Source of the DNA: Psychrobacter aquimaris | GTDB lineage: Bacteria; Pseudomonadota; Gammaproteobacteria; Pseudomonadales; Moraxellaceae | Direction: 5' to 3' | DNA length: 64,000 bases | Assembly: GCF_016107525.1 (NCBI RefSeq) | Contig: NZ_JABASR010000007.1 | Location: 62,001 to 126,000, forward strand | Shown: one piece after another, positions 1-64,000 of the stretch | Numbering within the stretch: the first letter of the stretch is position 1 | How the letters are laid out: every line of letters begins with the position of its first letter | The notes under the pieces: model-generated | Seen by the model: the letters and a program-made list of their open reading frames with translations, nothing else | Databases searched by the model: none | Told to the model about the DNA's origin: nothing | Made by a program: the position numbers and the translations under genes

Positions 1-92
1 TGCTGCGCGGTATCAATCGTATGGCAGTGCTGAATAAAGCGCCGGTCAATAAAGACATGATCGACCAGTTTGCCGACCGGTTGATTGACTAA
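1..92 (+). CDS. 3' end of an upstream phage early gene, possibly MuB-like ATPase
   Basis: A reading frame enters from the left edge and stops with TAA at 90-92; its last 29 codons include LRGINRMAVLNKAP. In Mu-like phages the gene in this position is often the transposition ATPase MuB, and a short basic/hydrophobic tail fits, but the fragment is too short to assign. The next gene starts 13 bases downstream with its own ribosome site, so both probably belong to the early operon. Confidence 0.4.
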   Translation, partial: LRGINRMAVLNKAPVNKDMIDQFADRLID

Positions 93-105
93 AAAGGAGT
101 TTGAG

Positions 106-474
106 ATGTCAAAGTTAAGTAAAGAACAGATTAAGGCGTTGACAGATAAGCCTACGGAGTATGTCACGATTCGCTTGATGTGTGATGGCTACAGGATATC
201 GCTGCAAGACAGTTTGATTAAGCGAAAACTCAGAACGCAACTGTATGTGAACGGTAGCTTTAAAGGCAAGTGGTTTGTACATCCTGAAGATCACGCTGAA
301 ATTAAGTTTTATAGACAGCGGTTTATGTATGTCAAGAAAAGCCCGTACAGCAAGAAGAAGAAAGCGATTGAGATGATACGCCACGCTGACTTTGCCAGTG
401 TCGGTCAAGCCTTGCGCCACTTAAACACCGTTTGCGATAGCGTGGAAGTGATTGAGGAGAACGATTGTGAGTAA
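106..474 (+). CDS. phage early protein of unknown function
   Basis: The gene encodes 122 residues from the ATG at 106, chosen because AAAGGAG lies at 93-99; an in-frame TTG at 85 lacks such a site. The protein is basic and rich in Lys and Arg (KKSPYSKKKK near the middle), with no recognised domain. It lies between the upstream early gene and a zinc-ribbon gene whose start overlaps its end, which indicates translational coupling. It may bind nucleic acid, but that is only suggested by its charge. Confidence 0.6.
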   Translation: MSKLSKEQIKALTDKPTEYVTIRLMCDGYRISLQDSLIKRKLRTQLYVNGSFKGKWFVHPEDHAEIKFYRQRFMYVKKSPYSKKKKAIEMIRHADFASVGQALRHLNTVCDSVEVIEENDCE

Positions 475-946
475 GCAACTGCAAATCTGTGAATCGGTAT
501 GCCCTCAGTGTAAGCGCGAAATTGAGTTCGAATCGATACATCCGTTGGAAGTAGATCGCGACTGTTTTTTAGGTAGTTATATCTGCAAATGCGACAGCAG
601 TTTGTTGATGGATTATGAAGTCGCCACCCAAACGATTATTGCTAGAACTTATGAAGAATGGCGACTGCATCATAAGAAAGAAACACCTATCACCGCCAAA
701 TTCAAAAGCATTAAGGTCGGCGCTCTTAGTAAAGAAGCGGCTATACGCACTGCAAATCGTCTCAATGAGCTGCATTTTGAAAGTCAATATGCTAACTGCC
801 ACGGTTCAGAAGTTATGGAAGGTCAATACGTCACGACGCTATTTGTTGATGACTGCAAAGAAGTTAGAGACGCTCATGTAGCAGCAGTTTGCGCATGGAA
901 AAAGTTGCTAACAAAGCAAGAATTGGAGACACCCAATGAGCACTAA
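467..946 (+). CDS. small zinc-ribbon phage protein
   Basis: The gene encodes 159 residues from a GTG at 467 preceded by GAGGAGA at 454-460, inside the end of the previous gene. Near the N-terminus CPQC and a later CKC form a plausible four-Cys zinc ribbon (roughly residues 11-42). The rest is mixed alpha/beta with a basic middle and no recognised motif. The Mu Com protein is a shorter zinc-finger regulator, but there is no mom-like gene here and no homology is claimed. Its end overlaps the start of the GemA-like gene. Confidence 0.55.
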   Translation: MSKQLQICESVCPQCKREIEFESIHPLEVDRDCFLGSYICKCDSSLLMDYEVATQTIIARTYEEWRLHHKKETPITAKFKSIKVGALSKEAAIRTANRLNELHFESQYANCHGSEVMEGQYVTTLFVDDCKEVRDAHVAAVCAWKKLLTKQELETPNEH

Positions 947-1397
947 AAAAATCCTCATGGCAAAGATTCATATCGCCAAAAAAGACCTGCATTTGGACGA
1001 TGACACTTACCGCGATGTGCTGTGGCGTGTGACTGGTAAGCGTAGCTGCAAAGATATGACCATCGCCCAGCTGCAAGACGTGGTGAAAGACATGGAAAAG
1101 AGCGGATTTAAGCCAAAAGCTGCGCCAAAACATGGCAAAAAGCCTTCAGTCGTCGGCAAGCGTGAGCCACTAATGGGCAAAATCCACGCCATGCTGACCG
1201 ATATGGGGCTGCATTGGAACTACGCACACGGCATGGCAGACAAGATGTTCGGCATCAAGCGTCTGCAATGGCTCAATGACTCGCAACTGTACAAGCTGAC
1301 GCAAGCGCTGAGCGTGCATCAGCAGCGTGAGGCTAAAAAAGCAGCAAAGAAAGCGGCCTCAAATGAACGCAAAAAAGCGGTACCAGAGCCGAAATGA
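936..1397 (+). CDS. gemA: GemA-like early regulatory protein (Mu gp16 family, DUF1018)
   Basis: The 153-residue protein begins with the family pattern: a helix KIHIAKKDLHLDDDTYRDVL followed by the hallmark TGKRSCKDM, then a second conserved block around MGLHWNYAHGMADKMFG. Mu GemA (gp16) is an early protein reported to alter host gene expression and DNA topology. The C-terminus is a basic Ala/Lys tail. The ATG at 936 overlaps the stop of the preceding gene by 11 bases. The sequence just past the stop repeats a short AAATGAACGCAAA unit three times (about 1362-1425), probably local slippage. Confidence 0.85.
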   Translation: MSTKKILMAKIHIAKKDLHLDDDTYRDVLWRVTGKRSCKDMTIAQLQDVVKDMEKSGFKPKAAPKHGKKPSVVGKREPLMGKIHAMLTDMGLHWNYAHGMADKMFGIKRLQWLNDSQLYKLTQALSVHQQREAKKAAKKAASNERKKAVPEPK

Positions 1398-1456
1398 ACG
1401 CAAAAAATCGCAAATGAACGCAAATTGATGAACTTTTAATGTTTTTGGGGATATAG

Positions 1457-1903
1457 ATGAACGATCAAATGATAGATGCGCTAGTCGATGAGTTAAAGCC
1501 TGAATTGCTGCCTGACATCATCGTCAATATCAGTGATTTGATTGGCTATAAAGCGACATTGAAACTGGTTGAAGCGTTTGGCGGTATCAAGTTTGCAATG
1601 CCAAGCGGTCAACGCGAAAGCAAGTACTTTGAGGCGCTTATCAATGCGGTCGGCAACGATGCTGCGCTGACGCTCACGAAAAACTATGGCGGTGAGCTGA
1701 TCTATATCCCCTGCTGCCATGCTGCGTTTATCCAATTGCGTAATACAGAATTTAGACAAGCGGTGACGCTGGCGGTGGCTGGTGGCGAGGTGCAAACGGC
1801 GGTGATACATCGCTTGGCATCGCAATACGGCTTTACTGAGCGCTGGGCTTATAAGGTCTTGGCTGCTGAAGCTGCTATCTACCAGCTCGATTTATTTAAC
1901 TAA
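1457..1903 (+). CDS. Mor/C-type transcription activator
   Basis: This 148-residue protein matches the Mor activator family: an N-terminal dimerisation part (LLPDIIVNISDLIGYKATLKLVEAFGG), a YIPC segment in the position of the conserved beta strand, and a C-terminal helix-turn-helix around HRLASQYGFTERWAYKVL. In Mu, Mor activates the middle promoter and its paralogue C activates late promoters. Only one such gene is visible here, so it may act on the three repeat-bearing late promoters at 5279, 13112 and 19264 directly. It lies at the end of the early block, as mor does in Mu. Confidence 0.82.
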   Translation: MNDQMIDALVDELKPELLPDIIVNISDLIGYKATLKLVEAFGGIKFAMPSGQRESKYFEALINAVGNDAALTLTKNYGGELIYIPCCHAAFIQLRNTEFRQAVTLAVAGGEVQTAVIHRLASQYGFTERWAYKVLAAEAAIYQLDLFN

Positions 1904-1918
1904 TTTTAACTTAATGAA

Positions 1919-2356
1919 ATGGTGATGATGATGACTGCAATGACGAATAAAACAACGATGAAGCCTACTAGCGTAACGATACCAATGCCTTTGCCGACGC
2001 GTGATGACTACCGCCACGGCATGAATAAGCTGCGCGATCAAATCGACTGTCCTGTGCTGAGTCCTGACGACCAAGCCATGGCTGATGAGCTGCGCGACTA
2101 TGACTGGTCTGCTCAGACTCGCGCTGGTACGCCTGCCATGCCCAAGCCTGAGCGCCCAACTGTCGATGACTATCTCAAAAAGCAATATCAAGCAAACATG
2201 CTCGCTCGCTATCCAGAGTTTGAGGCGACGACTGAGACTGATATCGCAACGCTCCAGCATCAGATGAGTCAGATGTATGTCTTTAATATGATTGTCGTGA
2301 TGCTGCTGGGATTGCTGCTGATATTGGGTGGCTGGATGCTGCTCATGATGCTTTGA
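1919..2356 (+). CDS. phage protein with a C-terminal membrane anchor
   Basis: The gene encodes 145 residues, several adjacent ATGs at 1919-1944 making the exact start uncertain. The first two thirds are hydrophilic with a Pro-rich patch (TPAMPKPERP). The last 27 residues form one hydrophobic helix of Met, Val, Leu and Gly. I recognise no family. It follows the Mor-like gene by 15 bases and precedes a winged-helix gene, so it is part of the middle operon. Confidence 0.55.
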   Translation: MVMMMTAMTNKTTMKPTSVTIPMPLPTRDDYRHGMNKLRDQIDCPVLSPDDQAMADELRDYDWSAQTRAGTPAMPKPERPTVDDYLKKQYQANMLARYPEFEATTETDIATLQHQMSQMYVFNMIVVMLLGLLLILGGWMLLMML

Positions 2357-2368
2357 GGGAGATGTGCC

Positions 2369-2599
2369 ATGGCTAAGAAGCTACGTGCGGCGGCGGTGCA
2401 ATTGCTTGATCTGCTAAAGCAAGCACCGGCATTCCCCTCTGATGTCGCCATCGAGCTAAACACGACAGAAGCGCTTGCGATTAAGCGGCTGCGTCTACTA
2501 CAGAAAAAAGGGTTGATAACCCGACGCCGCTACTATCACGACACGATCAAAGAGAAATGGCTCTATTTATTACCAGAGCATCAATTGGAAGGAAGGTAA
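2369..2599 (+). CDS. small winged-helix DNA-binding protein
   Basis: The 76-residue protein has the layout of a winged helix-turn-helix: helix 1 VQLLDLLKQAP, helices 2-3 SDVAIELNTTEALAIKRLRLLQKKGLI, then a basic wing TRRRYYHDTIKEKWLYLL. This is the shape of phage and MarR-like regulators, but a specific family cannot be named. It starts at an ATG 13 bases after the previous stop, preceded by GAGGGAGA. It probably regulates phage transcription. Confidence 0.6.
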   Translation: MAKKLRAAAVQLLDLLKQAPAFPSDVAIELNTTEALAIKRLRLLQKKGLITRRRYYHDTIKEKWLYLLPEHQLEGR

Positions 2600-2601
2600 T
2601 C

Positions 2602-2877
2602 ATGAAAACCAAAGAGTATAAAGCTAACAACGATGCTGACTGGAAAGAAATGTGTGACGGTATCCAGTACGAAATTTTGGTACGTACGGTCGTAAGACTT
2701 GCCCCTAACTTGGTAGGCGAAATTATGGAGTCAGCTCAAGAGCTTATTGATGCGCAGTCTGATGCACATCGTCAGTCAGTCATGGAGCCTGTTCGCTTTA
2801 CGACTGAAAGGTTGGTCAACCAAGTTACGCGCCAAATGGTCGAAAATAAGGAAGTAGAAAATGCAAGCAAGAATTGA
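2602..2877 (+). CDS. phage protein of unknown function
   Basis: The gene encodes 91 residues from the ATG at 2602, directly after the previous stop (2597-2599) and with GGAAGG just upstream; a longer frame starting at 2557 is unlikely. The protein is helical and acidic, with no motif I recognise. Its last codons overlap the start of the next small gene. Confidence 0.55.
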   Translation: MKTKEYKANNDADWKEMCDGIQYEILVRTVVRLAPNLVGEIMESAQELIDAQSDAHRQSVMEPVRFTTERLVNQVTRQMVENKEVENASKN

Positions 2878-3043
2878 GGTGCTCAGCGAGGGCAGCTATG
2901 CCGATGCTTTCAAAGAAGGTATGAGCTGGCTATCAGATATCGAAGATTATAAAGAAGTAACCATCAAAGTAACGCCACGCCCTAAATCAAACCAAAAAAC
3001 AGTCGCTATTATCTACGAACGTAAGGAATCTAACCATGAGTAA
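2861..3043 (+). CDS. very small phage protein
   Basis: The gene encodes 60 residues and overlaps both neighbours (17 bases upstream, 8 downstream), the tight packing expected of real phage genes. It carries GSYADAFKEGMSWLSDIEDYKEVTIKVTP; no domain is recognised. Confidence 0.5.
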   Translation: MQARIEVLSEGSYADAFKEGMSWLSDIEDYKEVTIKVTPRPKSNQKTVAIIYERKESNHE

Positions 3044-3734
3044 TCAAAATCAAGCCACCACCACAGCCCCTGTTGCTAAAGGCTCTGACCGTCTAGTAGA
3101 TGCAATTGCTAGCGCTACTGCTACTGCGCCTGTCGTGCCTGAAGGCTATATGCAAAACGCCAAAGGCCATCTAATCCCTGCTGACAAAGTAAAGCCAGTC
3201 GATAAGCTGCGTGACGAGGAAGTACGCGGCATGATTAAGGTCGCCAAGATGCTGCGTGAAGATATGCAGCGTGCCAAGCGCCGTATCTTTGCCAGCTTTA
3301 ACGACTTTGTCGCGTTGTCTGCCCAAGAGTATGAGGTGCAACTGGGCGGCAAAAAAGGCAATACCACGCTTATCAGCTATGACGGTAAATTCAAGGTACA
3401 GCTCGCTGTCTCTGAAAACATCGTCTTTGATGAGCGTCTACAAGTCGCCAAGCAGCTCATCGATGAATGTCTGACTGACTGGACGAAAGACAGCAATGAC
3501 AATATCAAAGCCATTATTAATCAAGCGTTCCAAGTCGATAAAGAAGGAAAAATCAGCACCCATCGAGTATTGAGCCTGCGTAGCTTAGATATGGATGACA
3601 CGAAATGGGATCGCGCAATGGATGCCATCAGTGACGCTATCCAAGTGACTGATACCAAGGAATATATCAGATTCTATGAGCGTGATGAGCAAGGTGCTTA
3701 TCATCAAATCTCACTTGATTTTAGTAACGTGTGA
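3036..3734 (+). CDS. DUF3164 family phage protein
   Basis: The 232-residue protein carries the DUF3164 hallmarks: an N-terminal YMQNAKGHLIPADKVKP segment, then a helical middle (VAKMLREDMQRAKRRIFASFNDF), a strand region GNTTLISYDGKFKVQLA and a C-terminal EYIRFYERDE. DUF3164 proteins are common in the early/middle region of Mu-like phages and their role is unknown; some databases label them 'sulfate transporter' by error. The Ala/Thr-rich first 30 residues look disordered. Confidence 0.85.
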   Translation: MSNQNQATTTAPVAKGSDRLVDAIASATATAPVVPEGYMQNAKGHLIPADKVKPVDKLRDEEVRGMIKVAKMLREDMQRAKRRIFASFNDFVALSAQEYEVQLGGKKGNTTLISYDGKFKVQLAVSENIVFDERLQVAKQLIDECLTDWTKDSNDNIKAIINQAFQVDKEGKISTHRVLSLRSLDMDDTKWDRAMDAISDAIQVTDTKEYIRFYERDEQGAYHQISLDFSNV

Positions 3735-3741
3735 GGTGGGT

Positions 3742-3906
3742 ATGGAGTATTCAGTAAATGACTGGTTAGTAGTTATAGGTTTTGTTGGTACGCTGATTAG
3801 TATTTTGTTGATTCAGTTTAGGGGCAATGATCCAGTTTGGCAAAAAGGCTTAATAGTATGTCTTGCGACGGCTTTGGTTTTGATGTTGATTGGAGGTCTT
3901 AAATGA
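3742..3906 (+). CDS. small two-helix membrane protein
   Basis: The gene encodes 54 residues from the ATG at 3742, just after the DUF3164 stop with GAGGTGGG upstream. Two hydrophobic stretches (WLVVIGFVGTLISILLIQF and GLIVCLATALVLMLIGG) flank a short polar loop, giving a hairpin membrane topology. It is not near the lysis genes, so a holin role is not proposed. Its end overlaps the next start by four bases. Confidence 0.55.
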   Translation: MEYSVNDWLVVIGFVGTLISILLIQFRGNDPVWQKGLIVCLATALVLMLIGGLK

Positions 3907-4115
3907 GCATAAAAACCGTTATTTTTTCACCAAATCCCGCCGGTATCACCGCGATGGATATCGATACTGAAAAATGGGTCATCAAAAGTACCTGCGCCCA
4001 TTTGACTGGCATCTATAACCGCGCCTGTCGGCTGTCTAAAGGCGGCAAGTGCTTGGAGTATCGCCAAGGCGATAAGTATCAAGAAGTGCCTGCCGACATC
4101 AAACAGATTGTGTGA
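3903..4115 (+). CDS. small phage protein of unknown function
   Basis: The gene encodes 70 residues and overlaps the previous stop (ATGA). It contains three Cys residues (STCAHL, NRACRL, GGKCLEY) but not in a clear zinc-binding spacing. No family is recognised. It belongs to the dense run of small middle genes in which host-takeover and anti-defence proteins often lie. Confidence 0.5.
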   Translation: MSIKTVIFSPNPAGITAMDIDTEKWVIKSTCAHLTGIYNRACRLSKGGKCLEYRQGDKYQEVPADIKQIV

Positions 4116-4125
4116 GGGGATTTTA

Positions 4126-4308
4126 ATGACACATGAAGCGCTAGACCTTGATATGTACTGGCATGAACTAAAACGGCTTGGTACGGCACACGGTGAAAGC
4201 ATTTGGGGTAAAGAGTCTTGGTGTGAGCCATTTTATGAAGGCAAAACCGCTGCTGATGCTTTTTATGAAGAGTTTCCAGAGTATAAACAACCAAAATCAA
4301 AAGGATAG
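4126..4308 (+). CDS. small acidic phage protein
   Basis: The gene encodes 60 residues from the ATG at 4126 with GAGGGGA at 4114-4120; an upstream in-frame start at 4108 overlaps the previous gene and lacks a ribosome site. The protein is rich in Glu, Trp and Tyr (MYWHELKRLG, ESWCEPFYEG). No family is recognised. Confidence 0.5.
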   Translation: MTHEALDLDMYWHELKRLGTAHGESIWGKESWCEPFYEGKTAADAFYEEFPEYKQPKSKG

Positions 4309-4312
4309 GATT

Positions 4313-4597
4313 ATGAGATTTGAACTTAATGTGGATAGCTTTAAAGTGACTCCAAGAGTTTCAGATTTAAGCCTCAAGCGCGAAGATTTCGCAGTAACCT
4401 CTTTGAATTATCAGGCTGGTTACGAAGGCTCAAATGAGCATTATGTTTGTGAAAATGGACACGTTGGCGCTGAACCAGCTTTGTTAACTGAAGAGTCTGA
4501 ATATTCGTTTATAGATGGTATTTTTCATACTAAAGGTATCGTGGTTTACGTATGTCCGACATGCAAACAGCCAGTTGCATTAGATGACTTTAATTGA
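4313..4597 (+). CDS. small zinc-ribbon-like phage protein
   Basis: The gene encodes 94 residues from the ATG at 4313, preceded by AGGATAGGA; a longer frame from 4178 runs through the previous gene. CENGHVG near residue 44 and CPTCKQP near residue 84 give a C-x3-H / C-x2-C pattern typical of a zinc ribbon. Its function is unknown. Confidence 0.5.
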   Translation: MRFELNVDSFKVTPRVSDLSLKREDFAVTSLNYQAGYEGSNEHYVCENGHVGAEPALLTEESEYSFIDGIFHTKGIVVYVCPTCKQPVALDDFN

Positions 4598-4620
4598 ACA
4601 TGCACTGGAGAATGTAAGTA

Positions 4621-4917
4621 ATGAAACGACAACAGCATGATCCAAACGCAGCACCACGACGCATCAAAAGATATGTCAAAGTGCTAAACAGTCGCCTCAA
4701 TGAACACGGCATCATCGTCCGCTTTGAGCGTGCAACCCGTCATATCGTTATTTGTAGACCTGCTTCAAGACAAGGTGATTGTAGCGTCTATCTGAGTGAG
4801 GTCAGATACAAAAAGCTGATGCAATTAAAAAACGCAGATTTGGCGGCGTATCTTAAAGCTTGGCATCGTGAAAAAACCATCCATCAACTATCAGAAACAA
4901 CAAGGAAAGTATCATGA
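4621..4917 (+). CDS. small basic phage protein
   Basis: The gene encodes 98 residues, strongly basic (RRIKRYVKVLNSRL, RYKKLMQLKN). No domain is recognised. It overlaps the HU gene start by four bases (ATGA), which implies coupled translation with a DNA-binding protein. Confidence 0.5.
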   Translation: MKRQQHDPNAAPRRIKRYVKVLNSRLNEHGIIVRFERATRHIVICRPASRQGDCSVYLSEVRYKKLMQLKNADLAAYLKAWHREKTIHQLSETTRKVS

Positions 4918-5207
4918 ATAAGCAACAATTAATCAAAGCTATGGCTACTAGCGCTGGTATCACGCAAGTCGCTGCGACTGCTGCTCTCAATGCGTTTCAA
5001 TCAAATGTGACAGAAGCACTTGCTAGTGGTGAAATGGTAACGCTGGTCGGATTTGGCACGTTTAAAGCGCGTCCGCAGCCAGCACGTATCGCTCGCAATC
5101 CAAAAACAGGTGATGAGATTGAAGTGCCAGCCAAGCATCGTGTGAGCTTTGTGGCAGGTAAAGGCATGAAAGAAATGGTCAATACACCGTATGAATTTCG
5201 CCCTTAA
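4914..5207 (+). CDS. HU family DNA-binding protein
   Basis: The 97-residue protein is a standard HU/IHF fold: N-terminal helices MNKQQLIKAMATSAGITQ, the turn GFGTFK, the beta-arm motif RIARNPKTGDEIEVPA and the closing helix. HU bends DNA; in Mu, host HU and IHF assist assembly of the transposition complex and repressor control, so a phage-borne copy fits a transposable phage. A strong terminator follows, so this gene closes the early/middle block. Confidence 0.92.
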   Translation: MNKQQLIKAMATSAGITQVAATAALNAFQSNVTEALASGEMVTLVGFGTFKARPQPARIARNPKTGDEIEVPAKHRVSFVAGKGMKEMVNTPYEFRP

Positions 5208-5236
5208 TGAGTCTTTAAATGGCGTTTAAATAATCC

Positions 5237-5272
5237 AACCCGCTATCAGCACTCGCCGATAGCGGGTTTTTT
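5237..5272 (+). terminator. intrinsic terminator after the HU gene
   Basis: Stem AACCCGCTATC (5237-5247) pairs with GATAGCGGG (5258-5266), followed by six T. It separates the early/middle operon from late promoter copy 1. Confidence 0.9.
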
Positions 5273-5278
5273 AATGTC

Positions 5279-5325
5279 TACCTGAACCGCATCATCTAAC
5301 CGCTCTATCTCACCATCATCATAAT
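5279..5325 (+). promoter_or_regulatory. putative activator-dependent late promoter, copy 1 (lysis/head)
   Basis: The 23-bp box at 5279-5301, with core AACCGCATCATCTAACC, recurs identically at 13112 and 19264. At the same distance in all three copies (18 bp from box end to hexamer) lies a -10-like element, here CATAAT at 5320-5325, with no good -35. If the start is near 5332 the box spans about -53 to -31, where Mu Mor and C bind. It precedes the endolysin gene, like Mu Plys. The box itself holds a direct repeat, AACC-N9-AACC. Confidence 0.7.
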
Positions 5326-5357
5326 GGGCTTACATCAATTATTGATATGAGATTGTG

Positions 5358-6143
5358 ATGACAGTTAACACGCTACCCGATGACACCCAATTTTTTGATT
5401 GGTTTCGCTCACAAGTGCCAGATCGCAAGCTGACACAATTGAATGTCGATGGCGCTAAAGAATTGCTTGAGCGCACGCCGCCTGACCGCCTTATGGCAGT
5501 ACTCATTAGTATGGGCTTGGCGTCTTTTCCTGTGCTGCTTATCCCTCATAAGAACCCGCCAAAAGCCACGCGCAATGAGATTATCAGCGCTGCCAAGCGT
5601 ATCAATGTTGACCCTGCTGCTATCAAGGCGCTCAATGATGTCGAGTCGCCAAAAGGTGGGTTTTATGCAGATGGTACACCCGTCATCTTATTTGAGCGTC
5701 ACAAGTTTTATGACGCATTAACCGAACGCCATTGGTTTGCCAAACGCGATGAGATGGTCGAAAAATATCCTGATATCTGTAATAAAAGCAGCGGCGAGTA
5801 TAACGTGCGACCGCAGTACGAAAAGCTTGAAATTGCAGCAACGCTGAACTGGGACGCCGCGCATGAGGCAGCATCATGGGGCTTTGGTCAGGTCATGGGC
5901 TTTAATTGGAAAAAGCTGGGTTATGAGTCAATCCGTGATTTTATTGAGCACATGTATACGTCAGAGGGCGCGCAGCTTGATGCGGTCTGTCGTTATATCA
6001 AAGTGATGGGGCTTGATGTTGCATTGCGTAAGCATGACTGGGCTGCGTTTGCTAAGGGTTATAACGGCAAAGACTATCAGCGCAATGACTACGATAACAA
6101 AATGTCTACTGCCTATGCCAAGGCTAAGCGTGAGGGTTGGTGA
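5358..6143 (+). CDS. phage endolysin, N-acetylmuramidase (DUF3380)
   Basis: The 261-residue protein has the N-acetylmuramidase domain in its last two thirds: NDVESPKGGFYADGTPVILFERHKF with the putative catalytic Glu in VESPKGGF, then WGFGQVMGFNWKKLGY and a C-terminal YNGKDYQ block. Such enzymes cut peptidoglycan between MurNAc and GlcNAc to release virions. No signal peptide is visible, so export would depend on the holin at 6634. The ATG at 5358 is chosen over the adjacent GTG at 5355. It is the first gene behind late promoter copy 1. Confidence 0.87.
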   Translation: MTVNTLPDDTQFFDWFRSQVPDRKLTQLNVDGAKELLERTPPDRLMAVLISMGLASFPVLLIPHKNPPKATRNEIISAAKRINVDPAAIKALNDVESPKGGFYADGTPVILFERHKFYDALTERHWFAKRDEMVEKYPDICNKSSGEYNVRPQYEKLEIAATLNWDAAHEAASWGFGQVMGFNWKKLGYESIRDFIEHMYTSEGAQLDAVCRYIKVMGLDVALRKHDWAAFAKGYNGKDYQRNDYDNKMSTAYAKAKREGW

Positions 6144-6607
6144 TGAATCCGCTACTGGCACTCAAGTATATACGCGAAATCACCATCGCAGCACTGACTA
6201 TAGCTGTTATTGCTCTCATTGGGTTATACGGTCAAAGCCGCGCTGACATTGAGCACTTAAAGACCGAGCACGCGCTACAACTGACGACAGCAAAAGCGGC
6301 TTATGAAGTACAAGCACGCAAACTGGAGCAACAACAGTATGACCAAACCATCACAGCAATCAACGATCATAAAAAGCGTGAAGCGGCTAATGCTAGCGCC
6401 ATTGTTAGCGCTAATACTGCTAATGAGCGGCTGTCACAGACTATCGACCGACTCGCCGCCAATGCCGAAACCGACGCCGCCTATCGTGCTCAGTACGCCG
6501 CTACCACAGGACAGCTACTCAAAGAGTGTAGCGGATCAATTACAGCGTTGGCAAAAGCAGCTGATGGACACGTCAACGACATCAGACTCTTGCAAGACGC
6601 AAGATGA
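6143..6607 (+). CDS. Rz-like inner-membrane spanin
   Basis: The 154-residue protein has an N-terminal membrane helix (ITIAALTIAVIALIGLYG) followed by a long helical, Gln/Ala/Glu-rich periplasmic part, the i-spanin layout. Spanins join inner and outer membranes at the last lysis step. The start ATG overlaps the endolysin stop (TGATG). The lipoprotein partner is nested inside this gene in another frame, the lambda Rz/Rz1 arrangement. Confidence 0.8.
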   Translation: MNPLLALKYIREITIAALTIAVIALIGLYGQSRADIEHLKTEHALQLTTAKAAYEVQARKLEQQQYDQTITAINDHKKREAANASAIVSANTANERLSQTIDRLAANAETDAAYRAQYAATTGQLLKECSGSITALAKAADGHVNDIRLLQDAR

Positions 6608-6626
6608 TGGCGGTTGCAATGAGTGA
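6339..6626 (+). CDS. Rz1-like outer-membrane spanin lipoprotein, nested
   Basis: This gene lies almost wholly within the i-spanin gene in the +1 frame. From the ATG at 6339 the product has a basic start, a hydrophobic core (LAPLLALILLMSGC) and a lipobox with Cys32, then a Pro-rich segment (PPMPKPTPPI) typical of Rz1. Internal starts at 6390 would give a shorter signal. The lipobox in a nested frame is strong evidence that this is a real gene rather than a shadow. Confidence 0.82.
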   Translation: MTKPSQQSTIIKSVKRLMLAPLLALILLMSGCHRLSTDSPPMPKPTPPIVLSTPLPQDSYSKSVADQLQRWQKQLMDTSTTSDSCKTQDDGGCNE

Positions 6627-6633
6627 GGCAAAA

Positions 6634-6849
6634 ATGAAAATCAAACTCGTAGAAAACTGGCAGCAAGGCTGGAAATGGCTCAGTAATTGGGCGTTTGTGT
6701 TGGTGGTGTTTCTCGCTACTACGCCATTGCCACCTGAGCTGCTGATGCTGCTACCCGAAGAAAACCAAAAGCATGTGATCGCACTCGTCGCGGTTGCAGG
6801 GTTAATCCTACGCTTTGTCAGTCAATCAAAAAACAAGGAGTGGTCATGA
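6634..6849 (+). CDS. phage holin
   Basis: The gene encodes 71 residues from the ATG at 6634, chosen for the upstream GAGG and because the product then begins like related holins (MKIKLVENWQQGWKWLSNWAF). Two hydrophobic helices follow: SNWAFVLVVFLATTPLP and HVIALVAVAGLILRFV. It lies in the lysis cassette next to endolysin and spanins and would permeabilise the inner membrane. Upstream ATGs at 6604 and 6619 are alternatives. Confidence 0.8.
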   Translation: MKIKLVENWQQGWKWLSNWAFVLVVFLATTPLPPELLMLLPEENQKHVIALVAVAGLILRFVSQSKNKEWS

Positions 6850-7070
6850 GCATTGAAGATATTGCAATACAGATTGTTGATTTAACAGATGAAGACTTTG
6901 CTGATGAAGAAGCGGAGTACTTGATGCAGACGAATTATCATCACACGCTTAAGCCTGCCACCACCACAGCAGTGCGCAAGCTGGGTCAGCACAATCTTAA
7001 GACGTTAAAACTGCTTAAAGAGCTGCAATTACATCTGCAAAAAACTAAAGCATTGGTAGACGAGTTATAG
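6846..7070 (+). CDS. small phage protein of unknown function
   Basis: The gene encodes 74 residues starting at 6846, with AAGGAG at 6835-6840 inside the end of the holin gene. The N-terminal half is acidic, the C-terminal half helical and Leu/Lys-rich (TLKLLKELQLHLQKTKALVDEL), possibly a coiled coil. No family is recognised. Confidence 0.5.
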   Translation: MSIEDIAIQIVDLTDEDFADEEAEYLMQTNYHHTLKPATTTAVRKLGQHNLKTLKLLKELQLHLQKTKALVDEL

Positions 7071-7071
7071 C

Positions 7072-7293
7072 ATGGACGATCTCATCGATAAAGCCAACAA
7101 ACAAGCGCAGCGCAATCTGGATGCAGCATTGGCAGCGGCGCGTCTTAAAACGCAAGCAATGACTGCTAATGATGTCACGGATTGCATCGAGTGCGACAAG
7201 CCTATCGGTGAGCAGCGCAAGCAATACATGCCATCAGCCACTCGCTGCATCCCTTGTCAAAACGAGCATGAAGCATGGGAGCGTAGACGATGA
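7072..7293 (+). CDS. TraR/DksA-type zinc-finger protein
   Basis: The 73-residue protein has the short TraR layout: an N-terminal helix (DKANKQAQRNLDAALAAARL) and a C4 zinc finger made of CIECDKPIG and CIPCQNEHE. TraR-like proteins bind RNA polymerase through the secondary channel and mimic DksA plus ppGpp. Phages often carry such genes between lysis and packaging modules. The stop overlaps the next ATG. Confidence 0.85.
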   Translation: MDDLIDKANKQAQRNLDAALAAARLKTQAMTANDVTDCIECDKPIGEQRKQYMPSATRCIPCQNEHEAWERRR

Positions 7294-7574
7294 CTGACAC
7301 GTTAATTATGTTTGCACTCGCAACGGTAGTGACATTGGTATCCACCGTGTTTTGGCGCTGGGTCAGCTCTATCAGTCAAATCCAAGATAAAAACGGCAGT
7401 CAGATAGATGACGTTGCGGCAGATGTCGCCGCGCTAAAAGCCGAGGTCTATCGCGACTATCAAAGTAAATCTGAGTCGCGTCACGACAATACGCAAATCC
7501 TCGACATGCTGCGTGAAATTAAAACCGATGTCACGCGCTTGGGTGACAAAATGGACAAGAAGGCGGACAAGTAA
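7290..7574 (+). CDS. membrane-anchored coiled-coil protein (DUF2730-like)
   Basis: The 94-residue protein has an N-terminal membrane helix (LIMFALATVVTLVSTVFWRW) and a long helical tail with heptad character (VAALKAEVYRDYQSKSESRHDNTQILDMLREIK). Mu-like phages have a DUF2730 protein of this size and shape just upstream of the DUF1804 gene; the assignment rests on position and topology. Confidence 0.6.
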   Translation: MTDTLIMFALATVVTLVSTVFWRWVSSISQIQDKNGSQIDDVAADVAALKAEVYRDYQSKSESRHDNTQILDMLREIKTDVTRLGDKMDKKADK

Positions 7575-7575
7575 T

Positions 7576-7827
7576 ATGCCAAACCAGCAACAGCACTTTA
7601 ATAAGCCCGCGCCTGATGCCACTCAAGCACCTGATGAGGTCATACAGCTACTGGGCGATATCAAAACGCAGAATCAGACGATGATGCAGCAGTTTGACAC
7701 GCTAGAGACCAATATCAGTAAACGCGCCACGATGGCGGGAGCAATGGCTGGGGCTTTTACCGGCGGCGTTGGCGGTACTGTCGTCAGCGTCGGCATAGAG
7801 CTTATCAAAGCTAAGTTTGGAGGCTGA
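7576..7827 (+). CDS. small phage protein with glycine-rich hydrophobic tail
   Basis: The gene encodes 83 residues from the ATG at 7576, two bases after the previous stop. A helical middle (VIQLLGDIKTQNQTMMQQFDTLE) precedes a Gly/Ala-rich hydrophobic stretch (AGAMAGAFTGGVGGTVVSVGIEL) that may insert in membrane. Its function is unknown. Confidence 0.5.
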   Translation: MPNQQQHFNKPAPDATQAPDEVIQLLGDIKTQNQTMMQQFDTLETNISKRATMAGAMAGAFTGGVGGTVVSVGIELIKAKFGG

Positions 7828-7828
7828 G

Positions 7829-8329
7829 ATGGCGCATTCGCAAGCGACAAAAGATGATCTACGCAAAAAATATATCTTTGAAGGCCTGTCGCTAGCCATG
7901 GCTGCGGTCATGACTGAGGTGAGCTATCCAACGGCGCAGCGCTGGAAAAACGTCGCGGCTGATGCAGGTGATGATTGGGATAAAGTTAAAACTGCGCATA
8001 GCATGGCGGGTGGAGACTTGGAGGATATATCACGGCAGATACTGACTGACTTCATTATCCAGTTTAAAGCCACGATGGAGTCTATCAAAGCCGCTGATGA
8101 TATCGGACCAGGACAACGTGTCGAGATGCTGACCAGCCTTGCCGACGCCTACAATAAAACTGTCGCCTCAAGTCGCAAGCTGCTACCTGAAACGTCCAAG
8201 CTCGCTATCGCGCTACAAGTGCTTGAGATGCTGGCAAAATATATTCAAGAGCATAAGCCTGAGCTGCTGATTGAGTTTATGAGTGTGCTAGAGCCGTTTG
8301 GTCGATTGATTGAGAAGGAATTGAAGTGA
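7829..8329 (+). CDS. DUF1804 family protein, probable small terminase subunit
   Basis: The 166-residue protein matches Mu gp27-like DUF1804 proteins: an N-terminal helix-turn-helix in DLRKKYIFEGLSLAMAAVMTEVSYPTAQRWK followed by long helices. It sits a few small genes before the large terminase, where a DNA-recognition subunit is expected. The start at 7829 follows GGAGG at 7819. The role in packaging is inferred from family and position. Confidence 0.82.
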   Translation: MAHSQATKDDLRKKYIFEGLSLAMAAVMTEVSYPTAQRWKNVAADAGDDWDKVKTAHSMAGGDLEDISRQILTDFIIQFKATMESIKAADDIGPGQRVEMLTSLADAYNKTVASSRKLLPETSKLAIALQVLEMLAKYIQEHKPELLIEFMSVLEPFGRLIEKELK

Positions 8330-8475
8330 TGAAGTTTAAAAGAGGTTTTAAGCAGTATTGCAAAGAATTTGTACATAACGTGATTGTGCATCCAATGCTT
8401 ATGTTTATGCCGGTCGAAACAGCTGAAAAATTGCATGATAAAAATGCTGATTGGGCTTTCCGTGACCGACTTTGA
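8329..8475 (+). CDS. very small conserved phage protein
   Basis: A 48-codon frame starts at the ATG overlapping the DUF1804 stop (TGATG) and ends with TGA at 8473-8475. The product carries FVHNVIVHPMLMFMP, then AEKLHDKNADWAF, a pattern I have seen in small proteins of many tailed phages with no known role. The overlap and conserved look support it as a gene. Confidence 0.6.
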   Translation: MKFKRGFKQYCKEFVHNVIVHPMLMFMPVETAEKLHDKNADWAFRDRL

Positions 8476-8572
8476 AATCAAGTTGCTTGAGCGCCTAGAG
8501 GTTATCAGTCGCAAGCTATCATGGGCTTGTCTCTGGTTATTTATCATTATGCTAACGACGTGTGCGAGATAA
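8462..8572 (+). CDS. very small membrane protein
   Basis: A 36-codon frame from GTG 8462 (or ATG 8444) overlaps the end of the previous gene and ends just before the terminase. The product is an amphipathic helix (DFEIKLLERLEVISRKL) followed by one membrane helix (WACLWLFIIMLTTCA). It would be translated by coupling, since no clear ribosome site is seen. Confidence 0.4.
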   Translation: MTDFEIKLLERLEVISRKLSWACLWLFIIMLTTCAR

Positions 8573-8573
8573 A

Positions 8574-10199
8574 ATGAAAAACAAAGAGTTTGCTGATCGT
8601 CTCAAGGATATTGCCCGTGCGCTGCAAGCGGATATCGATGCGCATTGCAATGACTGGGACAATGATCCTGCTGTCATCAAAGAGCGCGTCGCCAAGGTCA
8701 ACGACAAGGTGACGGGCTTTGAGTACTTTGTGACGCATTATTTTCCGCACTATACGCGAAACCCAGACCAATCCTATTTGCATAAATACCTGTTTGCTCG
8801 CTTACCGCAAATATTATCGTCTGAGCGCTCAGAGCTTGACGCATTGGCTGCGCCGCGTGGTGAGGCGAAATCAACTATCGTCACGCGACTGTTTGCTTTG
8901 TATTGCGTCGTCACCAATCAGAAAAACTACATTGCCATTATCAGTGACAGCCTTGACCAGTCGGCTGAGTTTTTGCAAGCCATCAAGACTGAGCTTGAAG
9001 TCAATCCGCGCATCAAAACCGACTTTCCAAAGGTGCATGGTGCTGGTCGTATTTGGCAGTCTTACACCATCCATACTGCCAACAGCATCAAGATACAGTG
9101 TGCCGGTGCACGTAAAAAGATGCGTGGTTGGGTTTATGGTGCGTATCGTCCCGACCTTGTGCTGCTCGATGACCTAGAAAACGATGAAAACGTCGAAAGC
9201 CCAGAGCAGCGCGACAAGCTGTATAAGTGGCTATTACGTACACCGCTAAAGCTTGCCGCTGCTGGCGAAAAGATGGATGTCGTATATATCGGTACGATAC
9301 TGCATCACGATAGCGTGCTCAATCGCATACTGAAGAACAAAGGTTGGACGACGCGGGTATTCAAAGCGCTGCTTGAGTGGCCTGACAATATGGCGCTGTG
9401 GGATGAATGGGAAGCCATTTATCACGATGAAGGCGAAGCTGCTGCCGTCGCGTTTTATCAAAAACATAAGCGCAAGATGGATAAGGGTGCCAAAGTGTCT
9501 TGGGCGGCAAGACCACTGCTTGCTCTCATGATTATCCGTACTCGTGATGGTCATGGTAACTTTGACAGCGAGCTACAGAACGACCCTGCTGCGGGTGAAG
9601 ATTCGCCATTTAGCGACTCTATCAACTACTGGCGCGAGTTGCCTGCTGGACTTATTTACTTTGCGGCTGTTGATCCGTCACTTGGTAAAAAAAGCAAGAC
9701 GCGCAAAAAAGGCGACCCGTCCGCAATCATCGTTGGTGGTTATGATCGATTAAATGGCAAGCTTTACACCGTCGTTGCTGACATCCAGCGCCGCACACCC
9801 GACAAGATTATATCTGACGTCATCAAGTATCAAAAAGAATATCCGCAAATATTGGGCTGGGCGGTTGAATCGGTGGCATTCCAAGAGTTTTTACGGACTG
9901 AACTGGTTAAGCGTTCAGCACAGCAAGGCATTCATGTGCCTGCTATCCCTGTACATCCACATGGTGATAAAGGGCTGCGCATTATTGCATTGCAGCCGCA
10001 TATGGCAAACGGTCTTATTTTATTGCACCACAAACAAAAGACGCTGATTGCGCATTTTACCCACTTTCCAAAACACGAAAACGATGACGGGCCTGATGGA
10101 TTGGAAATGGTCTGGAAACTTGCGACCAGTTTTGCCAAAGCGAGCAATACGCCGATGGCTGCATGGGAAGTGCCACAGCCAAGCCTGTACTACTATTAA
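8574..10199 (+). CDS. phage terminase large subunit (Mu gp28-like)
   Basis: The 541-residue protein has both terminase halves. The ATPase shows a Walker-A-like APRGEAKST near residue 92 and Walker B VLLDDLEND near residue 196. The nuclease begins at FAAVDPSLGKKSK with a catalytic Asp, followed by GDPSAIIVGG and a later acidic cluster. It drives DNA into the capsid and, in Mu-like phages, cuts in flanking host DNA. The ATG at 8574 is used, although an in-frame GTG at 8562 is possible. Confidence 0.92.
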   Translation: MKNKEFADRLKDIARALQADIDAHCNDWDNDPAVIKERVAKVNDKVTGFEYFVTHYFPHYTRNPDQSYLHKYLFARLPQILSSERSELDALAAPRGEAKSTIVTRLFALYCVVTNQKNYIAIISDSLDQSAEFLQAIKTELEVNPRIKTDFPKVHGAGRIWQSYTIHTANSIKIQCAGARKKMRGWVYGAYRPDLVLLDDLENDENVESPEQRDKLYKWLLRTPLKLAAAGEKMDVVYIGTILHHDSVLNRILKNKGWTTRVFKALLEWPDNMALWDEWEAIYHDEGEAAAVAFYQKHKRKMDKGAKVSWAARPLLALMIIRTRDGHGNFDSELQNDPAAGEDSPFSDSINYWRELPAGLIYFAAVDPSLGKKSKTRKKGDPSAIIVGGYDRLNGKLYTVVADIQRRTPDKIISDVIKYQKEYPQILGWAVESVAFQEFLRTELVKRSAQQGIHVPAIPVHPHGDKGLRIIALQPHMANGLILLHHKQKTLIAHFTHFPKHENDDGPDGLEMVWKLATSFAKASNTPMAAWEVPQPSLYYY

Positions 10200-10213
10200 G
10201 CTAAGGATAAATC

Positions 10214-11689
10214 ATGTTTGGATCAAAAACCAAAAAGCAGAAGGTTGACCAAAAGACACTGCTGGTCGCCGTCGATAGTGCGCTAGAGGGTGCGGATGCA
10301 GTCAGTGCTGACCAATTGCTCGCAGAGACCGGTAAAAGCCGACAAGAGCTGCTGGATGCAGTCATGGCAGACGATGAGGTGCTTAGTTGCCGCGCTGATA
10401 TCGAAGGCGCTATCAATGCTGCTGCATGGCGTATCTGGGGTGATGATGTCGATGAGGACTTAATCAATCGACTCTATCGAATGTTTAGACGAATTTATAA
10501 TGACATTGCTGGGGTCGCCGTATTGGCGATGTTTAACGGCTACTGTGTCGGCGAATATGTCTATAAAAAAGAGCCAGACGGTTTTTTAAGTATCGATAGA
10601 CTACTGTCAAAAGACGGTGAGCTAGACAATTATACGCCCATGCGTGATGGCTCGGTAATGCTAAAAACTGAGGATGAGAGTGTCGCGATCAATCAAGACA
10701 TCAAGTACCTGGTACTGACGAGCAAGGCTGTGCCTGCGCGTCCTGCTGGTGAAATGATGATTGTCCGTGCCTATCCTGCGGTTGCTCTGCGCAAACGTGA
10801 ATGGGCATACGCTGGGCAGTTTATCGCTCGCTACTCTCAGCCGTATGTCGTCGGTACTCAAGGCTCTGACAGTGGCTTTGGTACGACGCTTGGTGACTTT
10901 ACCAGCAAGATATTTAGCTTTATCAATGGTGGTGCTGCCGGTATCGGTAAAGATGACAAGATTGAGCTGCATCAATTATCTGGCGATGGCGCAGCGTTTG
11001 AGCTGTTTGAGCGCTTGGCAAACCGCCGCATTCAAAAGCTGCTGCTCGGACGTGTCAAGACCAGTGAGCTGACATCAGGCTCACGCTCAGCACAAGAGGC
11101 TGATGATGTCGCACGGCAAGACCGCGTCATGTCTTATCTGGGGCTAATGACGAAGGGTATCCAGCACGCCATCGATGCCATTATCACCGTCAATCAAGCA
11201 TGGGGCTTGCCGATCACAGCACCACAAGGCATTTGGTTTGAATACCCAAAGGTTAAAGCCTTTAACGTCGAAGAAGCTGACCGCGATATCAAATATACCA
11301 GTACTGGGCAAGTGCGACTGACCAAGCAGCGCCTGCTCAATGTCGGCTACGAAGAGTCTGAATTTGAGATGGTTGAGTCTGCTGTGCCAGCACCTATCGC
11401 ACAGCTGTCGCAGCAAGTGCGGGCGCTGCAACTGCAATTGAGCAATGGGCTACCAGACAATATCACTGAGCCGACCACAGATGATGATATCGACCATGAC
11501 CGCGCTATCATGCAGCCCAAAGTTGAGGCGCTGCTGTCGGTACTGGATGGCTGTGAGAGCTATAGCGAGTTTGAGCGACGGTTAAGTGAGATGACGTTGC
11601 CAGATGGTGGATTGATAGATGATCTGATGTCGCAGTGTGTCGGCAGTTATATCGAAGGGCTTGCAAACGACAATGGAGTGACTGACTGA
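10214..11689 (+). CDS. portal protein (Mu gp29-like, DUF935)
   Basis: The 491-residue protein has DUF935 features: an N-terminal helical region, the RRIYNDIAGVAVLAMFNGYCVGEYVY segment, then PAGEMMIVRAYPAVALRKREWAYAGQFIARY and a C-terminal acidic tail. The portal is the dodecameric DNA channel at the capsid vertex. It lies between terminase and the gpF-like gene as in Mu, and its stop overlaps the next ATG. Confidence 0.9.
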   Translation: MFGSKTKKQKVDQKTLLVAVDSALEGADAVSADQLLAETGKSRQELLDAVMADDEVLSCRADIEGAINAAAWRIWGDDVDEDLINRLYRMFRRIYNDIAGVAVLAMFNGYCVGEYVYKKEPDGFLSIDRLLSKDGELDNYTPMRDGSVMLKTEDESVAINQDIKYLVLTSKAVPARPAGEMMIVRAYPAVALRKREWAYAGQFIARYSQPYVVGTQGSDSGFGTTLGDFTSKIFSFINGGAAGIGKDDKIELHQLSGDGAAFELFERLANRRIQKLLLGRVKTSELTSGSRSAQEADDVARQDRVMSYLGLMTKGIQHAIDAIITVNQAWGLPITAPQGIWFEYPKVKAFNVEEADRDIKYTSTGQVRLTKQRLLNVGYEESEFEMVESAVPAPIAQLSQQVRALQLQLSNGLPDNITEPTTDDDIDHDRAIMQPKVEALLSVLDGCESYSEFERRLSEMTLPDGGLIDDLMSQCVGSYIEGLANDNGVTD

Positions 11690-12966
11690 TGCCAGTACCC
11701 AAGGAGTTTTTAAACCCTGATGAGCTGACTAACGTCCAAGCGCTAGCAAGCTTTGACGGTAAGACGTTGATGCCGCGTTATCACTACATGGATGTGCTTG
11801 CGCGTGAGCACGCTGTGGCGTTTAGTGTCGCTAAGATGATGGACGAAGATATGCTGGCTGACGTGCAATCTGCACTGACTGATGCGCTGTCCAACTCGAC
11901 AGACTTTGATGTGTTTAAAAAACGCATGGAGCCGTACCTGATGGCGAAAGGCTGGTGGGGCAAAGAGCTGGTCGTTGATCCGCTGACGGGTGACGCCAAA
12001 AAAGTACAGCTTGGCTCGACTCGTCGTCTGCGTACTATCTATCACACCAATCTACACGCAAGCTATGCGGCTGGACAATGGCAGCGCATCCAAGAGACCA
12101 AGCGCGGTCTGCCGTATCTGCAATATATGCCATCTGTCGCAGGTAAAAAACGCGATAAGCATAAGCAGTATTACAACGTCGTGCGTCCTGTCGATGACCC
12201 AATCTGGCAGATGATTATGCCGCCAAATGGTTATGGCTGTCTGTGCTGGGTCAAGCAGCTGACTAAGGGGCAAGCACGTCGCGCTGGCATCAGTGATGAG
12301 TTTGAGCTGGAGATGGTCGATGTCGAAAACCCACGCACAGGTGAGACGATGCGCGTCCCTGCTGGACTTGATCCCAGCTTTGCGCACAATCATGACCGCC
12401 TCACTGCTGCTCGTCTACTACAAGCCGAGAAAATACAAGGTAATAAAGCCGTACCAGCTGCGGATAAAGCTAAGGCAAAGGATGCGGCAACCGCTCAGCT
12501 CGATAATTATATGTCGCAGCTTATCTTTAATCCGGTGATTAAAAAGTTTGCACCCAATGTATCGACGCCCTCGTTTGACGCTCGTATCAATGCGTTTGCT
12601 CGCGCTAGTGACAGCCGCGCTGCTGAGATGATTGGTATCGCTCGCAACACAACAGAGTCGCATCAATGGGCTGTCGCCACGCTTAGCTCGACGCTACAAG
12701 AAACGATGGATATCAAGAAGTATGTGGCATGGATGGGTGAAGACACGCTGCTTGCGCTAACACGCGCTGCTAAAAACAGCGCAGAGGATGTCATTGAGCT
12801 GCTACACACCACACGCGATATGCTCAATAACGCTGATGAGCTAATCAAGCTCGATGACGGTGGGTATCAAGCGCTATTTATCAGTAAGGGTAAACGCTAT
12901 CAGGCGACACTGGCGGTCGATAAAGTGACAGATACGCTCAATATTACCGACTTGACGCAATTGTAA
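11689..12966 (+). CDS. gpF-like minor head protein
   Basis: The 425-residue protein has a Mu gpF / SPP1 gp7-like head-morphogenesis domain in its N-terminal half: FKKRMEPYLMAKGWWGKE, the RRLRTIYHTNLHASYAAGQW block, then RPVDDPIWQMIMPPNGYGCLCWVK with the Cys-containing motif. The C-terminal 100 residues (TRDMLNNADELIKLDDGG...) resemble the extra domains of gpF-like proteins, some annotated as phage nuclease-toxin-like domains; that part is a guess. It follows the portal as expected. Confidence 0.88.
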   Translation: MPVPKEFLNPDELTNVQALASFDGKTLMPRYHYMDVLAREHAVAFSVAKMMDEDMLADVQSALTDALSNSTDFDVFKKRMEPYLMAKGWWGKELVVDPLTGDAKKVQLGSTRRLRTIYHTNLHASYAAGQWQRIQETKRGLPYLQYMPSVAGKKRDKHKQYYNVVRPVDDPIWQMIMPPNGYGCLCWVKQLTKGQARRAGISDEFELEMVDVENPRTGETMRVPAGLDPSFAHNHDRLTAARLLQAEKIQGNKAVPAADKAKAKDAATAQLDNYMSQLIFNPVIKKFAPNVSTPSFDARINAFARASDSRAAEMIGIARNTTESHQWAVATLSSTLQETMDIKKYVAWMGEDTLLALTRAAKNSAEDVIELLHTTRDMLNNADELIKLDDGGYQALFISKGKRYQATLAVDKVTDTLNITDLTQL

Positions 12967-13063
12967 GCAGTACGCCCAATCGCAATAGCGTTTAACACCC
13001 GTTTAACGTCTTGACCACGCGCTTTTAACATCGTCATCACGTCATTACAGCAAATATCTATAT

Positions 13064-13099
13064 AAACGGCTTAAATCGCAAATTTAAGCCGTTTTGCTT
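13064..13099 (+). terminator. intrinsic terminator between gpF-like gene and protease gene
   Basis: A 13-bp perfect stem, AAACGGCTTAAAT (13064-13076) with ATTTAAGCCGTTT (13082-13094), is followed by TTGCTTTTT. It sits just before late promoter copy 2. Confidence 0.85.
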
Positions 13100-13111
13100 T
13101 TTATGCGTGAT

Positions 13112-13158
13112 TACCTGAACCGCATCATCTAACCATATCTAATGCCGCTCATCATAAT
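13112..13158 (+). promoter_or_regulatory. putative activator-dependent late promoter, copy 2 (protease/capsid)
   Basis: The 23-bp box at 13112-13134 is identical to those at 5279 and 19264. CATAAT at 13153-13158 is in the same register as in copy 1, and TCATCATAATG around it is shared with copy 1. It precedes the protease gene, as the Mu PI promoter precedes gene I. Confidence 0.7.
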
Positions 13159-13221
13159 GAGACTTTATCGACACTCTTTATTTTACGTTGTCGCGATTTT
13201 ACTCATTAGCTGGACGTCATT

Positions 13222-14214
13222 ATGCCAAAAGACCACAAAAAGCCAAATATCTACCTGCTCTCTGAAGTCAATGTCGCTGATGCCCCTGCTGATGCCGACA
13301 AGTCGTTGCCTCGTAAGTTTAGTGGTGTCGCCAATAGCGGCAAGCCGTTTGATTACTATGGTGATATGGCTGTTATTGACTTATCCGATCTTACGTATAA
13401 AGACAATATTCCAGCATTGCTATTACACGACCGAGCACAGCGCTGTGGATTTGGTGCGCTCAATGTCAGTAACAATCAATTAATGATGACTGGCTATCTG
13501 CTTGACAATCAGTTTGGACGCGAAATCGCTGCTGAATCTGACGCGGGATTCCCATGGCAAATGTCAGTGCATGTTGATGCTAGTAGTACTGATTACCTCG
13601 GTAACAACGATACTGCAACCGTCAACGGACAAACTGTGACGGGGCCAATCACTATTTTACGCAATTGCAGCATCTTAGAAGTATCGTTCACGCCAACCGG
13701 TGTTGATGCGGAAACAAGCGCACTTGCACTCACCAATGGCGGCATTGCTAACTCATCAATTACTCAATCCAATACTGACAAGGAAACCACCATGACTCCC
13801 GAAGAAATCGCAGCACTACAAAAGCTCGTAGCAGACCAAGCGGAAGAGATTAAAACCCTCAAAGAGGAAAAGTCTGAGCTTGAAAAAGAGAAAGCGGAAG
13901 CTGAAGAAGAAGCCAAAGCCGCTGCTATCGATGCGCAACTGTCGCAAGCAGGCTTCACCAAGACCGAAGATGGCAAAGCGTGGAACGGTGTCGGCACAGC
14001 GACGGTCAACATGCTGTTGTCTGCCTCGCCTGAAGACGCCAAAGAGATGATTGGTGATCTACGTGCGCCTGGTAAGCAAGATGGTACGCCAGAATGGCTG
14101 CTTAGTGAGCAGCACAAGCCTAAAGGTAACGGCGGTCAAGAGCGTCAATTATCTAGCAATCCAATGTTAGCAAACGCTGAAGCACGCGGCCAAGAGTCAA
14201 AAAACTACATCTAA
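13222..14214 (+). CDS. phage protease (Mu gpI-like)
   Basis: The 330-residue protein has an N-terminal protease part and a C-terminal scaffold part. In the protease, ALLLHDRAQRCGFG with a His near residue 73 and PWQMSVHVDAS with a Ser near residue 115 match the His/Ser layout of prohead proteases. The C-terminus is a Glu/Lys-rich coiled coil (LKEEKSELEKEKAEAEEEAKA). In Mu the same gene I encodes a nested scaffold Z from an internal start, and that arrangement is present here. Confidence 0.87.
   Translation: MPKDHKKPNIYLLSEVNVADAPADADKSLPRKFSGVANSGKPFDYYGDMAVIDLSDLTYKDNIPALLLHDRAQRCGFGALNVSNNQLMMTGYLLDNQFGREIAAESDAGFPWQMSVHVDASSTDYLGNNDTATVNGQTVTGPITILRNCSILEVSFTPTGVDAETSALALTNGGIANSSITQSNTDKETTMTPEEIAALQKLVADQAEEIKTLKEEKSELEKEKAEAEEEAKAAAIDAQLSQAGFTKTEDGKAWNGVGTATVNMLLSASPEDAKEMIGDLRAPGKQDGTPEWLLSEQHKPKGNGGQERQLSSNPMLANAEARGQESKNYI
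13792..14214 (+). CDS. nested scaffold protein (Mu gpZ-like)
   Basis: The ATG at 13792 lies in frame inside the protease gene with AAGGAAA at 13780-13786. It would yield a 140-residue scaffold that starts MTPEEIAALQ, has a long acidic coiled coil and ends in a Gly/Lys-rich tail. Mu gpZ is made the same way. The ribosome site and domain break at that point support an independent product. Confidence 0.75.
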   Translation: MTPEEIAALQKLVADQAEEIKTLKEEKSELEKEKAEAEEEAKAAAIDAQLSQAGFTKTEDGKAWNGVGTATVNMLLSASPEDAKEMIGDLRAPGKQDGTPEWLLSEQHKPKGNGGQERQLSSNPMLANAEARGQESKNYI

Positions 14215-14309
14215 GCTGGTGGTTATGTCTACCGTGCGCTGAGTAACTTGCTTGGCGCAATAACAGCAAATCCTTTATTAGCCTTATCAAATACCACTAG
14301 GAGCACTCC

Positions 14310-14636
14310 ATGCCTGATTTAACCATTGGCGATATCTTGAAAAGTGAAGCTGATCCAAATAACCGCATCGCTATCCCTGCGCCTGTCGGCACCAAGACGG
14401 GTCAGCCTGTCAAATATGTTGCCCGCGATCAGTATCTATTTGCATTGACCGATGAAGTCAACGGCGAGGTACTGGTGCAGCCACATAACTGCGTCATGAA
14501 CCTTGCGCCCATTATGCAAGCGGATATCGATGCGGTGTTTACCGATGGCGATAGCTTGGTGCCATTAACCAATGCTGAGCTGCTGACCCAAGGCGATGCA
14601 CACGGCATCAAATATATCGGCACGCCACGCACTTAA
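14310..14636 (+). CDS. probable capsid-associated (decoration-type) protein
   Basis: The gene encodes 108 residues preceded by AGGAG. It lies between scaffold and major capsid genes, where decoration or capsid-cement proteins are found. The sequence (TIGDILKSEADPNNRI..., GTKTGQPVKYVARDQYLF) is beta-rich without Cys motifs of note. Its function is inferred from position only. Confidence 0.6.
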   Translation: MPDLTIGDILKSEADPNNRIAIPAPVGTKTGQPVKYVARDQYLFALTDEVNGEVLVQPHNCVMNLAPIMQADIDAVFTDGDSLVPLTNAELLTQGDAHGIKYIGTPRT

Positions 14637-14699
14637 ACGCTGATTGACAGCCCTTTAACTTTGATTTAAACCGCATTTACATTTAACAAGGATTGCATT

Positions 14700-15692
14700 A
14701 TGCCTTTATCCAATGAAAGTCACTTTGGTGTACGCCCAATGACTGAGGCAATCAAACGCTTGCCAGTTACTCCAACCATTATCCGTAGCCTAGGCATCTT
14801 TAAGCCTGAGTATCTAAGTGCAACCAGTGTCGCGGTTGAGTCAAATGACGGTGTGCTATCGCTAGTGCCAGCCGTGCCACGCGGCACTCCAGGCGCACCC
14901 GTGGCTACTACCGCTCGTGGCAATCGCCATAGTTTTGAGATGTTGCATTTGCCCAAGCACGACATCGTGCGTGCGGATGATGTGCAAAACGTGAAGTCGT
15001 TTGGCAGTGATAACAAGGCGGCTACTGTCGCTGAAAAGGTCAATGACAAGCTCGCTGATATGAAGTTTGATATCGAATACACCCGCGAGCATTTAATGTT
15101 GGGCGCTATCAAAGGCAAGATTTTAGATGCTGATGGTACACCGTTAGTCGATATTTATGACCGCTTTGGCATGACCCGCAAGACCATCACTTGGAACTTA
15201 TCAGGCGCGAACTCTAACGTCGGCAAGATGATTGATGACGCGATTACTGATCTTAGTAAAAAGCGCGGCGGCGAGCCAGTTGATGGTTGGTATGTCTTAT
15301 GCTCGCCTGAGTTTATGCAGGCTGTTGCTTATCATAAGACGATAGTTGAAATCTATCAGCGCTTCCAAGAAGGCAAGATGTACCGCGAAGGCGATACCAA
15401 TGTCGGCTTTAAGCATAAGAATATTGAATTTATCCAATATGACCATGTGTTTGAGTCTGGTCTGCAAATCAAGGCTGGTGAAGCTGAGATTATCCCTAAA
15501 GGCACGCGCAAAACGTTCCGTGAGTACTTTGCCCCTGCTGACACTGCTGCTGCGGTAAACACCAAAGCTGAGGCGATTTACGCTAGCCGCGAAAAACTGG
15601 CACATGATAAAGGTTGGGATTTAGAGGCGCAATCTAATCCATTGCCGCTCATGCTACGTCCTGATTTATCGGCGACCCTAAAAGCGACCTAA
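14700..15692 (+). CDS. major capsid protein (lambda gpE family)
   Basis: The 330-residue protein matches Phage_cap_E: an N-terminal LPVTPTIIRSLGIFKPEYLSATSVAVE, the central VNDKLADMKFDIEYTREHLMLGAIKGKILDADG and a C-terminal FREYFAPADTAAAVNTKAEAIYASRE ... PLPLMLRPD. It forms the HK97-fold shell. The capsid is of the lambda-E kind rather than Mu gpT, consistent with the D3112/B3 branch. An independent ribosome site, AAGGA, precedes the ATG. Confidence 0.93.
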   Translation: MPLSNESHFGVRPMTEAIKRLPVTPTIIRSLGIFKPEYLSATSVAVESNDGVLSLVPAVPRGTPGAPVATTARGNRHSFEMLHLPKHDIVRADDVQNVKSFGSDNKAATVAEKVNDKLADMKFDIEYTREHLMLGAIKGKILDADGTPLVDIYDRFGMTRKTITWNLSGANSNVGKMIDDAITDLSKKRGGEPVDGWYVLCSPEFMQAVAYHKTIVEIYQRFQEGKMYREGDTNVGFKHKNIEFIQYDHVFESGLQIKAGEAEIIPKGTRKTFREYFAPADTAAAVNTKAEAIYASREKLAHDKGWDLEAQSNPLPLMLRPDLSATLKAT

Positions 15693-15760
15693 ATCTAAGC
15701 GCCTTGACTGGCTACGGCTGGTCAAGGATGTTTTACCTAAATTCTAACTAGGACAAAATC

Positions 15761-15985
15761 ATGAGTGATGACAAACCAAAAGTTAAAGGCTATCGCCAGC
15801 TAACAGATGCTGAGATTGCTGCTATCAATAAAGTCAAAGCTAAGGCTGAAGAAGTTGGCGAATTGGTTGAGCAGCTACAGATGTCTGGCGGATTAGACCA
15901 ACGCGCAATCAATATCGGCAAAACTGAGCTGCAAACTGGCTTTATGTGGTTGACACGCGGTATTGCCCAGCCTGACAGTTTTTAG
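15761..15985 (+). CDS. acb2: Acb2-type anti-CBASS cyclic-nucleotide sponge
   Basis: The 74-residue protein reads GYRQLTDAEIAAINKVKAKAEEVGELVEQL, then DQRAINIGKTELQTGFMWLTRGIAQP. This helical hairpin pattern is that of the Acb2/Tad1 hairpin domain. Acb2 forms hexamers that sequester cyclic oligonucleotides such as cGAMP and cyclic trinucleotides, blocking CBASS effectors. It was described in Pseudomonas phages, and homologues lie next to capsid genes of D3112-like phages, the same place as here. Binding was not tested and the call rests on sequence pattern and locus. Confidence 0.83.
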   Translation: MSDDKPKVKGYRQLTDAEIAAINKVKAKAEEVGELVEQLQMSGGLDQRAINIGKTELQTGFMWLTRGIAQPDSF

Positions 15986-15993
15986 GACTGACC

Positions 15994-16431
15994 ATGATTA
16001 CATCACAAGACCTAATCGACCGCTTTGGTGAGTTTGAGCTGATACAGATCACCAATGAGCAGCCGCGCCATGACTCAGTGATTGACGATGTCGTCCTGCA
16101 AGGCGCGATTAACGATGCTATCAGTGAGGTCGCAAGTTATTTGCTGTCTGCTGGGCTGGTTAAGGTTGTTGGTATTGGCAATGTCGTTTACCTGCCAAGC
16201 TCAGAGATACCAAGCGATCTAAAGAAAAAGACTTGTGACGTTGCTCGTTACAATCTGTATGACAACGGAATACTTGAAGTTGTGCAGACACGTTATGACG
16301 CTGCTATCAAATGGCTCGATAAGGTCAAAAAAGACCCGACGATGCTGACTGGGCCAGTTAGTGAGCAGCCAAATACAAGCGGCGGTATCACGGTGATGCC
16401 AAACCCTACACCTACGTACTGGGATATGTAA
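15994..16431 (+). CDS. DUF1320 family head-tail protein (Mu gp36-like)
   Basis: The 145-residue protein starts MITSQDLIDRFGEFELIQITN and has the family's AINDAISEVASYLLSAG and TCDVARYNLYDNG helices. DUF1320 proteins of Mu-like phages act at the head-tail connection. Its stop overlaps the next ATG. Confidence 0.88.
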   Translation: MITSQDLIDRFGEFELIQITNEQPRHDSVIDDVVLQGAINDAISEVASYLLSAGLVKVVGIGNVVYLPSSEIPSDLKKKTCDVARYNLYDNGILEVVQTRYDAAIKWLDKVKKDPTMLTGPVSEQPNTSGGITVMPNPTPTYWDM

Positions 16432-16850
16432 TGCGTATCGATGTCGAGTCACAGCTCGGTGAGATGTCAGACAAGCTAGGCGTACTTGCGCTAGGTTTGG
16501 GCGACTTATCGCCAGTGATGCAAGCCATCGCTGCCGTGGTCGAAGGCAGTACTCGTGAGCGGTTTTTAACCAAACAAGACTCAGAGGGTGTGAGCTGGAA
16601 ACAACTCTCGCCTGAGCGCCTTAGGCAAAAAAAAGGTCGTGGTGGCATCTTAGTGGACCGTGGCGATTTGATGCGATCTATCACAGGTCATGCTACTGCT
16701 GTCAGTGCTGAGGTTGGTACTGACAGACCATACGGTAAGTATCACCAAATGGGCTGGGGTGTGCCACAGCGTGAGTTTTTGGGATTGTCAGAAGAAGATG
16801 TGCTCGATATCCAAGATTTACTAAACGACTTTATGGAAGATTTGCTATGA
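16431..16850 (+). CDS. virion morphogenesis protein (Mu gpG / P2 gpS-like)
   Basis: The 139-residue protein contains the typical FLTKQDSEGVSWKQLSPERLRQKKGRGG segment, then LVDRGDLMRSITGH and YGKYHQMGWGVPQREFLGLSEED. The family completes or attaches tails. It overlaps genes on both sides by one to four bases. Confidence 0.87.
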   Translation: MRIDVESQLGEMSDKLGVLALGLGDLSPVMQAIAAVVEGSTRERFLTKQDSEGVSWKQLSPERLRQKKGRGGILVDRGDLMRSITGHATAVSAEVGTDRPYGKYHQMGWGVPQREFLGLSEEDVLDIQDLLNDFMEDLL

Positions 16851-17335
16851 CTGATACAGACCCTAACGCCCCTGCATGGCAGACCGATATCTTGGCTTGT
16901 TATCCCTACGTGCTGGAGCGTCTAAAATCGGTATCGCAAGTCTCTCAAGTGCTAGAGGCGCAAGACTTTGCTGATATCAGTAGCGCTAAGCGCAAGCAAA
17001 TACCAGCTGACGGCACGGTCTATGTGATATTGGATGGTTATACACCCGGTAGCGACAATGCCCGTGGCCGCGAGCAAAACATGGAGATTGGCTTTAGTGT
17101 GATATTGACCAAGCAACAAGTCACACCGCAACCGGCAACCAATGGCGTCGGTCAGACCATCACTGCAATCGCTAAAGCTTTGCAAGGGTTTGATCCTACT
17201 GATAAACAAGGTCGCGCTTTAACGACTGAGCCATTTATACAGCGTAAGCCACTGGCAATCCGCTATGAAGAGGGCTTTGCTTTTTTCCCGCTGCGGTTTA
17301 CTACCGTGGTGGCAATTATTTCAGACAATAAATAA
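16847..17335 (+). CDS. Gp37-like tail protein (DUF1834)
   Basis: The 162-residue protein fits Mu gp37-type tail proteins: an N-terminal helical segment ILACYPYVLERLKSV, strand-rich DGTVYVILDGYTPG, and a C-terminal REEGFAF-like IRYEEGFAFFPLRFTTVV. It sits between gpG-like and tail-tube genes in the conserved order. Confidence 0.8.
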   Translation: MTDTDPNAPAWQTDILACYPYVLERLKSVSQVSQVLEAQDFADISSAKRKQIPADGTVYVILDGYTPGSDNARGREQNMEIGFSVILTKQQVTPQPATNGVGQTITAIAKALQGFDPTDKQGRALTTEPFIQRKPLAIRYEEGFAFFPLRFTTVVAIISDNK

Positions 17336-17345
17336 GGATAATTCT

Positions 17346-17444
17346 ATGTGGTCATCTAATATTTTGGACTATCCCGCACACTGGCTACTGATTGCGCACA
17401 ATTCACGGAACAACAAACGCACCAAAGCCAAGCGCAAAAACTAA
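17346..17444 (+). CDS. possible 32-residue phage protein
   Basis: A short frame starts at the ATG 17346 with AAGGA about seven bases upstream and ends with TAA at 17442. The product has a Trp-rich hydrophobic start (ILDYPAHWLLIAHN) and a very basic end (KRTKAKRKN). A good ribosome site and position between two tail genes support it; nothing else does. Confidence 0.4.
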   Translation: MWSSNILDYPAHWLLIAHNSRNNKRTKAKRKN

Positions 17445-17518
17445 ATTTAACCCCTTATTAATCGCGATTTATACGCTAATTAATAACCGTTTATACACCA
17501 ACACAAGAGGCTACTATC

Positions 17519-18247
17519 ATGGCACAAGGCAAAAAGTATTCTGGCGATTTGTATGGTCGCCCTTACGGCTCAACGATGGGCTTTAGTAACATGGGCAACG
17601 TCTCAGAGCTAACCAGCTCTAAAGAGATTGAGTCTGACGAGCTGACATCAACAGGCCGCGAAGACTACGGCGAGGCTATCTCTATTGACTCAACGCCGGG
17701 CGCGACTGAGATGTCGATTAAATTTAACACCTTTGACAAAGCTGGTATGGCTCGCGCCCTGATGGGTGAAGCGGTAGACTTGGACACAGCAGCGGTCACT
17801 ATTACCGATGAGACGCTGACGGTGACGACTGGCTGGATTAAACTGTCACACAAAGATATCGATCCTGAAACCTTTGTGCTCAGCGATGGTACGCCAACTG
17901 TGGTCGCAGCGACGACTTACGAGCTAAATCCACGCTTGGGTATGCTGCGCTTCAATGAGACCAGTACGTTGTTGGCTGACAGTACTGCCACTTATAGCGG
18001 CGCTACACGCGGCACGGGTGGCTATCAGATTGATGCAAACACATTGTCTGCATTGCCGCTTGAGATGTATCTGGACGGCAAAGACCGCGTCACAGGACAA
18101 AACGGCATCTTGGAAATCCCACATGCAGTGATGACTAGCGATGGTGAGATGAACTGGATGTCTGACGACTGGTGGGAGTCTGGACTGTCAGGCAAGCTGG
18201 TCAAAGACCCTGCCAAGCCGACGATGCGCTTTACTGAGTATAAGTAA
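17519..18247 (+). CDS. major tail tube protein
   Basis: The 242-residue protein is beta-rich with an N-terminal SGDLYGRPYGSTMGFSNMGNV, central TEMSIKFNTFDKAGMARALMGE and C-terminal PHAVMTSDGEMNWMSDDWWESG, features of siphovirus tail-tube proteins of the D3112/B3 kind. No sheath gene precedes it. A strong terminator follows at 18286, ending the head/tail-tube transcript. Confidence 0.83.
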   Translation: MAQGKKYSGDLYGRPYGSTMGFSNMGNVSELTSSKEIESDELTSTGREDYGEAISIDSTPGATEMSIKFNTFDKAGMARALMGEAVDLDTAAVTITDETLTVTTGWIKLSHKDIDPETFVLSDGTPTVVAATTYELNPRLGMLRFNETSTLLADSTATYSGATRGTGGYQIDANTLSALPLEMYLDGKDRVTGQNGILEIPHAVMTSDGEMNWMSDDWWESGLSGKLVKDPAKPTMRFTEYK

Positions 18248-18285
18248 GCGCCTTAGGCTTGATAGCTATGTAAAATAAAGCGAAT

Positions 18286-18323
18286 AAAGAGCAGTAGACA
18301 AATTTTGTTTACTGCTCTTTTTT
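18286..18323 (+). terminator. intrinsic terminator after the tail tube gene
   Basis: An 11-bp stem, AAAGAGCAGTA (18286-18296) with TACTGCTCTTT (18310-18320), runs into a T tract. It isolates the following lipoprotein/DUF4236 pair from late transcription. Confidence 0.9.
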
Positions 18324-18333
18324 GTTATATGAT
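18305..18333 (+). promoter_or_regulatory. possible constitutive sigma70 promoter for the moron genes
   Basis: TTGTTT at 18305-18310 and TATGAT at 18328-18333 are 17 bp apart, overlapping the descending side of the terminator and 35 bp before the lipoprotein ATG. This would allow expression in the lysogen. Confidence 0.5.
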
Positions 18334-18367
18334 GCGATAGATAATATATTTATATCATAGGTGGAAT

Positions 18368-18955
18368 ATGAAAAAGCTGATAGCATCATTGTTTTGTGTG
18401 GCTCTGGTGGGCTGCGGCGGTGGCTATGACGACATGGATGCAGCGCGACTTGGCGGTGGTGGTATTGGCAGTACGCCCTCCAGCCCATCTGTGCCTTCCA
18501 CGCCATCTAATCCAGATGGTACCAGTCTGTGGGAGTACGATCAGGTTGGTACTTCAAGGTTTGCTGATATCAACTCAATCAATACAGTACCAACTGCCAA
18601 CAAAGCCAATAATGCGCTCATGAGCGTACGCATCCATAACTTTATAGACAGCAGTGGCGCGGCAAAAGACTATCTAACTATTACCGCGCTATTTGCTGAT
18701 ACCAAGTGTGCCAGCAGTTGTCAGCTACGATATAAGCGAAATGGTAGTACAAGCGGTATCTATATCGTCCGCACAAGCGTTAACGGTGTTTTTAGTGACG
18801 ATAGCTTTGCCAATGATGATATGGAAAAATTAATTAAGGCTATCAAATTGTCTGGTAAAGCCTCAATAACTGTACCGCTGATCGGTGTGCCAGATGCAGA
18901 GTTTGAGTTTGATTTCTCAGGTTATGACGCAAAGTTCATGGATGCTAATCGCTAG
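18368..18955 (+). CDS. prophage-encoded lipoprotein (moron)
   Basis: The 195-residue protein starts MKKLIASLFCVALVGC, a signal peptide with lipobox VALVGC and Cys16. A Gly/Ser/Pro/Thr-rich linker (about residues 28-52) precedes a compact beta-rich domain with a Cys pair (CASSCQL). It interrupts the tail module between tube and tape measure and lies between a terminator and a late promoter, so it is probably not a virion part. Prophage lipoproteins of this kind often alter the host surface or block superinfection; that is inference only. Confidence 0.75.
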   Translation: MKKLIASLFCVALVGCGGGYDDMDAARLGGGGIGSTPSSPSVPSTPSNPDGTSLWEYDQVGTSRFADINSINTVPTANKANNALMSVRIHNFIDSSGAAKDYLTITALFADTKCASSCQLRYKRNGSTSGIYIVRTSVNGVFSDDSFANDDMEKLIKAIKLSGKASITVPLIGVPDAEFEFDFSGYDAKFMDANR

Positions 18956-18970
18956 AAAAAGGAGTTTGTT

Positions 18971-19270
18971 ATGGGTTTTAGGTTTAGACGGACAGTTAAA
19001 ATTATGCCAGGCGTGCGACTCAACGTAGGCAAAAAAGGTGTAAGCGTCTCAGCAGGACGACGCGGCGCAAACGTCACGATAGGTAAAACAGGTGTTAGGA
19101 CAACAGTTGGCTTGCCCGGTACAGGTCTGTCACATACAACGCTGCATCGTAGTAATGCGCAGGGTCGCCGTGCACGTCCGCCAGCGCCACAGCGAGAGAG
19201 AAAGCGTCCTATTATATTATTTTCGATAGCACTACTGCTTGTCATTCTTTTTGCTGTGTTCACTACCTGA
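18971..19270 (+). CDS. DUF4236 protein with C-terminal membrane helix
   Basis: The 99-residue protein opens with the DUF4236 pattern MGFRFRRTVKIMPGVRLNVGKKG, then SAGRRGANVTIGKTGVRTTVGLPGTGLS. A basic linker leads to a membrane helix (IILFSIALLLVILFAVF). Its AAAAAGGAG ribosome site lies just after the lipoprotein stop, so the two form one unit. The role of DUF4236 is unknown. Confidence 0.82.
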   Translation: MGFRFRRTVKIMPGVRLNVGKKGVSVSAGRRGANVTIGKTGVRTTVGLPGTGLSHTTLHRSNAQGRRARPPAPQRERKRPIILFSIALLLVILFAVFTT

Positions 19271-19310
19271 ACCGCATCATCTAACCGATAAGTAGCCAAT
19301 ACGCAACAAT
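19264..19310 (+). promoter_or_regulatory. putative activator-dependent late promoter, copy 3 (tail)
   Basis: The box at 19264-19286 is identical over 23 bp to the copies at 5279 and 13112. The hexamer in the same register is AACAAT (19305-19310). The box overlaps the last codons of the DUF4236 gene and drives the tape measure and all downstream tail genes. Confidence 0.7.
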
Positions 19311-19312
19311 GA

Positions 19313-19337
19313 CCCTATCATTCGATGGGGTTTTTTT
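19313..19337 (+). promoter_or_regulatory. hairpin with T tract directly before the tape measure start
   Basis: CCCTATC (19313-19319) pairs with GATGGGG (19324-19330), with one G-U pair, and seven T run up to the ATG at 19338. It looks like a terminator, but it lies at the expected 5' end of the late transcript and holds the only possible ribosome site (GGGG), so it may instead limit translation or transcription of the tail operon. Confidence 0.5.
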
Positions 19338-22300
19338 ATGGCTGCTCGCTTAGACACAGAGCTGCTGATTACTGCTGGCGTAAACGGCTTGCAGCATATC
19401 GACAGGCTGATTAATAGCATCGACGCCGCTGGCGGTGATACCGAGCAGCTGCGCGAGGCGTCCCAACGTCTGCGTGATGAATGGAATAACTTGTCTGCGG
19501 ATGAGCAAGCACAGCGCTTGCGTGACCTCGGCAATGCTGCCAACCAAGGCGCGGATGATGTCGATATCTTGGGGCAAAACACCAACGAGACGACATCTGC
19601 ATTTGACCGCATGAAAAGCACGGTGCTGGCATTGGGTGCGGCACTTGGCATTGCTTTTATCATCGGTAAAATCAAAGGGTTTTTTACCGATGCAATCGAA
19701 GGTGCGGCAGATTTTGAGCAGCAGCTCGCTACCGTCCAAGCGGTATCAGGTGCGACCACTGAGCAAATGGGTCGTATCAAGGCAGCATCGGAGGAGCTGG
19801 GTAAATCTACCCGCTACAATGCCACCCAAGCCGCCGAGGGTTTTGAAATTCTTGCGCGTGCCGGTCTTGATACAGAAAACTCGCTTAAAACCATTCCGTC
19901 AGTACTGGCACTCGCCCAAGGTAATAGCTTGGAGCTTGCTGAGGCAGCTGGGTATGTAACCAAAGCTGTGCAAGGCATGGGACTGAGCTTTGATGACTCT
20001 GCGCGTGTCGCGGATGTCATGGCAAAAGCCTCCGCTAGTGCCAATACCGACGTGGCTGGACTGGGTGCGGCGCTGTCTTATGCTGCGCCATCTGCTGCTG
20101 CCCTAGGCGTGAGCATTGAGGAGACTGCCGCATATATCGGTAAATTTGCTGATGCTGGTGTTGACGCAAGCCGTGCAGGTACAGCGTTTAACTCTATCTT
20201 AAGCCAATTCAGTAATGACGCCTCGTCATTCCGCCGTGAGCTTGGCAACATCAATATCACCACCGATGATTTTAATCTTGCTATCCGTCAGCTTGCCGAG
20301 GCAGGACCAGCTGGTCAAAAAGCCATCAATGCGCTAGGTATGGAAGCAGGTCCTGCATTTAAAGCGCTGCTATCGCAAGGCATTGGCTCACTTGATGAGC
20401 TGACTGCAAAGCTGAATGATGCTGGTGGTACGGCTCAATCGCAAGCCGATCTCATGAATAATACATGGCAAGGTGCGCTTGCTGGGCTTGGCTCGGCATG
20501 GGAGTCGCTCAAAAATACGCTTGGCACCTCGTTTTTAGGGTCGATGACAGATTCGTTTAAAAGCTTGGCTAGTGAGATTAATAGTCTCACTGACTCTGGA
20601 AAGATTAAGCAGTTTGGCGATAGCGTCGCAGCAGTATTCACCGAAGCAACGACTTATGTCATCGACTTTATTCGTAATGTCGATATGGCTGACATTCTTG
20701 ATAAAGTTAGCCGCAGCATGGACACTCTACGCGGTATCAGTGTTGCCGCTAATGGTGCGTTCCAAGCCTTAAGTATTGTGGCTAATGGCTTAAAAGCTGG
20801 CTTCCTTGCTATTGGTGTAGCAATGTCGATGGTCGTTACCGTCTTTGCTGAGATTATTAAGCTGGTCGTTGATGGCGGTAGTAGTGTCGCTAAGTTTTTT
20901 GGAATATCCACCGAAGCCGCAGATAAGCTATCAGTTGGACTGGGCGGCGCATTAGAAGCTGCTGAGGCTTTTAGGGATTATAGTACTGACGGAATAGCTA
21001 AAGCGGGCGTAAGTATTACCAACTCTTTTAATTCAATCGCTGGTAGTGCTGACGACGCAGCAATGATGACAATCAGTGCTGGCGGCAGAATCGCCGATAC
21101 CTTTGGCGGTATCGTAGACGCGGCGTACCAAGGCAGTCAAGAGACTGGCGCTGCTGTGGATGATATCCGTGCGCACGTCGCTGAGATGATTGACGGCTTT
21201 GCCGAACCTGAGGAGTTTGCTGCGCTTATTGCTGCCATCGTTGAAACTGGCAATGAGGCTGTGGTCGGTGCCGAGCTACTTAGTCGCCTCGGTGCTGGTG
21301 CTGCTGATGGTACAACTCAAGCCAAGGTCGCAGTTGACCAAGCCACTGCTGCTGTCGAAAAGCTAGGCAATGCTGCGGAAGAGCAAGCAGAGGCCACACG
21401 CCAAGCGATTGACGGTACGTTCTCATCCCTCGGCATCGATGTCGCTCAAAATCTAAATGGTATCAATAGTAAGACGCAGCAAACCTTTGACCTCATCGGC
21501 AATGGCGCAAAAAACGTCGCTGAAAGCACGTATACCGCCACCGAAAAAGCGCAGTTATTGGCGGCGTTATTTGCTGAAGGGTTGAATGCCGCCAAAACAA
21601 AAGAAGAGTTTGAAGCCCTCAACGAAGTCACCAAGCATTACGGCTTGTCATCTGTCATCACTGCCGATCAACAAAAAATATTGCAAGCTGGTATGCAAGG
21701 CGGCGCGGATGCCGCCAAGATTGCTGCTGAGGCTAATGCTGCCCAGACTGTCGAATTAACCAAAAACACTGAGGCAAGCGCTCAAAATGCACGGCAAAGC
21801 CGAGCGGTCACTGAAGCTAAGAACGAGCAATCTATCGCGGTATGGAATGCTGCGATGGCGACTGACGACGCGACGCAAAGCGAGAGCGCTAGCCTTGCTG
21901 TAATGCAGCAAATGACCGCCGAAATCAAAGGCAAGATTGGCGCGTTGGAGGCAATGGGCGCAACCACCGAACAGACTGATGCTGCTTGGGGTCGTTTTAT
22001 GGATAGCGTCGGTATTTTTGAAGGTCAAAGGTTTTTAGGTATTCAGGATTTCGCAAACAATATGCAGCGCGTTGATGACGCCGTTACCGCGCAAGTGACC
22101 AGTTTCGGACAAGCAAAAGAACGCGCAGAGGAAATGACGCGAGCATTGAGTGGTACCTCTGTTACTAGCCGAGATTTAGTAGATGCTCAACATGCTCTGC
22201 GTCAAGCTACGGACGCAAACGTGCAAGGGCTTATCCGCATGGATCAAGCGACATTGGACAATCTGCAAGACGCTATCAACAAAACCAAAGACAAAATGAC

Positions 22301-22775
22301 AGACCTCGCTGAAGAAGCCAAAGAGACCGCCCGACAGCTCGAAGGAGAGCTGGCAAAAATCCGTGGCGACGACAGCAAAGCGCTTGAGATTGAGCAATCA
22401 AAAGACCTTAAAAAGCTTGAGGACTTGCTACGAGACGCACGCAAACGCGGTAATACTGAAGAAATTAAGTACTACAACGAAGCATTGAGTTTGCAAAAAG
22501 AAATCAACAAAGAAGAGCGCAAAGCCGCTGCCCGTGCTGAAGAAGAAAAACGGGCGCGTGAAGCCGAGAAGCAAAGTAGCTCAACATCCACCCCGCAATC
22601 ATCTGCCCGTCAATCTAATAGCAGCACACCAAGCAGTGCGGGCGGTAATACCAACGCCGTCGAAATCGTAGATGCTTTGGACGCACGCATCAAGCGCGAA
22701 CGTGATGAGGCTGCAAAATTGGCAGTTGAGCAACTAATGAAACAACTAAAAGACGAGGCTAAGAGACGATCATGA
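19338..22775 (+). CDS. tail tape measure protein
   Basis: The 1145-residue protein has a TP901-type core at about residues 120-310 (AASEELGKSTRYNATQAAEGF, then LAQGNSLELAEAAGYVTKAVQGMG and ETAAYIGKFADAGVDASRAGTAF). Hydrophobic Gly-rich stretches follow at about 460-560. Long Ala/Gln/Glu coiled coils run to a charged C-terminus. Such proteins set tail length and are ejected with DNA. No frameshifted chaperone gene is seen upstream, where the moron genes lie instead. Confidence 0.93.
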   Translation: MAARLDTELLITAGVNGLQHIDRLINSIDAAGGDTEQLREASQRLRDEWNNLSADEQAQRLRDLGNAANQGADDVDILGQNTNETTSAFDRMKSTVLALGAALGIAFIIGKIKGFFTDAIEGAADFEQQLATVQAVSGATTEQMGRIKAASEELGKSTRYNATQAAEGFEILARAGLDTENSLKTIPSVLALAQGNSLELAEAAGYVTKAVQGMGLSFDDSARVADVMAKASASANTDVAGLGAALSYAAPSAAALGVSIEETAAYIGKFADAGVDASRAGTAFNSILSQFSNDASSFRRELGNINITTDDFNLAIRQLAEAGPAGQKAINALGMEAGPAFKALLSQGIGSLDELTAKLNDAGGTAQSQADLMNNTWQGALAGLGSAWESLKNTLGTSFLGSMTDSFKSLASEINSLTDSGKIKQFGDSVAAVFTEATTYVIDFIRNVDMADILDKVSRSMDTLRGISVAANGAFQALSIVANGLKAGFLAIGVAMSMVVTVFAEIIKLVVDGGSSVAKFFGISTEAADKLSVGLGGALEAAEAFRDYSTDGIAKAGVSITNSFNSIAGSADDAAMMTISAGGRIADTFGGIVDAAYQGSQETGAAVDDIRAHVAEMIDGFAEPEEFAALIAAIVETGNEAVVGAELLSRLGAGAADGTTQAKVAVDQATAAVEKLGNAAEEQAEATRQAIDGTFSSLGIDVAQNLNGINSKTQQTFDLIGNGAKNVAESTYTATEKAQLLAALFAEGLNAAKTKEEFEALNEVTKHYGLSSVITADQQKILQAGMQGGADAAKIAAEANAAQTVELTKNTEASAQNARQSRAVTEAKNEQSIAVWNAAMATDDATQSESASLAVMQQMTAEIKGKIGALEAMGATTEQTDAAWGRFMDSVGIFEGQRFLGIQDFANNMQRVDDAVTAQVTSFGQAKERAEEMTRALSGTSVTSRDLVDAQHALRQATDANVQGLIRMDQATLDNLQDAINKTKDKMTDLAEEAKETARQLEGELAKIRGDDSKALEIEQSKDLKKLEDLLRDARKRGNTEEIKYYNEALSLQKEINKEERKAAARAEEEKRAREAEKQSSSTSTPQSSARQSNSSTPSSAGGNTNAVEIVDALDARIKRERDEAAKLAVEQLMKQLKDEAKRRS

Positions 22776-23173
22776 CTTGGACACTATCCCGCAATGACAA
22801 TCAGGCGACCCTCGCTCTACACAGCCAGTACTGGTGGTCGGACGAATACGGATGGTCGTCACTCAAGCAGTCAGATCCCGTCTACACGCTGAGCGGTGCG
22901 ATGGATATCCAACAAGGCACGATGCTTGCCGGTCGTCCCATCACCCTTGATTGCAGCAAAGCCCGTATCAAGCGCATGGATGTCGAAATGCTACAAGACT
23001 GGTCTATGGTGCCAGAGCTGACGATGACACTCACGCACCCTGACGGTCGCAGCTTTACCGTGATTTTTACACGCCCGGCGATTAGCGATATCGATGCGAT
23101 TAAAAACTACCGCGCTGGCGACGAAGAAGGTAACGATGCTTTCAAAGCCAATATTAATTTATTGATCGTTTAA
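22772..23173 (+). CDS. phage tail protein of unknown function
   Basis: The gene encodes 133 residues and overlaps the tape measure stop (ATGA). It is Trp-rich at the start (YWWSDEYGWSSL) and beta-rich after that (LTMTLTHPDGRSFTVIFTRPAI). It occupies the place of the distal-tail gene that follows the tape measure in D3112-like phages. Confidence 0.65.
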   Translation: MTWTLSRNDNQATLALHSQYWWSDEYGWSSLKQSDPVYTLSGAMDIQQGTMLAGRPITLDCSKARIKRMDVEMLQDWSMVPELTMTLTHPDGRSFTVIFTRPAISDIDAIKNYRAGDEEGNDAFKANINLLIV

Positions 23174-23217
23174 AACACGATTAATGCCCTATTAAAAGCA
23201 GCTCAAAGGATTATTAA

Positions 23218-26200
23218 ATGGCAACTCCAGAAACCAAGATTAACCGATCTGACTTACAGTTTTTTCCATCCGAACGCCTCACAGACAATGATGATGGTGG
23301 CGGCATGCCATTAGGCACGCCCATATCTGGCGAAGCTAACGAGCTGTTTAATCCTATCTCATCTATCGCCCGAGTCAATGGCGGATTTTACGCGCGTCTC
23401 ATGTATGCTGGCGTTCAGCGCGCGGATGATGAGCCGCTAATCGGATCATTTGCTGCAATTACCAAGCCGCCGACTGATCCGACAGTTAGCTATTTAATGT
23501 TTCCGGCGACCAAGTTTGGCGAATTGCGTCATGAAATCCTTGACCGCATCGAAGCGTACAACGTGGGCACGATTGAGTCACGCATGACGCTACTGTCAAC
23601 ACAGAGTCAAAACAGTCGGATTGTGCAAGCGTATCAAACGCCAGGCGAGCCATTGCCATTGATCGGTGATGTGTATTGCCTCACGCAGGATAAAGCAGGT
23701 TATTCCAAAGTTGAGCAGTATGTGCAGGTAACCAATCTCGACAGCGAGGATCGCGAATTTACTGATCCTAATGGTAAAAAGTTTACCAAGACGGTGCTTA
23801 AAATCTCAACGTCTGGCCGCTTGCAACATGATTTTATCGGCGCTGTATATCCTAAGGAGGGTTATATCGATAACCCCTGCAAGATACGTGAGACGGGTGT
23901 GGCAGATGCTGCCCAATACTACGGTGTTAAGCCGCTGGCAGCTCCCATTGTAAAAGATGAGCCATTTTTAAAAATAGCATCGCTCATGGATAAAGTTGTG
24001 CCGACGAACCAAATTGAGCAACGTCTGCGTGATTTGACCGCAGCCGGTCAGCGGCAGACGTTATTTGATAGCGCACGCGCGGGCAATGACGGCATCGTAT
24101 CGCTTGGTATTAATAAGACTCACAATGCAGGGGCGATTAGCAATATCTATCTGGGTAATGCAGCGACGCCTGACAGCATTAAGCTTGATACGGCCGCAGG
24201 TGTGGCAACAGATAAAGGCGGCGTCATCAGCATTGGCGGTAAAACTATCGGCTCAGTAGACTATGGGCGCGGTACGCTATTACTCAGTGAGCCAACCTTT
24301 AGCAGTCGCCTTAACAATGTGTCATTTAGACCGTCTTTGTCTGAGCAGCGCGTTGCCGATACGGACAGTATCCCGATTGCAATCAATAACCGTGGCTACA
24401 CTTACGGCATCAATATCGATCCGCCCCCCGCGCCGAGCAGTTTGCAAGTATCGTATATGGCGCAGGGCAACTGGTATGACCTGCGCGATGATGGTACGGG
24501 TAATCTACGTGGCTCAAGTGAGGCGCACGGCGGCGGTACGGTTAGCTATATCACGGGCAGCGCCGATATCGACTGTGGTGAGATGCCGGATGTTGGCTCA
24601 GCAATCATCTTTAGCTGGAGTACCCGCGCGCGCTACTTTAATCGCGCAGGCGGCGTGGCTAATGCAAAGATGCTATTACAGCTCGCAAACGATATTGATC
24701 CCTCATCACTGACGCTTACATGGAATGACGGCGTGGCAAAGACAGCCACATCAGATGCAGCAGGTAACATCACAGGTGACTGGACCGGTAAGCTGGACGT
24801 GCAGACCAATCAAATTCGCATTGATGCTGGTGCTAACTTTAATCATCCGGCGGGTGTATTAGATGTATCAGCAAGCTATAGCAAAGGCGATAAAAAAACC
24901 AAGGATTTTACCGCGCCATTGCGTGACGCGCAGGGAAAAATCAATCTTGATATGGGCGATACGCCGATCAAGCCAAACACCTTTAGACTGCGTTATAACT
25001 TGCTTATTGAAGACTATGACAGCTCTGTAAAAACTTTGGTTGACCCTTATAAGGTCATGCGTGATGACGGTGTTGGTAACCTCATCGATGAGACTGGAAT
25101 TAATATGGGTACGATTGATTATGTCACGCGCAAAGTGCAGTTTAGCCCTGAGACAACGGTGCAAATACCTAAGACAGTATATAAGACAGTTAACATGGGT
25201 GATAATCAGGTCCGACAGCTATTTAGCCATTTTGAGTATGTCCCAGCAGGCGCATTTATGCCGTACGATGAGTCCAGCAAAGTTGAGACATGGTTTTATG
25301 ATACCTCACCCACCAGCACGGTCACTGAGGCACTGACATCAGGTGATATTGAGATTGATCTATTGCCACAGTTTGCTGAGACAGTCGCGCCGTCAAGCTT
25401 GGCAGTCACATGGGGCGGTAGTCGCTATTTTGACCGTGCTGGCACTGTCTATACCAATATTGACCCCAATACAGGCAGCGCAGACGTGGCAGGGACGATT
25501 GACTACAGTACAGGGCGCTTACTACTCACCCGCTGGGACTGGACGTCTGGTGCCGCGCCTAACATTATCTCGCTAGCGAGTAGTATTGATGGTAATCCCG
25601 TGGACGCAGTGACATTTCGCACACCTAGCGCCCCGCTACAGCCGGGTAGCTTAAACGTCCGCGCTACTGGCGTCGATGGCTCTAAGATTAATATCACCGC
25701 TGACTTTGGTGGTGCTATGAAGTCAGCGCGTGTCGATGGGACAGTCGATGCCGAGTTTGGTGTGGCTCGCCTAAGGTTTGGCAAAATGGTCGCAGCAGCA
25801 GGCAATGAATCTGAGCCTTGGTATGACGCCGATGCAGTAGTCGACGGCATGATCTGGCAGTCGCTACACGTCTTTGCTGAAACTGTGACTTACAACGCCA
25901 CGTCTTATACTTATTTACCAATTGATTCTAGTGTCGTCAAAATTGACACGGTGCGGCTACCACAAGATGGGCGCATACCCATCTTTAGACGCGGCGACAC
26001 CATCATCATCGGCAACCGCCAGACCACTGACATTGGTAGCGCACACACAGGCGGTCAAACGGTCACGCTACCTCGCGATGATGTGACTCGCATTGCTGTC
26101 AGTGATGCTGCTGACACCCCTGTTAACGCTGAGCTGTGGGACTATGATCTAGCAGCAGGCACTATCACATGGCGCACACCGCTTGATTTGAGCATGTACA

Positions 26201-26811
26201 AGATGCCGCTTAAAGTCATGCACGCACAAGAGGAGCGCAACCGCATCATTCAGCCGGATATTGATGGCACGCTGACACTGCTCTTTGCCATGCGTCGCAG
26301 CTATCCGATAGCTGACACCTACGTGTCGAGCGTGTTGATCGGCGGTGATTTGCAAGTGCGCGTGTCGATACCGTTTACCCAAAAGTCATGGGATAACGTC
26401 TGGCGTGACGAACCCAAGGGCGATCAGCTACTCAACAAGCTTAATCTTAAAGATCATCCGATGATTTTAACTGATGACGGCGCTATCAAAGAGCGCTGGA
26501 TGATTAAGATGACGGGTACGGCTCAGTTTGAGCTATATGGCGAGACGCTTGGCTTTGTCATGCGCGGCGACACGCTGACTGACCTTGCGCCGATCAATCC
26601 TGCCAATAACGTGCCTTACTTTACCCTACCCAAGCAGGCATTTGGTGCGGACGCGCCTTGGGCTAATCAAGATATTATCCGCTTCAACACATGGGGCACG
26701 CTACTACCCGTTTGGGTGCTGTGCGCTGTGCAACCTAACCCCAACCCACCGACGGGCACAGACGGCTATACGCAGTGTCTGTACGGTGATACCACCGAAT
26801 TATTAGTTTAG
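23218..26811 (+). CDS. large tail-tip / baseplate structural protein
   Basis: The 1197-residue protein is mainly beta, with repeated strand pairs such as GSVDYGRGTLLLSEP, GTIDYVTRKVQFSPE, GTIDYSTGRLLLTRW and GTITWRTPL. Each follows a segment of the type 'GTVYTNIDPNTG..', which suggests four or so internal repeats of one fold between about residues 300 and 970. I recognise it only as the large structural protein found here in D3112/B3-like phages. It lies downstream of the tape measure and upstream of other tail-tip genes. Confidence 0.7.
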   Translation: MATPETKINRSDLQFFPSERLTDNDDGGGMPLGTPISGEANELFNPISSIARVNGGFYARLMYAGVQRADDEPLIGSFAAITKPPTDPTVSYLMFPATKFGELRHEILDRIEAYNVGTIESRMTLLSTQSQNSRIVQAYQTPGEPLPLIGDVYCLTQDKAGYSKVEQYVQVTNLDSEDREFTDPNGKKFTKTVLKISTSGRLQHDFIGAVYPKEGYIDNPCKIRETGVADAAQYYGVKPLAAPIVKDEPFLKIASLMDKVVPTNQIEQRLRDLTAAGQRQTLFDSARAGNDGIVSLGINKTHNAGAISNIYLGNAATPDSIKLDTAAGVATDKGGVISIGGKTIGSVDYGRGTLLLSEPTFSSRLNNVSFRPSLSEQRVADTDSIPIAINNRGYTYGINIDPPPAPSSLQVSYMAQGNWYDLRDDGTGNLRGSSEAHGGGTVSYITGSADIDCGEMPDVGSAIIFSWSTRARYFNRAGGVANAKMLLQLANDIDPSSLTLTWNDGVAKTATSDAAGNITGDWTGKLDVQTNQIRIDAGANFNHPAGVLDVSASYSKGDKKTKDFTAPLRDAQGKINLDMGDTPIKPNTFRLRYNLLIEDYDSSVKTLVDPYKVMRDDGVGNLIDETGINMGTIDYVTRKVQFSPETTVQIPKTVYKTVNMGDNQVRQLFSHFEYVPAGAFMPYDESSKVETWFYDTSPTSTVTEALTSGDIEIDLLPQFAETVAPSSLAVTWGGSRYFDRAGTVYTNIDPNTGSADVAGTIDYSTGRLLLTRWDWTSGAAPNIISLASSIDGNPVDAVTFRTPSAPLQPGSLNVRATGVDGSKINITADFGGAMKSARVDGTVDAEFGVARLRFGKMVAAAGNESEPWYDADAVVDGMIWQSLHVFAETVTYNATSYTYLPIDSSVVKIDTVRLPQDGRIPIFRRGDTIIIGNRQTTDIGSAHTGGQTVTLPRDDVTRIAVSDAADTPVNAELWDYDLAAGTITWRTPLDLSMYKMPLKVMHAQEERNRIIQPDIDGTLTLLFAMRRSYPIADTYVSSVLIGGDLQVRVSIPFTQKSWDNVWRDEPKGDQLLNKLNLKDHPMILTDDGAIKERWMIKMTGTAQFELYGETLGFVMRGDTLTDLAPINPANNVPYFTLPKQAFGADAPWANQDIIRFNTWGTLLPVWVLCAVQPNPNPPTGTDGYTQCLYGDTTELLV

Positions 26812-26820
26812 GAGAGAGAG

Positions 26821-27645
26821 ATGAGTGTCTTAACACCAGAGCAGCACACTGTTAAATATTACTCAAGCAGAGACGCTGACGCGCCGCAAATTTCTAACGT
26901 TGATGGCGCAATAAAAACGATAATAAAGGCGTGTTTAGTTACAGGGTATGGGACAAAAGAGGGTGCAGGCTGGCTCAACTTATATGAGGATGATGTGCGT
27001 ATCGTATTGCGTAGACCCTTGCGGACTGGCAATCCTCCAGATATAAAAGTGTCAAATTTTTATGGTGCTCACAAAATAATAAGTCAGGACAACCCCTTTG
27101 CTGTCGATGATGCCGCTGCTCTAGCATCTGTAAGTATGATAACTAGAGACTCTAAATTTAAACCCGAATGGCATTTAGTTGTCAGTGATTTCGGTTTTAT
27201 TTTATGCTACCAGATGGGCTATAGCTCATCTACTTATATTAAAAACAATATAATGTATGTAGGTAGTATGTCGCCATTCGGCAATACCGAACCGCCAATA
27301 TTTGCTCTAAAAAATTCGGCTGCCACAACGGATGGGACAGCATCATATGGCGTCAATGAATTGCTCGGCACTGGCGTGAGTTTTGTTAATATGCGGACAG
27401 GCGTAGAGACGACAAATAAGGGTTATTTGTCGATAAGTCTTTCACTTGACAGCAGCTTTGTACAGCGATTACTCATTGGCGATTTTTTTACGCCTTTTTA
27501 TATTAGCTTAGCATCATATAACAGTAACGAATTGACAGAGCAAATTATGATAAATGGTCGACCCATGCTGCGTTGGTTTAATAAGATGGATCGCAATCAA
27601 TATCCGCGTGCATTATTTATACCACTGGATTACTGGGAGTTGTAA
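26821..27645 (+). CDS. tail-tip protein of unknown function
   Basis: The gene encodes 274 residues behind a strong AGGAGAGAGAG ribosome site. Predicted mixed structure with LVVSDFGFILCYQMGYSSSTYIKNN and a C-terminal QYPRALFIPLDYWEL. The DNA is more AT-rich than the flanking tail genes, which suggests a different origin, common for host-range genes. Its function is unknown. Confidence 0.6.
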   Translation: MSVLTPEQHTVKYYSSRDADAPQISNVDGAIKTIIKACLVTGYGTKEGAGWLNLYEDDVRIVLRRPLRTGNPPDIKVSNFYGAHKIISQDNPFAVDDAAALASVSMITRDSKFKPEWHLVVSDFGFILCYQMGYSSSTYIKNNIMYVGSMSPFGNTEPPIFALKNSAATTDGTASYGVNELLGTGVSFVNMRTGVETTNKGYLSISLSLDSSFVQRLLIGDFFTPFYISLASYNSNELTEQIMINGRPMLRWFNKMDRNQYPRALFIPLDYWEL

Positions 27646-27971
27646 TGATAGTTGATACTGTAATAATCGGTGCAATTAAATCTGGATATATCGCGGGGTC
27701 AGCTGATGGTATTGTCACTGTAGCAGGGCAGCCCGCTAAGCGTGATATTTATCTGCTAAACGCTAATGATTTGAGTGTAGCGCATACAACGGAGTCGTTG
27801 CGAAACGGTCATTATATGTTCTTAGGACTAGACCCTAATAAAGAATACTTAGTGATGGCACGCGACTACAAAAAAGAGTTTGAGCCTTTTGTATGGGATT
27901 ACGTCAAACCCGCTGACGATTTAACAATCTCCGAGCAACAGGCGCTGTGGGCGTCATGGCAGACAATTTAA
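27645..27971 (+). CDS. tail protein with carboxypeptidase-regulatory-like (Ig-like) fold
   Basis: The gene encodes 108 residues starting inside the previous stop (TAATG). The strand pattern DGIVTVAGQPAKRDIYLLNAND ... TTESLRNGHYMFLGLDPNKEYLVMARD matches carboxypeptidase-regulatory-like beta sandwiches that decorate phage tails. No adhesive function can be proved. Confidence 0.6.
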   Translation: MIVDTVIIGAIKSGYIAGSADGIVTVAGQPAKRDIYLLNANDLSVAHTTESLRNGHYMFLGLDPNKEYLVMARDYKKEFEPFVWDYVKPADDLTISEQQALWASWQTI

Positions 27972-27988
27972 ACTAAACTGGGGTAATT

Positions 27989-30085
27989 ATGTCTAACTCG
28001 TTACCTCTTTTGCTTGAGCGTGCTATCAGCGGCAGTCGTCGTGCTAGTGCGCTTGAGCTACCGCTAGATCGCAAACTGGGTGAGTTGTCACGCTACACGT
28101 ATGTCTATGCTGATGCTTTACCGCTACGCATGGAGCGCAGGATTAGCGAGCAGCCAGCGCCTAGCGCTTTAACATTGGCAATGAGTCAGCCGCTTGGCAC
28201 GCTAGCGCCTGTCATGTATGTGACGTCTAATGCGCTGCCGTTGTCGTTGTCCGTACTGATTGCAGATCAGCCAGCGCCTAACGTCTTGCCGCTGGGTATG
28301 TCGCGCAAGCTGGGCACGATATTTGGTGTGCCAGTTGTACCAATTGACCCACCTGTTGACCCGACAGATCCTACTGACCCGACCGATCCAGAACCACCGC
28401 TTGAGTACGCACCACCGATGACAGCGTTGGCATCTTACATGAGCGCTATCATCACAGGTGTGAGCAATATAAACCAGTGCCGCAACTGGCATCATAACGG
28501 GCGCGATATCGCTAATGACCGCAATGTTTTGCGTACAGATGTGGTCAACATTGCACAGCGCTACTCTATGCAGATGGGCGGACTGATACCGATTGCTAAC
28601 GATACATTTACGTTGACGTCACAAGTGTTTGAGCTTGCACGCGACGTACGTATTAGCTATATCGCATTTATACCGATCTACAATGAGCGTCAATTTAAAC
28701 ACAGCTCAACGATTGGCTACACGCGCTGTGTTAAGACTCGGAGCGCAAAGGTGGCGCATCATCGCAACTGCAAGACGCTACCGCTACAACCTGCGGTCAA
28801 CTTTGCAACAAGCGTAGGTCATAAGCTGCACGGCGTCGGTATTGATAGATGCCAAAGCACAAAAGTACAGCATGCTGTTCTGGTGCCTGATCGTTATTAT
28901 CCAATACCAATTCCGCCACCTATTAAGCCACTAAACGTCTGCCGCATCAGACCGCCTAGTAGTCAGCTGTCATTGCGTATGAGTCGTCAGCGACGTGGAT
29001 TACTATCGAGCAATTTGCCGTTGTCACTGACCTGTTGGCATGATGATCCGCCACCGTCCATACCAAATTTAAGGAGTTATATCGTGCATAACATCATCAC
29101 TGCAAATATTGGCGGTATAGCTGTTGATCCGTTGTCACTTGGCATTAAAACCGACATGGATAGCTATTATTGGCAAGGCAATATCGACATCACAGCCAAA
29201 GACTACGACAAGATCAAGTCAAAACTTGACGTACCACGTGGCTCAGAGCCGATAATTAACGTGACAGTAAACGGGTTTATACTCAGTTTTATCGCAGAGA
29301 ATCAACAACGTAGTCGACAGTTCGCACAACAGACGTATAGTTTGAGTGGACGCTCAATTACAGCGCGTCTGGGGGCGGACTATGCACTGTCACAAGGCGG
29401 ATTAATTGACCAGCCAAGTTACGTCAGTCAAATCGCAGCGCAGCAGCTCAATGGACTGTCTATCAGCATCTTAGACTGGGATATTAACGATTGGTTAGTG
29501 CCAGCAGACGCGTACAGCGTCGCAGGTAAGACGCCCATCGCTGTATTGGCTGATATTGCTAAAGCAGCTGGTGGATTCCTTACAAGCCATCCTAGCGAGC
29601 CTAAAGTATCGTTAAAACCTCGCTGGAAAGTACCAGCATGGGACATGGCGACGGCTACACCTGATGTGATTGTGCCTGCCGACGTTATCAGACAGATAAA
29701 TGACCAAAAGCGTGTCAATCCCCGCTACAACACCGTCCGCATTAATAGCGCCAGCGATGGCGCGGAGGTTTATAGACAAACGCAAGGACGTGACACTGAA
29801 GCATCAACACAAGATCATCCGCTATATACAGATAGAGACGCAATGTTACCCGCAGGCATTGCAATACTCTCTGACAGTGGCACACACGGCGACTATACGT
29901 TAAAGCTACGCTGGGCAGACAAGTACAATCTACCGCTGGCGCAATTAGGTGAGATATGGCAATTTAATGATCCAGAGGGCGCATGGCGTGGGGTGATTAC
30001 TGGTGTTAGCGTTGATGTAGATAAGGACAACGAAGCGCCCACGGTATGGCAGTCAATCAGTGTTGATCGCTATTTGGATAACTAA
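27989..30085 (+). CDS. central tail-tip protein with N-terminal tandem repeats
   Basis: The 698-residue protein starts with three ~39-residue repeats at about residues 3-118, each of the form LPL-x-L...I-x-x-Q-P-A-P...L-x-L-x-M-x-x-x-LG-T. A Pro/Thr/Asp linker (DPTDPTDPTDPEPP) follows, and a further partial repeat lies near residue 325. The C-terminal 330 residues resemble tail-hub proteins (DSYYWQGNIDITAKDYDKIKSKL, AGGFLTSHP, RYNTVRINSASDGAEVYRQTQGRD). It is likely the distal tail component that contacts the cell. Confidence 0.7.
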   Translation: MSNSLPLLLERAISGSRRASALELPLDRKLGELSRYTYVYADALPLRMERRISEQPAPSALTLAMSQPLGTLAPVMYVTSNALPLSLSVLIADQPAPNVLPLGMSRKLGTIFGVPVVPIDPPVDPTDPTDPTDPEPPLEYAPPMTALASYMSAIITGVSNINQCRNWHHNGRDIANDRNVLRTDVVNIAQRYSMQMGGLIPIANDTFTLTSQVFELARDVRISYIAFIPIYNERQFKHSSTIGYTRCVKTRSAKVAHHRNCKTLPLQPAVNFATSVGHKLHGVGIDRCQSTKVQHAVLVPDRYYPIPIPPPIKPLNVCRIRPPSSQLSLRMSRQRRGLLSSNLPLSLTCWHDDPPPSIPNLRSYIVHNIITANIGGIAVDPLSLGIKTDMDSYYWQGNIDITAKDYDKIKSKLDVPRGSEPIINVTVNGFILSFIAENQQRSRQFAQQTYSLSGRSITARLGADYALSQGGLIDQPSYVSQIAAQQLNGLSISILDWDINDWLVPADAYSVAGKTPIAVLADIAKAAGGFLTSHPSEPKVSLKPRWKVPAWDMATATPDVIVPADVIRQINDQKRVNPRYNTVRINSASDGAEVYRQTQGRDTEASTQDHPLYTDRDAMLPAGIAILSDSGTHGDYTLKLRWADKYNLPLAQLGEIWQFNDPEGAWRGVITGVSVDVDKDNEAPTVWQSISVDRYLDN

Positions 30086-30097
30086 GGAGTAGATAAA

Positions 30098-30349
30098 ATG
30101 TTAATTGAAAATTTAATGCCGCAAATCAGAGCAGGTAAGACATTTAGGCTAGCAACATTACATAAAGATATTTTTATACGTTACGTTGAGGACGATATAG
30201 CTGCTGATAGGTACGAATATGGTGCTATTGAGCCTTACACTGGTTTTATCGCAACACAAAATGGCACAGAGTATCTTTGGGATATGCCTGGCGATTTAAT
30301 GTTTAGTGATGGTTGGGAGTTATGCGATGAACCTACTCAGTCAGTTTGA
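30098..30349 (+). CDS. small phage tail-region protein
   Basis: The gene encodes 83 residues preceded by AAGGAG. It is rich in acidic and aromatic residues (IRYVEDDIAADRYEYGAIEPYTG, GDLMFSDGWELCDE). No family is recognised. It overlaps the last phage gene. Confidence 0.55.
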   Translation: MLIENLMPQIRAGKTFRLATLHKDIFIRYVEDDIAADRYEYGAIEPYTGFIATQNGTEYLWDMPGDLMFSDGWELCDEPTQSV

Positions 30350-30554
30350 CCAATTGTTCAGCCGTACTGAGCGAGGTGTTGCGCGGGTTACGGGACAGCG
30401 TGGCGGTGGCAAGTTAGTGGCTCAGACGGAATCAGGAGCGACTATACTGCTTGATGGAGAGATGGAAACAGGCAAGAAGGTCTATTATGACCGTGTCAGT
30501 AGTAAAGTACTGGGCGAAGCACCAGACGTCGTCTATGCTGAATACCCCGTTTAA
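30327..30554 (+). CDS. last phage gene, small tail-tip protein
   Basis: The gene encodes 75 residues from the ATG at 30327 within the end of the previous gene. RVTGQRGGGKLVAQTESGATILLDGEMETGKKVYYDR suggests a small beta barrel of the kind found at the end of D3112-like tail operons. A large hairpin follows at 30583, then the prophage right end. Confidence 0.55.
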   Translation: MNLLSQFDQLFSRTERGVARVTGQRGGGKLVAQTESGATILLDGEMETGKKVYYDRVSSKVLGEAPDVVYAEYPV

Positions 30555-30582
30555 TGAGCACTTAAAGCCTGTTAAACTATCG

Positions 30583-30623
30583 GCATTTAATTGTACATAT
30601 CAATGCACAATTAAATGCTTTTT
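30583..30623 (+). terminator. probable terminator of the prophage late operon
   Basis: GCATTTAATTGTACAT (30583-30598) pairs with ATGCACAATTAAATGC (30603-30618) across a 4-base loop, followed by a T run. It would stop tail transcripts before the prophage end while also being two transposase sites. Confidence 0.6.
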
Positions 30624-30682
30624 ACATTTTACGTCATGCACAATTAAATGCGTATTTATGCACAATTAATCGCCGTTTTACA
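30583..30682. repeat. prophage right end with four putative transposase-binding sites
   Basis: The 16-mer ATGCACAATTAAATGC occurs exactly at 30603-30618 and 30636-30651. It is present with changes at 30658-30673 (ATGCACAATTAATCGC) and in inverted form at 30583-30598 (GCATTTAATTGTACAT, one mismatch). The region ends CGTTTTACA at 30682, fitting the terminal CA of Mu-type elements (TGTAAAACG on the other strand). Clustered end repeats are how MuA-like transposases recognise phage ends. The first two sites also form a 36-base hairpin followed by TTTTT. Confidence 0.75.
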
Positions 30683-30884
30683 ATAACGTTTGGTAATATT
30701 GGAGAATAAAGCTATTGACCGCGCATCAAAAACCCCCACAGGCTATGGGGTCATATGATAACTTATGATAATAATTGATGGTGCGCCCACCACGCAACGA
30801 CTAAATTAGCGTAATCCTTTGTTTTTAGGGGATAAGGTTGTTAAGTATTTATTTTTAACAACAAATTTAACAACTTTCCAAAGT

Positions 30885-32144
30885 CTATTGATTTGCCATC
30901 CGATTGATATTGGCTTTTATATCACGAATGACCTGATTTGATAATTCTTTCTCGATGTTGTGGTCTCTAATAACAGTCAAGAAATCTCCAGCAACTGATG
31001 CTACCTGATCAAGAATAGCTTGTGCCTTGTTTTGCTTAATATCAGCTTGCTTCGCCAATTTTAGTAAGTGAGATCGGGTAGGGTGTTGAGCTTCACCAGT
31101 CACATCCATTTGGTGATAACCATTCATACCTGAGTTATAAGCGAGATCATAGACGGGCGATAACGACCATCTGCCAGCCTTATCCATCATAAAAGAGAAG
31201 TTTTTGCTATGATCGTCTTTATTATTAAAGATGACATTAAATACAGCATGTCTAAAACCCTCTTCTACAGCAACTTGTGATTGGGTCAACATACGCACGC
31301 AGCGTAAATACTGCAGATAATCTAGCGATGGGATGCGAAAGTCAATGTCTAATAAACCTGCTAGCGTATGAGTATGAACGCGTTGATTGCCCATGCGATC
31401 AAAACGTTCAACCCCAAAAGCAGCATGTTGTTCACCGATATCAAAATAATGATGCGCAGGCATGTTTAGGCCTGCTTGCTTAGCCATATCAGCATAAAGT
31501 GACTCTAATAGACAAACGCTTTTATGCTCAGATTGGGCAGGGAACTTAATAAGCCACGGCGTTGCGGATGGCTGTTCGCTTGTTAAGTCCGTAGCAATAA
31601 ACTCGGTTGCTTCATCATATAGGACAAGTGCTTTTGGCCTTGCGCCTTGTGGTGAGCCACCGATGACGATAAGCTCAGTTAATATATCACTATCTTGACC
31701 TGATAAAATCGATTGATTGGCAGCCGCCAGTTTGGCTAAAGTCAGCTCACCTGTATCAATAGTGTCGGATAAGTCATGCTCAGGCTCAAAGCTAAGCGCG
31801 CCCATTGCAGAATCACCAATATAAGCCAAACGATCCAAAACACTCGCTTGTTGTGCAGAGCTGTCCATAAATTTGCGAAAAAACCTATCCATTAGTAGCA
31901 TTCCCCAACCATCGGGTAAGCTGTCTGATAATAATCCGCATAAGTAATGGCTCGACGCATGAGTACCATAATACGGTGCTGATCGTAATGGCATCTCAAT
32001 GGGTGACAGCTCCAGTCCATCAGCCAGCCACGCTGCATCATAGCCAAAGGTAGGGCGTCGTCCATTCATCGTTAATTTACCGATAAGACGTTTGTCCCCA
32101 AATCCTTGGTAGTAAATATTGACAATTGATATCGGTTGATACAC
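30885..32144 (-). CDS. hipA: type II toxin HipA, Ser/Thr kinase
   Basis: The 419-residue protein has the HipA layout: an N-terminal subdomain (about 1-110), the Gly-rich loop GGSPQGARPK at 162-171, the catalytic NNKDDHSKN at 307-315 and the SPVYDLAY metal-binding motif. HipA phosphorylates glutamyl-tRNA synthetase in E. coli, causing growth arrest and persistence. All key residues are visible, so it is probably active. It lies directly after hipB on the minus strand and is the first gene right of the prophage end, pointing toward it. Confidence 0.93.
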   Translation of the reverse strand: MYQPISIVNIYYQGFGDKRLIGKLTMNGRRPTFGYDAAWLADGLELSPIEMPLRSAPYYGTHASSHYLCGLLSDSLPDGWGMLLMDRFFRKFMDSSAQQASVLDRLAYIGDSAMGALSFEPEHDLSDTIDTGELTLAKLAAANQSILSGQDSDILTELIVIGGSPQGARPKALVLYDEATEFIATDLTSEQPSATPWLIKFPAQSEHKSVCLLESLYADMAKQAGLNMPAHHYFDIGEQHAAFGVERFDRMGNQRVHTHTLAGLLDIDFRIPSLDYLQYLRCVRMLTQSQVAVEEGFRHAVFNVIFNNKDDHSKNFSFMMDKAGRWSLSPVYDLAYNSGMNGYHQMDVTGEAQHPTRSHLLKLAKQADIKQNKAQAILDQVASVAGDFLTVIRDHNIEKELSNQVIRDIKANINRMANQ

Positions 32145-32162
32145 TGAATTGGTTACCTTATG

Positions 32163-32468
32163 TCAGCTTTTATTTGAGGCACGCAAGCGCGAATTTTTCT
32201 TAGCGATAACATCTTCTATGTTGGTAGGTACCATATCAAACAATTCTGCAAAGTGATGGACCATACCAAGCCCCATAGCGAGCCTGATTATATTATCTAA
32301 TGTACCGCCTTGACCTGATTCAATGCGAGCTACAGTGCTGACGCCAATACCTGCTTTCTCTGCTAAGGCGGCTTGTGTTAAGTTTAATGCCAATCGCTGC
32401 GTTTTTAAGCGTTCACCTAAAATCTCGGAAATCTCACTTGGCGTGTAAAAATCAAACCTTACATTCAT
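32163..32468 (-). CDS. hipB: antitoxin HipB, XRE-family regulator
   Basis: The 101-residue protein has an XRE helix-turn-helix at about residues 18-72 (RLKTQRLALNLTQAALAEKAGIGVSTVARIESGQGGTLDN). HipB neutralises HipA and represses the operon. It starts at 32468 and its stop lies 18 bases before the hipA ATG, the usual hipBA order. A dyad lies just upstream at 32489-32513. Confidence 0.9.
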   Translation of the reverse strand: MNVRFDFYTPSEISEILGERLKTQRLALNLTQAALAEKAGIGVSTVARIESGQGGTLDNIIRLAMGLGMVHHFAELFDMVPTNIEDVIAKKNSRLRASNKS

Positions 32469-32488
32469 AATTTAATCAATCATATAAG

Positions 32489-32513
32489 AGTGTTAAACCA
32501 TTATTTTAGCACT
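32489..32513 (-). promoter_or_regulatory. putative hipBA operator/promoter
   Basis: AGTGTTAAA (32489-32497) and TTTAGCACT (32505-32513) form a 9-7-9 dyad with one mismatch, 21 bp before the hipB start. On the minus strand it includes a TAAAAT -10-like element with TTCATA 17 bp upstream. A HipB site overlapping the -10 would give autoregulation. Confidence 0.5.
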
Positions 32514-32870
32514 TAGTCTTTCAAATATGAACGCTTATTTTTCTGAAATAAATAATTAGCAAAAAATATTTGTAATCAAACCCCGATATTAAGAAAGTCA
32601 CCTAAATAATTTTAAAGATAATAAATTTTTGGTAGGCTATAACATCAGAGGCTAGTGATGACTTTGCACTCAAAATTTTATCTCTTTATGCTGTTGAAAA
32701 TATTCTATTGTTGATAGTATTGTACGCCAAAAATCTAAGATTGCAGAACCTGATAAAAGCATAACTATCAAAAAAATACTTGATTTCTGCAAGAGCGGTC
32801 ATAGTGTTAGGGCAACATGGTTTCTTCAGCATAGCCTAATATTGTAGCTACGCGTATCACAATAGGTTAA
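32514..32870. other. AT-rich intergenic stretch without a gene
   Basis: Apart from the hipBA promoter at its left and the hairpin at its right, I see no reading frame with a start and ribosome site, no RNA gene and no repeat in this AT-rich stretch. Confidence 0.5.
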
Positions 32871-32910
32871 ACAGTTCATTTTTAGTAAAACTAATAATGG
32901 ACTGTTTTTT
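32871..32910. terminator. long hairpin after the subtilase gene
   Basis: ACAGTTCAT (32871-32879) pairs with ATGGACTGT (32897-32905), with an inner TTAGT/ACTAA pair and six T on the plus-strand side. It can serve the leftward subtilase transcript at least weakly and any rightward transcript strongly. Confidence 0.65.
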
Positions 32911-32954
32911 CAAAATAAATCTTGTCCAATTAAGCGATTCTATAGTATCAATTC

Positions 32955-35204
32955 TTATAAACCAATTTGAATAGTCTGCTGAGGTACTAGAGGGTTTAGA
33001 ATCCCCCTATACTGCCGGATAACTTCATTGTATAAATCTTTTGATTTAGCACATGATATTGTTATAACACAAACAAACTCTATAGGAAGCTTAGTTATTT
33101 CATCTTGCCCACTATTTCTATGATGGCTCCTCAAGTCAAACACTGGGTTTGATAAGCTGGTTTTAAGTAAACTTAGATTATCTTTCCTAACGCATTCCCA
33201 TTTTGCTCCTTGAGCTTTCATTAAGGTTTCGCTTTTACTAGAAAATTTAGCTTGAGGAAAGAAAGGTTTTGATACTGGGTGTTGACCACCATCATTATAT
33301 TTCTGATCATTTGGACGAAATACTATTTCAAAGCCACCCTTAGTATAAGAAGCTGCATAATCTGGGTCCACATCTGTTCGAGAGACAACGGTAGCTTTAA
33401 TATTAACTTTCCCATCAAAATTTATATTCTGTAGAGGTAAGGTTAGTCTGGTGTAAGAGCCAATTGCTAGCTCACCTTTATAAATAGCCGTTACCTCATT
33501 GTCATTACATGTTATTGCATAGTTCATGTCACTATGACATTTTCCCCAACCAACCTCATTAAATGCAAAGCTTTTCTTATCAGCGTGATGTATGAGTAGG
33601 GCTCTTATAGTCATATTTGTAACATTAGAGCCAAAACTTCCTTTGATAAAAGCTGCGTGTCTCATAACTAAAGGAGCAGCGAAGCTTGTACCTTGTTGCT
33701 TATTAAGTACCAATTTACCTTGGTGAGTATCTAAAACATGAAATAGATTTTCAGAGCTTCCACCAAAAGCTATTATATCGGGCTTAACTAACCCTGGATT
33801 TCTACCTGGACCCATTGCACTATAAGATGCTCTACGCCAGTTTGACTGATCACAGTCAGCAGCTCCGACACTTAGAATATTCACTCCGTCAGAAGGAATT
33901 TGTATTCGATGTAAATTACCTATTTCAGATTCATTGCCATTATTACCTGCAGCCACTGTTATTAAGACATCATTCTTGGCAACATAATTATCAATCTCTG
34001 CAGTCCAATACGTTACTTCATCATCCTCTACTGAACGATCAGGACCTAAACTGATATTGACTAGATCTGGATTTTCTAACTCCATATAAGCAATGATATT
34101 ATCAACTACATCATATAGATATAAATCTTCTATAGAATTCATTTGACTATAATCAGTATGCCTTTGTCCTAAAACTCTAACATGGGTCACATTTGATAGG
34201 GGCTGTAAGTTATTTGCGTCGGTTATGTGACCGAACAAATAAGCACTTGTCACTGCTAAGCCATGTTGTACGTATTCTTCAACTGGATCACCACTATCCA
34301 TCATTTCAACATAATTAATATAATCTGGTAGTGTTACATCAAGAGGTAATCCACCATCGAAAATTACTACTTTAAGATTGTTTAAAAGTACACCTTTAGG
34401 GAAATCTACTAAAGATTGAATACTGTTTCTTAAAGGACTGGGCCGAAAAGGCCTTAATTCAGGCATCCTTCTGAACGCTCTTAAAAAACCAAACTGACCA
34501 ATTTTCTCCAAATTTTCTGGATGTGTAATAATTGGTACAAACCTTAAGCTACCCACAGATCTAGTTTTGCTATCCTTGTAATCAATATTGTTATCCACTT
34601 CATTCAAGAATTCAAAAAAATTTGGTAATAATGATTCTGAGAAATTATTATGAAGTACGCACTCTACTACTACTTTTTCTTTATGATCTAGTTCGTGTAT
34701 GTCGCCTTGAAATTTATCCATACTTGAAAGAAAGTTAAAACTTTCTAGGTAACATATAGTGTTGTTTATTTCATCTTCGACAAGATCAGTAATGTTGTGG
34801 AGCAAATTACTTAGATTTGGTATAGAAGTTTTAATGTAATACATATCTGTTAGAGAGGGTTCTTCAGGTGGTTTTTCCTTAGTACCCCAATTTTCTGGTT
34901 TAATGTATCTAGACTTACTACCAACTGTAGTTAAACTTTGTTGTTCAAGAAACTTGGATGGATGATCAGTCCTTGATACGTAACGAGGATGTAGTGTTAC
35001 CGCAATAACAGTTTCATTATTGGGCTTTGTGCTTTCCGGCATCTCCAAAACTTTCTGAATGATTCCTTCTATTTGAAATGTTAACCTATCTTTAGCCTCC
35101 TCAAACGTATAAGGGAGTTCTTTAGGATTACCCCTCTCCACCAACGACTCAGTTGAAATTAATCTTTCCCCATTTCCTATTAGAAAATTATTTCCACGAG
35201 GCAT
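32955..35204 (-). CDS. ietS: IetS-like subtilase (S8 serine protease) of an anti-phage pair
   Basis: The 749-residue protein has an unassigned N-terminal region (1-270) and a subtilisin domain. The triad is visible: Asp283 in VVIFDGG, His314 in VQHGLAVTSA, Ser507 in GTSFAAP, with the oxyanion Asn in AAGNNG near 421. A C-terminal beta domain follows. No signal peptide is present, so it acts in the cytoplasm, unlike most subtilases. It lies 75 bases after an AAA+ ATPase gene on the same strand. The pair matches IetAS (ATPase plus subtilase), one of the defence systems shown to restrict phage; the mechanism is not known to me. Confidence 0.85.
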   Translation of the reverse strand: MPRGNNFLIGNGERLISTESLVERGNPKELPYTFEEAKDRLTFQIEGIIQKVLEMPESTKPNNETVIAVTLHPRYVSRTDHPSKFLEQQSLTTVGSKSRYIKPENWGTKEKPPEEPSLTDMYYIKTSIPNLSNLLHNITDLVEDEINNTICYLESFNFLSSMDKFQGDIHELDHKEKVVVECVLHNNFSESLLPNFFEFLNEVDNNIDYKDSKTRSVGSLRFVPIITHPENLEKIGQFGFLRAFRRMPELRPFRPSPLRNSIQSLVDFPKGVLLNNLKVVIFDGGLPLDVTLPDYINYVEMMDSGDPVEEYVQHGLAVTSAYLFGHITDANNLQPLSNVTHVRVLGQRHTDYSQMNSIEDLYLYDVVDNIIAYMELENPDLVNISLGPDRSVEDDEVTYWTAEIDNYVAKNDVLITVAAGNNGNESEIGNLHRIQIPSDGVNILSVGAADCDQSNWRRASYSAMGPGRNPGLVKPDIIAFGGSSENLFHVLDTHQGKLVLNKQQGTSFAAPLVMRHAAFIKGSFGSNVTNMTIRALLIHHADKKSFAFNEVGWGKCHSDMNYAITCNDNEVTAIYKGELAIGSYTRLTLPLQNINFDGKVNIKATVVSRTDVDPDYAASYTKGGFEIVFRPNDQKYNDGGQHPVSKPFFPQAKFSSKSETLMKAQGAKWECVRKDNLSLLKTSLSNPVFDLRSHHRNSGQDEITKLPIEFVCVITISCAKSKDLYNEVIRQYRGILNPLVPQQTIQIGL

Positions 35205-35279
35205 TAGTTATTTCCTTATTCAAGTTTTTAATCAATAGGTTAATAAAGTTTTTGATACGATATTATCAATATAGAGAAA

Positions 35280-36380
35280 CTATAGTTTACTTTCTACTAT
35301 TTTTTTCACTGTTGGTCTGCTTAAACCTGTTATATCACTAACTTTTCGTTGGCTGAAGCCTAGATCAATTAGATTGTCAGCATAATTTTTCATTTCTGAT
35401 TTGTCGCTTTTGTTCATATTTTCTAAACTCGATTCTATATAGCTATCTAAAACGTCTACAAAATAAGTATCTGATAGTATGGATTTCTTTCTTAATGTGT
35501 TAATTTCTTTATCAATCTCGGCATAAGTACTTCCTTTGAATAAAATGCTTAAAAGTATTAAGGTATTTTCATCATTCAATTTTTCTAAAAGATTAGATTG
35601 CAAAAATTTTAAAATGTCATCGTAGCTAGGATATGGAAAAGCTATAGTTCTATCAAACCTACGCCATACAGCTGGGTCTAATAGTTCTTCATGATTAGTA
35701 GCTGCAATTAATAGTCCATCATTTGGCCACTCGTCAATTTCCTGTAGCAACACAGTGACTAATCTTTTCAGCTCGCCAATTTCACCTCCGTCGTCACGAC
35801 GCTTAGCGATTGCATCAAATTCGTCTAATAGAAGCACTGCAGATTGAGACTTAGCGAAATCTATTACTGTCCTGATATTGTTACCTGTTCTCCCTAAGTA
35901 ACTACTCATAACTGCTGATAAATCCAAAACATAAAACGGTTTATTAAGCATTAACGCTAGCCATGCTGCTGCTAGTGTTTTTCCAACTCCTGGTGGACCG
36001 GAAAATATAACTGATGTTATTGGCTTTAAACCGGCTTTGACTAACTTTTCTTCAAACTCTCTCTCTCTGATAGTTTCATCTAGGATATTTTGTACATTTT
36101 CAGGCCATCTGGTTTCTGGAAGGACTTTACTTGAGATAGTGGTTTTAATTAGTTCCAATCTACTATCTTGATCAACTGGTAAAGGCTGCTTAGCAAATCT
36201 GAGGCTTTTTGTGATTCCAGCACTTTTATTTTTCTTTATGATTGGCAAAACTCTGTCGTTTAACTCGGGATACATTTTAGCGAGCTTCATAAGGTTTTGG
36301 CGGGCAAATTTCACTGCGTCCTCATTTTTACTATCTAATATAAGTTCTGCCAAAATTATAAATTTATCAAAATCTTTCAT
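35280..36380 (-). CDS. ietA: IetA-like AAA+ ATPase of an anti-phage pair
   Basis: The 366-residue protein has one AAA+ module: Walker A GPPGVGKT at 128-135, Walker B LLLDEFDA at 183-190, a sensor Asn229 and an arginine pair in WRRFDR (240-244). The N-terminal 100 residues are helical. The last 30 residues form a helix-turn-helix (GFSQRKVSDITGLSRPTVKKI), which may bind DNA or be regulatory. It precedes the subtilase gene, giving the IetA-IetS order. A perfect 9-bp inverted repeat lies upstream at 36426-36465. Confidence 0.85.
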   Translation of the reverse strand: MKDFDKFIILAELILDSKNEDAVKFARQNLMKLAKMYPELNDRVLPIIKKNKSAGITKSLRFAKQPLPVDQDSRLELIKTTISSKVLPETRWPENVQNILDETIREREFEEKLVKAGLKPITSVIFSGPPGVGKTLAAAWLALMLNKPFYVLDLSAVMSSYLGRTGNNIRTVIDFAKSQSAVLLLDEFDAIAKRRDDGGEIGELKRLVTVLLQEIDEWPNDGLLIAATNHEELLDPAVWRRFDRTIAFPYPSYDDILKFLQSNLLEKLNDENTLILLSILFKGSTYAEIDKEINTLRKKSILSDTYFVDVLDSYIESSLENMNKSDKSEMKNYADNLIDLGFSQRKVSDITGLSRPTVKKIVESKL

Positions 36381-36425
36381 TTATTTACCACCTGTGACTC
36401 AATGTTAGCAACATGTTAAGTCAAA

Positions 36426-36465
36426 ATGGTAAGTTTTACAACGTATTTATTAAAATACTTACCAT
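36426..36465. promoter_or_regulatory. inverted repeat upstream of the IetA-like gene
   Basis: ATGGTAAGT (36426-36434) and ACTTACCAT (36457-36465) form a perfect 9-bp inverted repeat with a 22-bp spacer, 46 bp before the ietA-like ATG. The half site resembles the dyad before the XRE gene at 60600. It may be an operator shared by the divergent genes. Confidence 0.45.
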
Positions 36466-36596
36466 GTAATTAACTGAGAGATTATTCATGAAAAACTTAC
36501 TAATCTTGGCGGGGTTTGTCATTGGAACACTATAAAAGGCAAGCCTCTTTTGTTTGCCATAATTGGTCATCGAAACACGCAACTGGACCCATTACT

Positions 36597-37154
36597 ATGA
36601 AACAAAGACTCGCCAAATTAAAACTACTGCAGACAGCACTTGCCAGCCTCCAAGCAGCGATAGACATCAAAGCGCGGCTAACGGCAGCAAAAGAGCGTAT
36701 CAACGTATTGAGAGAAATTGGCGCAATAGGAAGCTTGACGTTAAAAGAGGTTCGACAAGCTGCTGCCGATTATGAAGAACTAGATGGTGTAAATGAGGAC
36801 GAGTATAGCGATAATCCAAACGATGAAAACTATCGCTATGCTGACACAGGCTATATCGCAGGATCTCACAAAGAACGCGCAAGTAGTCGCATTAAAGATT
36901 TGGCCAAAGGAGGTATCACAGTCAAGGCCACTGATATTGAATGGGACGAAATTGAGGCTGATGCTTTAGTTGCTGAAGATGTGATTAAAAAAGCCAACAT
37001 CATGGGCAATGTAGATTACCAGGCGTTAAAAGACCAGAATGTGGAAGCTGGTACCGCTTATCTTATCCAAAGGGTTTTGGCCTCTGTGGCGCCTGAACCT
37101 TATTGGCATGTCATGGGCTTTTTAACAAACCCCGATATTAATAGCGTCACCTAA
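36597..37154 (+). CDS. unknown protein, possibly of mobile-element origin
   Basis: The gene encodes 185 residues from the ATG at 36597; a TTG at 36516 would add 27 residues, and neither has a good ribosome site. The product has an N-terminal coiled coil (KLKLLQTALASLQAAIDIKARLTAAKERIN), an acidic middle and a conserved-looking end (GGITVKATDIEWDEIEADALVAEDVIKKANIMGNVDYQALK). It reads like the C-terminal part of a larger plasmid or phage protein, but I cannot name a family. It is divergent from the IetAS genes. Confidence 0.45.
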   Translation: MKQRLAKLKLLQTALASLQAAIDIKARLTAAKERINVLREIGAIGSLTLKEVRQAAADYEELDGVNEDEYSDNPNDENYRYADTGYIAGSHKERASSRIKDLAKGGITVKATDIEWDEIEADALVAEDVIKKANIMGNVDYQALKDQNVEAGTAYLIQRVLASVAPEPYWHVMGFLTNPDINSVT

Positions 37155-37411
37155 GAAAATTAAATTTCATACCCCCGCCCTCTACACTATATAAATAATA
37201 GCATATAGAGCTTTTCTAGTTTGTCAGAGTAAGATTGTTCCATGGTATATGCAAATATTGATGATATTTTAAACACCATAATATTGAGGGGTTTACTACC
37301 TAATAAGTTATAGTTTCAATCAGAACTTGATCTACTTTAGCGTTAACTATTTCTAGTATCGATTTGAATGTTAAGCATAGCTCGACTATAAAACTGACTA
37401 CATCAGTGTAT
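37155..37411. other. intergenic stretch between convergent genes
   Basis: This AT-rich stretch lies between the unknown gene and the broken exonuclease. I see no open frame of note, no RNA gene and no clear terminator. Confidence 0.4.
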
Positions 37412-38127
37412 TTATACGGACTCTAATGCTTGCTGGCAAGCTTCAGCTAAATAAGGGTCAACCGTATCTTGTTTTAGCAGCCACTTCAGATATCCAGCCC
37501 CATCTGAATGGGTAGCCAAATCTGCAATAGCCTCACCTTTATGCTTGCCAAAACTTAAATGCGTGGGTACACGTGCCATCTGGCTAAATCCATATAAGCT
37601 CTTCACATCACTTATTTCATGACACTGACTATTAGCCAAGTCAATCAAACTACCAAGCACCAGCTCAGCAAAGTAAATATCGGCAATGGTAGCATGACAT
37701 CTCTTGCTTGAGCACGCGCTATATCTCGGTGAAAATGATAGATGAGGGGTACTAGCTTATGACTTTTCAGCGTAGGAAGAAGGAAATTAGCCATTGCATT
37801 GATGCATATCAACTTAGGTGTATGAGTCACACCCACATTTTTAAGAACTGTCATATCAAAATCGATATTATGACCAATTAAGTAATCAACACTGTTAGGC
37901 AGTCTAAAATCTGTATGAGGTGGTTCACCTGCCACATCCTCATTACAGATATGTGATATCGCAATAGAACCCAAGCTAATTTCTTTTAAAGGGTTGAAGT
38001 GCTTAGCTTTCGGCTCCTGCAACACAGTCACCTTGCCATCGATGATATCAACAATAGAGTAGGCGGTCTCGGTCATATGTGGCTAGATTAATCCTGTTGT
38101 TTCTGTGTCAAGTATATATGTGGTCAT
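37412..38127 (-). pseudogene. broken ExoX-like 3'-5' exonuclease with DUF3820
   Basis: On the minus strand the frame opens at 38127 with MTTYILDTETTGLI, the DEDD exonuclease motif I with DTET, and hits TAG at codon 15. It continues in frame (PHMTETAYSIVDI..., motif II VDYLIGHNIDFDM). Near 37697 the frame shifts; the other frame continues ATIADIYFAELVLGSLID and ends in a DUF3820 part (HLSFGKHKGEAIADL). Two lesions show it is dead unless both are sequencing errors. ExoX degrades single-stranded DNA in repair. Confidence 0.8.
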
Positions 38128-38337
38128 AATTAGTCTTCATAAATATGAGGAACTTAGCAGTCTGTTATAGATGGTTCTATTATATCAGTCTATTTTAAGT
38201 GGTCTATTAATGGGTTTGGAGGGTGAGATACTTGGTTCCTTTGGGGTATGCTCTATACTGATAATTTATTTTTATTCAGACTGATCACTGTCATTTTTAA
38301 CACATCTACTGTTCACCATCAAAAAAGGATTATTAAG

Positions 38338-38958
38338 ATGAACAAAGCTATATCATTAACTTTGGCTACTTTAGCTTTTACATTCTCAGCCTCTGCTTAT
38401 TCTGCACAGTTTTCTTCTATTATTGATGCAATGGCAATCCCTAAAACCTCTCCAAACACTGTAAGTGTCTGGGAGAACGCAGATAAAATTAAAGGTATTA
38501 AATGGAAATGGCCGTATTACGAATCAGGCGCCCATGATAGTACGATGGAAGGCACAACCAAAGTAGGTAGCAGTAAAAATCCTAATGTTGGTGCTACTGA
38601 AATTACTATCACTGGTGCTAGAACTTTCATGACAGCTATTGAAATAATGATTCAAAATGAAGGGGAAAATCCTTCTAAAAGTGAAATAAACAAGCTTTTT
38701 GGTGCAGGTAGAGTGTTAAAAATAGCATCATCTTGTGACCAAAATGATGCTACATGGGGTGATGGTACTTATCATTTCACCAGTTCAAAAGGTCAGCCAG
38801 GTTTTATACGTTACGAAAGTAGTTGGGGTGCTTCAGGAAGCGGTGCTGTAATAATTACAGTTGCTAATAGATTAACGGATTTAAATCATCGCTATGATGA
38901 CTATGAGGATGAGAATTGCTATGACAATCGGACGTTAGAAAAATGGGCAGTTGATTAA
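38338..38958 (+). CDS. secreted protein of unknown function
   Basis: The gene encodes 206 residues from the ATG at 38338, with AAAGGAT upstream; a longer frame from 38248 has no ribosome site and would spoil the signal. The N-terminus MNKAISLTLATLAFTFSASAYSA is a Sec signal with cleavage likely after the last Ala. The mature part has two Cys (SSCDQN, ENCYDN) that may form a periplasmic disulfide. No family is recognised. The gene stands alone between opposing genes. Confidence 0.65.
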   Translation: MNKAISLTLATLAFTFSASAYSAQFSSIIDAMAIPKTSPNTVSVWENADKIKGIKWKWPYYESGAHDSTMEGTTKVGSSKNPNVGATEITITGARTFMTAIEIMIQNEGENPSKSEINKLFGAGRVLKIASSCDQNDATWGDGTYHFTSSKGQPGFIRYESSWGASGSGAVIITVANRLTDLNHRYDDYEDENCYDNRTLEKWAVD

Positions 38959-39237
38959 TTAAGCTACATTTAAAAACTGTAGAAACCATCATGGGAGATT
39001 TTAAGCAGACAGCTTAATGCTAATGATCCACGTTGATGATTTTTTAGTCACTAAATCCATATCTAACACTATTATATCGATGCCTGTATAGCGCACCGAA
39101 CATATACTGATAACTCATTGAATGAATATACTACTTTGAAAATGGGTTTAGAGACTAAACTGCATTGAAGTTGTCAAAGGCTTAACATATCGAGAGACTA
39201 TAATGATCTCAAAATATTCGAAATGCTCGCGTTAATT
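38959..39237. other. intergenic stretch, nothing recognised
   Basis: The sequence lies between convergent genes. I see no gene, RNA or clear intrinsic terminator in it. Confidence 0.4.
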
Positions 39238-40101
39238 TTATAATCGCCCTGCGAACTTGACTTCAGGAAGTCCTGTGTAAGCAAATATTTCCGACTTCAT
39301 TAGCGCACCATCACTATCTGTCGGTGTATCTAGACCCACTTTAGCACTTGTGCAATAAAGCGTTTCATAACTGGGTCCTGCAAATACTGGACAGGTCATT
39401 TGAACACTGGATGACTCGATTATACGGTCAATTGTTCCATCTTGTGTATACCGAACGACTCTACCACCGCCCCATTCTGCATTCCAAAGAAACCCTCCAG
39501 TATCTATACAAGAACCATCTGGCGCACCCGGACCGTCGATTTTTGCGAATAAGCGCTGGTTCTGTAGAGAAGGGTAATCACAGCAAAAAATACATCCTTG
39601 CATTGAGTCCGCGTAGTACATGGTTGAGCCGTCCAGACTGAAACAGATACTATTGGCTATCATCACTTCAGGAAGATCTAGTGTCTCTATCTCAAGCGTT
39701 ACCGCATTGAGTCGGTGGAATCCGCCAACTGGCTGCACTGGGTCACCTGCATACATCGTGCTGAACACAAAGTTGCCCGCACGGTCGCAACGACCGTCAT
39801 TGATGCGGGTACTAGTTACTCCAGGCGAGGCTGCAATTTTGGTAAAATGACCGTTGGTCAAGTTGTAGTATCCTAGACCAGATGCCAGTCCCATTAGCAG
39901 TACATTTTTATCTGCTGTAAGGGCAAATGAGCCTAGTGGTTCAGATAGTGACCAGTGGCGAACATCACCGCTGATAGGATAAAGAGCTCGCAACTGACAG
40001 CCTGGAATATCAGTCCAAAACAGCTGACTTGTCCTTTCACACCAGATAGGACACTCACCTAAAAGGCTGATAGTATCGTTTATAGGTTCAAACATAATCA
40101 T
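39238..40101 (-). CDS. SMP-30/gluconolactonase family hydrolase
   Basis: The 287-residue protein is a six-bladed propeller of the SMP-30 family: LGECPIWCERTSQLFWTDI with the metal-binding Glu, STRINDGRCDRAGNFVFST with the Asn/Asp ligands, ANSICFSLDGSTMYYADS and PDGSCIDTGGFLWNAEWGGGRVVRY. Members hydrolyse sugar lactones or related esters using a divalent metal. It is the last gene of the leftward set led by the amidohydrolase, separated by 120 bp from the transporter gene. Confidence 0.88.
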   Translation of the reverse strand: MIMFEPINDTISLLGECPIWCERTSQLFWTDIPGCQLRALYPISGDVRHWSLSEPLGSFALTADKNVLLMGLASGLGYYNLTNGHFTKIAASPGVTSTRINDGRCDRAGNFVFSTMYAGDPVQPVGGFHRLNAVTLEIETLDLPEVMIANSICFSLDGSTMYYADSMQGCIFCCDYPSLQNQRLFAKIDGPGAPDGSCIDTGGFLWNAEWGGGRVVRYTQDGTIDRIIESSSVQMTCPVFAGPSYETLYCTSAKVGLDTPTDSDGALMKSEIFAYTGLPEVKFAGRL

Positions 40102-40220
40102 TCCTTAAGTCTCATGGAATAAGATAAAAATATCGCATGCAAGGTCATGGAAACTTGCATTCGTTTGATTAAGGACTACTATCGCAGTGTATAAGTAAGC
40201 GATGCGACTACTCGTAGCAG

Positions 40221-40694
40221 TTAGCTAGAGAAAAATGCTGATAATTTATCACCCAACAAGGAAACGGCTAGACCAGCTAACATCACTATCAATCCACCCA
40301 GCTTGATTAGGGATACTGGTCTCTCAGTAGCTCCCAGTAATCCAAAGTGATCGATAAACAACGATGAGATAATTTGCCCAGCAATAGCAAGCCCTAGCAG
40401 CGCTGATAGACCCACTTTGGGCGCTAGCACTACATAACTCAGCAATGCAGCACAACCCAGCACGCCACCCAGCAGACTCCACCAAGGCTGAGCAGGAATA
40501 GCGATCAGTGAAGCGACTATCCCGCCCCGCATCAAGGAATAAAGACCAAGACACAGCGCACCAGCAGTAAAGGAAAACAACGCCGCCGCGACAGAATCAC
40601 CCCCGACGCCTTTAGCCAGTTGAGCGTTCAGCGTGGTCTGCAAGGTAATCCCCAGACCCGCGCAGAGTGCCATGAGATAATATATTAAATTCAT
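40221..40694 (-). CDS. DMT-family transporter (DUF606/YdcZ-like)
   Basis: The 157-residue protein has five hydrophobic helices and the DUF606 pattern: ALCAGLGITLQTTLNAQLAKGVG at the N-terminus, PWWSLLGGVLGCAALLSYVVLAPKVG in the middle and GLLGATERPVSLIKLGGLIVMLAGLAVSLL at the end. Such half-size proteins probably work as dimers and export or import small molecules. It starts 11 bases after the amidohydrolase stop, so the two are co-transcribed. Confidence 0.85.
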   Translation of the reverse strand: MNLIYYLMALCAGLGITLQTTLNAQLAKGVGGDSVAAALFSFTAGALCLGLYSLMRGGIVASLIAIPAQPWWSLLGGVLGCAALLSYVVLAPKVGLSALLGLAIAGQIISSLFIDHFGLLGATERPVSLIKLGGLIVMLAGLAVSLLGDKLSAFFSS

Positions 40695-40705
40695 CTCGCG
40701 CTTCC

Positions 40706-42103
40706 TTACTGAGCTGATTCAAGCGGCAAAAACGCCTCAGCAAAGATGTCAGGCACGTAACCTGCGGCAGCAAAAAGATGCTCGCGAGACTCATCGATTG
40801 CCGCACGCAGACGCACATTATCCACGCCTAGCACTTTGCCACCACGTTTGACAATGCGTCCGCCAATCATGACCGTATCAATATTGCTACGGTCGGCTGC
40901 ATGTACCACGGTGCTAAAGGCATTGCCTGATGGATAAAGATTCATGTCCTCAGCATTGATAAGGACAATGTCGGCCTGTTTTCCTGGTGTCAGGCTACCG
41001 ATTTTATCCTGCAGCCCTGCACAGACCGCACCATCAATAGTGGCCGCTTTTAGCAGGTTATGAGACTGTAGGGTAAGCGGATGCTGTTCTGATCCGCAGC
41101 AATGCTTATGTTGCATGCCTGTAGCGCGCTGTGAATAAAAGGCGACTTTCATTTCCATAAACATATCGCCGCTATAAGACGTTTCATTATCCACGCTAAG
41201 CCCTGGGCTAATACCGTGACGTAAGGCGGCCTGCATAGCAAACACGCCATCTTCGATACCGTAGTGCGCATCTGAACGTGGACATACATTCACTCGAACG
41301 CCAGCCTCACGTAAAATCTCCCAGCCAGAATCCGGAAGCGCCGTACAGTGGTTAAAGATATTATCAGGGCCCAGCAGTCCCTTTTGATGTAGTCCTTCGA
41401 GCTCATCTGCCATTTCTCCACCGAAAAACTCAGTGATAATCGGCACATTTAATCGACGAGCTTCAGCCCATAGTTCAGGCTCCAACTGTGCCATGATCGC
41501 GAGCGAAATTAGGCTATTTTCTTCACTTTTAAAGTATTTCTCTTGTAAACGCTCAATATTACCCGGCCAATGGGCGGTGTCCCATTCTCCGCTTACGGGC
41601 GCCCCAGTAGCATGGATAGAGCGAATACCTGAATCAAGTAATGCTTCGACAGCAGCATCAGAGTGTGCACCCGTACGGCTGTTGTGCGAATTATCGATAA
41701 CAGTAGTGATGCCCGCATCGATGCAGCTCAGTACCGTCATCAAGTTACCGATATACATGTCAGAGGGACGATAATATTTGGCAAAAGAAAAGTGCGTGGC
41801 ATGGCTATAGTCTTCAAGCGTTTCGGCATGCGAATTGAGACGGCGCATTTGTCCTTCCCAAGAGTGGCGATGCGAGTCGACCATGCCGGGCATGGCAATC
41901 ATGCCAGATGCGTCGATAACATCGGCATTATTGGCCTCAATGCTTTCACTGATCTCTATTATCTTGCTACCTTCGACAAGAATATCAGCGCTCACCAAAT
42001 TACCGACATCATTATCCATACTTAAGATGGTGGCACCTCGGATAAGTGTTCGATTTGCTTGTGTTTCGGTGTTTTGTACGATGTTACGAGTATAGTCAGT
42101 CAT
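40706..42103 (-). CDS. amidohydrolase / deaminase of the TRZ/ATZ type
   Basis: The 465-residue protein has the metal-dependent hydrolase layout: MPGMVDSHRHSWEGQMRR (here D-S-H-R-H), a central FNHCTALPDSGWEIL with metal His, CPRSDAHYGIEDG with another ligand, and GLSVDNETSYSGDMF with the catalytic Asp. The C-terminal IGSLTPGKQADIVLIN closes the fold. TRZ/ATZ-type enzymes deaminate or dechlorinate N-heterocycles and nucleosides; the substrate is unknown. It leads the leftward operon divergent from a LysR gene. Confidence 0.88.
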   Translation of the reverse strand: MTDYTRNIVQNTETQANRTLIRGATILSMDNDVGNLVSADILVEGSKIIEISESIEANNADVIDASGMIAMPGMVDSHRHSWEGQMRRLNSHAETLEDYSHATHFSFAKYYRPSDMYIGNLMTVLSCIDAGITTVIDNSHNSRTGAHSDAAVEALLDSGIRSIHATGAPVSGEWDTAHWPGNIERLQEKYFKSEENSLISLAIMAQLEPELWAEARRLNVPIITEFFGGEMADELEGLHQKGLLGPDNIFNHCTALPDSGWEILREAGVRVNVCPRSDAHYGIEDGVFAMQAALRHGISPGLSVDNETSYSGDMFMEMKVAFYSQRATGMQHKHCCGSEQHPLTLQSHNLLKAATIDGAVCAGLQDKIGSLTPGKQADIVLINAEDMNLYPSGNAFSTVVHAADRSNIDTVMIGGRIVKRGGKVLGVDNVRLRAAIDESREHLFAAAGYVPDIFAEAFLPLESAQ

Positions 42104-42241
42104 GTTAGGTTTACCTTTTTATTATATTGTGGGGAGATGATACGCAGAGTGACACGTCTGAAAAAGAGGGTTAAACTGTTTTCATTATCCCGTAATCACG
42201 AATAATGCTGACCCATTATGTTGGCTCAAGGAAAAAAGAGT

Positions 42242-43147
42242 ATGGATCGTATCCAAGCAATGCAGGTTTTTGTGCGTGTAGCAGAGGCGGGTAGTTTTAT
42301 TCACGCGGCACAAACGCTTTCCTTACCAGCGTCAACCGTCAGTAGCACGATCAAAAATCTTGAAAAGTATTTACAAGTACGTTTGCTAAACAGAACCACG
42401 CGGCGAGTCAGCCTAACGCCAGAGGGCACGCAGTATTTGGTGCAATGTCAGGAAATACTCAAATTAATTGAGCATACAGAGACCAGTCTTACCGATTCAG
42501 TAAAGCGGCCACAGGGTCGTCTGCGAGTGGATATGCCTGGCGGTATTGCACATTTTATCGTCATGCCAAATCTGAAAGATTTTTATAAGCGCTATCCAGA
42601 TATTTATTTGATGATCGGCGTTAATGATCGGCAGGTTGATCTCGTTCAGGAAGGGGTAGACTGTGTCATTCGAACAGGGGAGCTTACTGACTCAACGCTC
42701 GTTGCACGTCCGCTTGGTCAGTTTCGCTGGGTGACGTGTGCGTCTCCTGCCTACCTCAAAAACAACGGTATTCCGCAGAATCCAGATGCGCTATCTCAGC
42801 ATAAAGCTATCCATTATTTTTCAGGACACAGCAGACGAACGGGTGAGATGTATTTTGTTAGGGACAGTAAGCAGATATCAGTCCCAGTCAAAGGTACTGC
42901 CGCCGTCAATGAAACAGGACTCTACATTAAAATGTGTCTCGAAGGCTTTGGGCTGGCGCAGCTTGCTGAAAACGTGGTATCAGATCATTTAGGAGAGGGC
43001 AGACTGATTGAAGTTTTGGCGGACTGGCAGCCGGCGTCCGTACCAGTTAGTTTACTCTATCCACATCAGCGTTTTCTTTCGCCAGCCGTTCGCGCATTCG
43101 CTGATTGGATAATCGAGCTTGTCCGCGATGGCAACTCGGTAACTTAA
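42242..43147 (+). CDS. LysR-family transcription regulator
   Basis: The gene encodes 301 residues from the ATG at 42242 with AAGGA upstream (a frame start at 42218 has none). The N-terminal winged helix MDRIQAMQVFVRVAEAGSFIHAAQTLSLPASTVSSTIKNLEKYLQVRLLNRTTRRVSLTPEG is diagnostic. The effector domain resembles the DsdC/AaeR-type group. It is divergent from the amidohydrolase operon across 138 bp and likely regulates it. Confidence 0.9.
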   Translation: MDRIQAMQVFVRVAEAGSFIHAAQTLSLPASTVSSTIKNLEKYLQVRLLNRTTRRVSLTPEGTQYLVQCQEILKLIEHTETSLTDSVKRPQGRLRVDMPGGIAHFIVMPNLKDFYKRYPDIYLMIGVNDRQVDLVQEGVDCVIRTGELTDSTLVARPLGQFRWVTCASPAYLKNNGIPQNPDALSQHKAIHYFSGHSRRTGEMYFVRDSKQISVPVKGTAAVNETGLYIKMCLEGFGLAQLAENVVSDHLGEGRLIEVLADWQPASVPVSLLYPHQRFLSPAVRAFADWIIELVRDGNSVT

Positions 43148-43192
43148 GGATAGATAGATTGTCTCTCACTTATCTAAAAATACGCGTTTAAC

Positions 43193-44380
43193 TCAGTGAT
43201 AAGTAAGTTCAAGATAAGCGTTGCGACCAGCCATCATGCCACTACATGCACCGGCAACAGAGATAGCGGCTGTAATTAATAGCGGTATAGTCCAGCTTCC
43301 GGTCCAATCGTGCAGCTGACCTAGTAGCAAAGGACCTGCCGCTGCCATTAGATAACCGACACACTGTGCCATGCCTGATAGAGCAGAAGCATCGTCGGCA
43401 TTGGTTGTACGCAGACCAACAAACGTCAGACCAAGCATCATGCTAGCGCCAGAGCCAAAACCCAAAAACGCGGCCCACAACATAGCAAGGTCTGGTAAGT
43501 AGATGAATCCGATCAGGGAGAGTGCAACCAACAGACTCACCGTTACCGCCGCTAGTTTTTGATCTTTTAAGCGCCGAAGCGTGGCTGCCAGTATCAATCC
43601 TGGAATGGCTGTGGCGAGTTGCAATGTCCCATGTACGGATCCTGCTTGCGCAGCGGATACCCCATTATCTATCAAAATAGTGGGTAGCCAGCCGACAGCA
43701 ACATAGAACGGCATGGCATTTAGACCCATAAATAAAGTGACCTGCCACGCTAAAGGTGACTTCCAAACATTTACGCTTGCCGATTTTTTGCGGCTTGCCA
43801 TCATCACAGGATCGTGCTTTTTCAGTTGTGGTATCCAAAAGAGAATGGCAAACAGCGGGGCTGTGATTAGTAAGCCTAACGCAATAGGCCAGCCCCAGCT
43901 CTGCGCTAGAGGAATAATTATGACAGATCCCAATGCGCCTGCTGCACCCATTGTAATGGAGTAGGTCCCTGTCATGGAAGCCATGTTTGTTGGAAACTCG
44001 CGTTTAATCAGACCGGGCAATAGCACGTTACCAAAAGCAATGCCTGTTCCTATTAATACAGTACCAACGTACAACGCCCACACACTGCCTGCAGAGCGTA
44101 GCAAAATGCCCAGCGAAATAATGATCAGCGCTACAAAAATGGTGCGCTCTAAACCGAATTTTCGTGCAAAAGAGGCACTCATTGGCGAAAATGCAGCAAA
44201 GGCAAGCAATGGCAATGAGGTCAGCAGACCTACTGACGAAGAACTCAGGCCAAAATCACTTTGGATTAGCGGCAGAACGGGCGCTATTGCCGTGAAAGTA
44301 ACACGTAGGTTAACGGCGATAAAAAGTATTCCTGCGACAAGCACAATAGCATGCCACTTGTTTTTAATAGTATTGAGCAT
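43193..44380 (-). CDS. MFS transporter, CynX/NimT type
   Basis: The 395-residue protein has twelve hydrophobic helices and CynX/NimT-like features: LFIAVNLRVTFTAIAPVLPLIQSDFGLSSSSVGLLTSLPLLAFAAFSPM at the N-terminus and TFVGLRTTNADDASALSGMAQCVGYLMAAAGPLLLG near the C-terminus. E. coli NimT exports 2-nitroimidazole; CynX may move cyanate. The divergent AraC gene resembles the NimR neighbour of NimT, which supports the NimT-like call. Confidence 0.85.
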   Translation of the reverse strand: MLNTIKNKWHAIVLVAGILFIAVNLRVTFTAIAPVLPLIQSDFGLSSSSVGLLTSLPLLAFAAFSPMSASFARKFGLERTIFVALIIISLGILLRSAGSVWALYVGTVLIGTGIAFGNVLLPGLIKREFPTNMASMTGTYSITMGAAGALGSVIIIPLAQSWGWPIALGLLITAPLFAILFWIPQLKKHDPVMMASRKKSASVNVWKSPLAWQVTLFMGLNAMPFYVAVGWLPTILIDNGVSAAQAGSVHGTLQLATAIPGLILAATLRRLKDQKLAAVTVSLLVALSLIGFIYLPDLAMLWAAFLGFGSGASMMLGLTFVGLRTTNADDASALSGMAQCVGYLMAAAGPLLLGQLHDWTGSWTIPLLITAAISVAGACSGMMAGRNAYLELTYH

Positions 44381-44427
44381 ATTCTCTAGCTTTCTTCAAA
44401 AAAGAAGCACTGTAGAATATTTAACAC

Positions 44428-44440
44428 CTATATAATATAG
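44428..44440. promoter_or_regulatory. small dyad between the MFS and AraC genes
   Basis: CTATATAATATAG is a perfect 13-bp palindrome in the 65-bp divergent promoter region. It may be an operator for the AraC-type protein, but AT-rich palindromes arise easily by chance. Confidence 0.3.
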
Positions 44441-44445
44441 ATAAC

Positions 44446-45261
44446 ATGACAATTGATACCTATATTATGCCAAATACTAAAAAAACCGTGTCATCACCAG
44501 CAGAGTTTGATTCTGATATGTTTGCGCAGGCAGCAGTTGCCCTTCAACTTGCACCAGTATCGAATGATTCAGAGGTTCATCAACATGAGCATCGCAAAGG
44601 CCAGCTGATTTTATCTGTGCATGGCGCGGTCAGTTGCGAGGTCCCAAATGCAATTTGGCTTGTACCTCCTCAGCATGCTGTTTGGATCCCTGGCGGCACG
44701 CCTCATAGCTGCCGTGTCACCCAAAATGCTCGCACTTGCTTTTTATTTATTGAGCCCAACGCGTCGGAGATGCCCGAAGACTGCTGTACCGTTGCTATCA
44801 CGCCACTCGTTCGAGAATTGGTCCTACATCTTGCTGAACAGGAACCTTCATACCCTTCTGAAAGCAAAACAGCGCGTCTGGTTGCCGTGCTGCTTGAACA
44901 GCTTTCTGATGCACCAATTAAAGAGCTGCATCTGCCAATATCAGATCATCCAAAAATCAGATACATTGCGGATACACTCTTTGCAGACCCAAGTAACCGT
45001 ACTACGCAGCGCCAATGGGCAGAGCAACTGGCAACGAGCGAACGCTCACTGGCCAGACTCGTGAAAAGCGATACGGGACTGAGCTTCGGACGCTGGCGTC
45101 AGCAGCTACATCTGATGATTGCACTGAGTAAGTTGGCAGAGGGACAATCTGTGCAAAACGTGGCGGGGATTTTAGGATACGACTCTGTTAATGCATTCAT
45201 CACTATGTTCAAAAAATCCTTGGGTAAATCGCCTACCCAATATTTTTCATCGTTACGTTAA
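44446..45261 (+). CDS. AraC-family regulator, NimR-like
   Basis: The 271-residue protein has an N-terminal cupin (HQHEHRKGQLILSVHGAVSCEV ... PPQHAVWIPGGTPHSCRV) and a C-terminal double helix-turn-helix (RQWAEQLATSERSLARLVKSDTGLSFGRWRQQLHLMIAL ... NVAGILGYDSVNAFITMFKKSLGKSP). This is the size and domain order of NimR-type repressors next to NimT-type exporters. An alternative start at 44467 would remove seven residues. Confidence 0.85.
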   Translation: MTIDTYIMPNTKKTVSSPAEFDSDMFAQAAVALQLAPVSNDSEVHQHEHRKGQLILSVHGAVSCEVPNAIWLVPPQHAVWIPGGTPHSCRVTQNARTCFLFIEPNASEMPEDCCTVAITPLVRELVLHLAEQEPSYPSESKTARLVAVLLEQLSDAPIKELHLPISDHPKIRYIADTLFADPSNRTTQRQWAEQLATSERSLARLVKSDTGLSFGRWRQQLHLMIALSKLAEGQSVQNVAGILGYDSVNAFITMFKKSLGKSPTQYFSSLR

Positions 45262-45647
45262 CGCACCATCATATATAAGAATCGGACTGCTAGTGTTCAA
45301 TACTACTTACAGTTCTTACCCTCGAAAACTCATTTTATGTACACCGCGAAGTACACTGTGAGTATTTCAGCGAGTTAAAACCTTTCTACCATTAGCCCAC
45401 AGCCAAAGATTCAAGTCCTCACTAGGGTACCGAACCAGTGAAAGCACCTGATTGGTTAGCCATAGGTATACTCAATAAAATTCAGAGGAGCAATAGACGC
45501 TTTAAAAACAGGGTACGTTCCTGTGTCATTTAGTGTTTTTAACTCTTTTACGCCTGCAGGCTCCGGCTGTAAATCCTCGATTGCAAATTTTTATTAGTAG
45601 AGTAAAGACATAACTAATTGAGGCTAAAAGGGTATGTATCTAAACCA
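45262..45647. other. intergenic stretch with a possible decayed gene
   Basis: No intact gene is seen. On the minus strand at about 45456-45590 a 44-codon open stretch without a start reads like the end of a real protein (ELKTLNDTGTYPVFKASIAP, then FIEYTYG and stop). It may be a remnant, but its family is unknown. Confidence 0.35.
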
Positions 45648-45872
45648 TCAAGGCTTAGATAGATTCGCTATTTTAGAGTAGTGAGCATGTAAAAGTTGGT
45701 TCACTTCCTCAGTAGTAGCAATTCGACCTTCGACGAAATCGTCAAAAATGTGCTGAGTGTCAGGGTTTGCGTGAAGATTATCTACAGCATGACTACCACG
45801 AATCCACGCACTAATACGCCGCCGCTCTTCTATTTCCGCTTGACTCACAAGGATAGGACGATCATCAGACAT
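45648..45872 (-). CDS. orphan VbhA-like antitoxin
   Basis: The gene encodes 74 residues from the ATG at 45872, with GGAAAGAAAA upstream; an upstream in-frame start at 45974 would run through both operators. The product resembles VbhA-type antitoxins of Fic enzymes. A helix carrying SHAVDN fits the inhibitory motif (S/T)-x3-(E/D)-(G/N), and the C-terminus IFDDFVEGRIATTEEVNQLL fits the family's tail. No Fic gene follows downstream, so it is an orphan or its toxin was lost. Confidence 0.6.
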   Translation of the reverse strand: MSDDRPILVSQAEIEERRRISAWIRGSHAVDNLHANPDTQHIFDDFVEGRIATTEEVNQLLHAHYSKIANLSKP

Positions 45873-45898
45873 TTTTCTTTCCATTTCATAAGTTGAGG

Positions 45899-45967
45899 CA
45901 GTTGTCGCAATTTTTGCGATAACTGCATTTTGGAAAATGATGTAACTGTCGCAAAATTTGCGATAGT
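45899..45967 (-). promoter_or_regulatory. tandem dyad operators before the VbhA-like gene
   Basis: Two long palindromes share the half site AACTRTCGCAA: one centred at 45912 (core TCGCAATTTTTGCGA, 45905-45919, flanked by CAGTT/AACTG) and one at 45956 (core TCGCAAAATTTGCGA, 45949-45963). Their centres are 44 bp apart, near four helical turns. They sit just before the antitoxin start, so autoregulation by the antitoxin or a complex is likely. Confidence 0.65.
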
Positions 45968-45974
45968 TGCCCAT

Positions 45975-46316
45975 TAACTATTTTTTGGGCTCTCGATTTC
46001 TGCGTCATTTAGTGTGATAGCGTGCAAATGGTACTTAAACGTTATATATATAAAGCTCACAAGATTTTAAAAGTCATTGAATAGAATAAAATATAGCCGT
46101 GATCAAATTCCTATCAAACTGAGATTTTCCCAAACTTTGCGCAAATATTGGTGCAGTAGGTAAAGGTCTTCGATGACTTCTACACGGTAAATATATGGCA
46201 GCAGTTACTAAATATACCAAAATCTAGAAGAGTAATACACGCTCTGAACCGTCCTGGGGTTGTGGGAAACTTAACGAATGAATATTGATATTTTTAGTTA
46301 TTTCGTCTCCTGCATA
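45975..46316. other. intergenic stretch without a recognised gene
   Basis: This AT-rich stretch lies between the antitoxin promoter and the IS remnant. I see no supported gene, RNA or repeat. Confidence 0.4.
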
Positions 46317-46967
46317 AGAGAGCCCATCTCAGATTCTGTGTAACTACCCTTTAGATTAAATGCTTACTGATACGATCATCAAACATAATCATAAAACGAT
46401 TAAGAGCAGCCGTCCAGTTACGAATTGGCATCGACCACTTTTTGCATACCTGCTGGGTGGCTAAGTATACCACCTTGAATGCGGCTTGATCAGATGGGAA
46501 CACCACACCTTACGCTTATTCACTGCCGTCCGAATGAGACTATTCAGTGATTCTATAGCATTGGTGGTATAAATGGCTTTTCTAATGTTTTTAGGATATT
46601 CGAAGAACGCTGTTAAGCCCTCCCAATTGCTGCGCCAAAACTTAACCTCATGCGGGTATTTATTACCCCACACCTTATCGAAATGCTCAAGATCGGCCTC
46701 TGCTATCTCAAGCGTATCAGCGCCGTAGATGGCCTTTAAGTCAGCCGCTACTGCTTTCTTATCCGTCCATGGCACAAACTTCATGGAATAACGCACCATG
46801 TGTACGATACACAGCTGAACCTGAGCGTTGGGGTAAACCGTATTGATAGCATCATGGAGGCCTTTTAAACCATCGACACAGGCAATGAGGATATCTTGTA
46901 CTCCACGGTTTTGTAGTTCAGTGAGAACGCCCAGCCAGAACTTAGCGCCCTCATTCTCTGATAGTCA
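46317..46967 (-). pseudogene. IS256-family transposase remnant
   Basis: On the minus strand the IS256-type sequence runs from SENEGAKFWLGVLTELQNRG (cut at about 46965) through QLCIVHMVRYSMKFVPW and YTTNAIESLNSLIRTAVNKRK. Near 46490 the frame shifts, and the tail FKVVYLATQQVCKKWSMPIRNW ... ISKHLI ends with TAA at 46351. The first half of the transposase is missing. AGAATCTGAGATGGGC just outside the stop (about 46320-46340) resembles an IS256 terminal repeat. The copy cannot be active. Confidence 0.85.
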
Positions 46968-47463
46968 CATACCAAGTAGCTCTTTTTTACCGTTAAGAGC
47001 AAACCCCAATTTTCACAAAGATACCTGATAAATCTTATTATCAATAATTCGTGCTGTAAGCTTTATATGAATAGGCTTGGAGAGATTATTAATATAGTGT
47101 ATTCATATCTTTTTAGTATTCAGTATATCTATAAATACTATTCATAGACCCGTAATATTATAGGTAGTCGCACCAAGTAATTTCAAATATATGCATACAT
47201 ATAAGCCAGTTATTTCGAAACTATCTTGCCAGCCACACCATTCATTCGATATTTTTTAGTATCTCATGTGATAACGATACCAAAGAGCTTATCATCTGTT
47301 TAATAATTTTTTATGAATTATGATAGAACATGGTAGATGCTAACTTGTTAAATTTATACATTTATCAATACATTTAATTAAGCTTATGTAACAAGATAAA
47401 ACATTTGTGTTATATTATGAGGGAGGTAAAAATTCACGACGAATGTTAACTATTGGAGCGGTA
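46968..47463. other. AT-rich stretch with an IS-like tract
   Basis: At about 46990-47035 lies CAAACCCCAATTTT-C-ACAAA followed by ACCTGATAAAT. A close relative lies at 59219-59255 (CAAACCCCAATTTT-G-ACAAA, ACCTGAGTAAAT). It may be the edge of a shared mobile element. No gene is supported. Confidence 0.35.
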
Positions 47464-47853
47464 ATGAAATCCACTTACTTATTATCTTTAGCTTTCTTTA
47501 GCCTGTCATTTCTTGTATCTACTAGTGCATTGGCAGCCCCTAGTTTTTCAAATGGTATTAATGTCTATACTAGTCAAGACGGTGGTGTGTATACCACTAC
47601 TTGGACTGCGTATCCTATGACAATAGAAGGGTATACAGGCGCTAATCTCAAAAAGCCAGACAATCTGCTGATTGCTTTAACAGCTGATGGTAAAACAAGT
47701 AGTTTTAGAGGAGTGCTAAGTATTACTTGTTCAAACCCAATAAGTTCAAACATAGTAAGTGATACAGATTACAAAAGCCTGAAAGAAGCGATGGCTGATT
47801 ACACGCTACCTCGCCCCGTAGTGAATAACCTCTTTGCCAAATTCTGTAAATAG
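47464..47853 (+). CDS. secreted protein of unknown function
   Basis: The gene encodes 129 residues from the ATG at 47464 with GGAG at 47455; upstream in-frame starts would bury the signal. The signal peptide is MKSTYLLSLAFFSLSFLVSTSALAA, cut before PSFSNG. The mature part has two Cys (LSITCSN and a C-terminal AKFCK), probably a disulfide. No family is recognised. A terminator follows. Confidence 0.6.
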   Translation: MKSTYLLSLAFFSLSFLVSTSALAAPSFSNGINVYTSQDGGVYTTTWTAYPMTIEGYTGANLKKPDNLLIALTADGKTSSFRGVLSITCSNPISSNIVSDTDYKSLKEAMADYTLPRPVVNNLFAKFCK

Positions 47854-47880
47854 CTATTACCATTTTAAAAAATCATTAAG

Positions 47881-47912
47881 AGTTGTCCATATAAACAATG
47901 GGCGACTTTTTT
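47881..47912 (+). terminator. intrinsic terminator
   Basis: AGTTGTCCAT (47881-47890) pairs, with two G-U pairs, with ATGGGCGACT (47898-47907), followed by six T. It ends the preceding secreted-protein gene. Confidence 0.8.
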
Positions 47913-48064
47913 GTTTGTTTAGCAGATCCATAGGTTAATGAATTTAAAACTGCAAAAGTGTTCGGTACATGAATGGAGATTTATTCGTACCCATTATTCT
48001 TTGCTAAAGATTAATTCTTGTTCCTATAGTCTTTCCACTCATTTTCAATATTAAGAGCTTAACT

Positions 48065-48820
48065 ATGAAATCAGGTCATGTTTTATCATTAGTTGCTATA
48101 AGCAGTATTATTGCGTTATCTGGCTGTACGGACAATAAAGAAGCAGAAGCTACTCAAGAAGTTACTACTGAAAATTCGGCTGTTAACAAAGAGGTGGTTG
48201 CAGTAGAACCAGTAGTTGCTGAAGAAGAGATCATTGTTATTGAAGAAGAGGTTGTCGAAGAAGAAAACGCACCTAGATTTTCTAAGATTACTGATTATCT
48301 CACTTTAAAGCCCAATACTGATTGGCAATGGGAGACGCTGGCTGAAATACCTGGTGTGCGAGAATGGCGAAACAAGATACCTACTTTAGATGGAGGTACC
48401 AACTATTCCATCATTGGTGACTTAGATGATCATAGCTATGTTGTAGCTTATGGCACTAAAACAAAACCAAGTTTAATTAATATTAGTTCTGGTCAGGGCA
48501 TAGCAGAAGATGAAACAACAAGTGCCGTTTATAAGCTTGAAGATCTATTTAGAGAAAAAGAATTAACGCGTGTGCAATCTAATTGTGATACAGATGAAGA
48601 CTTTCCTTTTTCCCAGCATTTTTACAAATGGCAAAAAGAAGGCTATCAGCCTCTTTATGTTCTTGCAATGATAGAAGAAGGCAATTCTGGTACATCCAAG
48701 GATTTTGGTATCGCTAAAAGCTTCGAAGACTTTTATAAACCTGAAAACAGAGATATGTACCCTAATTTAATAGATTCTGATGATGATGGTAATGAGATAA
48801 CCTGTACTTTTGACCTGTAA
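48065..48820 (+). CDS. lipoprotein with acidic linker
   Basis: The 251-residue protein starts MKSGHVLSLVAISSIIALSGC, a lipoprotein signal with Cys21 followed by Thr-Asp, so outer-membrane placement is possible. A Glu/Val-rich linker (about 25-75, EEEIIVIEEEVVEEE) precedes a globular domain with Cys residues near the end (SNCDTD, EITCTFDL). The signal is nearly the same as that of the next gene, which suggests a shared origin. Its function is unknown. Confidence 0.65.
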   Translation: MKSGHVLSLVAISSIIALSGCTDNKEAEATQEVTTENSAVNKEVVAVEPVVAEEEIIVIEEEVVEEENAPRFSKITDYLTLKPNTDWQWETLAEIPGVREWRNKIPTLDGGTNYSIIGDLDDHSYVVAYGTKTKPSLINISSGQGIAEDETTSAVYKLEDLFREKELTRVQSNCDTDEDFPFSQHFYKWQKEGYQPLYVLAMIEEGNSGTSKDFGIAKSFEDFYKPENRDMYPNLIDSDDDGNEITCTFDL

Positions 48821-48857
48821 TATTTATTCAGTATTTTAAACGCTAATGGATTAAATT

Positions 48858-49538
48858 ATGAAATCGAATTATATGTTGTCATTGGTTGCTATTAGCAGCC
48901 TTATTGCTCTATCAGGCTGTGCTGAGAGTCAAACAATGGGCACAACAGTAGTAAAAAGTGTTGGTTCTTTGGTGAATGAGGTAGTGACAGGCACTATAGC
49001 AGGTGTACAACAAGGCTTAGGTGGCTCTTCTGTGGATACTAACAAAGTAGCGATAAGCAGCTCTCAAAAATTACCAACAAATGATATGCTTTATTTATTT
49101 GGTGATATGGAAGGCGGATGTGTAGGTAAAAACTTATCCTTTAAAACTTTCGACCAAAGTCAGTTGTCATTAGAGGATAGTATTAAAGGGGTATCACAAG
49201 ACTACCGATACTTTGTTAAGCCGAGGTCACAATGGTTGTCAGCATATCGAGATACGATAAAGGAAGTAAAAATAAAAGAGGGAGGTGAGTTTACCGCATA
49301 TCATCTAATATTCAAAGACGGTATTAAATATCGCGGCCAGCCTTTAGAGGAATACGTATTTATGTTTAGACCAGAATCTTCAGGTGCAGGTGAAGCCTTA
49401 AAGTTCGCACCAACCGCCAATCTCTCCACTATTTTGCCTAATTTTAAATCTTACAAGATGGAGTATTGGGATGAAATAATAGATATGGGTGCAACGTATA
49501 ATTCTAAAAACAAAACGTTTACTTGTCTTTTTGATTAA
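48858..49538 (+). CDS. lipoprotein of unknown function
   Basis: The 226-residue protein starts MKSNYMLSLVAISSLIALSGC, a lipoprotein signal with Cys21. The mature part opens with a Gly/Val-rich amphipathic stretch (VKSVGSLVNEVVTGTIAGVQQGLGGSS), then a globular domain ending TFTCLFD, close to the EITCTFDL end of its neighbour. The two are probably diverged paralogues in tandem. The space between them is only 37 bp. Confidence 0.65.
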   Translation: MKSNYMLSLVAISSLIALSGCAESQTMGTTVVKSVGSLVNEVVTGTIAGVQQGLGGSSVDTNKVAISSSQKLPTNDMLYLFGDMEGGCVGKNLSFKTFDQSQLSLEDSIKGVSQDYRYFVKPRSQWLSAYRDTIKEVKIKEGGEFTAYHLIFKDGIKYRGQPLEEYVFMFRPESSGAGEALKFAPTANLSTILPNFKSYKMEYWDEIIDMGATYNSKNKTFTCLFD

Positions 49539-49622
49539 ATGCTCTAATCGTATTATGCGATAACGTACACAGTCTAAACCCAACTATTCCAGCAAAATAG
49601 CCAACCCACAAAAGGATTTAAA

Positions 49623-50099
49623 ATGAAAAATAAATTAGTATCATTTACTGTAGCAGCAGCGTTAGCCCTTACCGTTGTATCAGCTTATGCAGCCCCTGCA
49701 GCAAAAACAAGCACTAAACCAGCTACGCCATTAAAGATCGGTACTACGGATAATGATGGCCTGACAAGATATAAAGGAAAGACTATAGTCTCAGGAATTC
49801 TTGAATATAATATGGTTAATGAAGCAGGGTTTCCGGCTGAGTTTACTGTTGATAACGAATCAAAAGTGATGATTCCCAAAGTACCTAAAACAAACTATCC
49901 TACTCAGTTTGCGCTTGAGTCAGACAATCCTCAAATTGAGAGATTAAAGCTTAATAAAAAGAAGTGCTATCGCATTCCAATGACAATAGAAATTGACGGA
50001 TACTATAGTAGTAGTTATGAGGGTGAATATGATGGTGCTAATTTATTAAAAATTATCAAGAAGGGTACGCCAGTGCTAACAAGTTGTAATGTTGGATAA
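49623..50099 (+). CDS. secreted protein of unknown function
   Basis: The 158-residue protein has the signal MKNKLVSFTVAAALALTVVSAYA, cut before APAAKTS. A short Ala/Lys/Thr linker precedes a beta-rich part with two Cys (KKCYRIP, LTSCNVG). It is preceded by AAAAGGA. No family is recognised. The hairpin at 50207-50253 follows. Confidence 0.65.
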   Translation: MKNKLVSFTVAAALALTVVSAYAAPAAKTSTKPATPLKIGTTDNDGLTRYKGKTIVSGILEYNMVNEAGFPAEFTVDNESKVMIPKVPKTNYPTQFALESDNPQIERLKLNKKKCYRIPMTIEIDGYYSSSYEGEYDGANLLKIIKKGTPVLTSCNVG

Positions 50100-50206
50100 T
50101 AGTAAGGCGGGCATGCTAGTACATATTTGAAATTATATATGTGTAAATCACTACTAATTAGTTTGTATTAATAAATACCAGTATCAAAAACATGACTTGA
50201 GTAAAA

Positions 50207-50253
50207 AAATAGGCTGCTAATGCTATGTTTCATATATAGCTAGTAGCCTATTT
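50207..50253 (+). terminator. long hairpin, likely terminator
   Basis: AAATAGGCTGCTA (50207-50219) pairs with TAGTAGCCTATTT (50241-50253), one G-U pair, 13 bp in all. The flanking T tract is short. It separates the secreted-protein set from the biosynthetic operon. Confidence 0.6.
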
Positions 50254-50456
50254 ACTATTATTGAAACTGCATTGATGAAATAGAATCACTAGTGATCCTT
50301 TTTATGTATTTGTCACTCGTATGAATGCCAACCAATGACATCAAAGTAAAACTATTAAATAGTTTTGACTGAACTACTAGCTTATTAACACAAGAAGCTT
50401 TATGACCTTACTATGTAAATATAAAAGCTAGTTGTTCATTAGCAATGGAGTATCGT
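50254..50456. other. leader region of the biosynthetic operon
   Basis: No gene is seen in this AT-rich stretch, which must hold the promoter of the operon starting at 50457. I find no convincing -35/-10 pair or riboswitch; in particular no FMN-element-like sequence was noticed. Confidence 0.4.
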
Positions 50457-53400
50457 GTGAACGCCCCACAAATAGCAGTGATTATTGCGACTAAAAACAG
50501 ACCTAACTTACTAAAACAAAGAGCTATAAACTCAGTATTAAATCAGTCCATATCACCGAGCTATATTATTGTTGTAGACGATTCTGCTGACCAAAACCAG
50601 TGTCAAAACAGACTGATAGTCGAATCTATCCCATCAACTAATTGCCATATTAAATATTTACTAAACCAGCGAACTCTAGGTGCTAGTGGAGCATGGAATA
50701 CGGCAATAGAATACCTTAGCAACAGCAATGAACAAAAACAGGATTTCAGTTCACTATTTTTAGCATTTCTTGACGATGATGATGAATGGCATCCTAACTA
50801 CTTAGAAAACTGCAAATCGTTAGCAATCACACAGCATTGCAATATGGTGGCAGCTGGATTTTACCGTTATGAAGGTAATGCACAACAGCCTATCAAATGT
50901 ATACCTCCTGACTCACTAAATGAAGAGCTATTCTTGTGCGGAAATCCAGGTATTCAAGGTTCTAACTTATTCTTATCACTAGATATTATGTTGATGGTAG
51001 GCGGTTTTGATGAGCAACTATCAAGTTGCACTGATCGAGACTTGTGTATACGTCTCTGTGAATTAGACGCAATACGCTACTGCAATATAAAAAAACCACT
51101 ACTAACTCACTATGCCGATAGTGATCGTCAACGACTTAGTACACCAAACTCACCAGCCAAGAATAATGGATTAGCAGTTTTTTGGCAGAAATACCATGGA
51201 CGTATGAGCGCTGATCAAAGTAACGCGTTCCTTGAACGCGCACAGCGCCTATTTTTCTGGCAGCCAGAAATATTACCAAAAAAGATACTAAAGCAGGAAT
51301 CTCAAATCGCATTAACTCTTGGCGTTGAATTTGGAAGTTTTTTATTTAACCAATTAGATCAAGCTATTGAAAAAATTCATCATTTAGGCCAGAAAAGTCT
51401 GGTTAGCTTCAATATCGTTTTGACCACAACTAAAAAATTGGATCAGATTGATTTGCGTACGTTTATTGAGCGGATGAATCAACTAGGAGTTACTTGCTAT
51501 AATTTATGCCATCAGCAAACGTGTATTGAAACAGCCACAGCATTTGTTGCCAAAGAAAATATTGGTAATAGCGTATGGGTATTAAAAGATGGTGACTTTC
51601 AAAAGCAACGCTCTATCGAAAGCGAGAACGATTTATCAACAATATTGACGGACTTAGGCGCTCGTCATTTATGTACTAACCGCTGTAATAAACCCCTCTT
51701 AAAACCGCATGCGACACTCATTAATAGAATAAAACAATGCCGCATTGATGCAGCTAATGATCATATCAGCAGGCTATTTGGTATTCATGAGCTTCTACTA
51801 CTTGGTATCGGCTCTGAAGCTGTTGTTATGACAGATGGTCAGCGTGTTTTTAAATGCATTGATTATTGGAAAACCCACATATCTACTGACCAAATCAATT
51901 TTTTAAAATGGTTCAGTTCACAATGGTACAATCTACCTGGTTTATATACCCTTGACGAAGTTATATCAGATGGAAAAACTTTGGTACTCACTTATCCCTT
52001 TGAAAATAGTATCCCTTATCAAGGTGGCAACTGCGAACAAGTGATGGACTTGCTACACAGTTGCAGCAAAGCAGGAATTGTATGTAATAACATGCACCCG
52101 AAAAACTTAATAAAAACCCAAAGTGAAGTGAAACTGATTGATTATGGCGCGGATATTCGCCCATGGAATGAATTAGGGTTCGAACACATGGCTCGGAGGG
52201 CTTATCTAACTATTCATCATGTGGATCATCCAAATCTCAAGCACTTAATGCGCCAATCTCTGCATACAATAAATTTCCCAGAAATGCAGGGCTATCAAGC
52301 ATTTCGTCAAAAATTAACTGGTATTGACTGTAACCTTAAACAAGCACAGGAGGCATGGCTGCCACTTGCCCCACTAGAAAAACCATCCAAGCCATTTGCC
52401 CTAACTATTGGTGTGATTACCGGTGATGCGCATAAGTTATTGCCGTTATTGAATAGTATTGCTGATCTTGCACAATGTGATTTTTTATCCAGTATAAACT
52501 CCATAGTACTATGCAACGGTTGCTCAGATACCTCTGTGAAAGAAACGCTTTCATTCAGTAAAAGGCTATTGGGTGATATAAAAATAATAAGCGAAACACA
52601 ACAGATAGAAGATGCTGCAAGCGGCCTATTTGGTTCTGACTTGGCAAAACGACCAAAAGGCCAAGTGGGAATTGCACATGCACGGAGCATGCTGCAAAAA
52701 TATGTTGGTTTAAAATGCGCAATGACTCCAAATAACTATGCTTGGATCCTTGATGACGATATGCGTTTAGATGCCCGAGCCAAACAGTTTCTAGCTTGGC
52801 TACCAGTGTTTAAGCAAGCAGATATCGATGTAGTGATTGGACAATACGAAGGCTCATCGCCTAATCCTCCATTAAATGGCCTACGTGGCCAATTGGTAGA
52901 TCTTCTTCATAACTTACGCTGGCTTGATAAACTACCAAACAATATCGAATTGCCTGATCGCAGCCACGAAAATACAATACTTCGAGATAAGTATCCTGAT
53001 TATTACTATGACTTATCTCGTAAACATACGGCTCATATCGAAGCACCATTTTGGCTTGAACCCGCCTACAAAGGTGAAAGCGTCACTGAAGCTCGCTCTC
53101 GATTGATTGCACATGCGCCTTTATTGGTTACGGGCTTCCCGCTCACTCGTGGTATTGTTCCAGCATGTTCAACATCTCCATTAGCTGCAGCAAAAGATAC
53201 GGTAAACCGTGGAGGCAACACCTTTGTACTAAACGCTAAAGCCTTAATACAAACGCCTAACCTAATTTTTAAGATTAATGGCCGTGAAGCTCGCCGTTCA
53301 GACATGGTCTGGGCAATAGTCAATAAACATTACCATGGACTAACTATTAAAAGTGCGCCATTTCCTGTTCAACATACTGGGCGCATACAGCACGAACCAA

Positions 53401-53804
53401 TTTTGAATTTAAGTAAAGTACAGGATGAAATCATGGGATCGGCATTGTATGCTGGTCTGCAAGAATTTCTACGAAACAACGAACGACATAACTTGGTCTT
53501 TACTGATATTGAGATTAGCCAGGTATGGAAAGCAACCAAATTAGAATGCAACACTCGTCTTTCACGTTTAAGGCTCAGTTTTTACCGAATCAATGGTTTA
53601 ACGCAAGCTTTATCCAAATATCCAGAACTAAGCGAGTTGTATAAATACTTGGCTAGCTCGTTTAACCCAGATACTTTTACTAAATTAGAAACCCAAGTTC
53701 AACAAATGAACGAGTGCCATATTTACGAATTTTTAAATCAAATAGTGCCGCAGAGTAACCGCTTTGCAAAAGCACATCAGAAAACCCTTGAGAGAATAGA
53801 ATAA
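50457..53804 (+). CDS. glycosyltransferase / kinase-like / glycosyltransferase fusion protein
   Basis: The gene encodes 1115 residues from GTG 50457, chosen because GGAG lies at 50447-50450; an in-frame ATG at 50445 has no such site. Residues 1-230 are a GT-A family 2 domain (AVIIATKNRPNLLKQRAINSVLNQS, LDDDDEW near 103, CTDRDLCIRLCELD). Residues 430-620 look like a protein/lipid-kinase fold: GIGSEAVV loop, FKCID Lys, HPKNL catalytic loop near 546, LIDYG in place of DFG near 560. From about 647 a second GT-like domain begins (TIGVITGD..., WILDDDMRLD near 762). No signal or membrane helix. It is first in an operon with RibA-NADAR, AsnB-like and NAT-like genes. Confidence 0.8.
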   Translation: MNAPQIAVIIATKNRPNLLKQRAINSVLNQSISPSYIIVVDDSADQNQCQNRLIVESIPSTNCHIKYLLNQRTLGASGAWNTAIEYLSNSNEQKQDFSSLFLAFLDDDDEWHPNYLENCKSLAITQHCNMVAAGFYRYEGNAQQPIKCIPPDSLNEELFLCGNPGIQGSNLFLSLDIMLMVGGFDEQLSSCTDRDLCIRLCELDAIRYCNIKKPLLTHYADSDRQRLSTPNSPAKNNGLAVFWQKYHGRMSADQSNAFLERAQRLFFWQPEILPKKILKQESQIALTLGVEFGSFLFNQLDQAIEKIHHLGQKSLVSFNIVLTTTKKLDQIDLRTFIERMNQLGVTCYNLCHQQTCIETATAFVAKENIGNSVWVLKDGDFQKQRSIESENDLSTILTDLGARHLCTNRCNKPLLKPHATLINRIKQCRIDAANDHISRLFGIHELLLLGIGSEAVVMTDGQRVFKCIDYWKTHISTDQINFLKWFSSQWYNLPGLYTLDEVISDGKTLVLTYPFENSIPYQGGNCEQVMDLLHSCSKAGIVCNNMHPKNLIKTQSEVKLIDYGADIRPWNELGFEHMARRAYLTIHHVDHPNLKHLMRQSLHTINFPEMQGYQAFRQKLTGIDCNLKQAQEAWLPLAPLEKPSKPFALTIGVITGDAHKLLPLLNSIADLAQCDFLSSINSIVLCNGCSDTSVKETLSFSKRLLGDIKIISETQQIEDAASGLFGSDLAKRPKGQVGIAHARSMLQKYVGLKCAMTPNNYAWILDDDMRLDARAKQFLAWLPVFKQADIDVVIGQYEGSSPNPPLNGLRGQLVDLLHNLRWLDKLPNNIELPDRSHENTILRDKYPDYYYDLSRKHTAHIEAPFWLEPAYKGESVTEARSRLIAHAPLLVTGFPLTRGIVPACSTSPLAAAKDTVNRGGNTFVLNAKALIQTPNLIFKINGREARRSDMVWAIVNKHYHGLTIKSAPFPVQHTGRIQHEPILNLSKVQDEIMGSALYAGLQEFLRNNERHNLVFTDIEISQVWKATKLECNTRLSRLRLSFYRINGLTQALSKYPELSELYKYLASSFNPDTFTKLETQVQQMNECHIYEFLNQIVPQSNRFAKAHQKTLERIE

Positions 53805-53805
53805 A

Positions 53806-54864
53806 ATGCCTTTTAAAGATTACTGCGAACTCCCAACACTACACGGCACATTTAGAATGTACGATACTGGCAACGAAATGTTACGAGTAGTCACTTTTGG
53901 TGATATCAATAAACTAGAGAGTAAACCAATACTGCGATTACATTCTTCTTGCCTAGCCTCTGAAGTATTTGAAGCAAGGGACTGTGACTGTGCCGACCAA
54001 TTGCGCGAATCCATGAAGATAATGGCACACAATGGAAGTGGGATCATTTTCCACTTACATCAAGAAGGCCGTGGTCAGGGCCTTTCTAATAAGATTCAAG
54101 CAGTATACAAAATGCAGAGTGAAGCTTTAGATGCAGCAGAGTCATTTGAGGCACTGGGTTTAGAACAAGACGTTCGCGACTATGCACCAGCTATAAATGT
54201 GCTAAAAGAAATGGTAATAAAACAAGTGCGCTTAGTATCAAACAACCCACGTAAGCGACGCGCACTAGAACAAGCAGGAATCGAAGTAGAGCTACTTAAT
54301 ACACACCCACAAATACGGCCTGAAAATATAGATTACTTGAAAAGTAAAAACGAAAAATTAGGGCACTGCCTGCCTTTAGGTTTTGAGTATGACAATATTA
54401 ACTCTATTTTATTTTACCATTCAGATCAAACTTGGGGAGAGCTTTCTAACTTTTCAAAACATGCCATATATCTGCATAATAAAATTTGGCCGACAACAGA
54501 GCACTTTTACCAAGCACAAAAATTTAGAGATCATACATTGCAAGAGCGCATACGCTGTGCAGCAAGTCCTATGTTAGCCAAACAAATGGCTAAGCAGTTA
54601 GAATCACAACACCTACAACCTAACTGGCATAACATGAAGGAAGAGATAATGCTGCAAGCACTTACAGCCAAATTTACTCAGAACCCTGAACTTGAAGCGT
54701 TATTATTATCAACCCAGCAATATCACATAGCCGAACATACACTCAATGACAGTTATTGGGGCGATGCAGAAGATGGTAGTGGCTTGAATCGGTTAGGTGA
54801 ACTGTTAATGCAATTGCGTAATCAGCTACAGTTCAACAAAGAAGCGCAACTATGTGCGGAATAG
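53806..54864 (+). CDS. GTP cyclohydrolase II - NADAR (YbiA-like N-glycosidase) fusion
   Basis: The 352-residue protein joins two enzymes. Residues 1-195 are RibA-like: zinc ligands in HSSCL and RDCDC (about 47-65), the HQEGRGQGL motif with the catalytic Arg, GLEQDVRDYAP and NNPRKRRALEQAGI. Residues 205-345 are NADAR: ELSNFSKHAIYLHNKIWPTTEHFYQAQKF and YWGDAEDGSGLNRLGELLMQLR. RibA opens GTP to a diamino-ribosylamino-pyrimidinone phosphate; YbiA-type domains remove the sugar phosphate from such intermediates. Together they would give a free triaminopyrimidinone. The gene starts one base after the previous stop. Confidence 0.9.
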   Translation: MPFKDYCELPTLHGTFRMYDTGNEMLRVVTFGDINKLESKPILRLHSSCLASEVFEARDCDCADQLRESMKIMAHNGSGIIFHLHQEGRGQGLSNKIQAVYKMQSEALDAAESFEALGLEQDVRDYAPAINVLKEMVIKQVRLVSNNPRKRRALEQAGIEVELLNTHPQIRPENIDYLKSKNEKLGHCLPLGFEYDNINSILFYHSDQTWGELSNFSKHAIYLHNKIWPTTEHFYQAQKFRDHTLQERIRCAASPMLAKQMAKQLESQHLQPNWHNMKEEIMLQALTAKFTQNPELEALLLSTQQYHIAEHTLNDSYWGDAEDGSGLNRLGELLMQLRNQLQFNKEAQLCAE

Positions 54865-56288
54865 TCGTGCTTCACGGTGATACCGCCGAACAGAATATAT
54901 CAGCTGCTTTAACTCGCCTTACTCATCGAGGTCCTGATGACCAACACTATTGGATCAAGGGGAAGTTAGCTATTGGGTTTGCACGTTTGGCAATTAATGA
55001 TGAAAGCATTAAAGGACGCCAACCTTACAAATCCAGCTGTATGATAGGAGCTTTTAATGGCGAGATTTACAATGCAGATTTACTTGCAAAACAATATGAC
55101 CTCCTTCGTAATAGCGACTGCGATACACATGTAATCGCGCCACTATTCGCTCAACTGGGTGAGCAGGTACTAAGCGAGTTAGACGGATTTTATTCAGGGG
55201 TTATTTATCAACTGGAGACAAATACGATTCTATTGTTTCGCGACCATATGGGTAAAAAGCCACTGTTTTACGGTCAAGCCAATAACAACCTATTTGTTGT
55301 CAGTGAACTTAAAGCCCTACAAAATATTGACTGGTTCGAGCAAGTGCCCCTTGGTATTAGTCAGCTTGACTTAGCTACGGGCACGCTTACCCAAATAGCA
55401 CGCCACCAACAGTTAACCAGTACAACATCTAATCTGCTTTCAGCAATGGAACAAGCAGTTATTAAACGCTTACCTAAACAGCCCTTCGGTGTTTTCCTGA
55501 GCGGAGGTCTAGATAGTTCGATTATTGCGGCTATAACTTGTCAGCATCGCCAAGATGTAACTTATTTTACTCTGGGAGATTCCAATAGTATTGATGTTGC
55601 TATGGTTGAAATGCTTGTTAAACACCTAAGATTAAAGCAAGTTATCTACATGCCATTACCAAGTAAGCAAAAGTTACCCGGATTGATTGATAAAGTACTT
55701 TACGCAACTGAAAGTTACAATCCATCGATCATTAGTAATGGTCTTGCGACTTATTTATTAGCTCAAGCAGCACAGAGGAAAGACTTAAAGGTAGTACTAA
55801 CCGGAGAAGGGGCAGATGAGCTGTTTGCTGGTTACCATGAGCAACTATCTGAACAAGAGTGGCAAGTTATTCGTACCAAGCTGATAACCGATATGCACTT
55901 TACAGAACTTCGTAGGCTTGATAAGTGCAGCATGGCACACAGTATTGAAGCTCGTTGCCCATTTTTAGATCGTACAGTAAAGAGGGTTGCCGATGACCTT
56001 GAGCATAAGCAGTTCTATATTCCCGGTTACAACAAAATAGCACTTAGGGACGCCTTTAGGCACTTATTGCCTGCCGAGATCGCAAACCGAAAAAAGACCT
56101 CGCTTGATGTTGGTAGTGGCATTCGAAAGTTGGTAGTGGACTATTTAACCCGTAACGGTAATACAGAAATGGTAGAACTTAAGGAAATATGGAAAGATAC
56201 ATTCACATACGATGTAGACGATCCTTACTTTTTTAGCTATCCAACATTTGATTCTGCTATTGCTAAACGAGGAGCATCTCACAGATGA
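54852..56288 (+). CDS. asparagine-synthetase-like glutamine-dependent amidotransferase
   Basis: The 478-residue protein has the AsnB layout: Cys2 as amidotransferase nucleophile (MCGIVVLHG), LTHRGPDDQHYW, FNGEIYNADLL, then the synthetase domain with the PPi loop FLSGGLDSSI near 213-222 and GEGADELFAGYHEQL. C-terminal KCSMAHSIEARCPFLDRTVKRVAD is also conserved. It is shorter than housekeeping AsnB (about 550), as are many pathway-specific copies that amidate small molecules or form lactams. The start overlaps the RibA-NADAR gene by 13 bases, so translation is coupled. Confidence 0.88.
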   Translation: MCGIVVLHGDTAEQNISAALTRLTHRGPDDQHYWIKGKLAIGFARLAINDESIKGRQPYKSSCMIGAFNGEIYNADLLAKQYDLLRNSDCDTHVIAPLFAQLGEQVLSELDGFYSGVIYQLETNTILLFRDHMGKKPLFYGQANNNLFVVSELKALQNIDWFEQVPLGISQLDLATGTLTQIARHQQLTSTTSNLLSAMEQAVIKRLPKQPFGVFLSGGLDSSIIAAITCQHRQDVTYFTLGDSNSIDVAMVEMLVKHLRLKQVIYMPLPSKQKLPGLIDKVLYATESYNPSIISNGLATYLLAQAAQRKDLKVVLTGEGADELFAGYHEQLSEQEWQVIRTKLITDMHFTELRRLDKCSMAHSIEARCPFLDRTVKRVADDLEHKQFYIPGYNKIALRDAFRHLLPAEIANRKKTSLDVGSGIRKLVVDYLTRNGNTEMVELKEIWKDTFTYDVDDPYFFSYPTFDSAIAKRGASHR

Positions 56289-56965
56289 CAGTGCATTTAG
56301 CTCAACAAATACTACTCGCTAAATTTAAGCAAGAGCCATTCCATAATTTATACCTACTCAACAACGTACACCCTGCAACGATGGCATATGGTGGTACCTG
56401 TTCAGACAAAGCTCTAAGCTACTTAGATGCAACCAAAGCAGTTGGGTTAGATGCATACTTGCACTCTGCTCGCATTGGTGGAAAAGATATCCACCGACTA
56501 GTAAGACTGGAAATAAACAACCAGCGCTACTTTGCAGATATTGGCAATGGGTGGCCATCCATTCAACTTATCCCAGCCGAAACCCCCATTTTATATGAGT
56601 GTTACGGCATGCGCTTTAGGACTACGATAGAAAACGATGTGATCACAGTCTACCACCGAAAACGTAATGTAGAAAAAAAACAAATGGAAATTGATATTGC
56701 CGCAAAGTCTGAAACCGAAATCTATCACAGTATTGAAAACCGCTTTTCTGCCGATATTATCTATCCATTTAGTAGCCAGTTACGTTTCTCGATGGTTGTT
56801 GGTAAACGCTTTTTATTTATTCGCGATACCCAATTAGAAATTTACAGCAATAGTGGCTACGAGGAGGTTCTAAACATCAGTATGAGTAATCTGCAAGACG
56901 TTATAAAGAAATACTTTGGCTATGATATTAAGCCAATCGAGTCTCAATTTAGCGATACAAACTAA
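56285..56965 (+). CDS. arylamine N-acetyltransferase-like protein
   Basis: The 226-residue protein overlaps the AsnB-like stop (ATGA). It shows the NAT triad pattern: Cys39 in GGTCSDKALSYLDATKAVGLDAYLHSARI, His70 in DIHRLVRLEI and Asp85 in YFADIGNGWP, with the Cys-to-His spacing shorter than in standard NATs. NAT-type enzymes move acyl groups from CoA to aromatic amines, or form amides in natural-product pathways. The N-terminal helices of full NATs are reduced. As the last gene of the operon it may acylate the aminopyrimidine made upstream. Confidence 0.8.
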   Translation: MTVHLAQQILLAKFKQEPFHNLYLLNNVHPATMAYGGTCSDKALSYLDATKAVGLDAYLHSARIGGKDIHRLVRLEINNQRYFADIGNGWPSIQLIPAETPILYECYGMRFRTTIENDVITVYHRKRNVEKKQMEIDIAAKSETEIYHSIENRFSADIIYPFSSQLRFSMVVGKRFLFIRDTQLEIYSNSGYEEVLNISMSNLQDVIKKYFGYDIKPIESQFSDTN

Positions 56966-57044
56966 TTATAAAATTTGATCTGATAGTTTCATTCCACATG
57001 TAATACTACTATCTCCCAAGTTGATGTGTACGGATTTGACGGCA

Positions 57045-57790
57045 TAGGTCCCACGTCAGTGGGCCTATCCTCCTGAAGATACAATCATTGTCAGGGTAAC
57101 GCAAACCACTGATAGCGGCAATTCAGTATGACCGATATAGTGGGTAGATATGCAGCGAGCCAGCTTACCGACCAGTGAGTATATTGGTTCGATTGTAAAA
57201 AGCCACAAAGTGGTCGAGCTTGAGCAAGCGATCGCGGATGTATTTGCACAAATGGTTGATGATTATTCTCTTAATGCGCTCAATGGTATTTTTAACTATA
57301 TTTAACTATAGCGTGCCGTGCCAGGGTCGTCAGTCGGTCGTAGAGTGCTTTACTAAGCTAAACGGTCTGGTGGTATTCAGGCGTGATGATGACGGGCTAT
57401 CTGATACACTGATGCGGATTATCTATGCCAATTGGCAAGCGCTGGCAAGTGAGCGCGGGCTGGGATTTTTGCAGTTTGTTCTTGATATGCTATACCCCAA
57501 ACAAAATGAAATTATGAGGCTTTGGCACTCTAAATCCTTAGCGCACAAATATCCCTCATATCTGACCGATACCGCGCGTACAGATAGGTTTTTGACCAGT
57601 CGTATTTGTATTAAACTTGATGCAGTGGTAAATATCTGCGAGCTGTCAGAGCTTGCTCCTACATTATCACGGCTTGTGCCGTGGCAGGTTGTGCCAGAGA
57701 TTGCGGTTAACCCACCATCAACTCAGAATATGGACGTCAAAGTTGCGGTGGCTGGCGAGGTTATCGCAGTAGCTGATTTTTCCCCTTTTT
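57045..57790 (+). pseudogene. remnant of prophage tail genes
   Basis: At 57057-57131 a frame ends WAYPPEDTIIVRVTQTTDSGNSV and stop, like the end of a tail-tip protein. From 57149 a 51-codon piece (MQRASLPTSEYIGSIVKSHKVVEL...) stops at 57307. Another frame then runs to about 57790 (GLSDTLMRIIYANWQALASERGLGF, DRFLTSRICIKLDAVV, LSRLVPWQVVPEIAVN), which reads like a phage tail protein lacking its start. The long frame that begins at 57220 is not a gene. The host tail operon is no longer present, so these are decayed pieces of an older prophage. Confidence 0.6.
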
Positions 57791-57810
57791 TGAAATATTT
57801 AAGAATAAAT

Positions 57811-57839
57811 TTGACATATCATAACCCTAGGGTTATATT
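57811..57839 (+). promoter_or_regulatory. hicAB promoter
   Basis: TTGACA (57811-57816) and TATATT (57834-57839) are separated by 17 bp. The first palindromic operator lies in the spacer. Confidence 0.8.
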
Positions 57840-57869
57840 GTACTTAATAATTTATAACCCTAGGGTTAT
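57821..57869 (+). promoter_or_regulatory. two palindromic operators of hicAB
   Basis: ATAACCCTAGGGTTAT occurs perfectly at 57821-57836 and 57854-57869, each a complete 16-bp palindrome, 33 bp apart centre to centre. One lies between -35 and -10, the other just after the start of transcription. They are the natural binding sites for a dimeric HicB or HicAB complex. Confidence 0.85.
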
Positions 57870-57911
57870 GGTTATTACAATAGAAATGAATTTTGATTAT
57901 AGGAGGTTTTT

Positions 57912-58094
57912 ATTAAGTCATCCGAGCTTATAGATATGCTCATAGCAGATGGATGGTATTGGGTCGCCACTAAGGGTAGTCATTTTCAGTACAAGCATAA
58001 AACTAAAAAGGGCAGGGTTACTGTCCCACACCCTAAAAAAGACCTACCGAAAGGTACTGTTAATAGTATTTTCAAACAAGCTGGATTGAAATGA
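57912..58094 (+). CDS. hicA: HicA toxin with an ATT start codon
   Basis: A 60-codon frame matches HicA over its full length: (M)KSSELIDMLIADGWYWVATKGSHFQYKH, then RVTVPHPKKDLPKGTVNSIFKQAGLK, with the catalytic His in KGSHFQY. HicA is a small ribosome-independent mRNA interferase with a dsRBD-like fold. No ATG, GTG or TTG stands at the expected start; instead ATT at 57912 lies five bases after a perfect AGGAGG (57901-57906). The next ATG is codon 9. This rare start would lower toxin synthesis. The gene was too short and lacked a standard start for usual gene calling. Confidence 0.85.
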   Translation: MKSSELIDMLIADGWYWVATKGSHFQYKHKTKKGRVTVPHPKKDLPKGTVNSIFKQAGLK

Positions 58095-58114
58095 TCCAGT
58101 GGCTTTAGCAATAG

Positions 58115-58140
58115 TTAGCTTTGTTTGCAAACGAAGCTAA
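58115..58140 (+). promoter_or_regulatory. hairpin between hicA and hicB
   Basis: TTAGCTTTGTTTG and CAAACGAAGCTAA form a near-perfect 26-bp palindrome (one G-U pair as RNA) in the unusually long 143-bp hicA-hicB space. It has no T tract, so it may be an RNA stability or processing element or another operator. Confidence 0.5.
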
Positions 58141-58237
58141 CGTTTGACTACAGCTAACTTGTAAGTACTAATAAAAAATCTGTTTTGAAATAATCTATAC
58201 CGTTGAATTAATAAAACCTATATAAAGGAGTCTAGCC

Positions 58238-58648
58238 ATGTTTTATCCTATCGCAATCGAGAGAGGAGATAGTCATACAGCGCATGGTATCCGTGTACCT
58301 GATTTACCAGGATGCTTTTCTGCTGCTGATAACTATCAAGATGCTGTTGATATGGCGATTGAAGCTATCGAGCTGCATTTAGAAGGCTTGGTAGAAGACG
58401 GAGAACAAATCCCACTTCCTTCTGATATCGGTGCTTATATGGATAATCCAGAGTACGAAGGTGTAACTTGGGCTTTAGCGCCAGTCGATGTAAATCGTTA
58501 TCTCGGAAAAACTGAAAAAATCAATGTAACTTTACCAAGTCGTCTGATTCATATGATTGATGAGAAAGTTGCAAGCAATAAAGAACGTTATAAGAGTAGA
58601 AGTAATTTTATTGCATTATTGGCAGAAAAGAATTTTTTTGCACATTGA
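58238..58648 (+). CDS. hicB: HicB antitoxin
   Basis: The 136-residue protein has the HicB degenerate RNase-H-like domain (MFYPIAIERGDSHTAHGIRVPDLPGCFSAADNYQDAVDMAIEAIELHLEGL) and a C-terminal ribbon-helix-helix-like part (EKINVTLPSRLIHMIDEKVASNKERYKSRSNFIALL) for DNA binding. It neutralises HicA and represses the operon. It has its own AAAGGAG and is well separated from hicA, so an internal promoter is possible. A strong terminator follows. Confidence 0.92.
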   Translation: MFYPIAIERGDSHTAHGIRVPDLPGCFSAADNYQDAVDMAIEAIELHLEGLVEDGEQIPLPSDIGAYMDNPEYEGVTWALAPVDVNRYLGKTEKINVTLPSRLIHMIDEKVASNKERYKSRSNFIALLAEKNFFAH

Positions 58649-58664
58649 TATTAGTGTTCTAATA

Positions 58665-58692
58665 AAAAAGCCTCGCATTTGCGGGGCTTTTT
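58665..58692. terminator. bidirectional intrinsic terminator after hicB
   Basis: AAAAAGCCTCGC pairs with GCGGGGCTTTTT around the loop ATTT. A and T tracts on either side serve both hicB and the convergent gene at 58718. Confidence 0.9.
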
Positions 58693-58717
58693 ATTAATGG
58701 TAAAAAATACAAACATT

Positions 58718-59035
58718 TTATTTTAACCCTTTAAGTAGCATATTTCTTGCGTATTCTACGCCAGCAGCCTCTTGCATTTCTTGCCAGCTTTCGTAAGTAG
58801 TATTTTCTTGGATAAAGCTCTCCCATTTTTCGTCTGGAATAGCCTCAAAATCTTCGTTTGATTCAATCTTGAACCCAGAAGCATTAAATAATTCATCAAG
58901 ATTGGAGTATTGACTACAGTTTGAGATGAATTTGGGATCCATAAGCTCACCCATCTGAACACTATGCTCCCCTGATAGTTCTGAAGCGTTTTTACTTAGC
59001 TGCTCAAGTCCTGTGAAATCTACTTCATTTTTCAT
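58718..59035 (-). CDS. small acidic protein of unknown function
   Basis: The gene encodes 105 residues, acidic and helical (GLEQLSKNASELSGEHSVQMGELMDP, PDEKWESFIQENTTYESWQEMQEAAGVEYARNMLL). A GAGGAAAAAA ribosome site lies before the ATG at 59035. I recognise no family; the location in a decayed island suggests mobile-element origin. Confidence 0.55.
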   Translation of the reverse strand: MKNEVDFTGLEQLSKNASELSGEHSVQMGELMDPKFISNCSQYSNLDELFNASGFKIESNEDFEAIPDEKWESFIQENTTYESWQEMQEAAGVEYARNMLLKGLK

Positions 59036-59556
59036 GTTTTTTCCTCGTGGTGGATATTTGTATTTGTGCTAAATTTTAGTAAAAAAAAGTTTAATAACAC
59101 TACATAAAGATATCGTAGTAAATATACTCTAAGCCCTTTTTTTGTAAAAACTCTCACTGCTACTTAAACCACGGAACACGCCTCAAGCCTTTAATTTATC
59201 CTTGTCACAATAGCCTTATCAAACCCCAATTTTGACAAACTCACCTGAGTAAATTTTCGAACCCAAAAAGGGTGCTAACAATATGCCGTATATAGCGTTA
59301 GCATCTTTTTTTGCTACTACTTATATCTAATAATTATCGATATTTATTCATCACGCTAATAATTTTAAACCCTCGTTAACAAGGCTATAAGCATCTAAGA
59401 AATTACTACTTAATCTATAAAATAATTTTATTAAAAGCATAATCGTCAGTGAGCTTTAGCATTAGCCAGCTGTTTAAAGACCAATAAACACAATGATAAA
59501 TACTAAAAGGGCTGCTAATGCGCCGAAGCGACCTAGTGCAAGATCACCATGATTAA
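59036..59556. other. intergenic stretch with a terminator and an IS-like tract
   Basis: No gene is seen. It holds the CAAACCCCAATTTTGACAAA tract at 59219-59238 that resembles the one near 46990, and the hairpin described at 59271. Confidence 0.45.
59271..59312 (+). terminator. orphan intrinsic terminator
   Basis: GGTGCTAAC (59271-59279) pairs with GTTAGCATC (59297-59305), one G-U pair, followed by seven T. No intact gene lies upstream on this strand, so it belonged to a lost gene. Confidence 0.7.
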
Positions 59557-59979
59557 GCCAGTCAGTATGAATTTATGTCGCAGATTATCGATTACGATAA
59601 TAAGGATACAGAGAAACTAAGTTTTTATGCTCGCTATTTGCAACCTATGCTACGTGAGAGGCTCGATGATGACGAGATTTATTTCAGTAATATTATCATG
59701 AGTCACTACCGCTTTTCTAAGCTACGTCAACAGGATTTAAAGCTGCAATAAGGTAGTTTCTATCCGCTGAATACTGGTAGTGGTGGAGCTGGCCATGCTA
59801 AGGATAAACAAGAGGACTGGCTATCAAAAATAGTTGCAAGGTTAAATGATCTATTCGATACTGAAAATCTGGCTGATAGAGACCTAATCAATTACTCGCA
59901 AACTATCTGGGATAAAGTTAACGAAAACCAAATCGTCATGAATACGAATAGAGTTAGCGCTTTGAGTGAGAGGGATTGA
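59557..59979 (+). pseudogene. C-terminal remnant of type I restriction HsdR
   Basis: The frame reads YEFMSQIIDYDNKDTEKLSF, ARYLQPMLRERLDD, then TAA at 59749, then GSFYPLNTGSGGAGHAKDKQ, LSKIVARLNDLFDTENLADRDLINYSQTIWDKVNENQIVM and TGA at 59977. This is the C-terminal helical end of EcoR124-type HsdR subunits. The motor and nuclease domains are absent and a stop interrupts what remains. No hsdM or hsdS is seen in the window. Confidence 0.75.
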
Positions 59980-60028
59980 TTATGTCAGATAAAAATATGA
60001 GTTTTTAGCTGAAAGTAGATTTGATTAT

Positions 60029-60349
60029 TTATTTGCTAATAAAGTCACTTCTCCACATAGCATGCTCACATACTGCACAAAACCAACTCTCTTTTGCCCG
60101 CATATAGGCGATATCAGCAGGTACCTCAATAGGACAGGCGCTCCCACAATATTCACAGCAAACATCATCTAAGCAAGCATAGCATTGGCTTATAGTTTCA
60201 AATAATGTTTGAGAGCTAATATTATATTTTTGACAAAGCATACGTACATAATCTATATAGCTGATTTTATGATTATAGGCCCAATAATCTTCACAGACCC
60301 GTTTGTCCCAAGCATTTTGTGTCATGCTCCATTCAATCCTGATGCCCAC
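60029..60349 (-). CDS. small cysteine-rich protein, possible zinc ribbon
   Basis: The gene encodes 106 residues with AAGGAG before the ATG. An N-terminal helical half (EDYWAYNHKISYIDYVRMLCQKYNIS) is followed by CCEYCGSACP and CAVCEHAMW, two Cys pairs that likely bind zinc. No family is recognised. Confidence 0.55.
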   Translation of the reverse strand: MGIRIEWSMTQNAWDKRVCEDYWAYNHKISYIDYVRMLCQKYNISSQTLFETISQCYACLDDVCCEYCGSACPIEVPADIAYMRAKESWFCAVCEHAMWRSDFISK

Positions 60350-60563
60350 AATATACTCCTTTTTAATGGCAGAATGACTATGATTAGTGTCACATTTTTA
60401 TAGTCACTATATCTATCGAACAAGTCGCCCCCATCATAGTTAGCCAGCTATTGAGCAGCAAGATGAGTCTATGACATAATAAAGCGTTAGTCAGCACAAA
60501 ATAGTTTTTGACAGGAACTTAGTTATTGCCAACGAGTATTATTTTAACAGAAAAGTAGTCACT

Positions 60564-60584
60564 GGCAAGTATTTTTTACTTACC
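60564..60584. promoter_or_regulatory. dyad before the XRE gene
   Basis: GGCAAGTA and TACTTACC flank five T, a near-perfect 21-bp dyad 15 bp before the XRE start. It is a likely autoregulatory operator. The half site GGTAAGT recurs upstream of the IetA-like gene at 36428. Confidence 0.5.
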
Positions 60585-60599
60585 AATAAGGATTTTATT

Positions 60600-60818
60600 G
60601 TGATTTCATGTAATCTACCAGTGCTTTTAGCGGAAAGAAGATTGCGAGTTGCAGATTTAGTAAGAATGACAGACATCAGCAAGTCAACGCTTCATAGAAT
60701 TTATAACGATGAGACAACTCGTATAGAATTCGATACCTTGAGTAAGTTGTGCCAAGTATTAAAAGTCAGCCCAGGGGATGTTTTAAAGTATGTTCCCGAT
60801 GAGAATGAAAAGAACTAA
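60600..60818 (+). CDS. small XRE-family regulator
   Basis: The 72-residue protein is a single helix-turn-helix domain of the compact Cro/C1 kind: LPVLLAERRLRVADLVRMTDISKSTLHRIYNDETTRIEFDTLSKLCQVLKVSPGDVLKYVP. The start is GTG at 60600 with AAGGA upstream. A dyad lies before it and a terminator after it, so it is a lone, self-regulated gene next to a recombinase module. Confidence 0.85.
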   Translation: MISCNLPVLLAERRLRVADLVRMTDISKSTLHRIYNDETTRIEFDTLSKLCQVLKVSPGDVLKYVPDENEKN

Positions 60819-60882
60819 GTTTGATAGGAAGGTGGACTGATATAAAACGTTAACCTTCTCACCCAACTAAAATTGAAATTTT

Positions 60883-60930
60883 AAAATACTCTTTAGCCTT
60901 TATTTATCAGGGGTTAGGGAGTATTTTTTT
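60883..60930 (+). terminator. intrinsic terminator after the XRE gene
   Basis: AAAATACTC (60883-60891) pairs with GAGTATTTT (60919-60927) followed by more T; the loop is long (27 bases). Confidence 0.6.
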
Positions 60931-61061
60931 GTCTAAGAAATGGTTATGAATCAGTATTTGAGTTATCCAAAGATAAAAATATAACAGCAATATTAAAGGC
61001 TTTACAAACAATAAGTTATAACATATTATGATGAATATATTTCACTATTAATAATATTAAA

Positions 61062-61631
61062 ATGAATAATATTCATCTAAAGCCTACTCAGAAGTTCATA
61101 ACTTTCAGTAAATATAATCTGGTTATTCATCAAGATGCGCAAAAGGCATTGTTGATATGGCATCAATTTAGGCCAAGAATGAGAGGTATAAATATAGGTG
61201 GCTTGGATGATTATTATCGCCCACCGCTACGATTGGTAGTTGGTAAAGATTCGACTTATTATTTTTTTAATGAGTTTAGAAGGTTTGATGAAATTCTAAT
61301 AGAAGAGACTAGTTTACGTCAGCCTTGCTTAGTTGCCGCTGAAAGCCTGAGAGATATTAAGCGCTTAGCTTGGAGTGAGGTTGTCGAGCTGGCCTTCTCA
61401 AGGGGAATTAATCATCCTGAGTTTCTAAAGGCTTTAAGCTCTAGTGCACCGAAAAGTATTATTTGCGAACTCATGAATATTGAGCGTCTGACGGTAGACA
61501 ATTATTGTAGGTTTGCTGGTATCAGCCAAAGTGCTTATGAGTATCAGCAGTGTAAGGTAGCCAATGATGAGGCGATGCTGGGGTTGCCCAAAAACCTGAG
61601 TTGGATGGACACTTCTTATGGATCACACTAA
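61062..61631 (+). CDS. unknown protein, first gene of a recombinase module
   Basis: The gene encodes 189 residues and overlaps the recombinase start by 14 bases. It has a basic start, a PPLRLVVGKDSTYYFFNEFRRFDEILIEE segment that resembles the ligand part of ParB/TnpM-like small proteins only loosely, and a C-terminal helical part with a possible helix-turn-helix (LTVDNYCRFAGISQSAYEYQQCK). I do not recognise the family. Coupled translation ties its job to the recombinase. Confidence 0.5.
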   Translation: MNNIHLKPTQKFITFSKYNLVIHQDAQKALLIWHQFRPRMRGINIGGLDDYYRPPLRLVVGKDSTYYFFNEFRRFDEILIEETSLRQPCLVAAESLRDIKRLAWSEVVELAFSRGINHPEFLKALSSSAPKSIICELMNIERLTVDNYCRFAGISQSAYEYQQCKVANDEAMLGLPKNLSWMDTSYGSH

Positions 61632-63930
61632 ATTACTTAATGAAGTAATCGATAGGCGAGTGTTTGATAAGCTTATCCCAGTAGGTTCACCACATCACAT
61701 ACAAATGTCTCAGCTTATGATCGATGTGATTAGTCTGGTGCAAGATGATGATATTGATTTATTGCACTCAACATCAGAATCTAATTTCGCAGACTTTACT
61801 GGCATAGACTGCACTGAGGTAACGACACAAATCATTCGGGAAGGTAAAACTGGAGAGTGGGCAGTCAGCTATATGCTAATTGTCTTTTATCAGACGTATG
61901 GAAAAGTTGATATTAACAGTAATGCTTGGCGGTTTATGAGCGGCTACTTAAAAGTTATATTTATGATCACAGCACGCCATGATAAGCACTTTGCTAAAAT
62001 AGATAAGCTTGGCGTGCGTATTCGTATGGCACTAAGACCTACTGATCCACAGCGTAGCATTCTCGACCAGTTAATCAACATTCACGCCCAGTGCGACAGC
62101 TTGTCCTCATGCTTATCTGCTATCAGACAACATGAAGCAAGTGTTAAACAGGAAGAGGCAACAGGTAAAACAGCCAATCAATATCTTGCTAGTAAAATCG
62201 GTCAAATCAGACTTGGTTATGAGGTAGTAATTGATAATAAAGCTTTTATTGGTAAAACCTATACTGAAAATACTAAACGCGTAAAGTCGGCTCAAACCGT
62301 CACCAAGACAGTGGCGCATATCGATGGTGAGCCGCTACAAAGAATAGTGTTTGGTACGAAAAAATCAAAAAAGCACAGTAACGTGGCAATCGCTGAAAAT
62401 ATTGCTGATGACGACGAAGTACCTTTGCTAGACAATGACTTTAAGCCAGCCACACAAATTGCTAAATCCTCTGAGTTGCAGCAATGGCGATTAAAAAACA
62501 ACCATCAACACGCCCGCCGTAATCAATTTCATTTCCCAACCAATCATCGTCAGCTAAGCATTACCGGATACCAGATGCTATTTGCCACGCTTTGGCAGCG
62601 CTTTATGAGTGTTGATAAACAGAGTAGCACTGGGTATGCCGTTTTAATACTATCACTGTTAAGCGGTCTTAGTATTGATAGCATCATTGCTGATTGGCAA
62701 TGCAGTCGCAGTCAACGGCAGTATTTTGTCTATGACCGTGTCCGTAAAGTTAGTAGCATTGCCATCACGATTGATGTGACGACCAATACTCGAAGTCATC
62801 TGCTTGCCCACAGACAAAGCTACGGCAGTACCTTTTATCGCGCACTGCCTGAAGCTTTGCAAATCATGCTTGAGGATAAAATTACCGTTTCATCCGATAC
62901 TGTTAAAGCCGCTATCTCTTACGCTAAAGATATACTTAACCTACCAGCACTGAGTCCTCAATATATTGAAGCAGGCCTGTTTATATTGATCAAAAACGAG
63001 CTTAATAAGCCCTTATATGCTGACCTGATCACAGGTGTTGATGTACGGCATAGCTCTGCGCTGTATTACCTTAGCACTAAAATGGTAGAGCTAGAGCAAA
63101 CTTATATAAAAGCGATAGAGCTGATAACTGAATACTGCAATGATGAGCAAAAAGCACTTTTAATAGATGAGTGTAGCATACCGATGAACGGGCATAGAAG
63201 CTACATTGGTAGTGATATGGCACTAAAGACCACAATGTGCCAGCAGTTCTTTAATCAACTGGCTGTCAGTGCCGAGAGCTTTAATGGCAAGCTAAAATCC
63301 CACATGGATCGCTATATTGCGCAGTTCAATAGCTATAGCATTTGGCTATGGCACATTGTTATGATCCAAACCGGTATTCGCCCAGTCAAGCATGCACCAG
63401 GCTTGCTACACCAGTTTGACTTTCATCGGTACATATTATGGGTATCTGATAAAGAAGAGCGTCATGCGCAATCTGATGGCAGGCTTATTCCTCTTAGCAA
63501 GTTTTTGATAATGGCTATTCAAAACTACATTATTTATATTAAGCAATTTGCCGCTATCTATAATTCATTATATCCAGCAGCGCGTTATCCCATCAATGCC
63601 ATCTTGCAATCAGAACAACCCCTCATTCAAATTTACCAAAAAAATCCAAAAGGCTTTGCCCGTATTACGCCAAGCCGAGTCCGCTATCAGTTGCAAGATT
63701 TTTTTAGTCATCAGGATAACTGGCTGCGTCATCAGCTGAGGTCTATGCTCACAGGGCGCGTGCCTGACTATCTGATTTGCACCCTTTACGGTCACGAACA
63801 TGCTGATCAGGAATTCATGCACCCGATGTCATCAAGCTCTATCAATCAGCTGCACCAGCTCAGCCCTCATTTAGATGCGATCGCTACAGATCTTCACTTA
63901 AAACAAATTGAGGTTCGTCTATATGGATAA
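61618..63930 (+). CDS. large tyrosine-recombinase-like protein
   Basis: The 770-residue protein has a long N-terminal region without recognised motifs and a C-terminal third with the tyrosine-recombinase pattern: Arg in TGIRPVKH (about 595), a Lys turn in SDKEERHAQSDGRLIPLS, H-x-x-R in LRHQLRSML (about 700) and a His in LYGHEHADQE. The last nucleophilic Tyr is not obvious; the C-terminal RLYG Tyr is one option. Such large integrases occur in multi-gene modules that move genomic islands. The next gene starts inside its stop. Confidence 0.65.
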   Translation: MDHTKLLNEVIDRRVFDKLIPVGSPHHIQMSQLMIDVISLVQDDDIDLLHSTSESNFADFTGIDCTEVTTQIIREGKTGEWAVSYMLIVFYQTYGKVDINSNAWRFMSGYLKVIFMITARHDKHFAKIDKLGVRIRMALRPTDPQRSILDQLINIHAQCDSLSSCLSAIRQHEASVKQEEATGKTANQYLASKIGQIRLGYEVVIDNKAFIGKTYTENTKRVKSAQTVTKTVAHIDGEPLQRIVFGTKKSKKHSNVAIAENIADDDEVPLLDNDFKPATQIAKSSELQQWRLKNNHQHARRNQFHFPTNHRQLSITGYQMLFATLWQRFMSVDKQSSTGYAVLILSLLSGLSIDSIIADWQCSRSQRQYFVYDRVRKVSSIAITIDVTTNTRSHLLAHRQSYGSTFYRALPEALQIMLEDKITVSSDTVKAAISYAKDILNLPALSPQYIEAGLFILIKNELNKPLYADLITGVDVRHSSALYYLSTKMVELEQTYIKAIELITEYCNDEQKALLIDECSIPMNGHRSYIGSDMALKTTMCQQFFNQLAVSAESFNGKLKSHMDRYIAQFNSYSIWLWHIVMIQTGIRPVKHAPGLLHQFDFHRYILWVSDKEERHAQSDGRLIPLSKFLIMAIQNYIIYIKQFAAIYNSLYPAARYPINAILQSEQPLIQIYQKNPKGFARITPSRVRYQLQDFFSHQDNWLRHQLRSMLTGRVPDYLICTLYGHEHADQEFMHPMSSSSINQLHQLSPHLDAIATDLHLKQIEVRLYG

Positions 63931-64000
63931 TATTAGCGCTCATAAACTGCGACAGCTGAATAGAGAAGAATCCAAAAAAAGTGTTAAGCGTGACGCTAAA
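63923..64000 (+). CDS. third gene of the recombinase module, cut by the window edge
   Basis: A frame opens at the ATG 63923, overlapping the recombinase stop (ATGGATAA), and runs open to the edge. The visible start is basic (MDNISAHKLRQLNREE, KKSVKRD). The overlap marks it as a member of the same operon. Its identity cannot be told. Confidence 0.55.
   Translation, partial: MDNISAHKLRQLNREESKKSVKRDAK

Follow-up and report, generated by a model that had tools for sequence, protein, structure and literature searches.

Fusions of GTP cyclohydrolase II (RibA) with a COG3236/NADAR domain were reportedly described by Frelin in 2015, and their NADAR part is said to be a directed-overflow N-glycosidase that acts on early riboflavin intermediates. 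The cassette described here contains the same two-domain fusion, with the same expected first two reactions; however, three more enzymes are encoded with it in a mobile operon, no rib genes are recognised alongside, and the active site of its RibA has diverged. GTP ring opening and base release are also combined in a natural-product pathway, that of the 8-azaguanine (ptn) cluster. The ptn cluster resembles the cassette in joining, in a small operon, GTP ring opening, a nucleosidase that frees the base and an N-acetyltransferase domain, and has a GCH I-like enzyme, an NO synthase, a PpnN-like nucleosidase and an efflux pump (PMC7109123), whereas the cassette combines GCH II and NADAR with gene 1 and an AsnB-like enzyme, and lacks a pump. 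The N-glycosidases MilB and BlsM free the base of a nucleotide for mildiomycin and blasticidin S, as proposed here for the cassette NADAR; this base is cytosine or hydroxymethylcytosine from (hm)CMP (PMC4081090), whereas a ring-opened guanine product is proposed for the cassette. Two further enzymes resemble gene 1 in fold: MtdL, an NDP-pyranose mutase of family GT75 that belongs to the pathway for the antibiotic A201A (PMC9937993), and AvpGT, a nucleoside 3′-O-glycosyltransferase that glucosylates tubercidin (PMC11959488). The likeness to MtdL, seen in a predicted model, comes with no detectable sequence relation, and in gene 1 the corresponding part is joined to further domains, a GT2 domain among them; AvpGT is 20% identical to this GT2 domain, and other GT2 enzymes score alike. 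As an earlier note on this DNA had supposed, no described cluster with these four enzymes turned up in the literature searched.

The window, which is the whole 64,000-nt stretch of the Psychrobacter aquimaris genome that was analysed, contains the features listed below. The alignment rows cited for RibA-NADAR (48) and NAT (72) were hand-chosen from match lists and include the window.

50445–56965, + strand: four-gene cassette, from ORF calling
50445..53804, + strand: gene 1, 1119 aa, GT2, alpha/beta, kinase-like and GT75/MtdL-like domains in this order (ORF, PF00535, AlphaFold2 model)
50460..51296, + strand: GT2 domain of gene 1, residues 6–284 (PF00535; DDDD 110–113 invariant in 50 aligned rows)
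51792..52352, + strand: kinase-like domain of gene 1, residues ~450–636 (K470 and DYG566–568 kept; Asn549)
52389..53789, + strand: C-terminal part of gene 1 with a GT75-like fold, residues 649–1115 (fold match, conserved residues)
53806..54864, + strand: gene 2, 352 aa, RibA (GTP cyclohydrolase II) fused to NADAR (PF00925, PF08719, TIGR02464)
53824..54378, + strand: RibA domain of gene 2, residues 7–191 (zinc Cys 49/60/62 kept; active-site changes)
54406..54831, + strand: NADAR domain of gene 2, residues 201–342, YbiA-like (PF08719; E232, K239 and E310 invariant in 48 rows)
54852..56288, + strand: gene 3, 478 aa, AsnB-like glutamine amidotransferase/synthetase (PF00733, PF13522, PF13537, TIGR01536, 1ct9)
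56285..56965, + strand: gene 4, 226 aa, NAT-fold acyltransferase (structural model, 4nv7_A match, triad)

All four ORFs are intact and lie on the + strand. The ORF coordinates bear out the tight packing noted earlier, with intergenic distances of +1, −13 and −4 bases between genes 1 and 2, 2 and 3, and 3 and 4. The start of gene 1 had been placed at 50457; this GTG is possible, and so is the ATG at 50445, four codons upstream. Promoter and terminator scans gave background levels only, no tandem repeats were found, and the profile scan assigned no informative family to the ORFs downstream. The GC content (39–42% for the cassette genes, about 37% for the 5-kb flanks, 43.8% for the window) gives no clear sign of origin.

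The RibA domain of gene 2 scores 130.2 bits with PF00925 (cut-off 23.3) and 156.9 bits with the subfamily model NF001591 (148), and stays below the equivalog TIGR00505 (131.2 bits against 205.85). Its zinc cysteines C49, C60 and C62 are invariant in the 48 rows, and the HQEGR motif is present. The zinc loop, canonically HSECLTGD, reads HSSCLASE (HSSCxASE in the subfamily), and its signature is altered in 118 of 120 relatives among the matches listed. A role of Tyr105 in GTP cyclohydrolase II was reportedly established by Spoonamore in 2006. In the direct register this residue (E. coli numbering), which would mark a deformylated product, is missing: among the 120 matches listed, KIxA is followed by V in 96, I in 23, T in one and Tyr in none. 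An alternative register has Tyr in 23 of the 120 matches listed, and the window's own copy has Y101 there. Because Tyr105 is lost, a free 5-amino product cannot be assumed, and the product may stay formylated, as far as the residues tell; the active-site changes could also mean another reaction altogether.

The fused NADAR domain scores 116 bits with PF08719 (35.1) and 114.8 bits with TIGR02464 (73.7), matches E. coli YbiA (2b3w) with an E value of 2.2e-40, and contains the WPTTEHFYQ block. The YbiA subfamily is marked by a Glu in the last strand (PMC11125620); a candidate for this residue, the invariant E310, pairs in a sequence alignment with the Glu of the YbiA EHT block. YbiA-kind NADAR proteins are also described as N-glycosidases that act on early riboflavin intermediates (PMC11125620, PMC11543638). 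This description would suit an auxiliary riboflavin module, in which RibA-NADAR is a directed-overflow or damage-control enzyme and its neighbours are unrelated. Against such a module stand the altered zinc loop, the three partner genes that accompany RibA-NADAR in 10 of 11 loci examined, and the window neighbours, among which ORF lists and profile scans recognise no rib gene. In addition, a separate canonical RibA with Tyr105 exists in each of the four hosts tested, so the cassette is not the vitamin pathway, as the earlier note had held, and we consider the riboflavin module very improbable. Each of these hosts has three PF00925 proteins; a CDC-bearing RibA was found at four of the eight non-cassette loci, one per host, and L033 and L039, the two of the remaining four that were scanned with profiles, encode fusions of DHBP synthase with a GCH II domain.

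The AlphaFold2 model of gene 1 has a pLDDT of 86.6 and a pTM of 0.84. Gene 1 had been credited with sugar- and phosphate-transfer domains; the GT2 domain stands, whereas the other two assignments have to be revised. In the kinase-like domain, the catalytic Asp is replaced by Asn549, which is invariant in 50 rows, and among the 120 matches listed the catalytic-loop pattern is xNN in 104 and CND in one, with no match in 15. The domain thus lacks the catalytic-loop Asp of protein kinases, matches Ser/Thr kinases only weakly and locally (best E 0.012 over 31 positions), and looks catalytically altered, judging from its residues. The third part of gene 1, by structure comparison of the predicted model, resembles in fold the NDP-pyranose mutases MtdL/UAM (GT75), and seems closer to NDP-sugar ring mutases than to a further transferase. 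Its residues DDD770–772, R950xxD953 and H977 are invariant in 50 rows, and by spacing R814 is the candidate counterpart of MtdL Arg159. The pattern FPx[..]HxGR around the presumed metal His, itself invariant in the 50 rows, occurs in only 77 of the 120 matches listed. Pfam-A includes a GT75/RGP model, and residues 640–1119 gave no Pfam match at E <= 1. No GT75 chain was retrieved when PDB sequences were searched with an 8-row profile (E <= 10), although MtdL is in the PDB.

The fold of the GT2 domain matches the nucleoside-specific AvpGT and also, at similar Z, TarP, RmlT and the chondroitin polymerase K4CP. Because many polysaccharide enzymes match similarly well, these folds do not imply that the acceptor is a nucleoside, and the same matches could point to cell-surface glycan modification. 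Gene 1 would then make a furanosyl sugar and load it onto a polysaccharide or lipid carrier, a uronic acid would be converted to a uronamide by the AsnB-like enzyme, the NAT-like enzyme would acylate an amino sugar, and RibA-NADAR would supply an unusual aminopyrimidine decoration; the missing exporter would also be accounted for. However, no polysaccharide gene set was seen beside six loci (ORF lists of the window, L020, L021, L024 and L025, annotation of L012, and a profile scan for the window neighbours), the cassette moves between different families, and glycan assembly offers no obvious use for the fusion of a GTP-opening with a base-releasing enzyme. We regard glycan modification as unlikely.

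Gene 3 has Asn_synthase and GATase domains (PF00733, PF13522, PF13537), with Cys2 and the SGGLDSS ATP loop in place. It passes TIGR01536 (270.2 bits, cut-off 267.1) and matches 1ct9 (E 3.7e-39), and falls short of the AsnB equivalog PRK09431 (277.6 bits against 499). Gene 4 barely exceeds the cut-off of Acetyltransf_2 (PF00797, 23.5 bits against 22.8) and has no NCBIfam match; its model (pLDDT 93.5) matches M. loti NAT1 (4nv7_A, E 4.9e-13, TMq 0.80), and the triad C39-H70-D85 is invariant in 72 rows. Among the 120 matches listed, GGTC occurs in 119, [DE]xGNG in 116 and the His pattern in 95. The NAT fold and the Cys-His-Asp triad place gene 4 in the arylamine N-acetyltransferase family. The catalytic residues claimed earlier for the RibA, NADAR, AsnB-like and NAT-like proteins are all present.

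Of six genomes located via RibA-NADAR, the window's own counted, five carry the complete cassette with its gene order unchanged, as do all four further genomes located via gene 1 (G890, G910, G1213 and G1220). A single blastn match of 7000 bp at 92.5% identity, comprising the four genes and short flanks, joins a 31-kb Pseudoalteromonas plasmid (L012), which carries the complete cassette, to a 20-kb Vibrio locus (L024); L021 and L025 share a similar single match of 6728 bp at 87.6%, again the four genes and short flanks. The identity matrices of the four proteins agree with one another, and in one relative, P0293, gene 1 is fused to RibA-NADAR. The counterexample to strict linkage is genome G069, where a RibA-NADAR of 57% identity is present and the other three genes are absent from the surrounding 19 kb. 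We also counted pairs with equal-size longest contigs among the best 120 matches listed per protein. There were 22 RibA-NAT, 21 RibA-GT and 17 NAT-GT pairs among the matches listed; with contigs >5 kb, the counts were 22, 21 and 16, against a mean of 0.28–0.36 (maximum 3) with shifted sizes. The dN/dS values between the window and L027 are 0.15–0.25 for the four genes; those against the distant L024 (0.05–0.12 for three genes, undefined for NAT) were set aside because synonymous sites are saturated. Since the four genes recur in identical order in other families, a chance arrangement is excluded, and one biosynthetic unit is well supported. The neighbourhood search proposed in the earlier note as a check thus found the genes co-conserved in order across families.

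The distribution of the cassette is patchy, with 5 of 105 Psychrobacter and 3 of 108 Vibrio genomes carrying it. Class-wide draws returned only the window's own genome, with NAT at 1e-20 (1 of 369), gene 1 at 1e-60 (1 of 369) and RibA-NADAR at 1e-40 (1 of 151). An Enterobacterales draw was centred on G687, chosen with Salinivibrio NrdD as the marker protein (0 of 151 genomes at 1e-200; 5 of 150 at 1e-150, G687 among these). In the plasmid search, RibA-NADAR and gene 1 matched together on a single plasmid, from Pseudoalteromonas, whose cassette (L012) adjoins transfer genes. A Salinivibrio plasmid was rejected as a different system: it matched residues 10–270 of gene 1 only, with other GT and radical SAM genes as neighbours. 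Viral origin was likewise rejected, as scans of viral contigs with the RibA-NADAR, gene 1 and NAT alignments gave 31, 70 and 119 pattern matches with none confirmed, and tblastn of the NAT-like protein against phages found no relative. Shared 9-base words in the 300-base end windows of the 7.0- and 6.7-kb units, sought as end repeats, were absent from L012 and L025; one direct word in L024 and one inverted word in L021 are read as chance. The cassette has apparently passed between unrelated marine bacteria as one package. No transporter, regulator or self-resistance gene lies within the common 7.0-kb unit.

Patchiness, mobility and the plasmid copy beside transfer genes would also suit anti-phage defence, either by an altered base or nucleotide, made by the cassette, that impedes phage, or by NADAR action on ADP-ribosylated guanine. 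Defence proteins are found among the relatives of NADAR (PADLOC PDC-M42C, E 6.5e-14; NF053876, 96.6 bits), but the cut-off of the anti-phage equivalog NF053876 is 240 bits, and among the four genes there is no ADP-ribosyltransferase, the mark of DarT-NADAR and YarT-YbiA systems, nor a nuclease or other recognised effector. We find this role quite improbable.

To our minds there is an even chance that the cassette is a self-contained, horizontally mobile biosynthetic set for a GTP-derived small molecule, for which we infer the substrates, the order of the steps, the product and its role. The RibA domain would open the imidazole ring of GTP, giving 2-amino-5-(formyl)amino-6-ribosylamino-pyrimidinone 5′-phosphate, with the formyl group possibly kept because Tyr105 is missing. 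The fused NADAR would cut the N-glycosidic bond to leave the pyrimidine base and ribose 5-phosphate, as MilB/BlsM free cytosines; the MilB/BlsM and NADAR families are not known to be related. The MtdL-like part of gene 1 would make an NDP-furanose, or bind that donor, and the GT2 domain would attach this sugar to the base or to one of its derivatives; the kinase-like domain may be a nucleotide-binding regulatory or altered catalytic part. The AsnB-like enzyme would use glutamine-derived ammonia to amidate a carboxylate, on the sugar or on a side chain, and the NAT-like enzyme would pass an acyl group to an amine, plausibly an aromatic amine of the pyrimidine. The sugar might instead not be exchanged: NADAR action would then be incidental, and glycosylation, amidation and acylation would take place directly on the nucleotide or nucleoside. 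The NADAR domain is retained, however, with its three residues invariant, and we think this variant rather improbable. Similarly doubtful is the boldest version of the proposed pathway, in which the four mobile genes, passed between marine bacteria, make a new class of natural product: a formamidopyrimidine that keeps its formyl group, carries an unusual sugar, perhaps a furanose, in place of ribose, is amidated and acylated, and serves against competitors or phage.

Comparison of two unrelated hosts delimits the cassette, which is short and has intact genes; it can therefore be transferred complete to a laboratory E. coli strain and its product read by mass spectrometry. If the proposed pathway is right, it would lead by a new route from GTP to a compound of nucleoside-like kind, would give RibA-NADAR fusions a physiological role beyond riboflavin damage control, and would provide a natural GTP cyclohydrolase II with a changed active site, open to comparison with the canonical enzyme of its own host.

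The cassette comprises four tightly packed genes on one strand. In profile scans, a GT2 domain opens gene 1 (1119 aa), GTP cyclohydrolase II (GCH II, RibA) and NADAR are fused in gene 2, gene 3 is AsnB-like with both the glutaminase and the ATP-loop part, and gene 4 encodes a short NAT-like protein. The predicted model of gene 4 adopts the NAT fold with a mean pLDDT of 93.5, and its top match in the PDB is M. loti NAT1; model and PDB matches confirm the NAT fold at the level of prediction.

Features of the cassette, its surroundings and related loci (window positions unless a locus is named)
46461-46799, minus strand: Mutator-family transposase fragment, upstream of the cassette (PF00872, profile positions 259-354 of 379)
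48065-49538, plus strand: two neighbouring genes with lipoprotein-like signal sequences
50445-56965, plus strand: four-gene cassette (ORFs; gaps +1, -13, -4)
58238-58648, plus strand: HicB-like antitoxin, downstream of the cassette (PF15919, 153.8 bits)
61618-63930 and 61062-61631, plus strand: two overlapping ORFs of 770 and 189 aa
L021 (Vibrio rhodolitus) 13508-15329, plus strand: IS3-type transposase-like pair and integrase-like fragment (ORFs read by eye)
L013 (Salinivibrio plasmid) 9992-15465: GT2 protein, 1020-aa GT and radical SAM protein

The four genes are one unit. At E <= 1e-60, and counting the window's own genome, RibA-NADAR is found in 5 of 105 Psychrobacter genomes and 2 of 194 genomes at order level; these make six distinct genomes, five with the complete ordered set and one (G069) with RibA-NADAR but none of the other three in the 19 kb covered. 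The window's host is a Psychrobacter: the closest named loci (P. immobilis, Psychrobacter sp. 4Dc, Psychrobacter sp. 1044 and one uncultured Psychrobacter) belong, by coordinate match, to genomes of the window's own genus. A search with a gene 1 alignment as query matched 2 of 394 Enterobacterales genomes and 3 of 108 genomes of the genus of one of these matches, taken to be Vibrio, and all four distinct genomes have the complete cassette in order. A Pseudoalteromonas donghaensis plasmid also has the four genes, directly following TraV and TraC genes, which brings the complete loci to 10 of 11. Class-wide draws, with NAT and with gene 1, each returned 1 of 369 genomes, the window's own. The 4-base overlap between genes 3 and 4 is kept in all six loci measured, and that between genes 2 and 3 is 13 bases in three and 0 in the other three; the gene 2 start was set from alignment in three loci, which affects only the gap to gene 1.

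Protein hit lists give indirect evidence of the same linkage. We compared the best 120 of 4557 RibA-NADAR, of 121 NAT and of 376 gene 1 matches (the last scored among the 7995 candidates with most words in common), pairing proteins by length of the longest contig as a stand-in for linkage. Coincident pairs numbered 22 for RibA-NAT (21 RibA proteins), 21 for RibA-GT and 17 for NAT-GT, or 22, 21 and 16 on contigs over 5 kb; a shifted-length control gave means of 0.28, 0.30 and 0.36, with a maximum of 3. Most entries lack a partner, as expected for best-120 lists and clusters. One relative, P0293 (1475 aa), joins gene 1 and RibA-NADAR in a single protein. Names among the listed matches include Photobacterium, Shewanella, Vibrio, Pseudoalteromonas, Alteromonas, Teredinibacter and one Desulfobacter MAG.

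The cassette also moves as a unit. Protein identities follow one pattern for all four genes: the Vibrio G1213 copy shares 90-95% identity with that of the Pseudoalteromonas plasmid, but 40-57% with the Alteromonas copy and the other two from Vibrio. A blastn comparison (E <= 1e-5) of the plasmid locus (31 kb) with the G1213 locus (20 kb) gave a single match of 7000 bp at 92.5%, spanning the four genes, about 200-260 bases before and 216 after. Similarly, the V. rhodolitus and G1220 regions share a single match of 6728 bp at 87.6%. No end repeats that would account for this unit were found. Among Psychrobacter loci, the common neighbourhood extends wider than the cassette, which therefore looks like an inherited island in this genus; dN/dS of the window against L027 is 0.23, 0.15, 0.22 and 0.25 for genes 1 to 4.

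Window stretches in common with other Psychrobacter loci
47000-58692: with L027 and L004
47396-57051: with L003
50333-64000: with L026, with one small break

The two overlapping ORFs, which lie in the stretch common with L026, have no informative Pfam or NCBIfam match. The lipoprotein-like products have near-alike N-terminal starts (MKS..LSLVAISS.IALSGC) and no significant family match in the profile scan. In V. rhodolitus, the transposase- and integrase-like ORFs lie directly upstream of the cassette. The Salinivibrio GT2 protein shares 34% identity with gene 1 over its N-terminal domain, and its gene group is perhaps a different small pathway.

Judged by its motifs, the cassette RibA is not of the ordinary kind. 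The zinc cysteines, the Q-E-G-R-G block and the pair D122 and R124 are invariant in 48 aligned rows. In 118 of the best 120 relatives, the zinc loop is HSSCxASE, versus the canonical HSECLTGD. The residue after KI(R/D)A, canonically Tyr, is V in 96, I in 23 and T in 1 of the best 120 relatives; in an alternative register, with a one-residue insertion placed before it, Tyr occurs in 23 of 120, the window RibA included. Canonical RibA copies in four host genomes keep HSECLTGD and Tyr. Spoonamore reportedly found in 2006 that a homologue from Streptomyces coelicolor with Met in place of the corresponding Tyr makes the formylated intermediate. PMC3509567 cites that study on altered GCH II activities, and according to PMC9478397 the GCH II reaction first gives the formylated compound. 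The cassette product may therefore, by analogy, stay formylated.

In Vibrio G1213, a non-cassette gene (L033 1492-2601, minus strand) flanked by apparent ribE and ribH encodes DHBP synthase and a GCH II domain without NADAR, at odds with the label RibA-COG3236 that PMC5312566 gives the V. cholerae gene in the corresponding place.

What is observed is limited to the genes present, their fold classes and their residues; in the most likely pathway, RibA would open GTP, NADAR would free the base, gene 1 would attach a sugar, and genes 3 and 4 would set an amide and an acyl group, respectively. Related logic is seen in the 8-azaguanine pathway, which instead uses a nucleosidase with a GCH I-like enzyme (PMC7109123), and in mildiomycin and blasticidin S, where a base is released (PMC4081090). 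Full-text searches for the gene combination, covering few subscription papers so that an earlier description is possible, found no description of the cluster among the papers listed. Each of four hosts tested has three GCH II-domain proteins, one of them canonical RibA; therefore, on this gene complement, the cassette should be dispensable for riboflavin.
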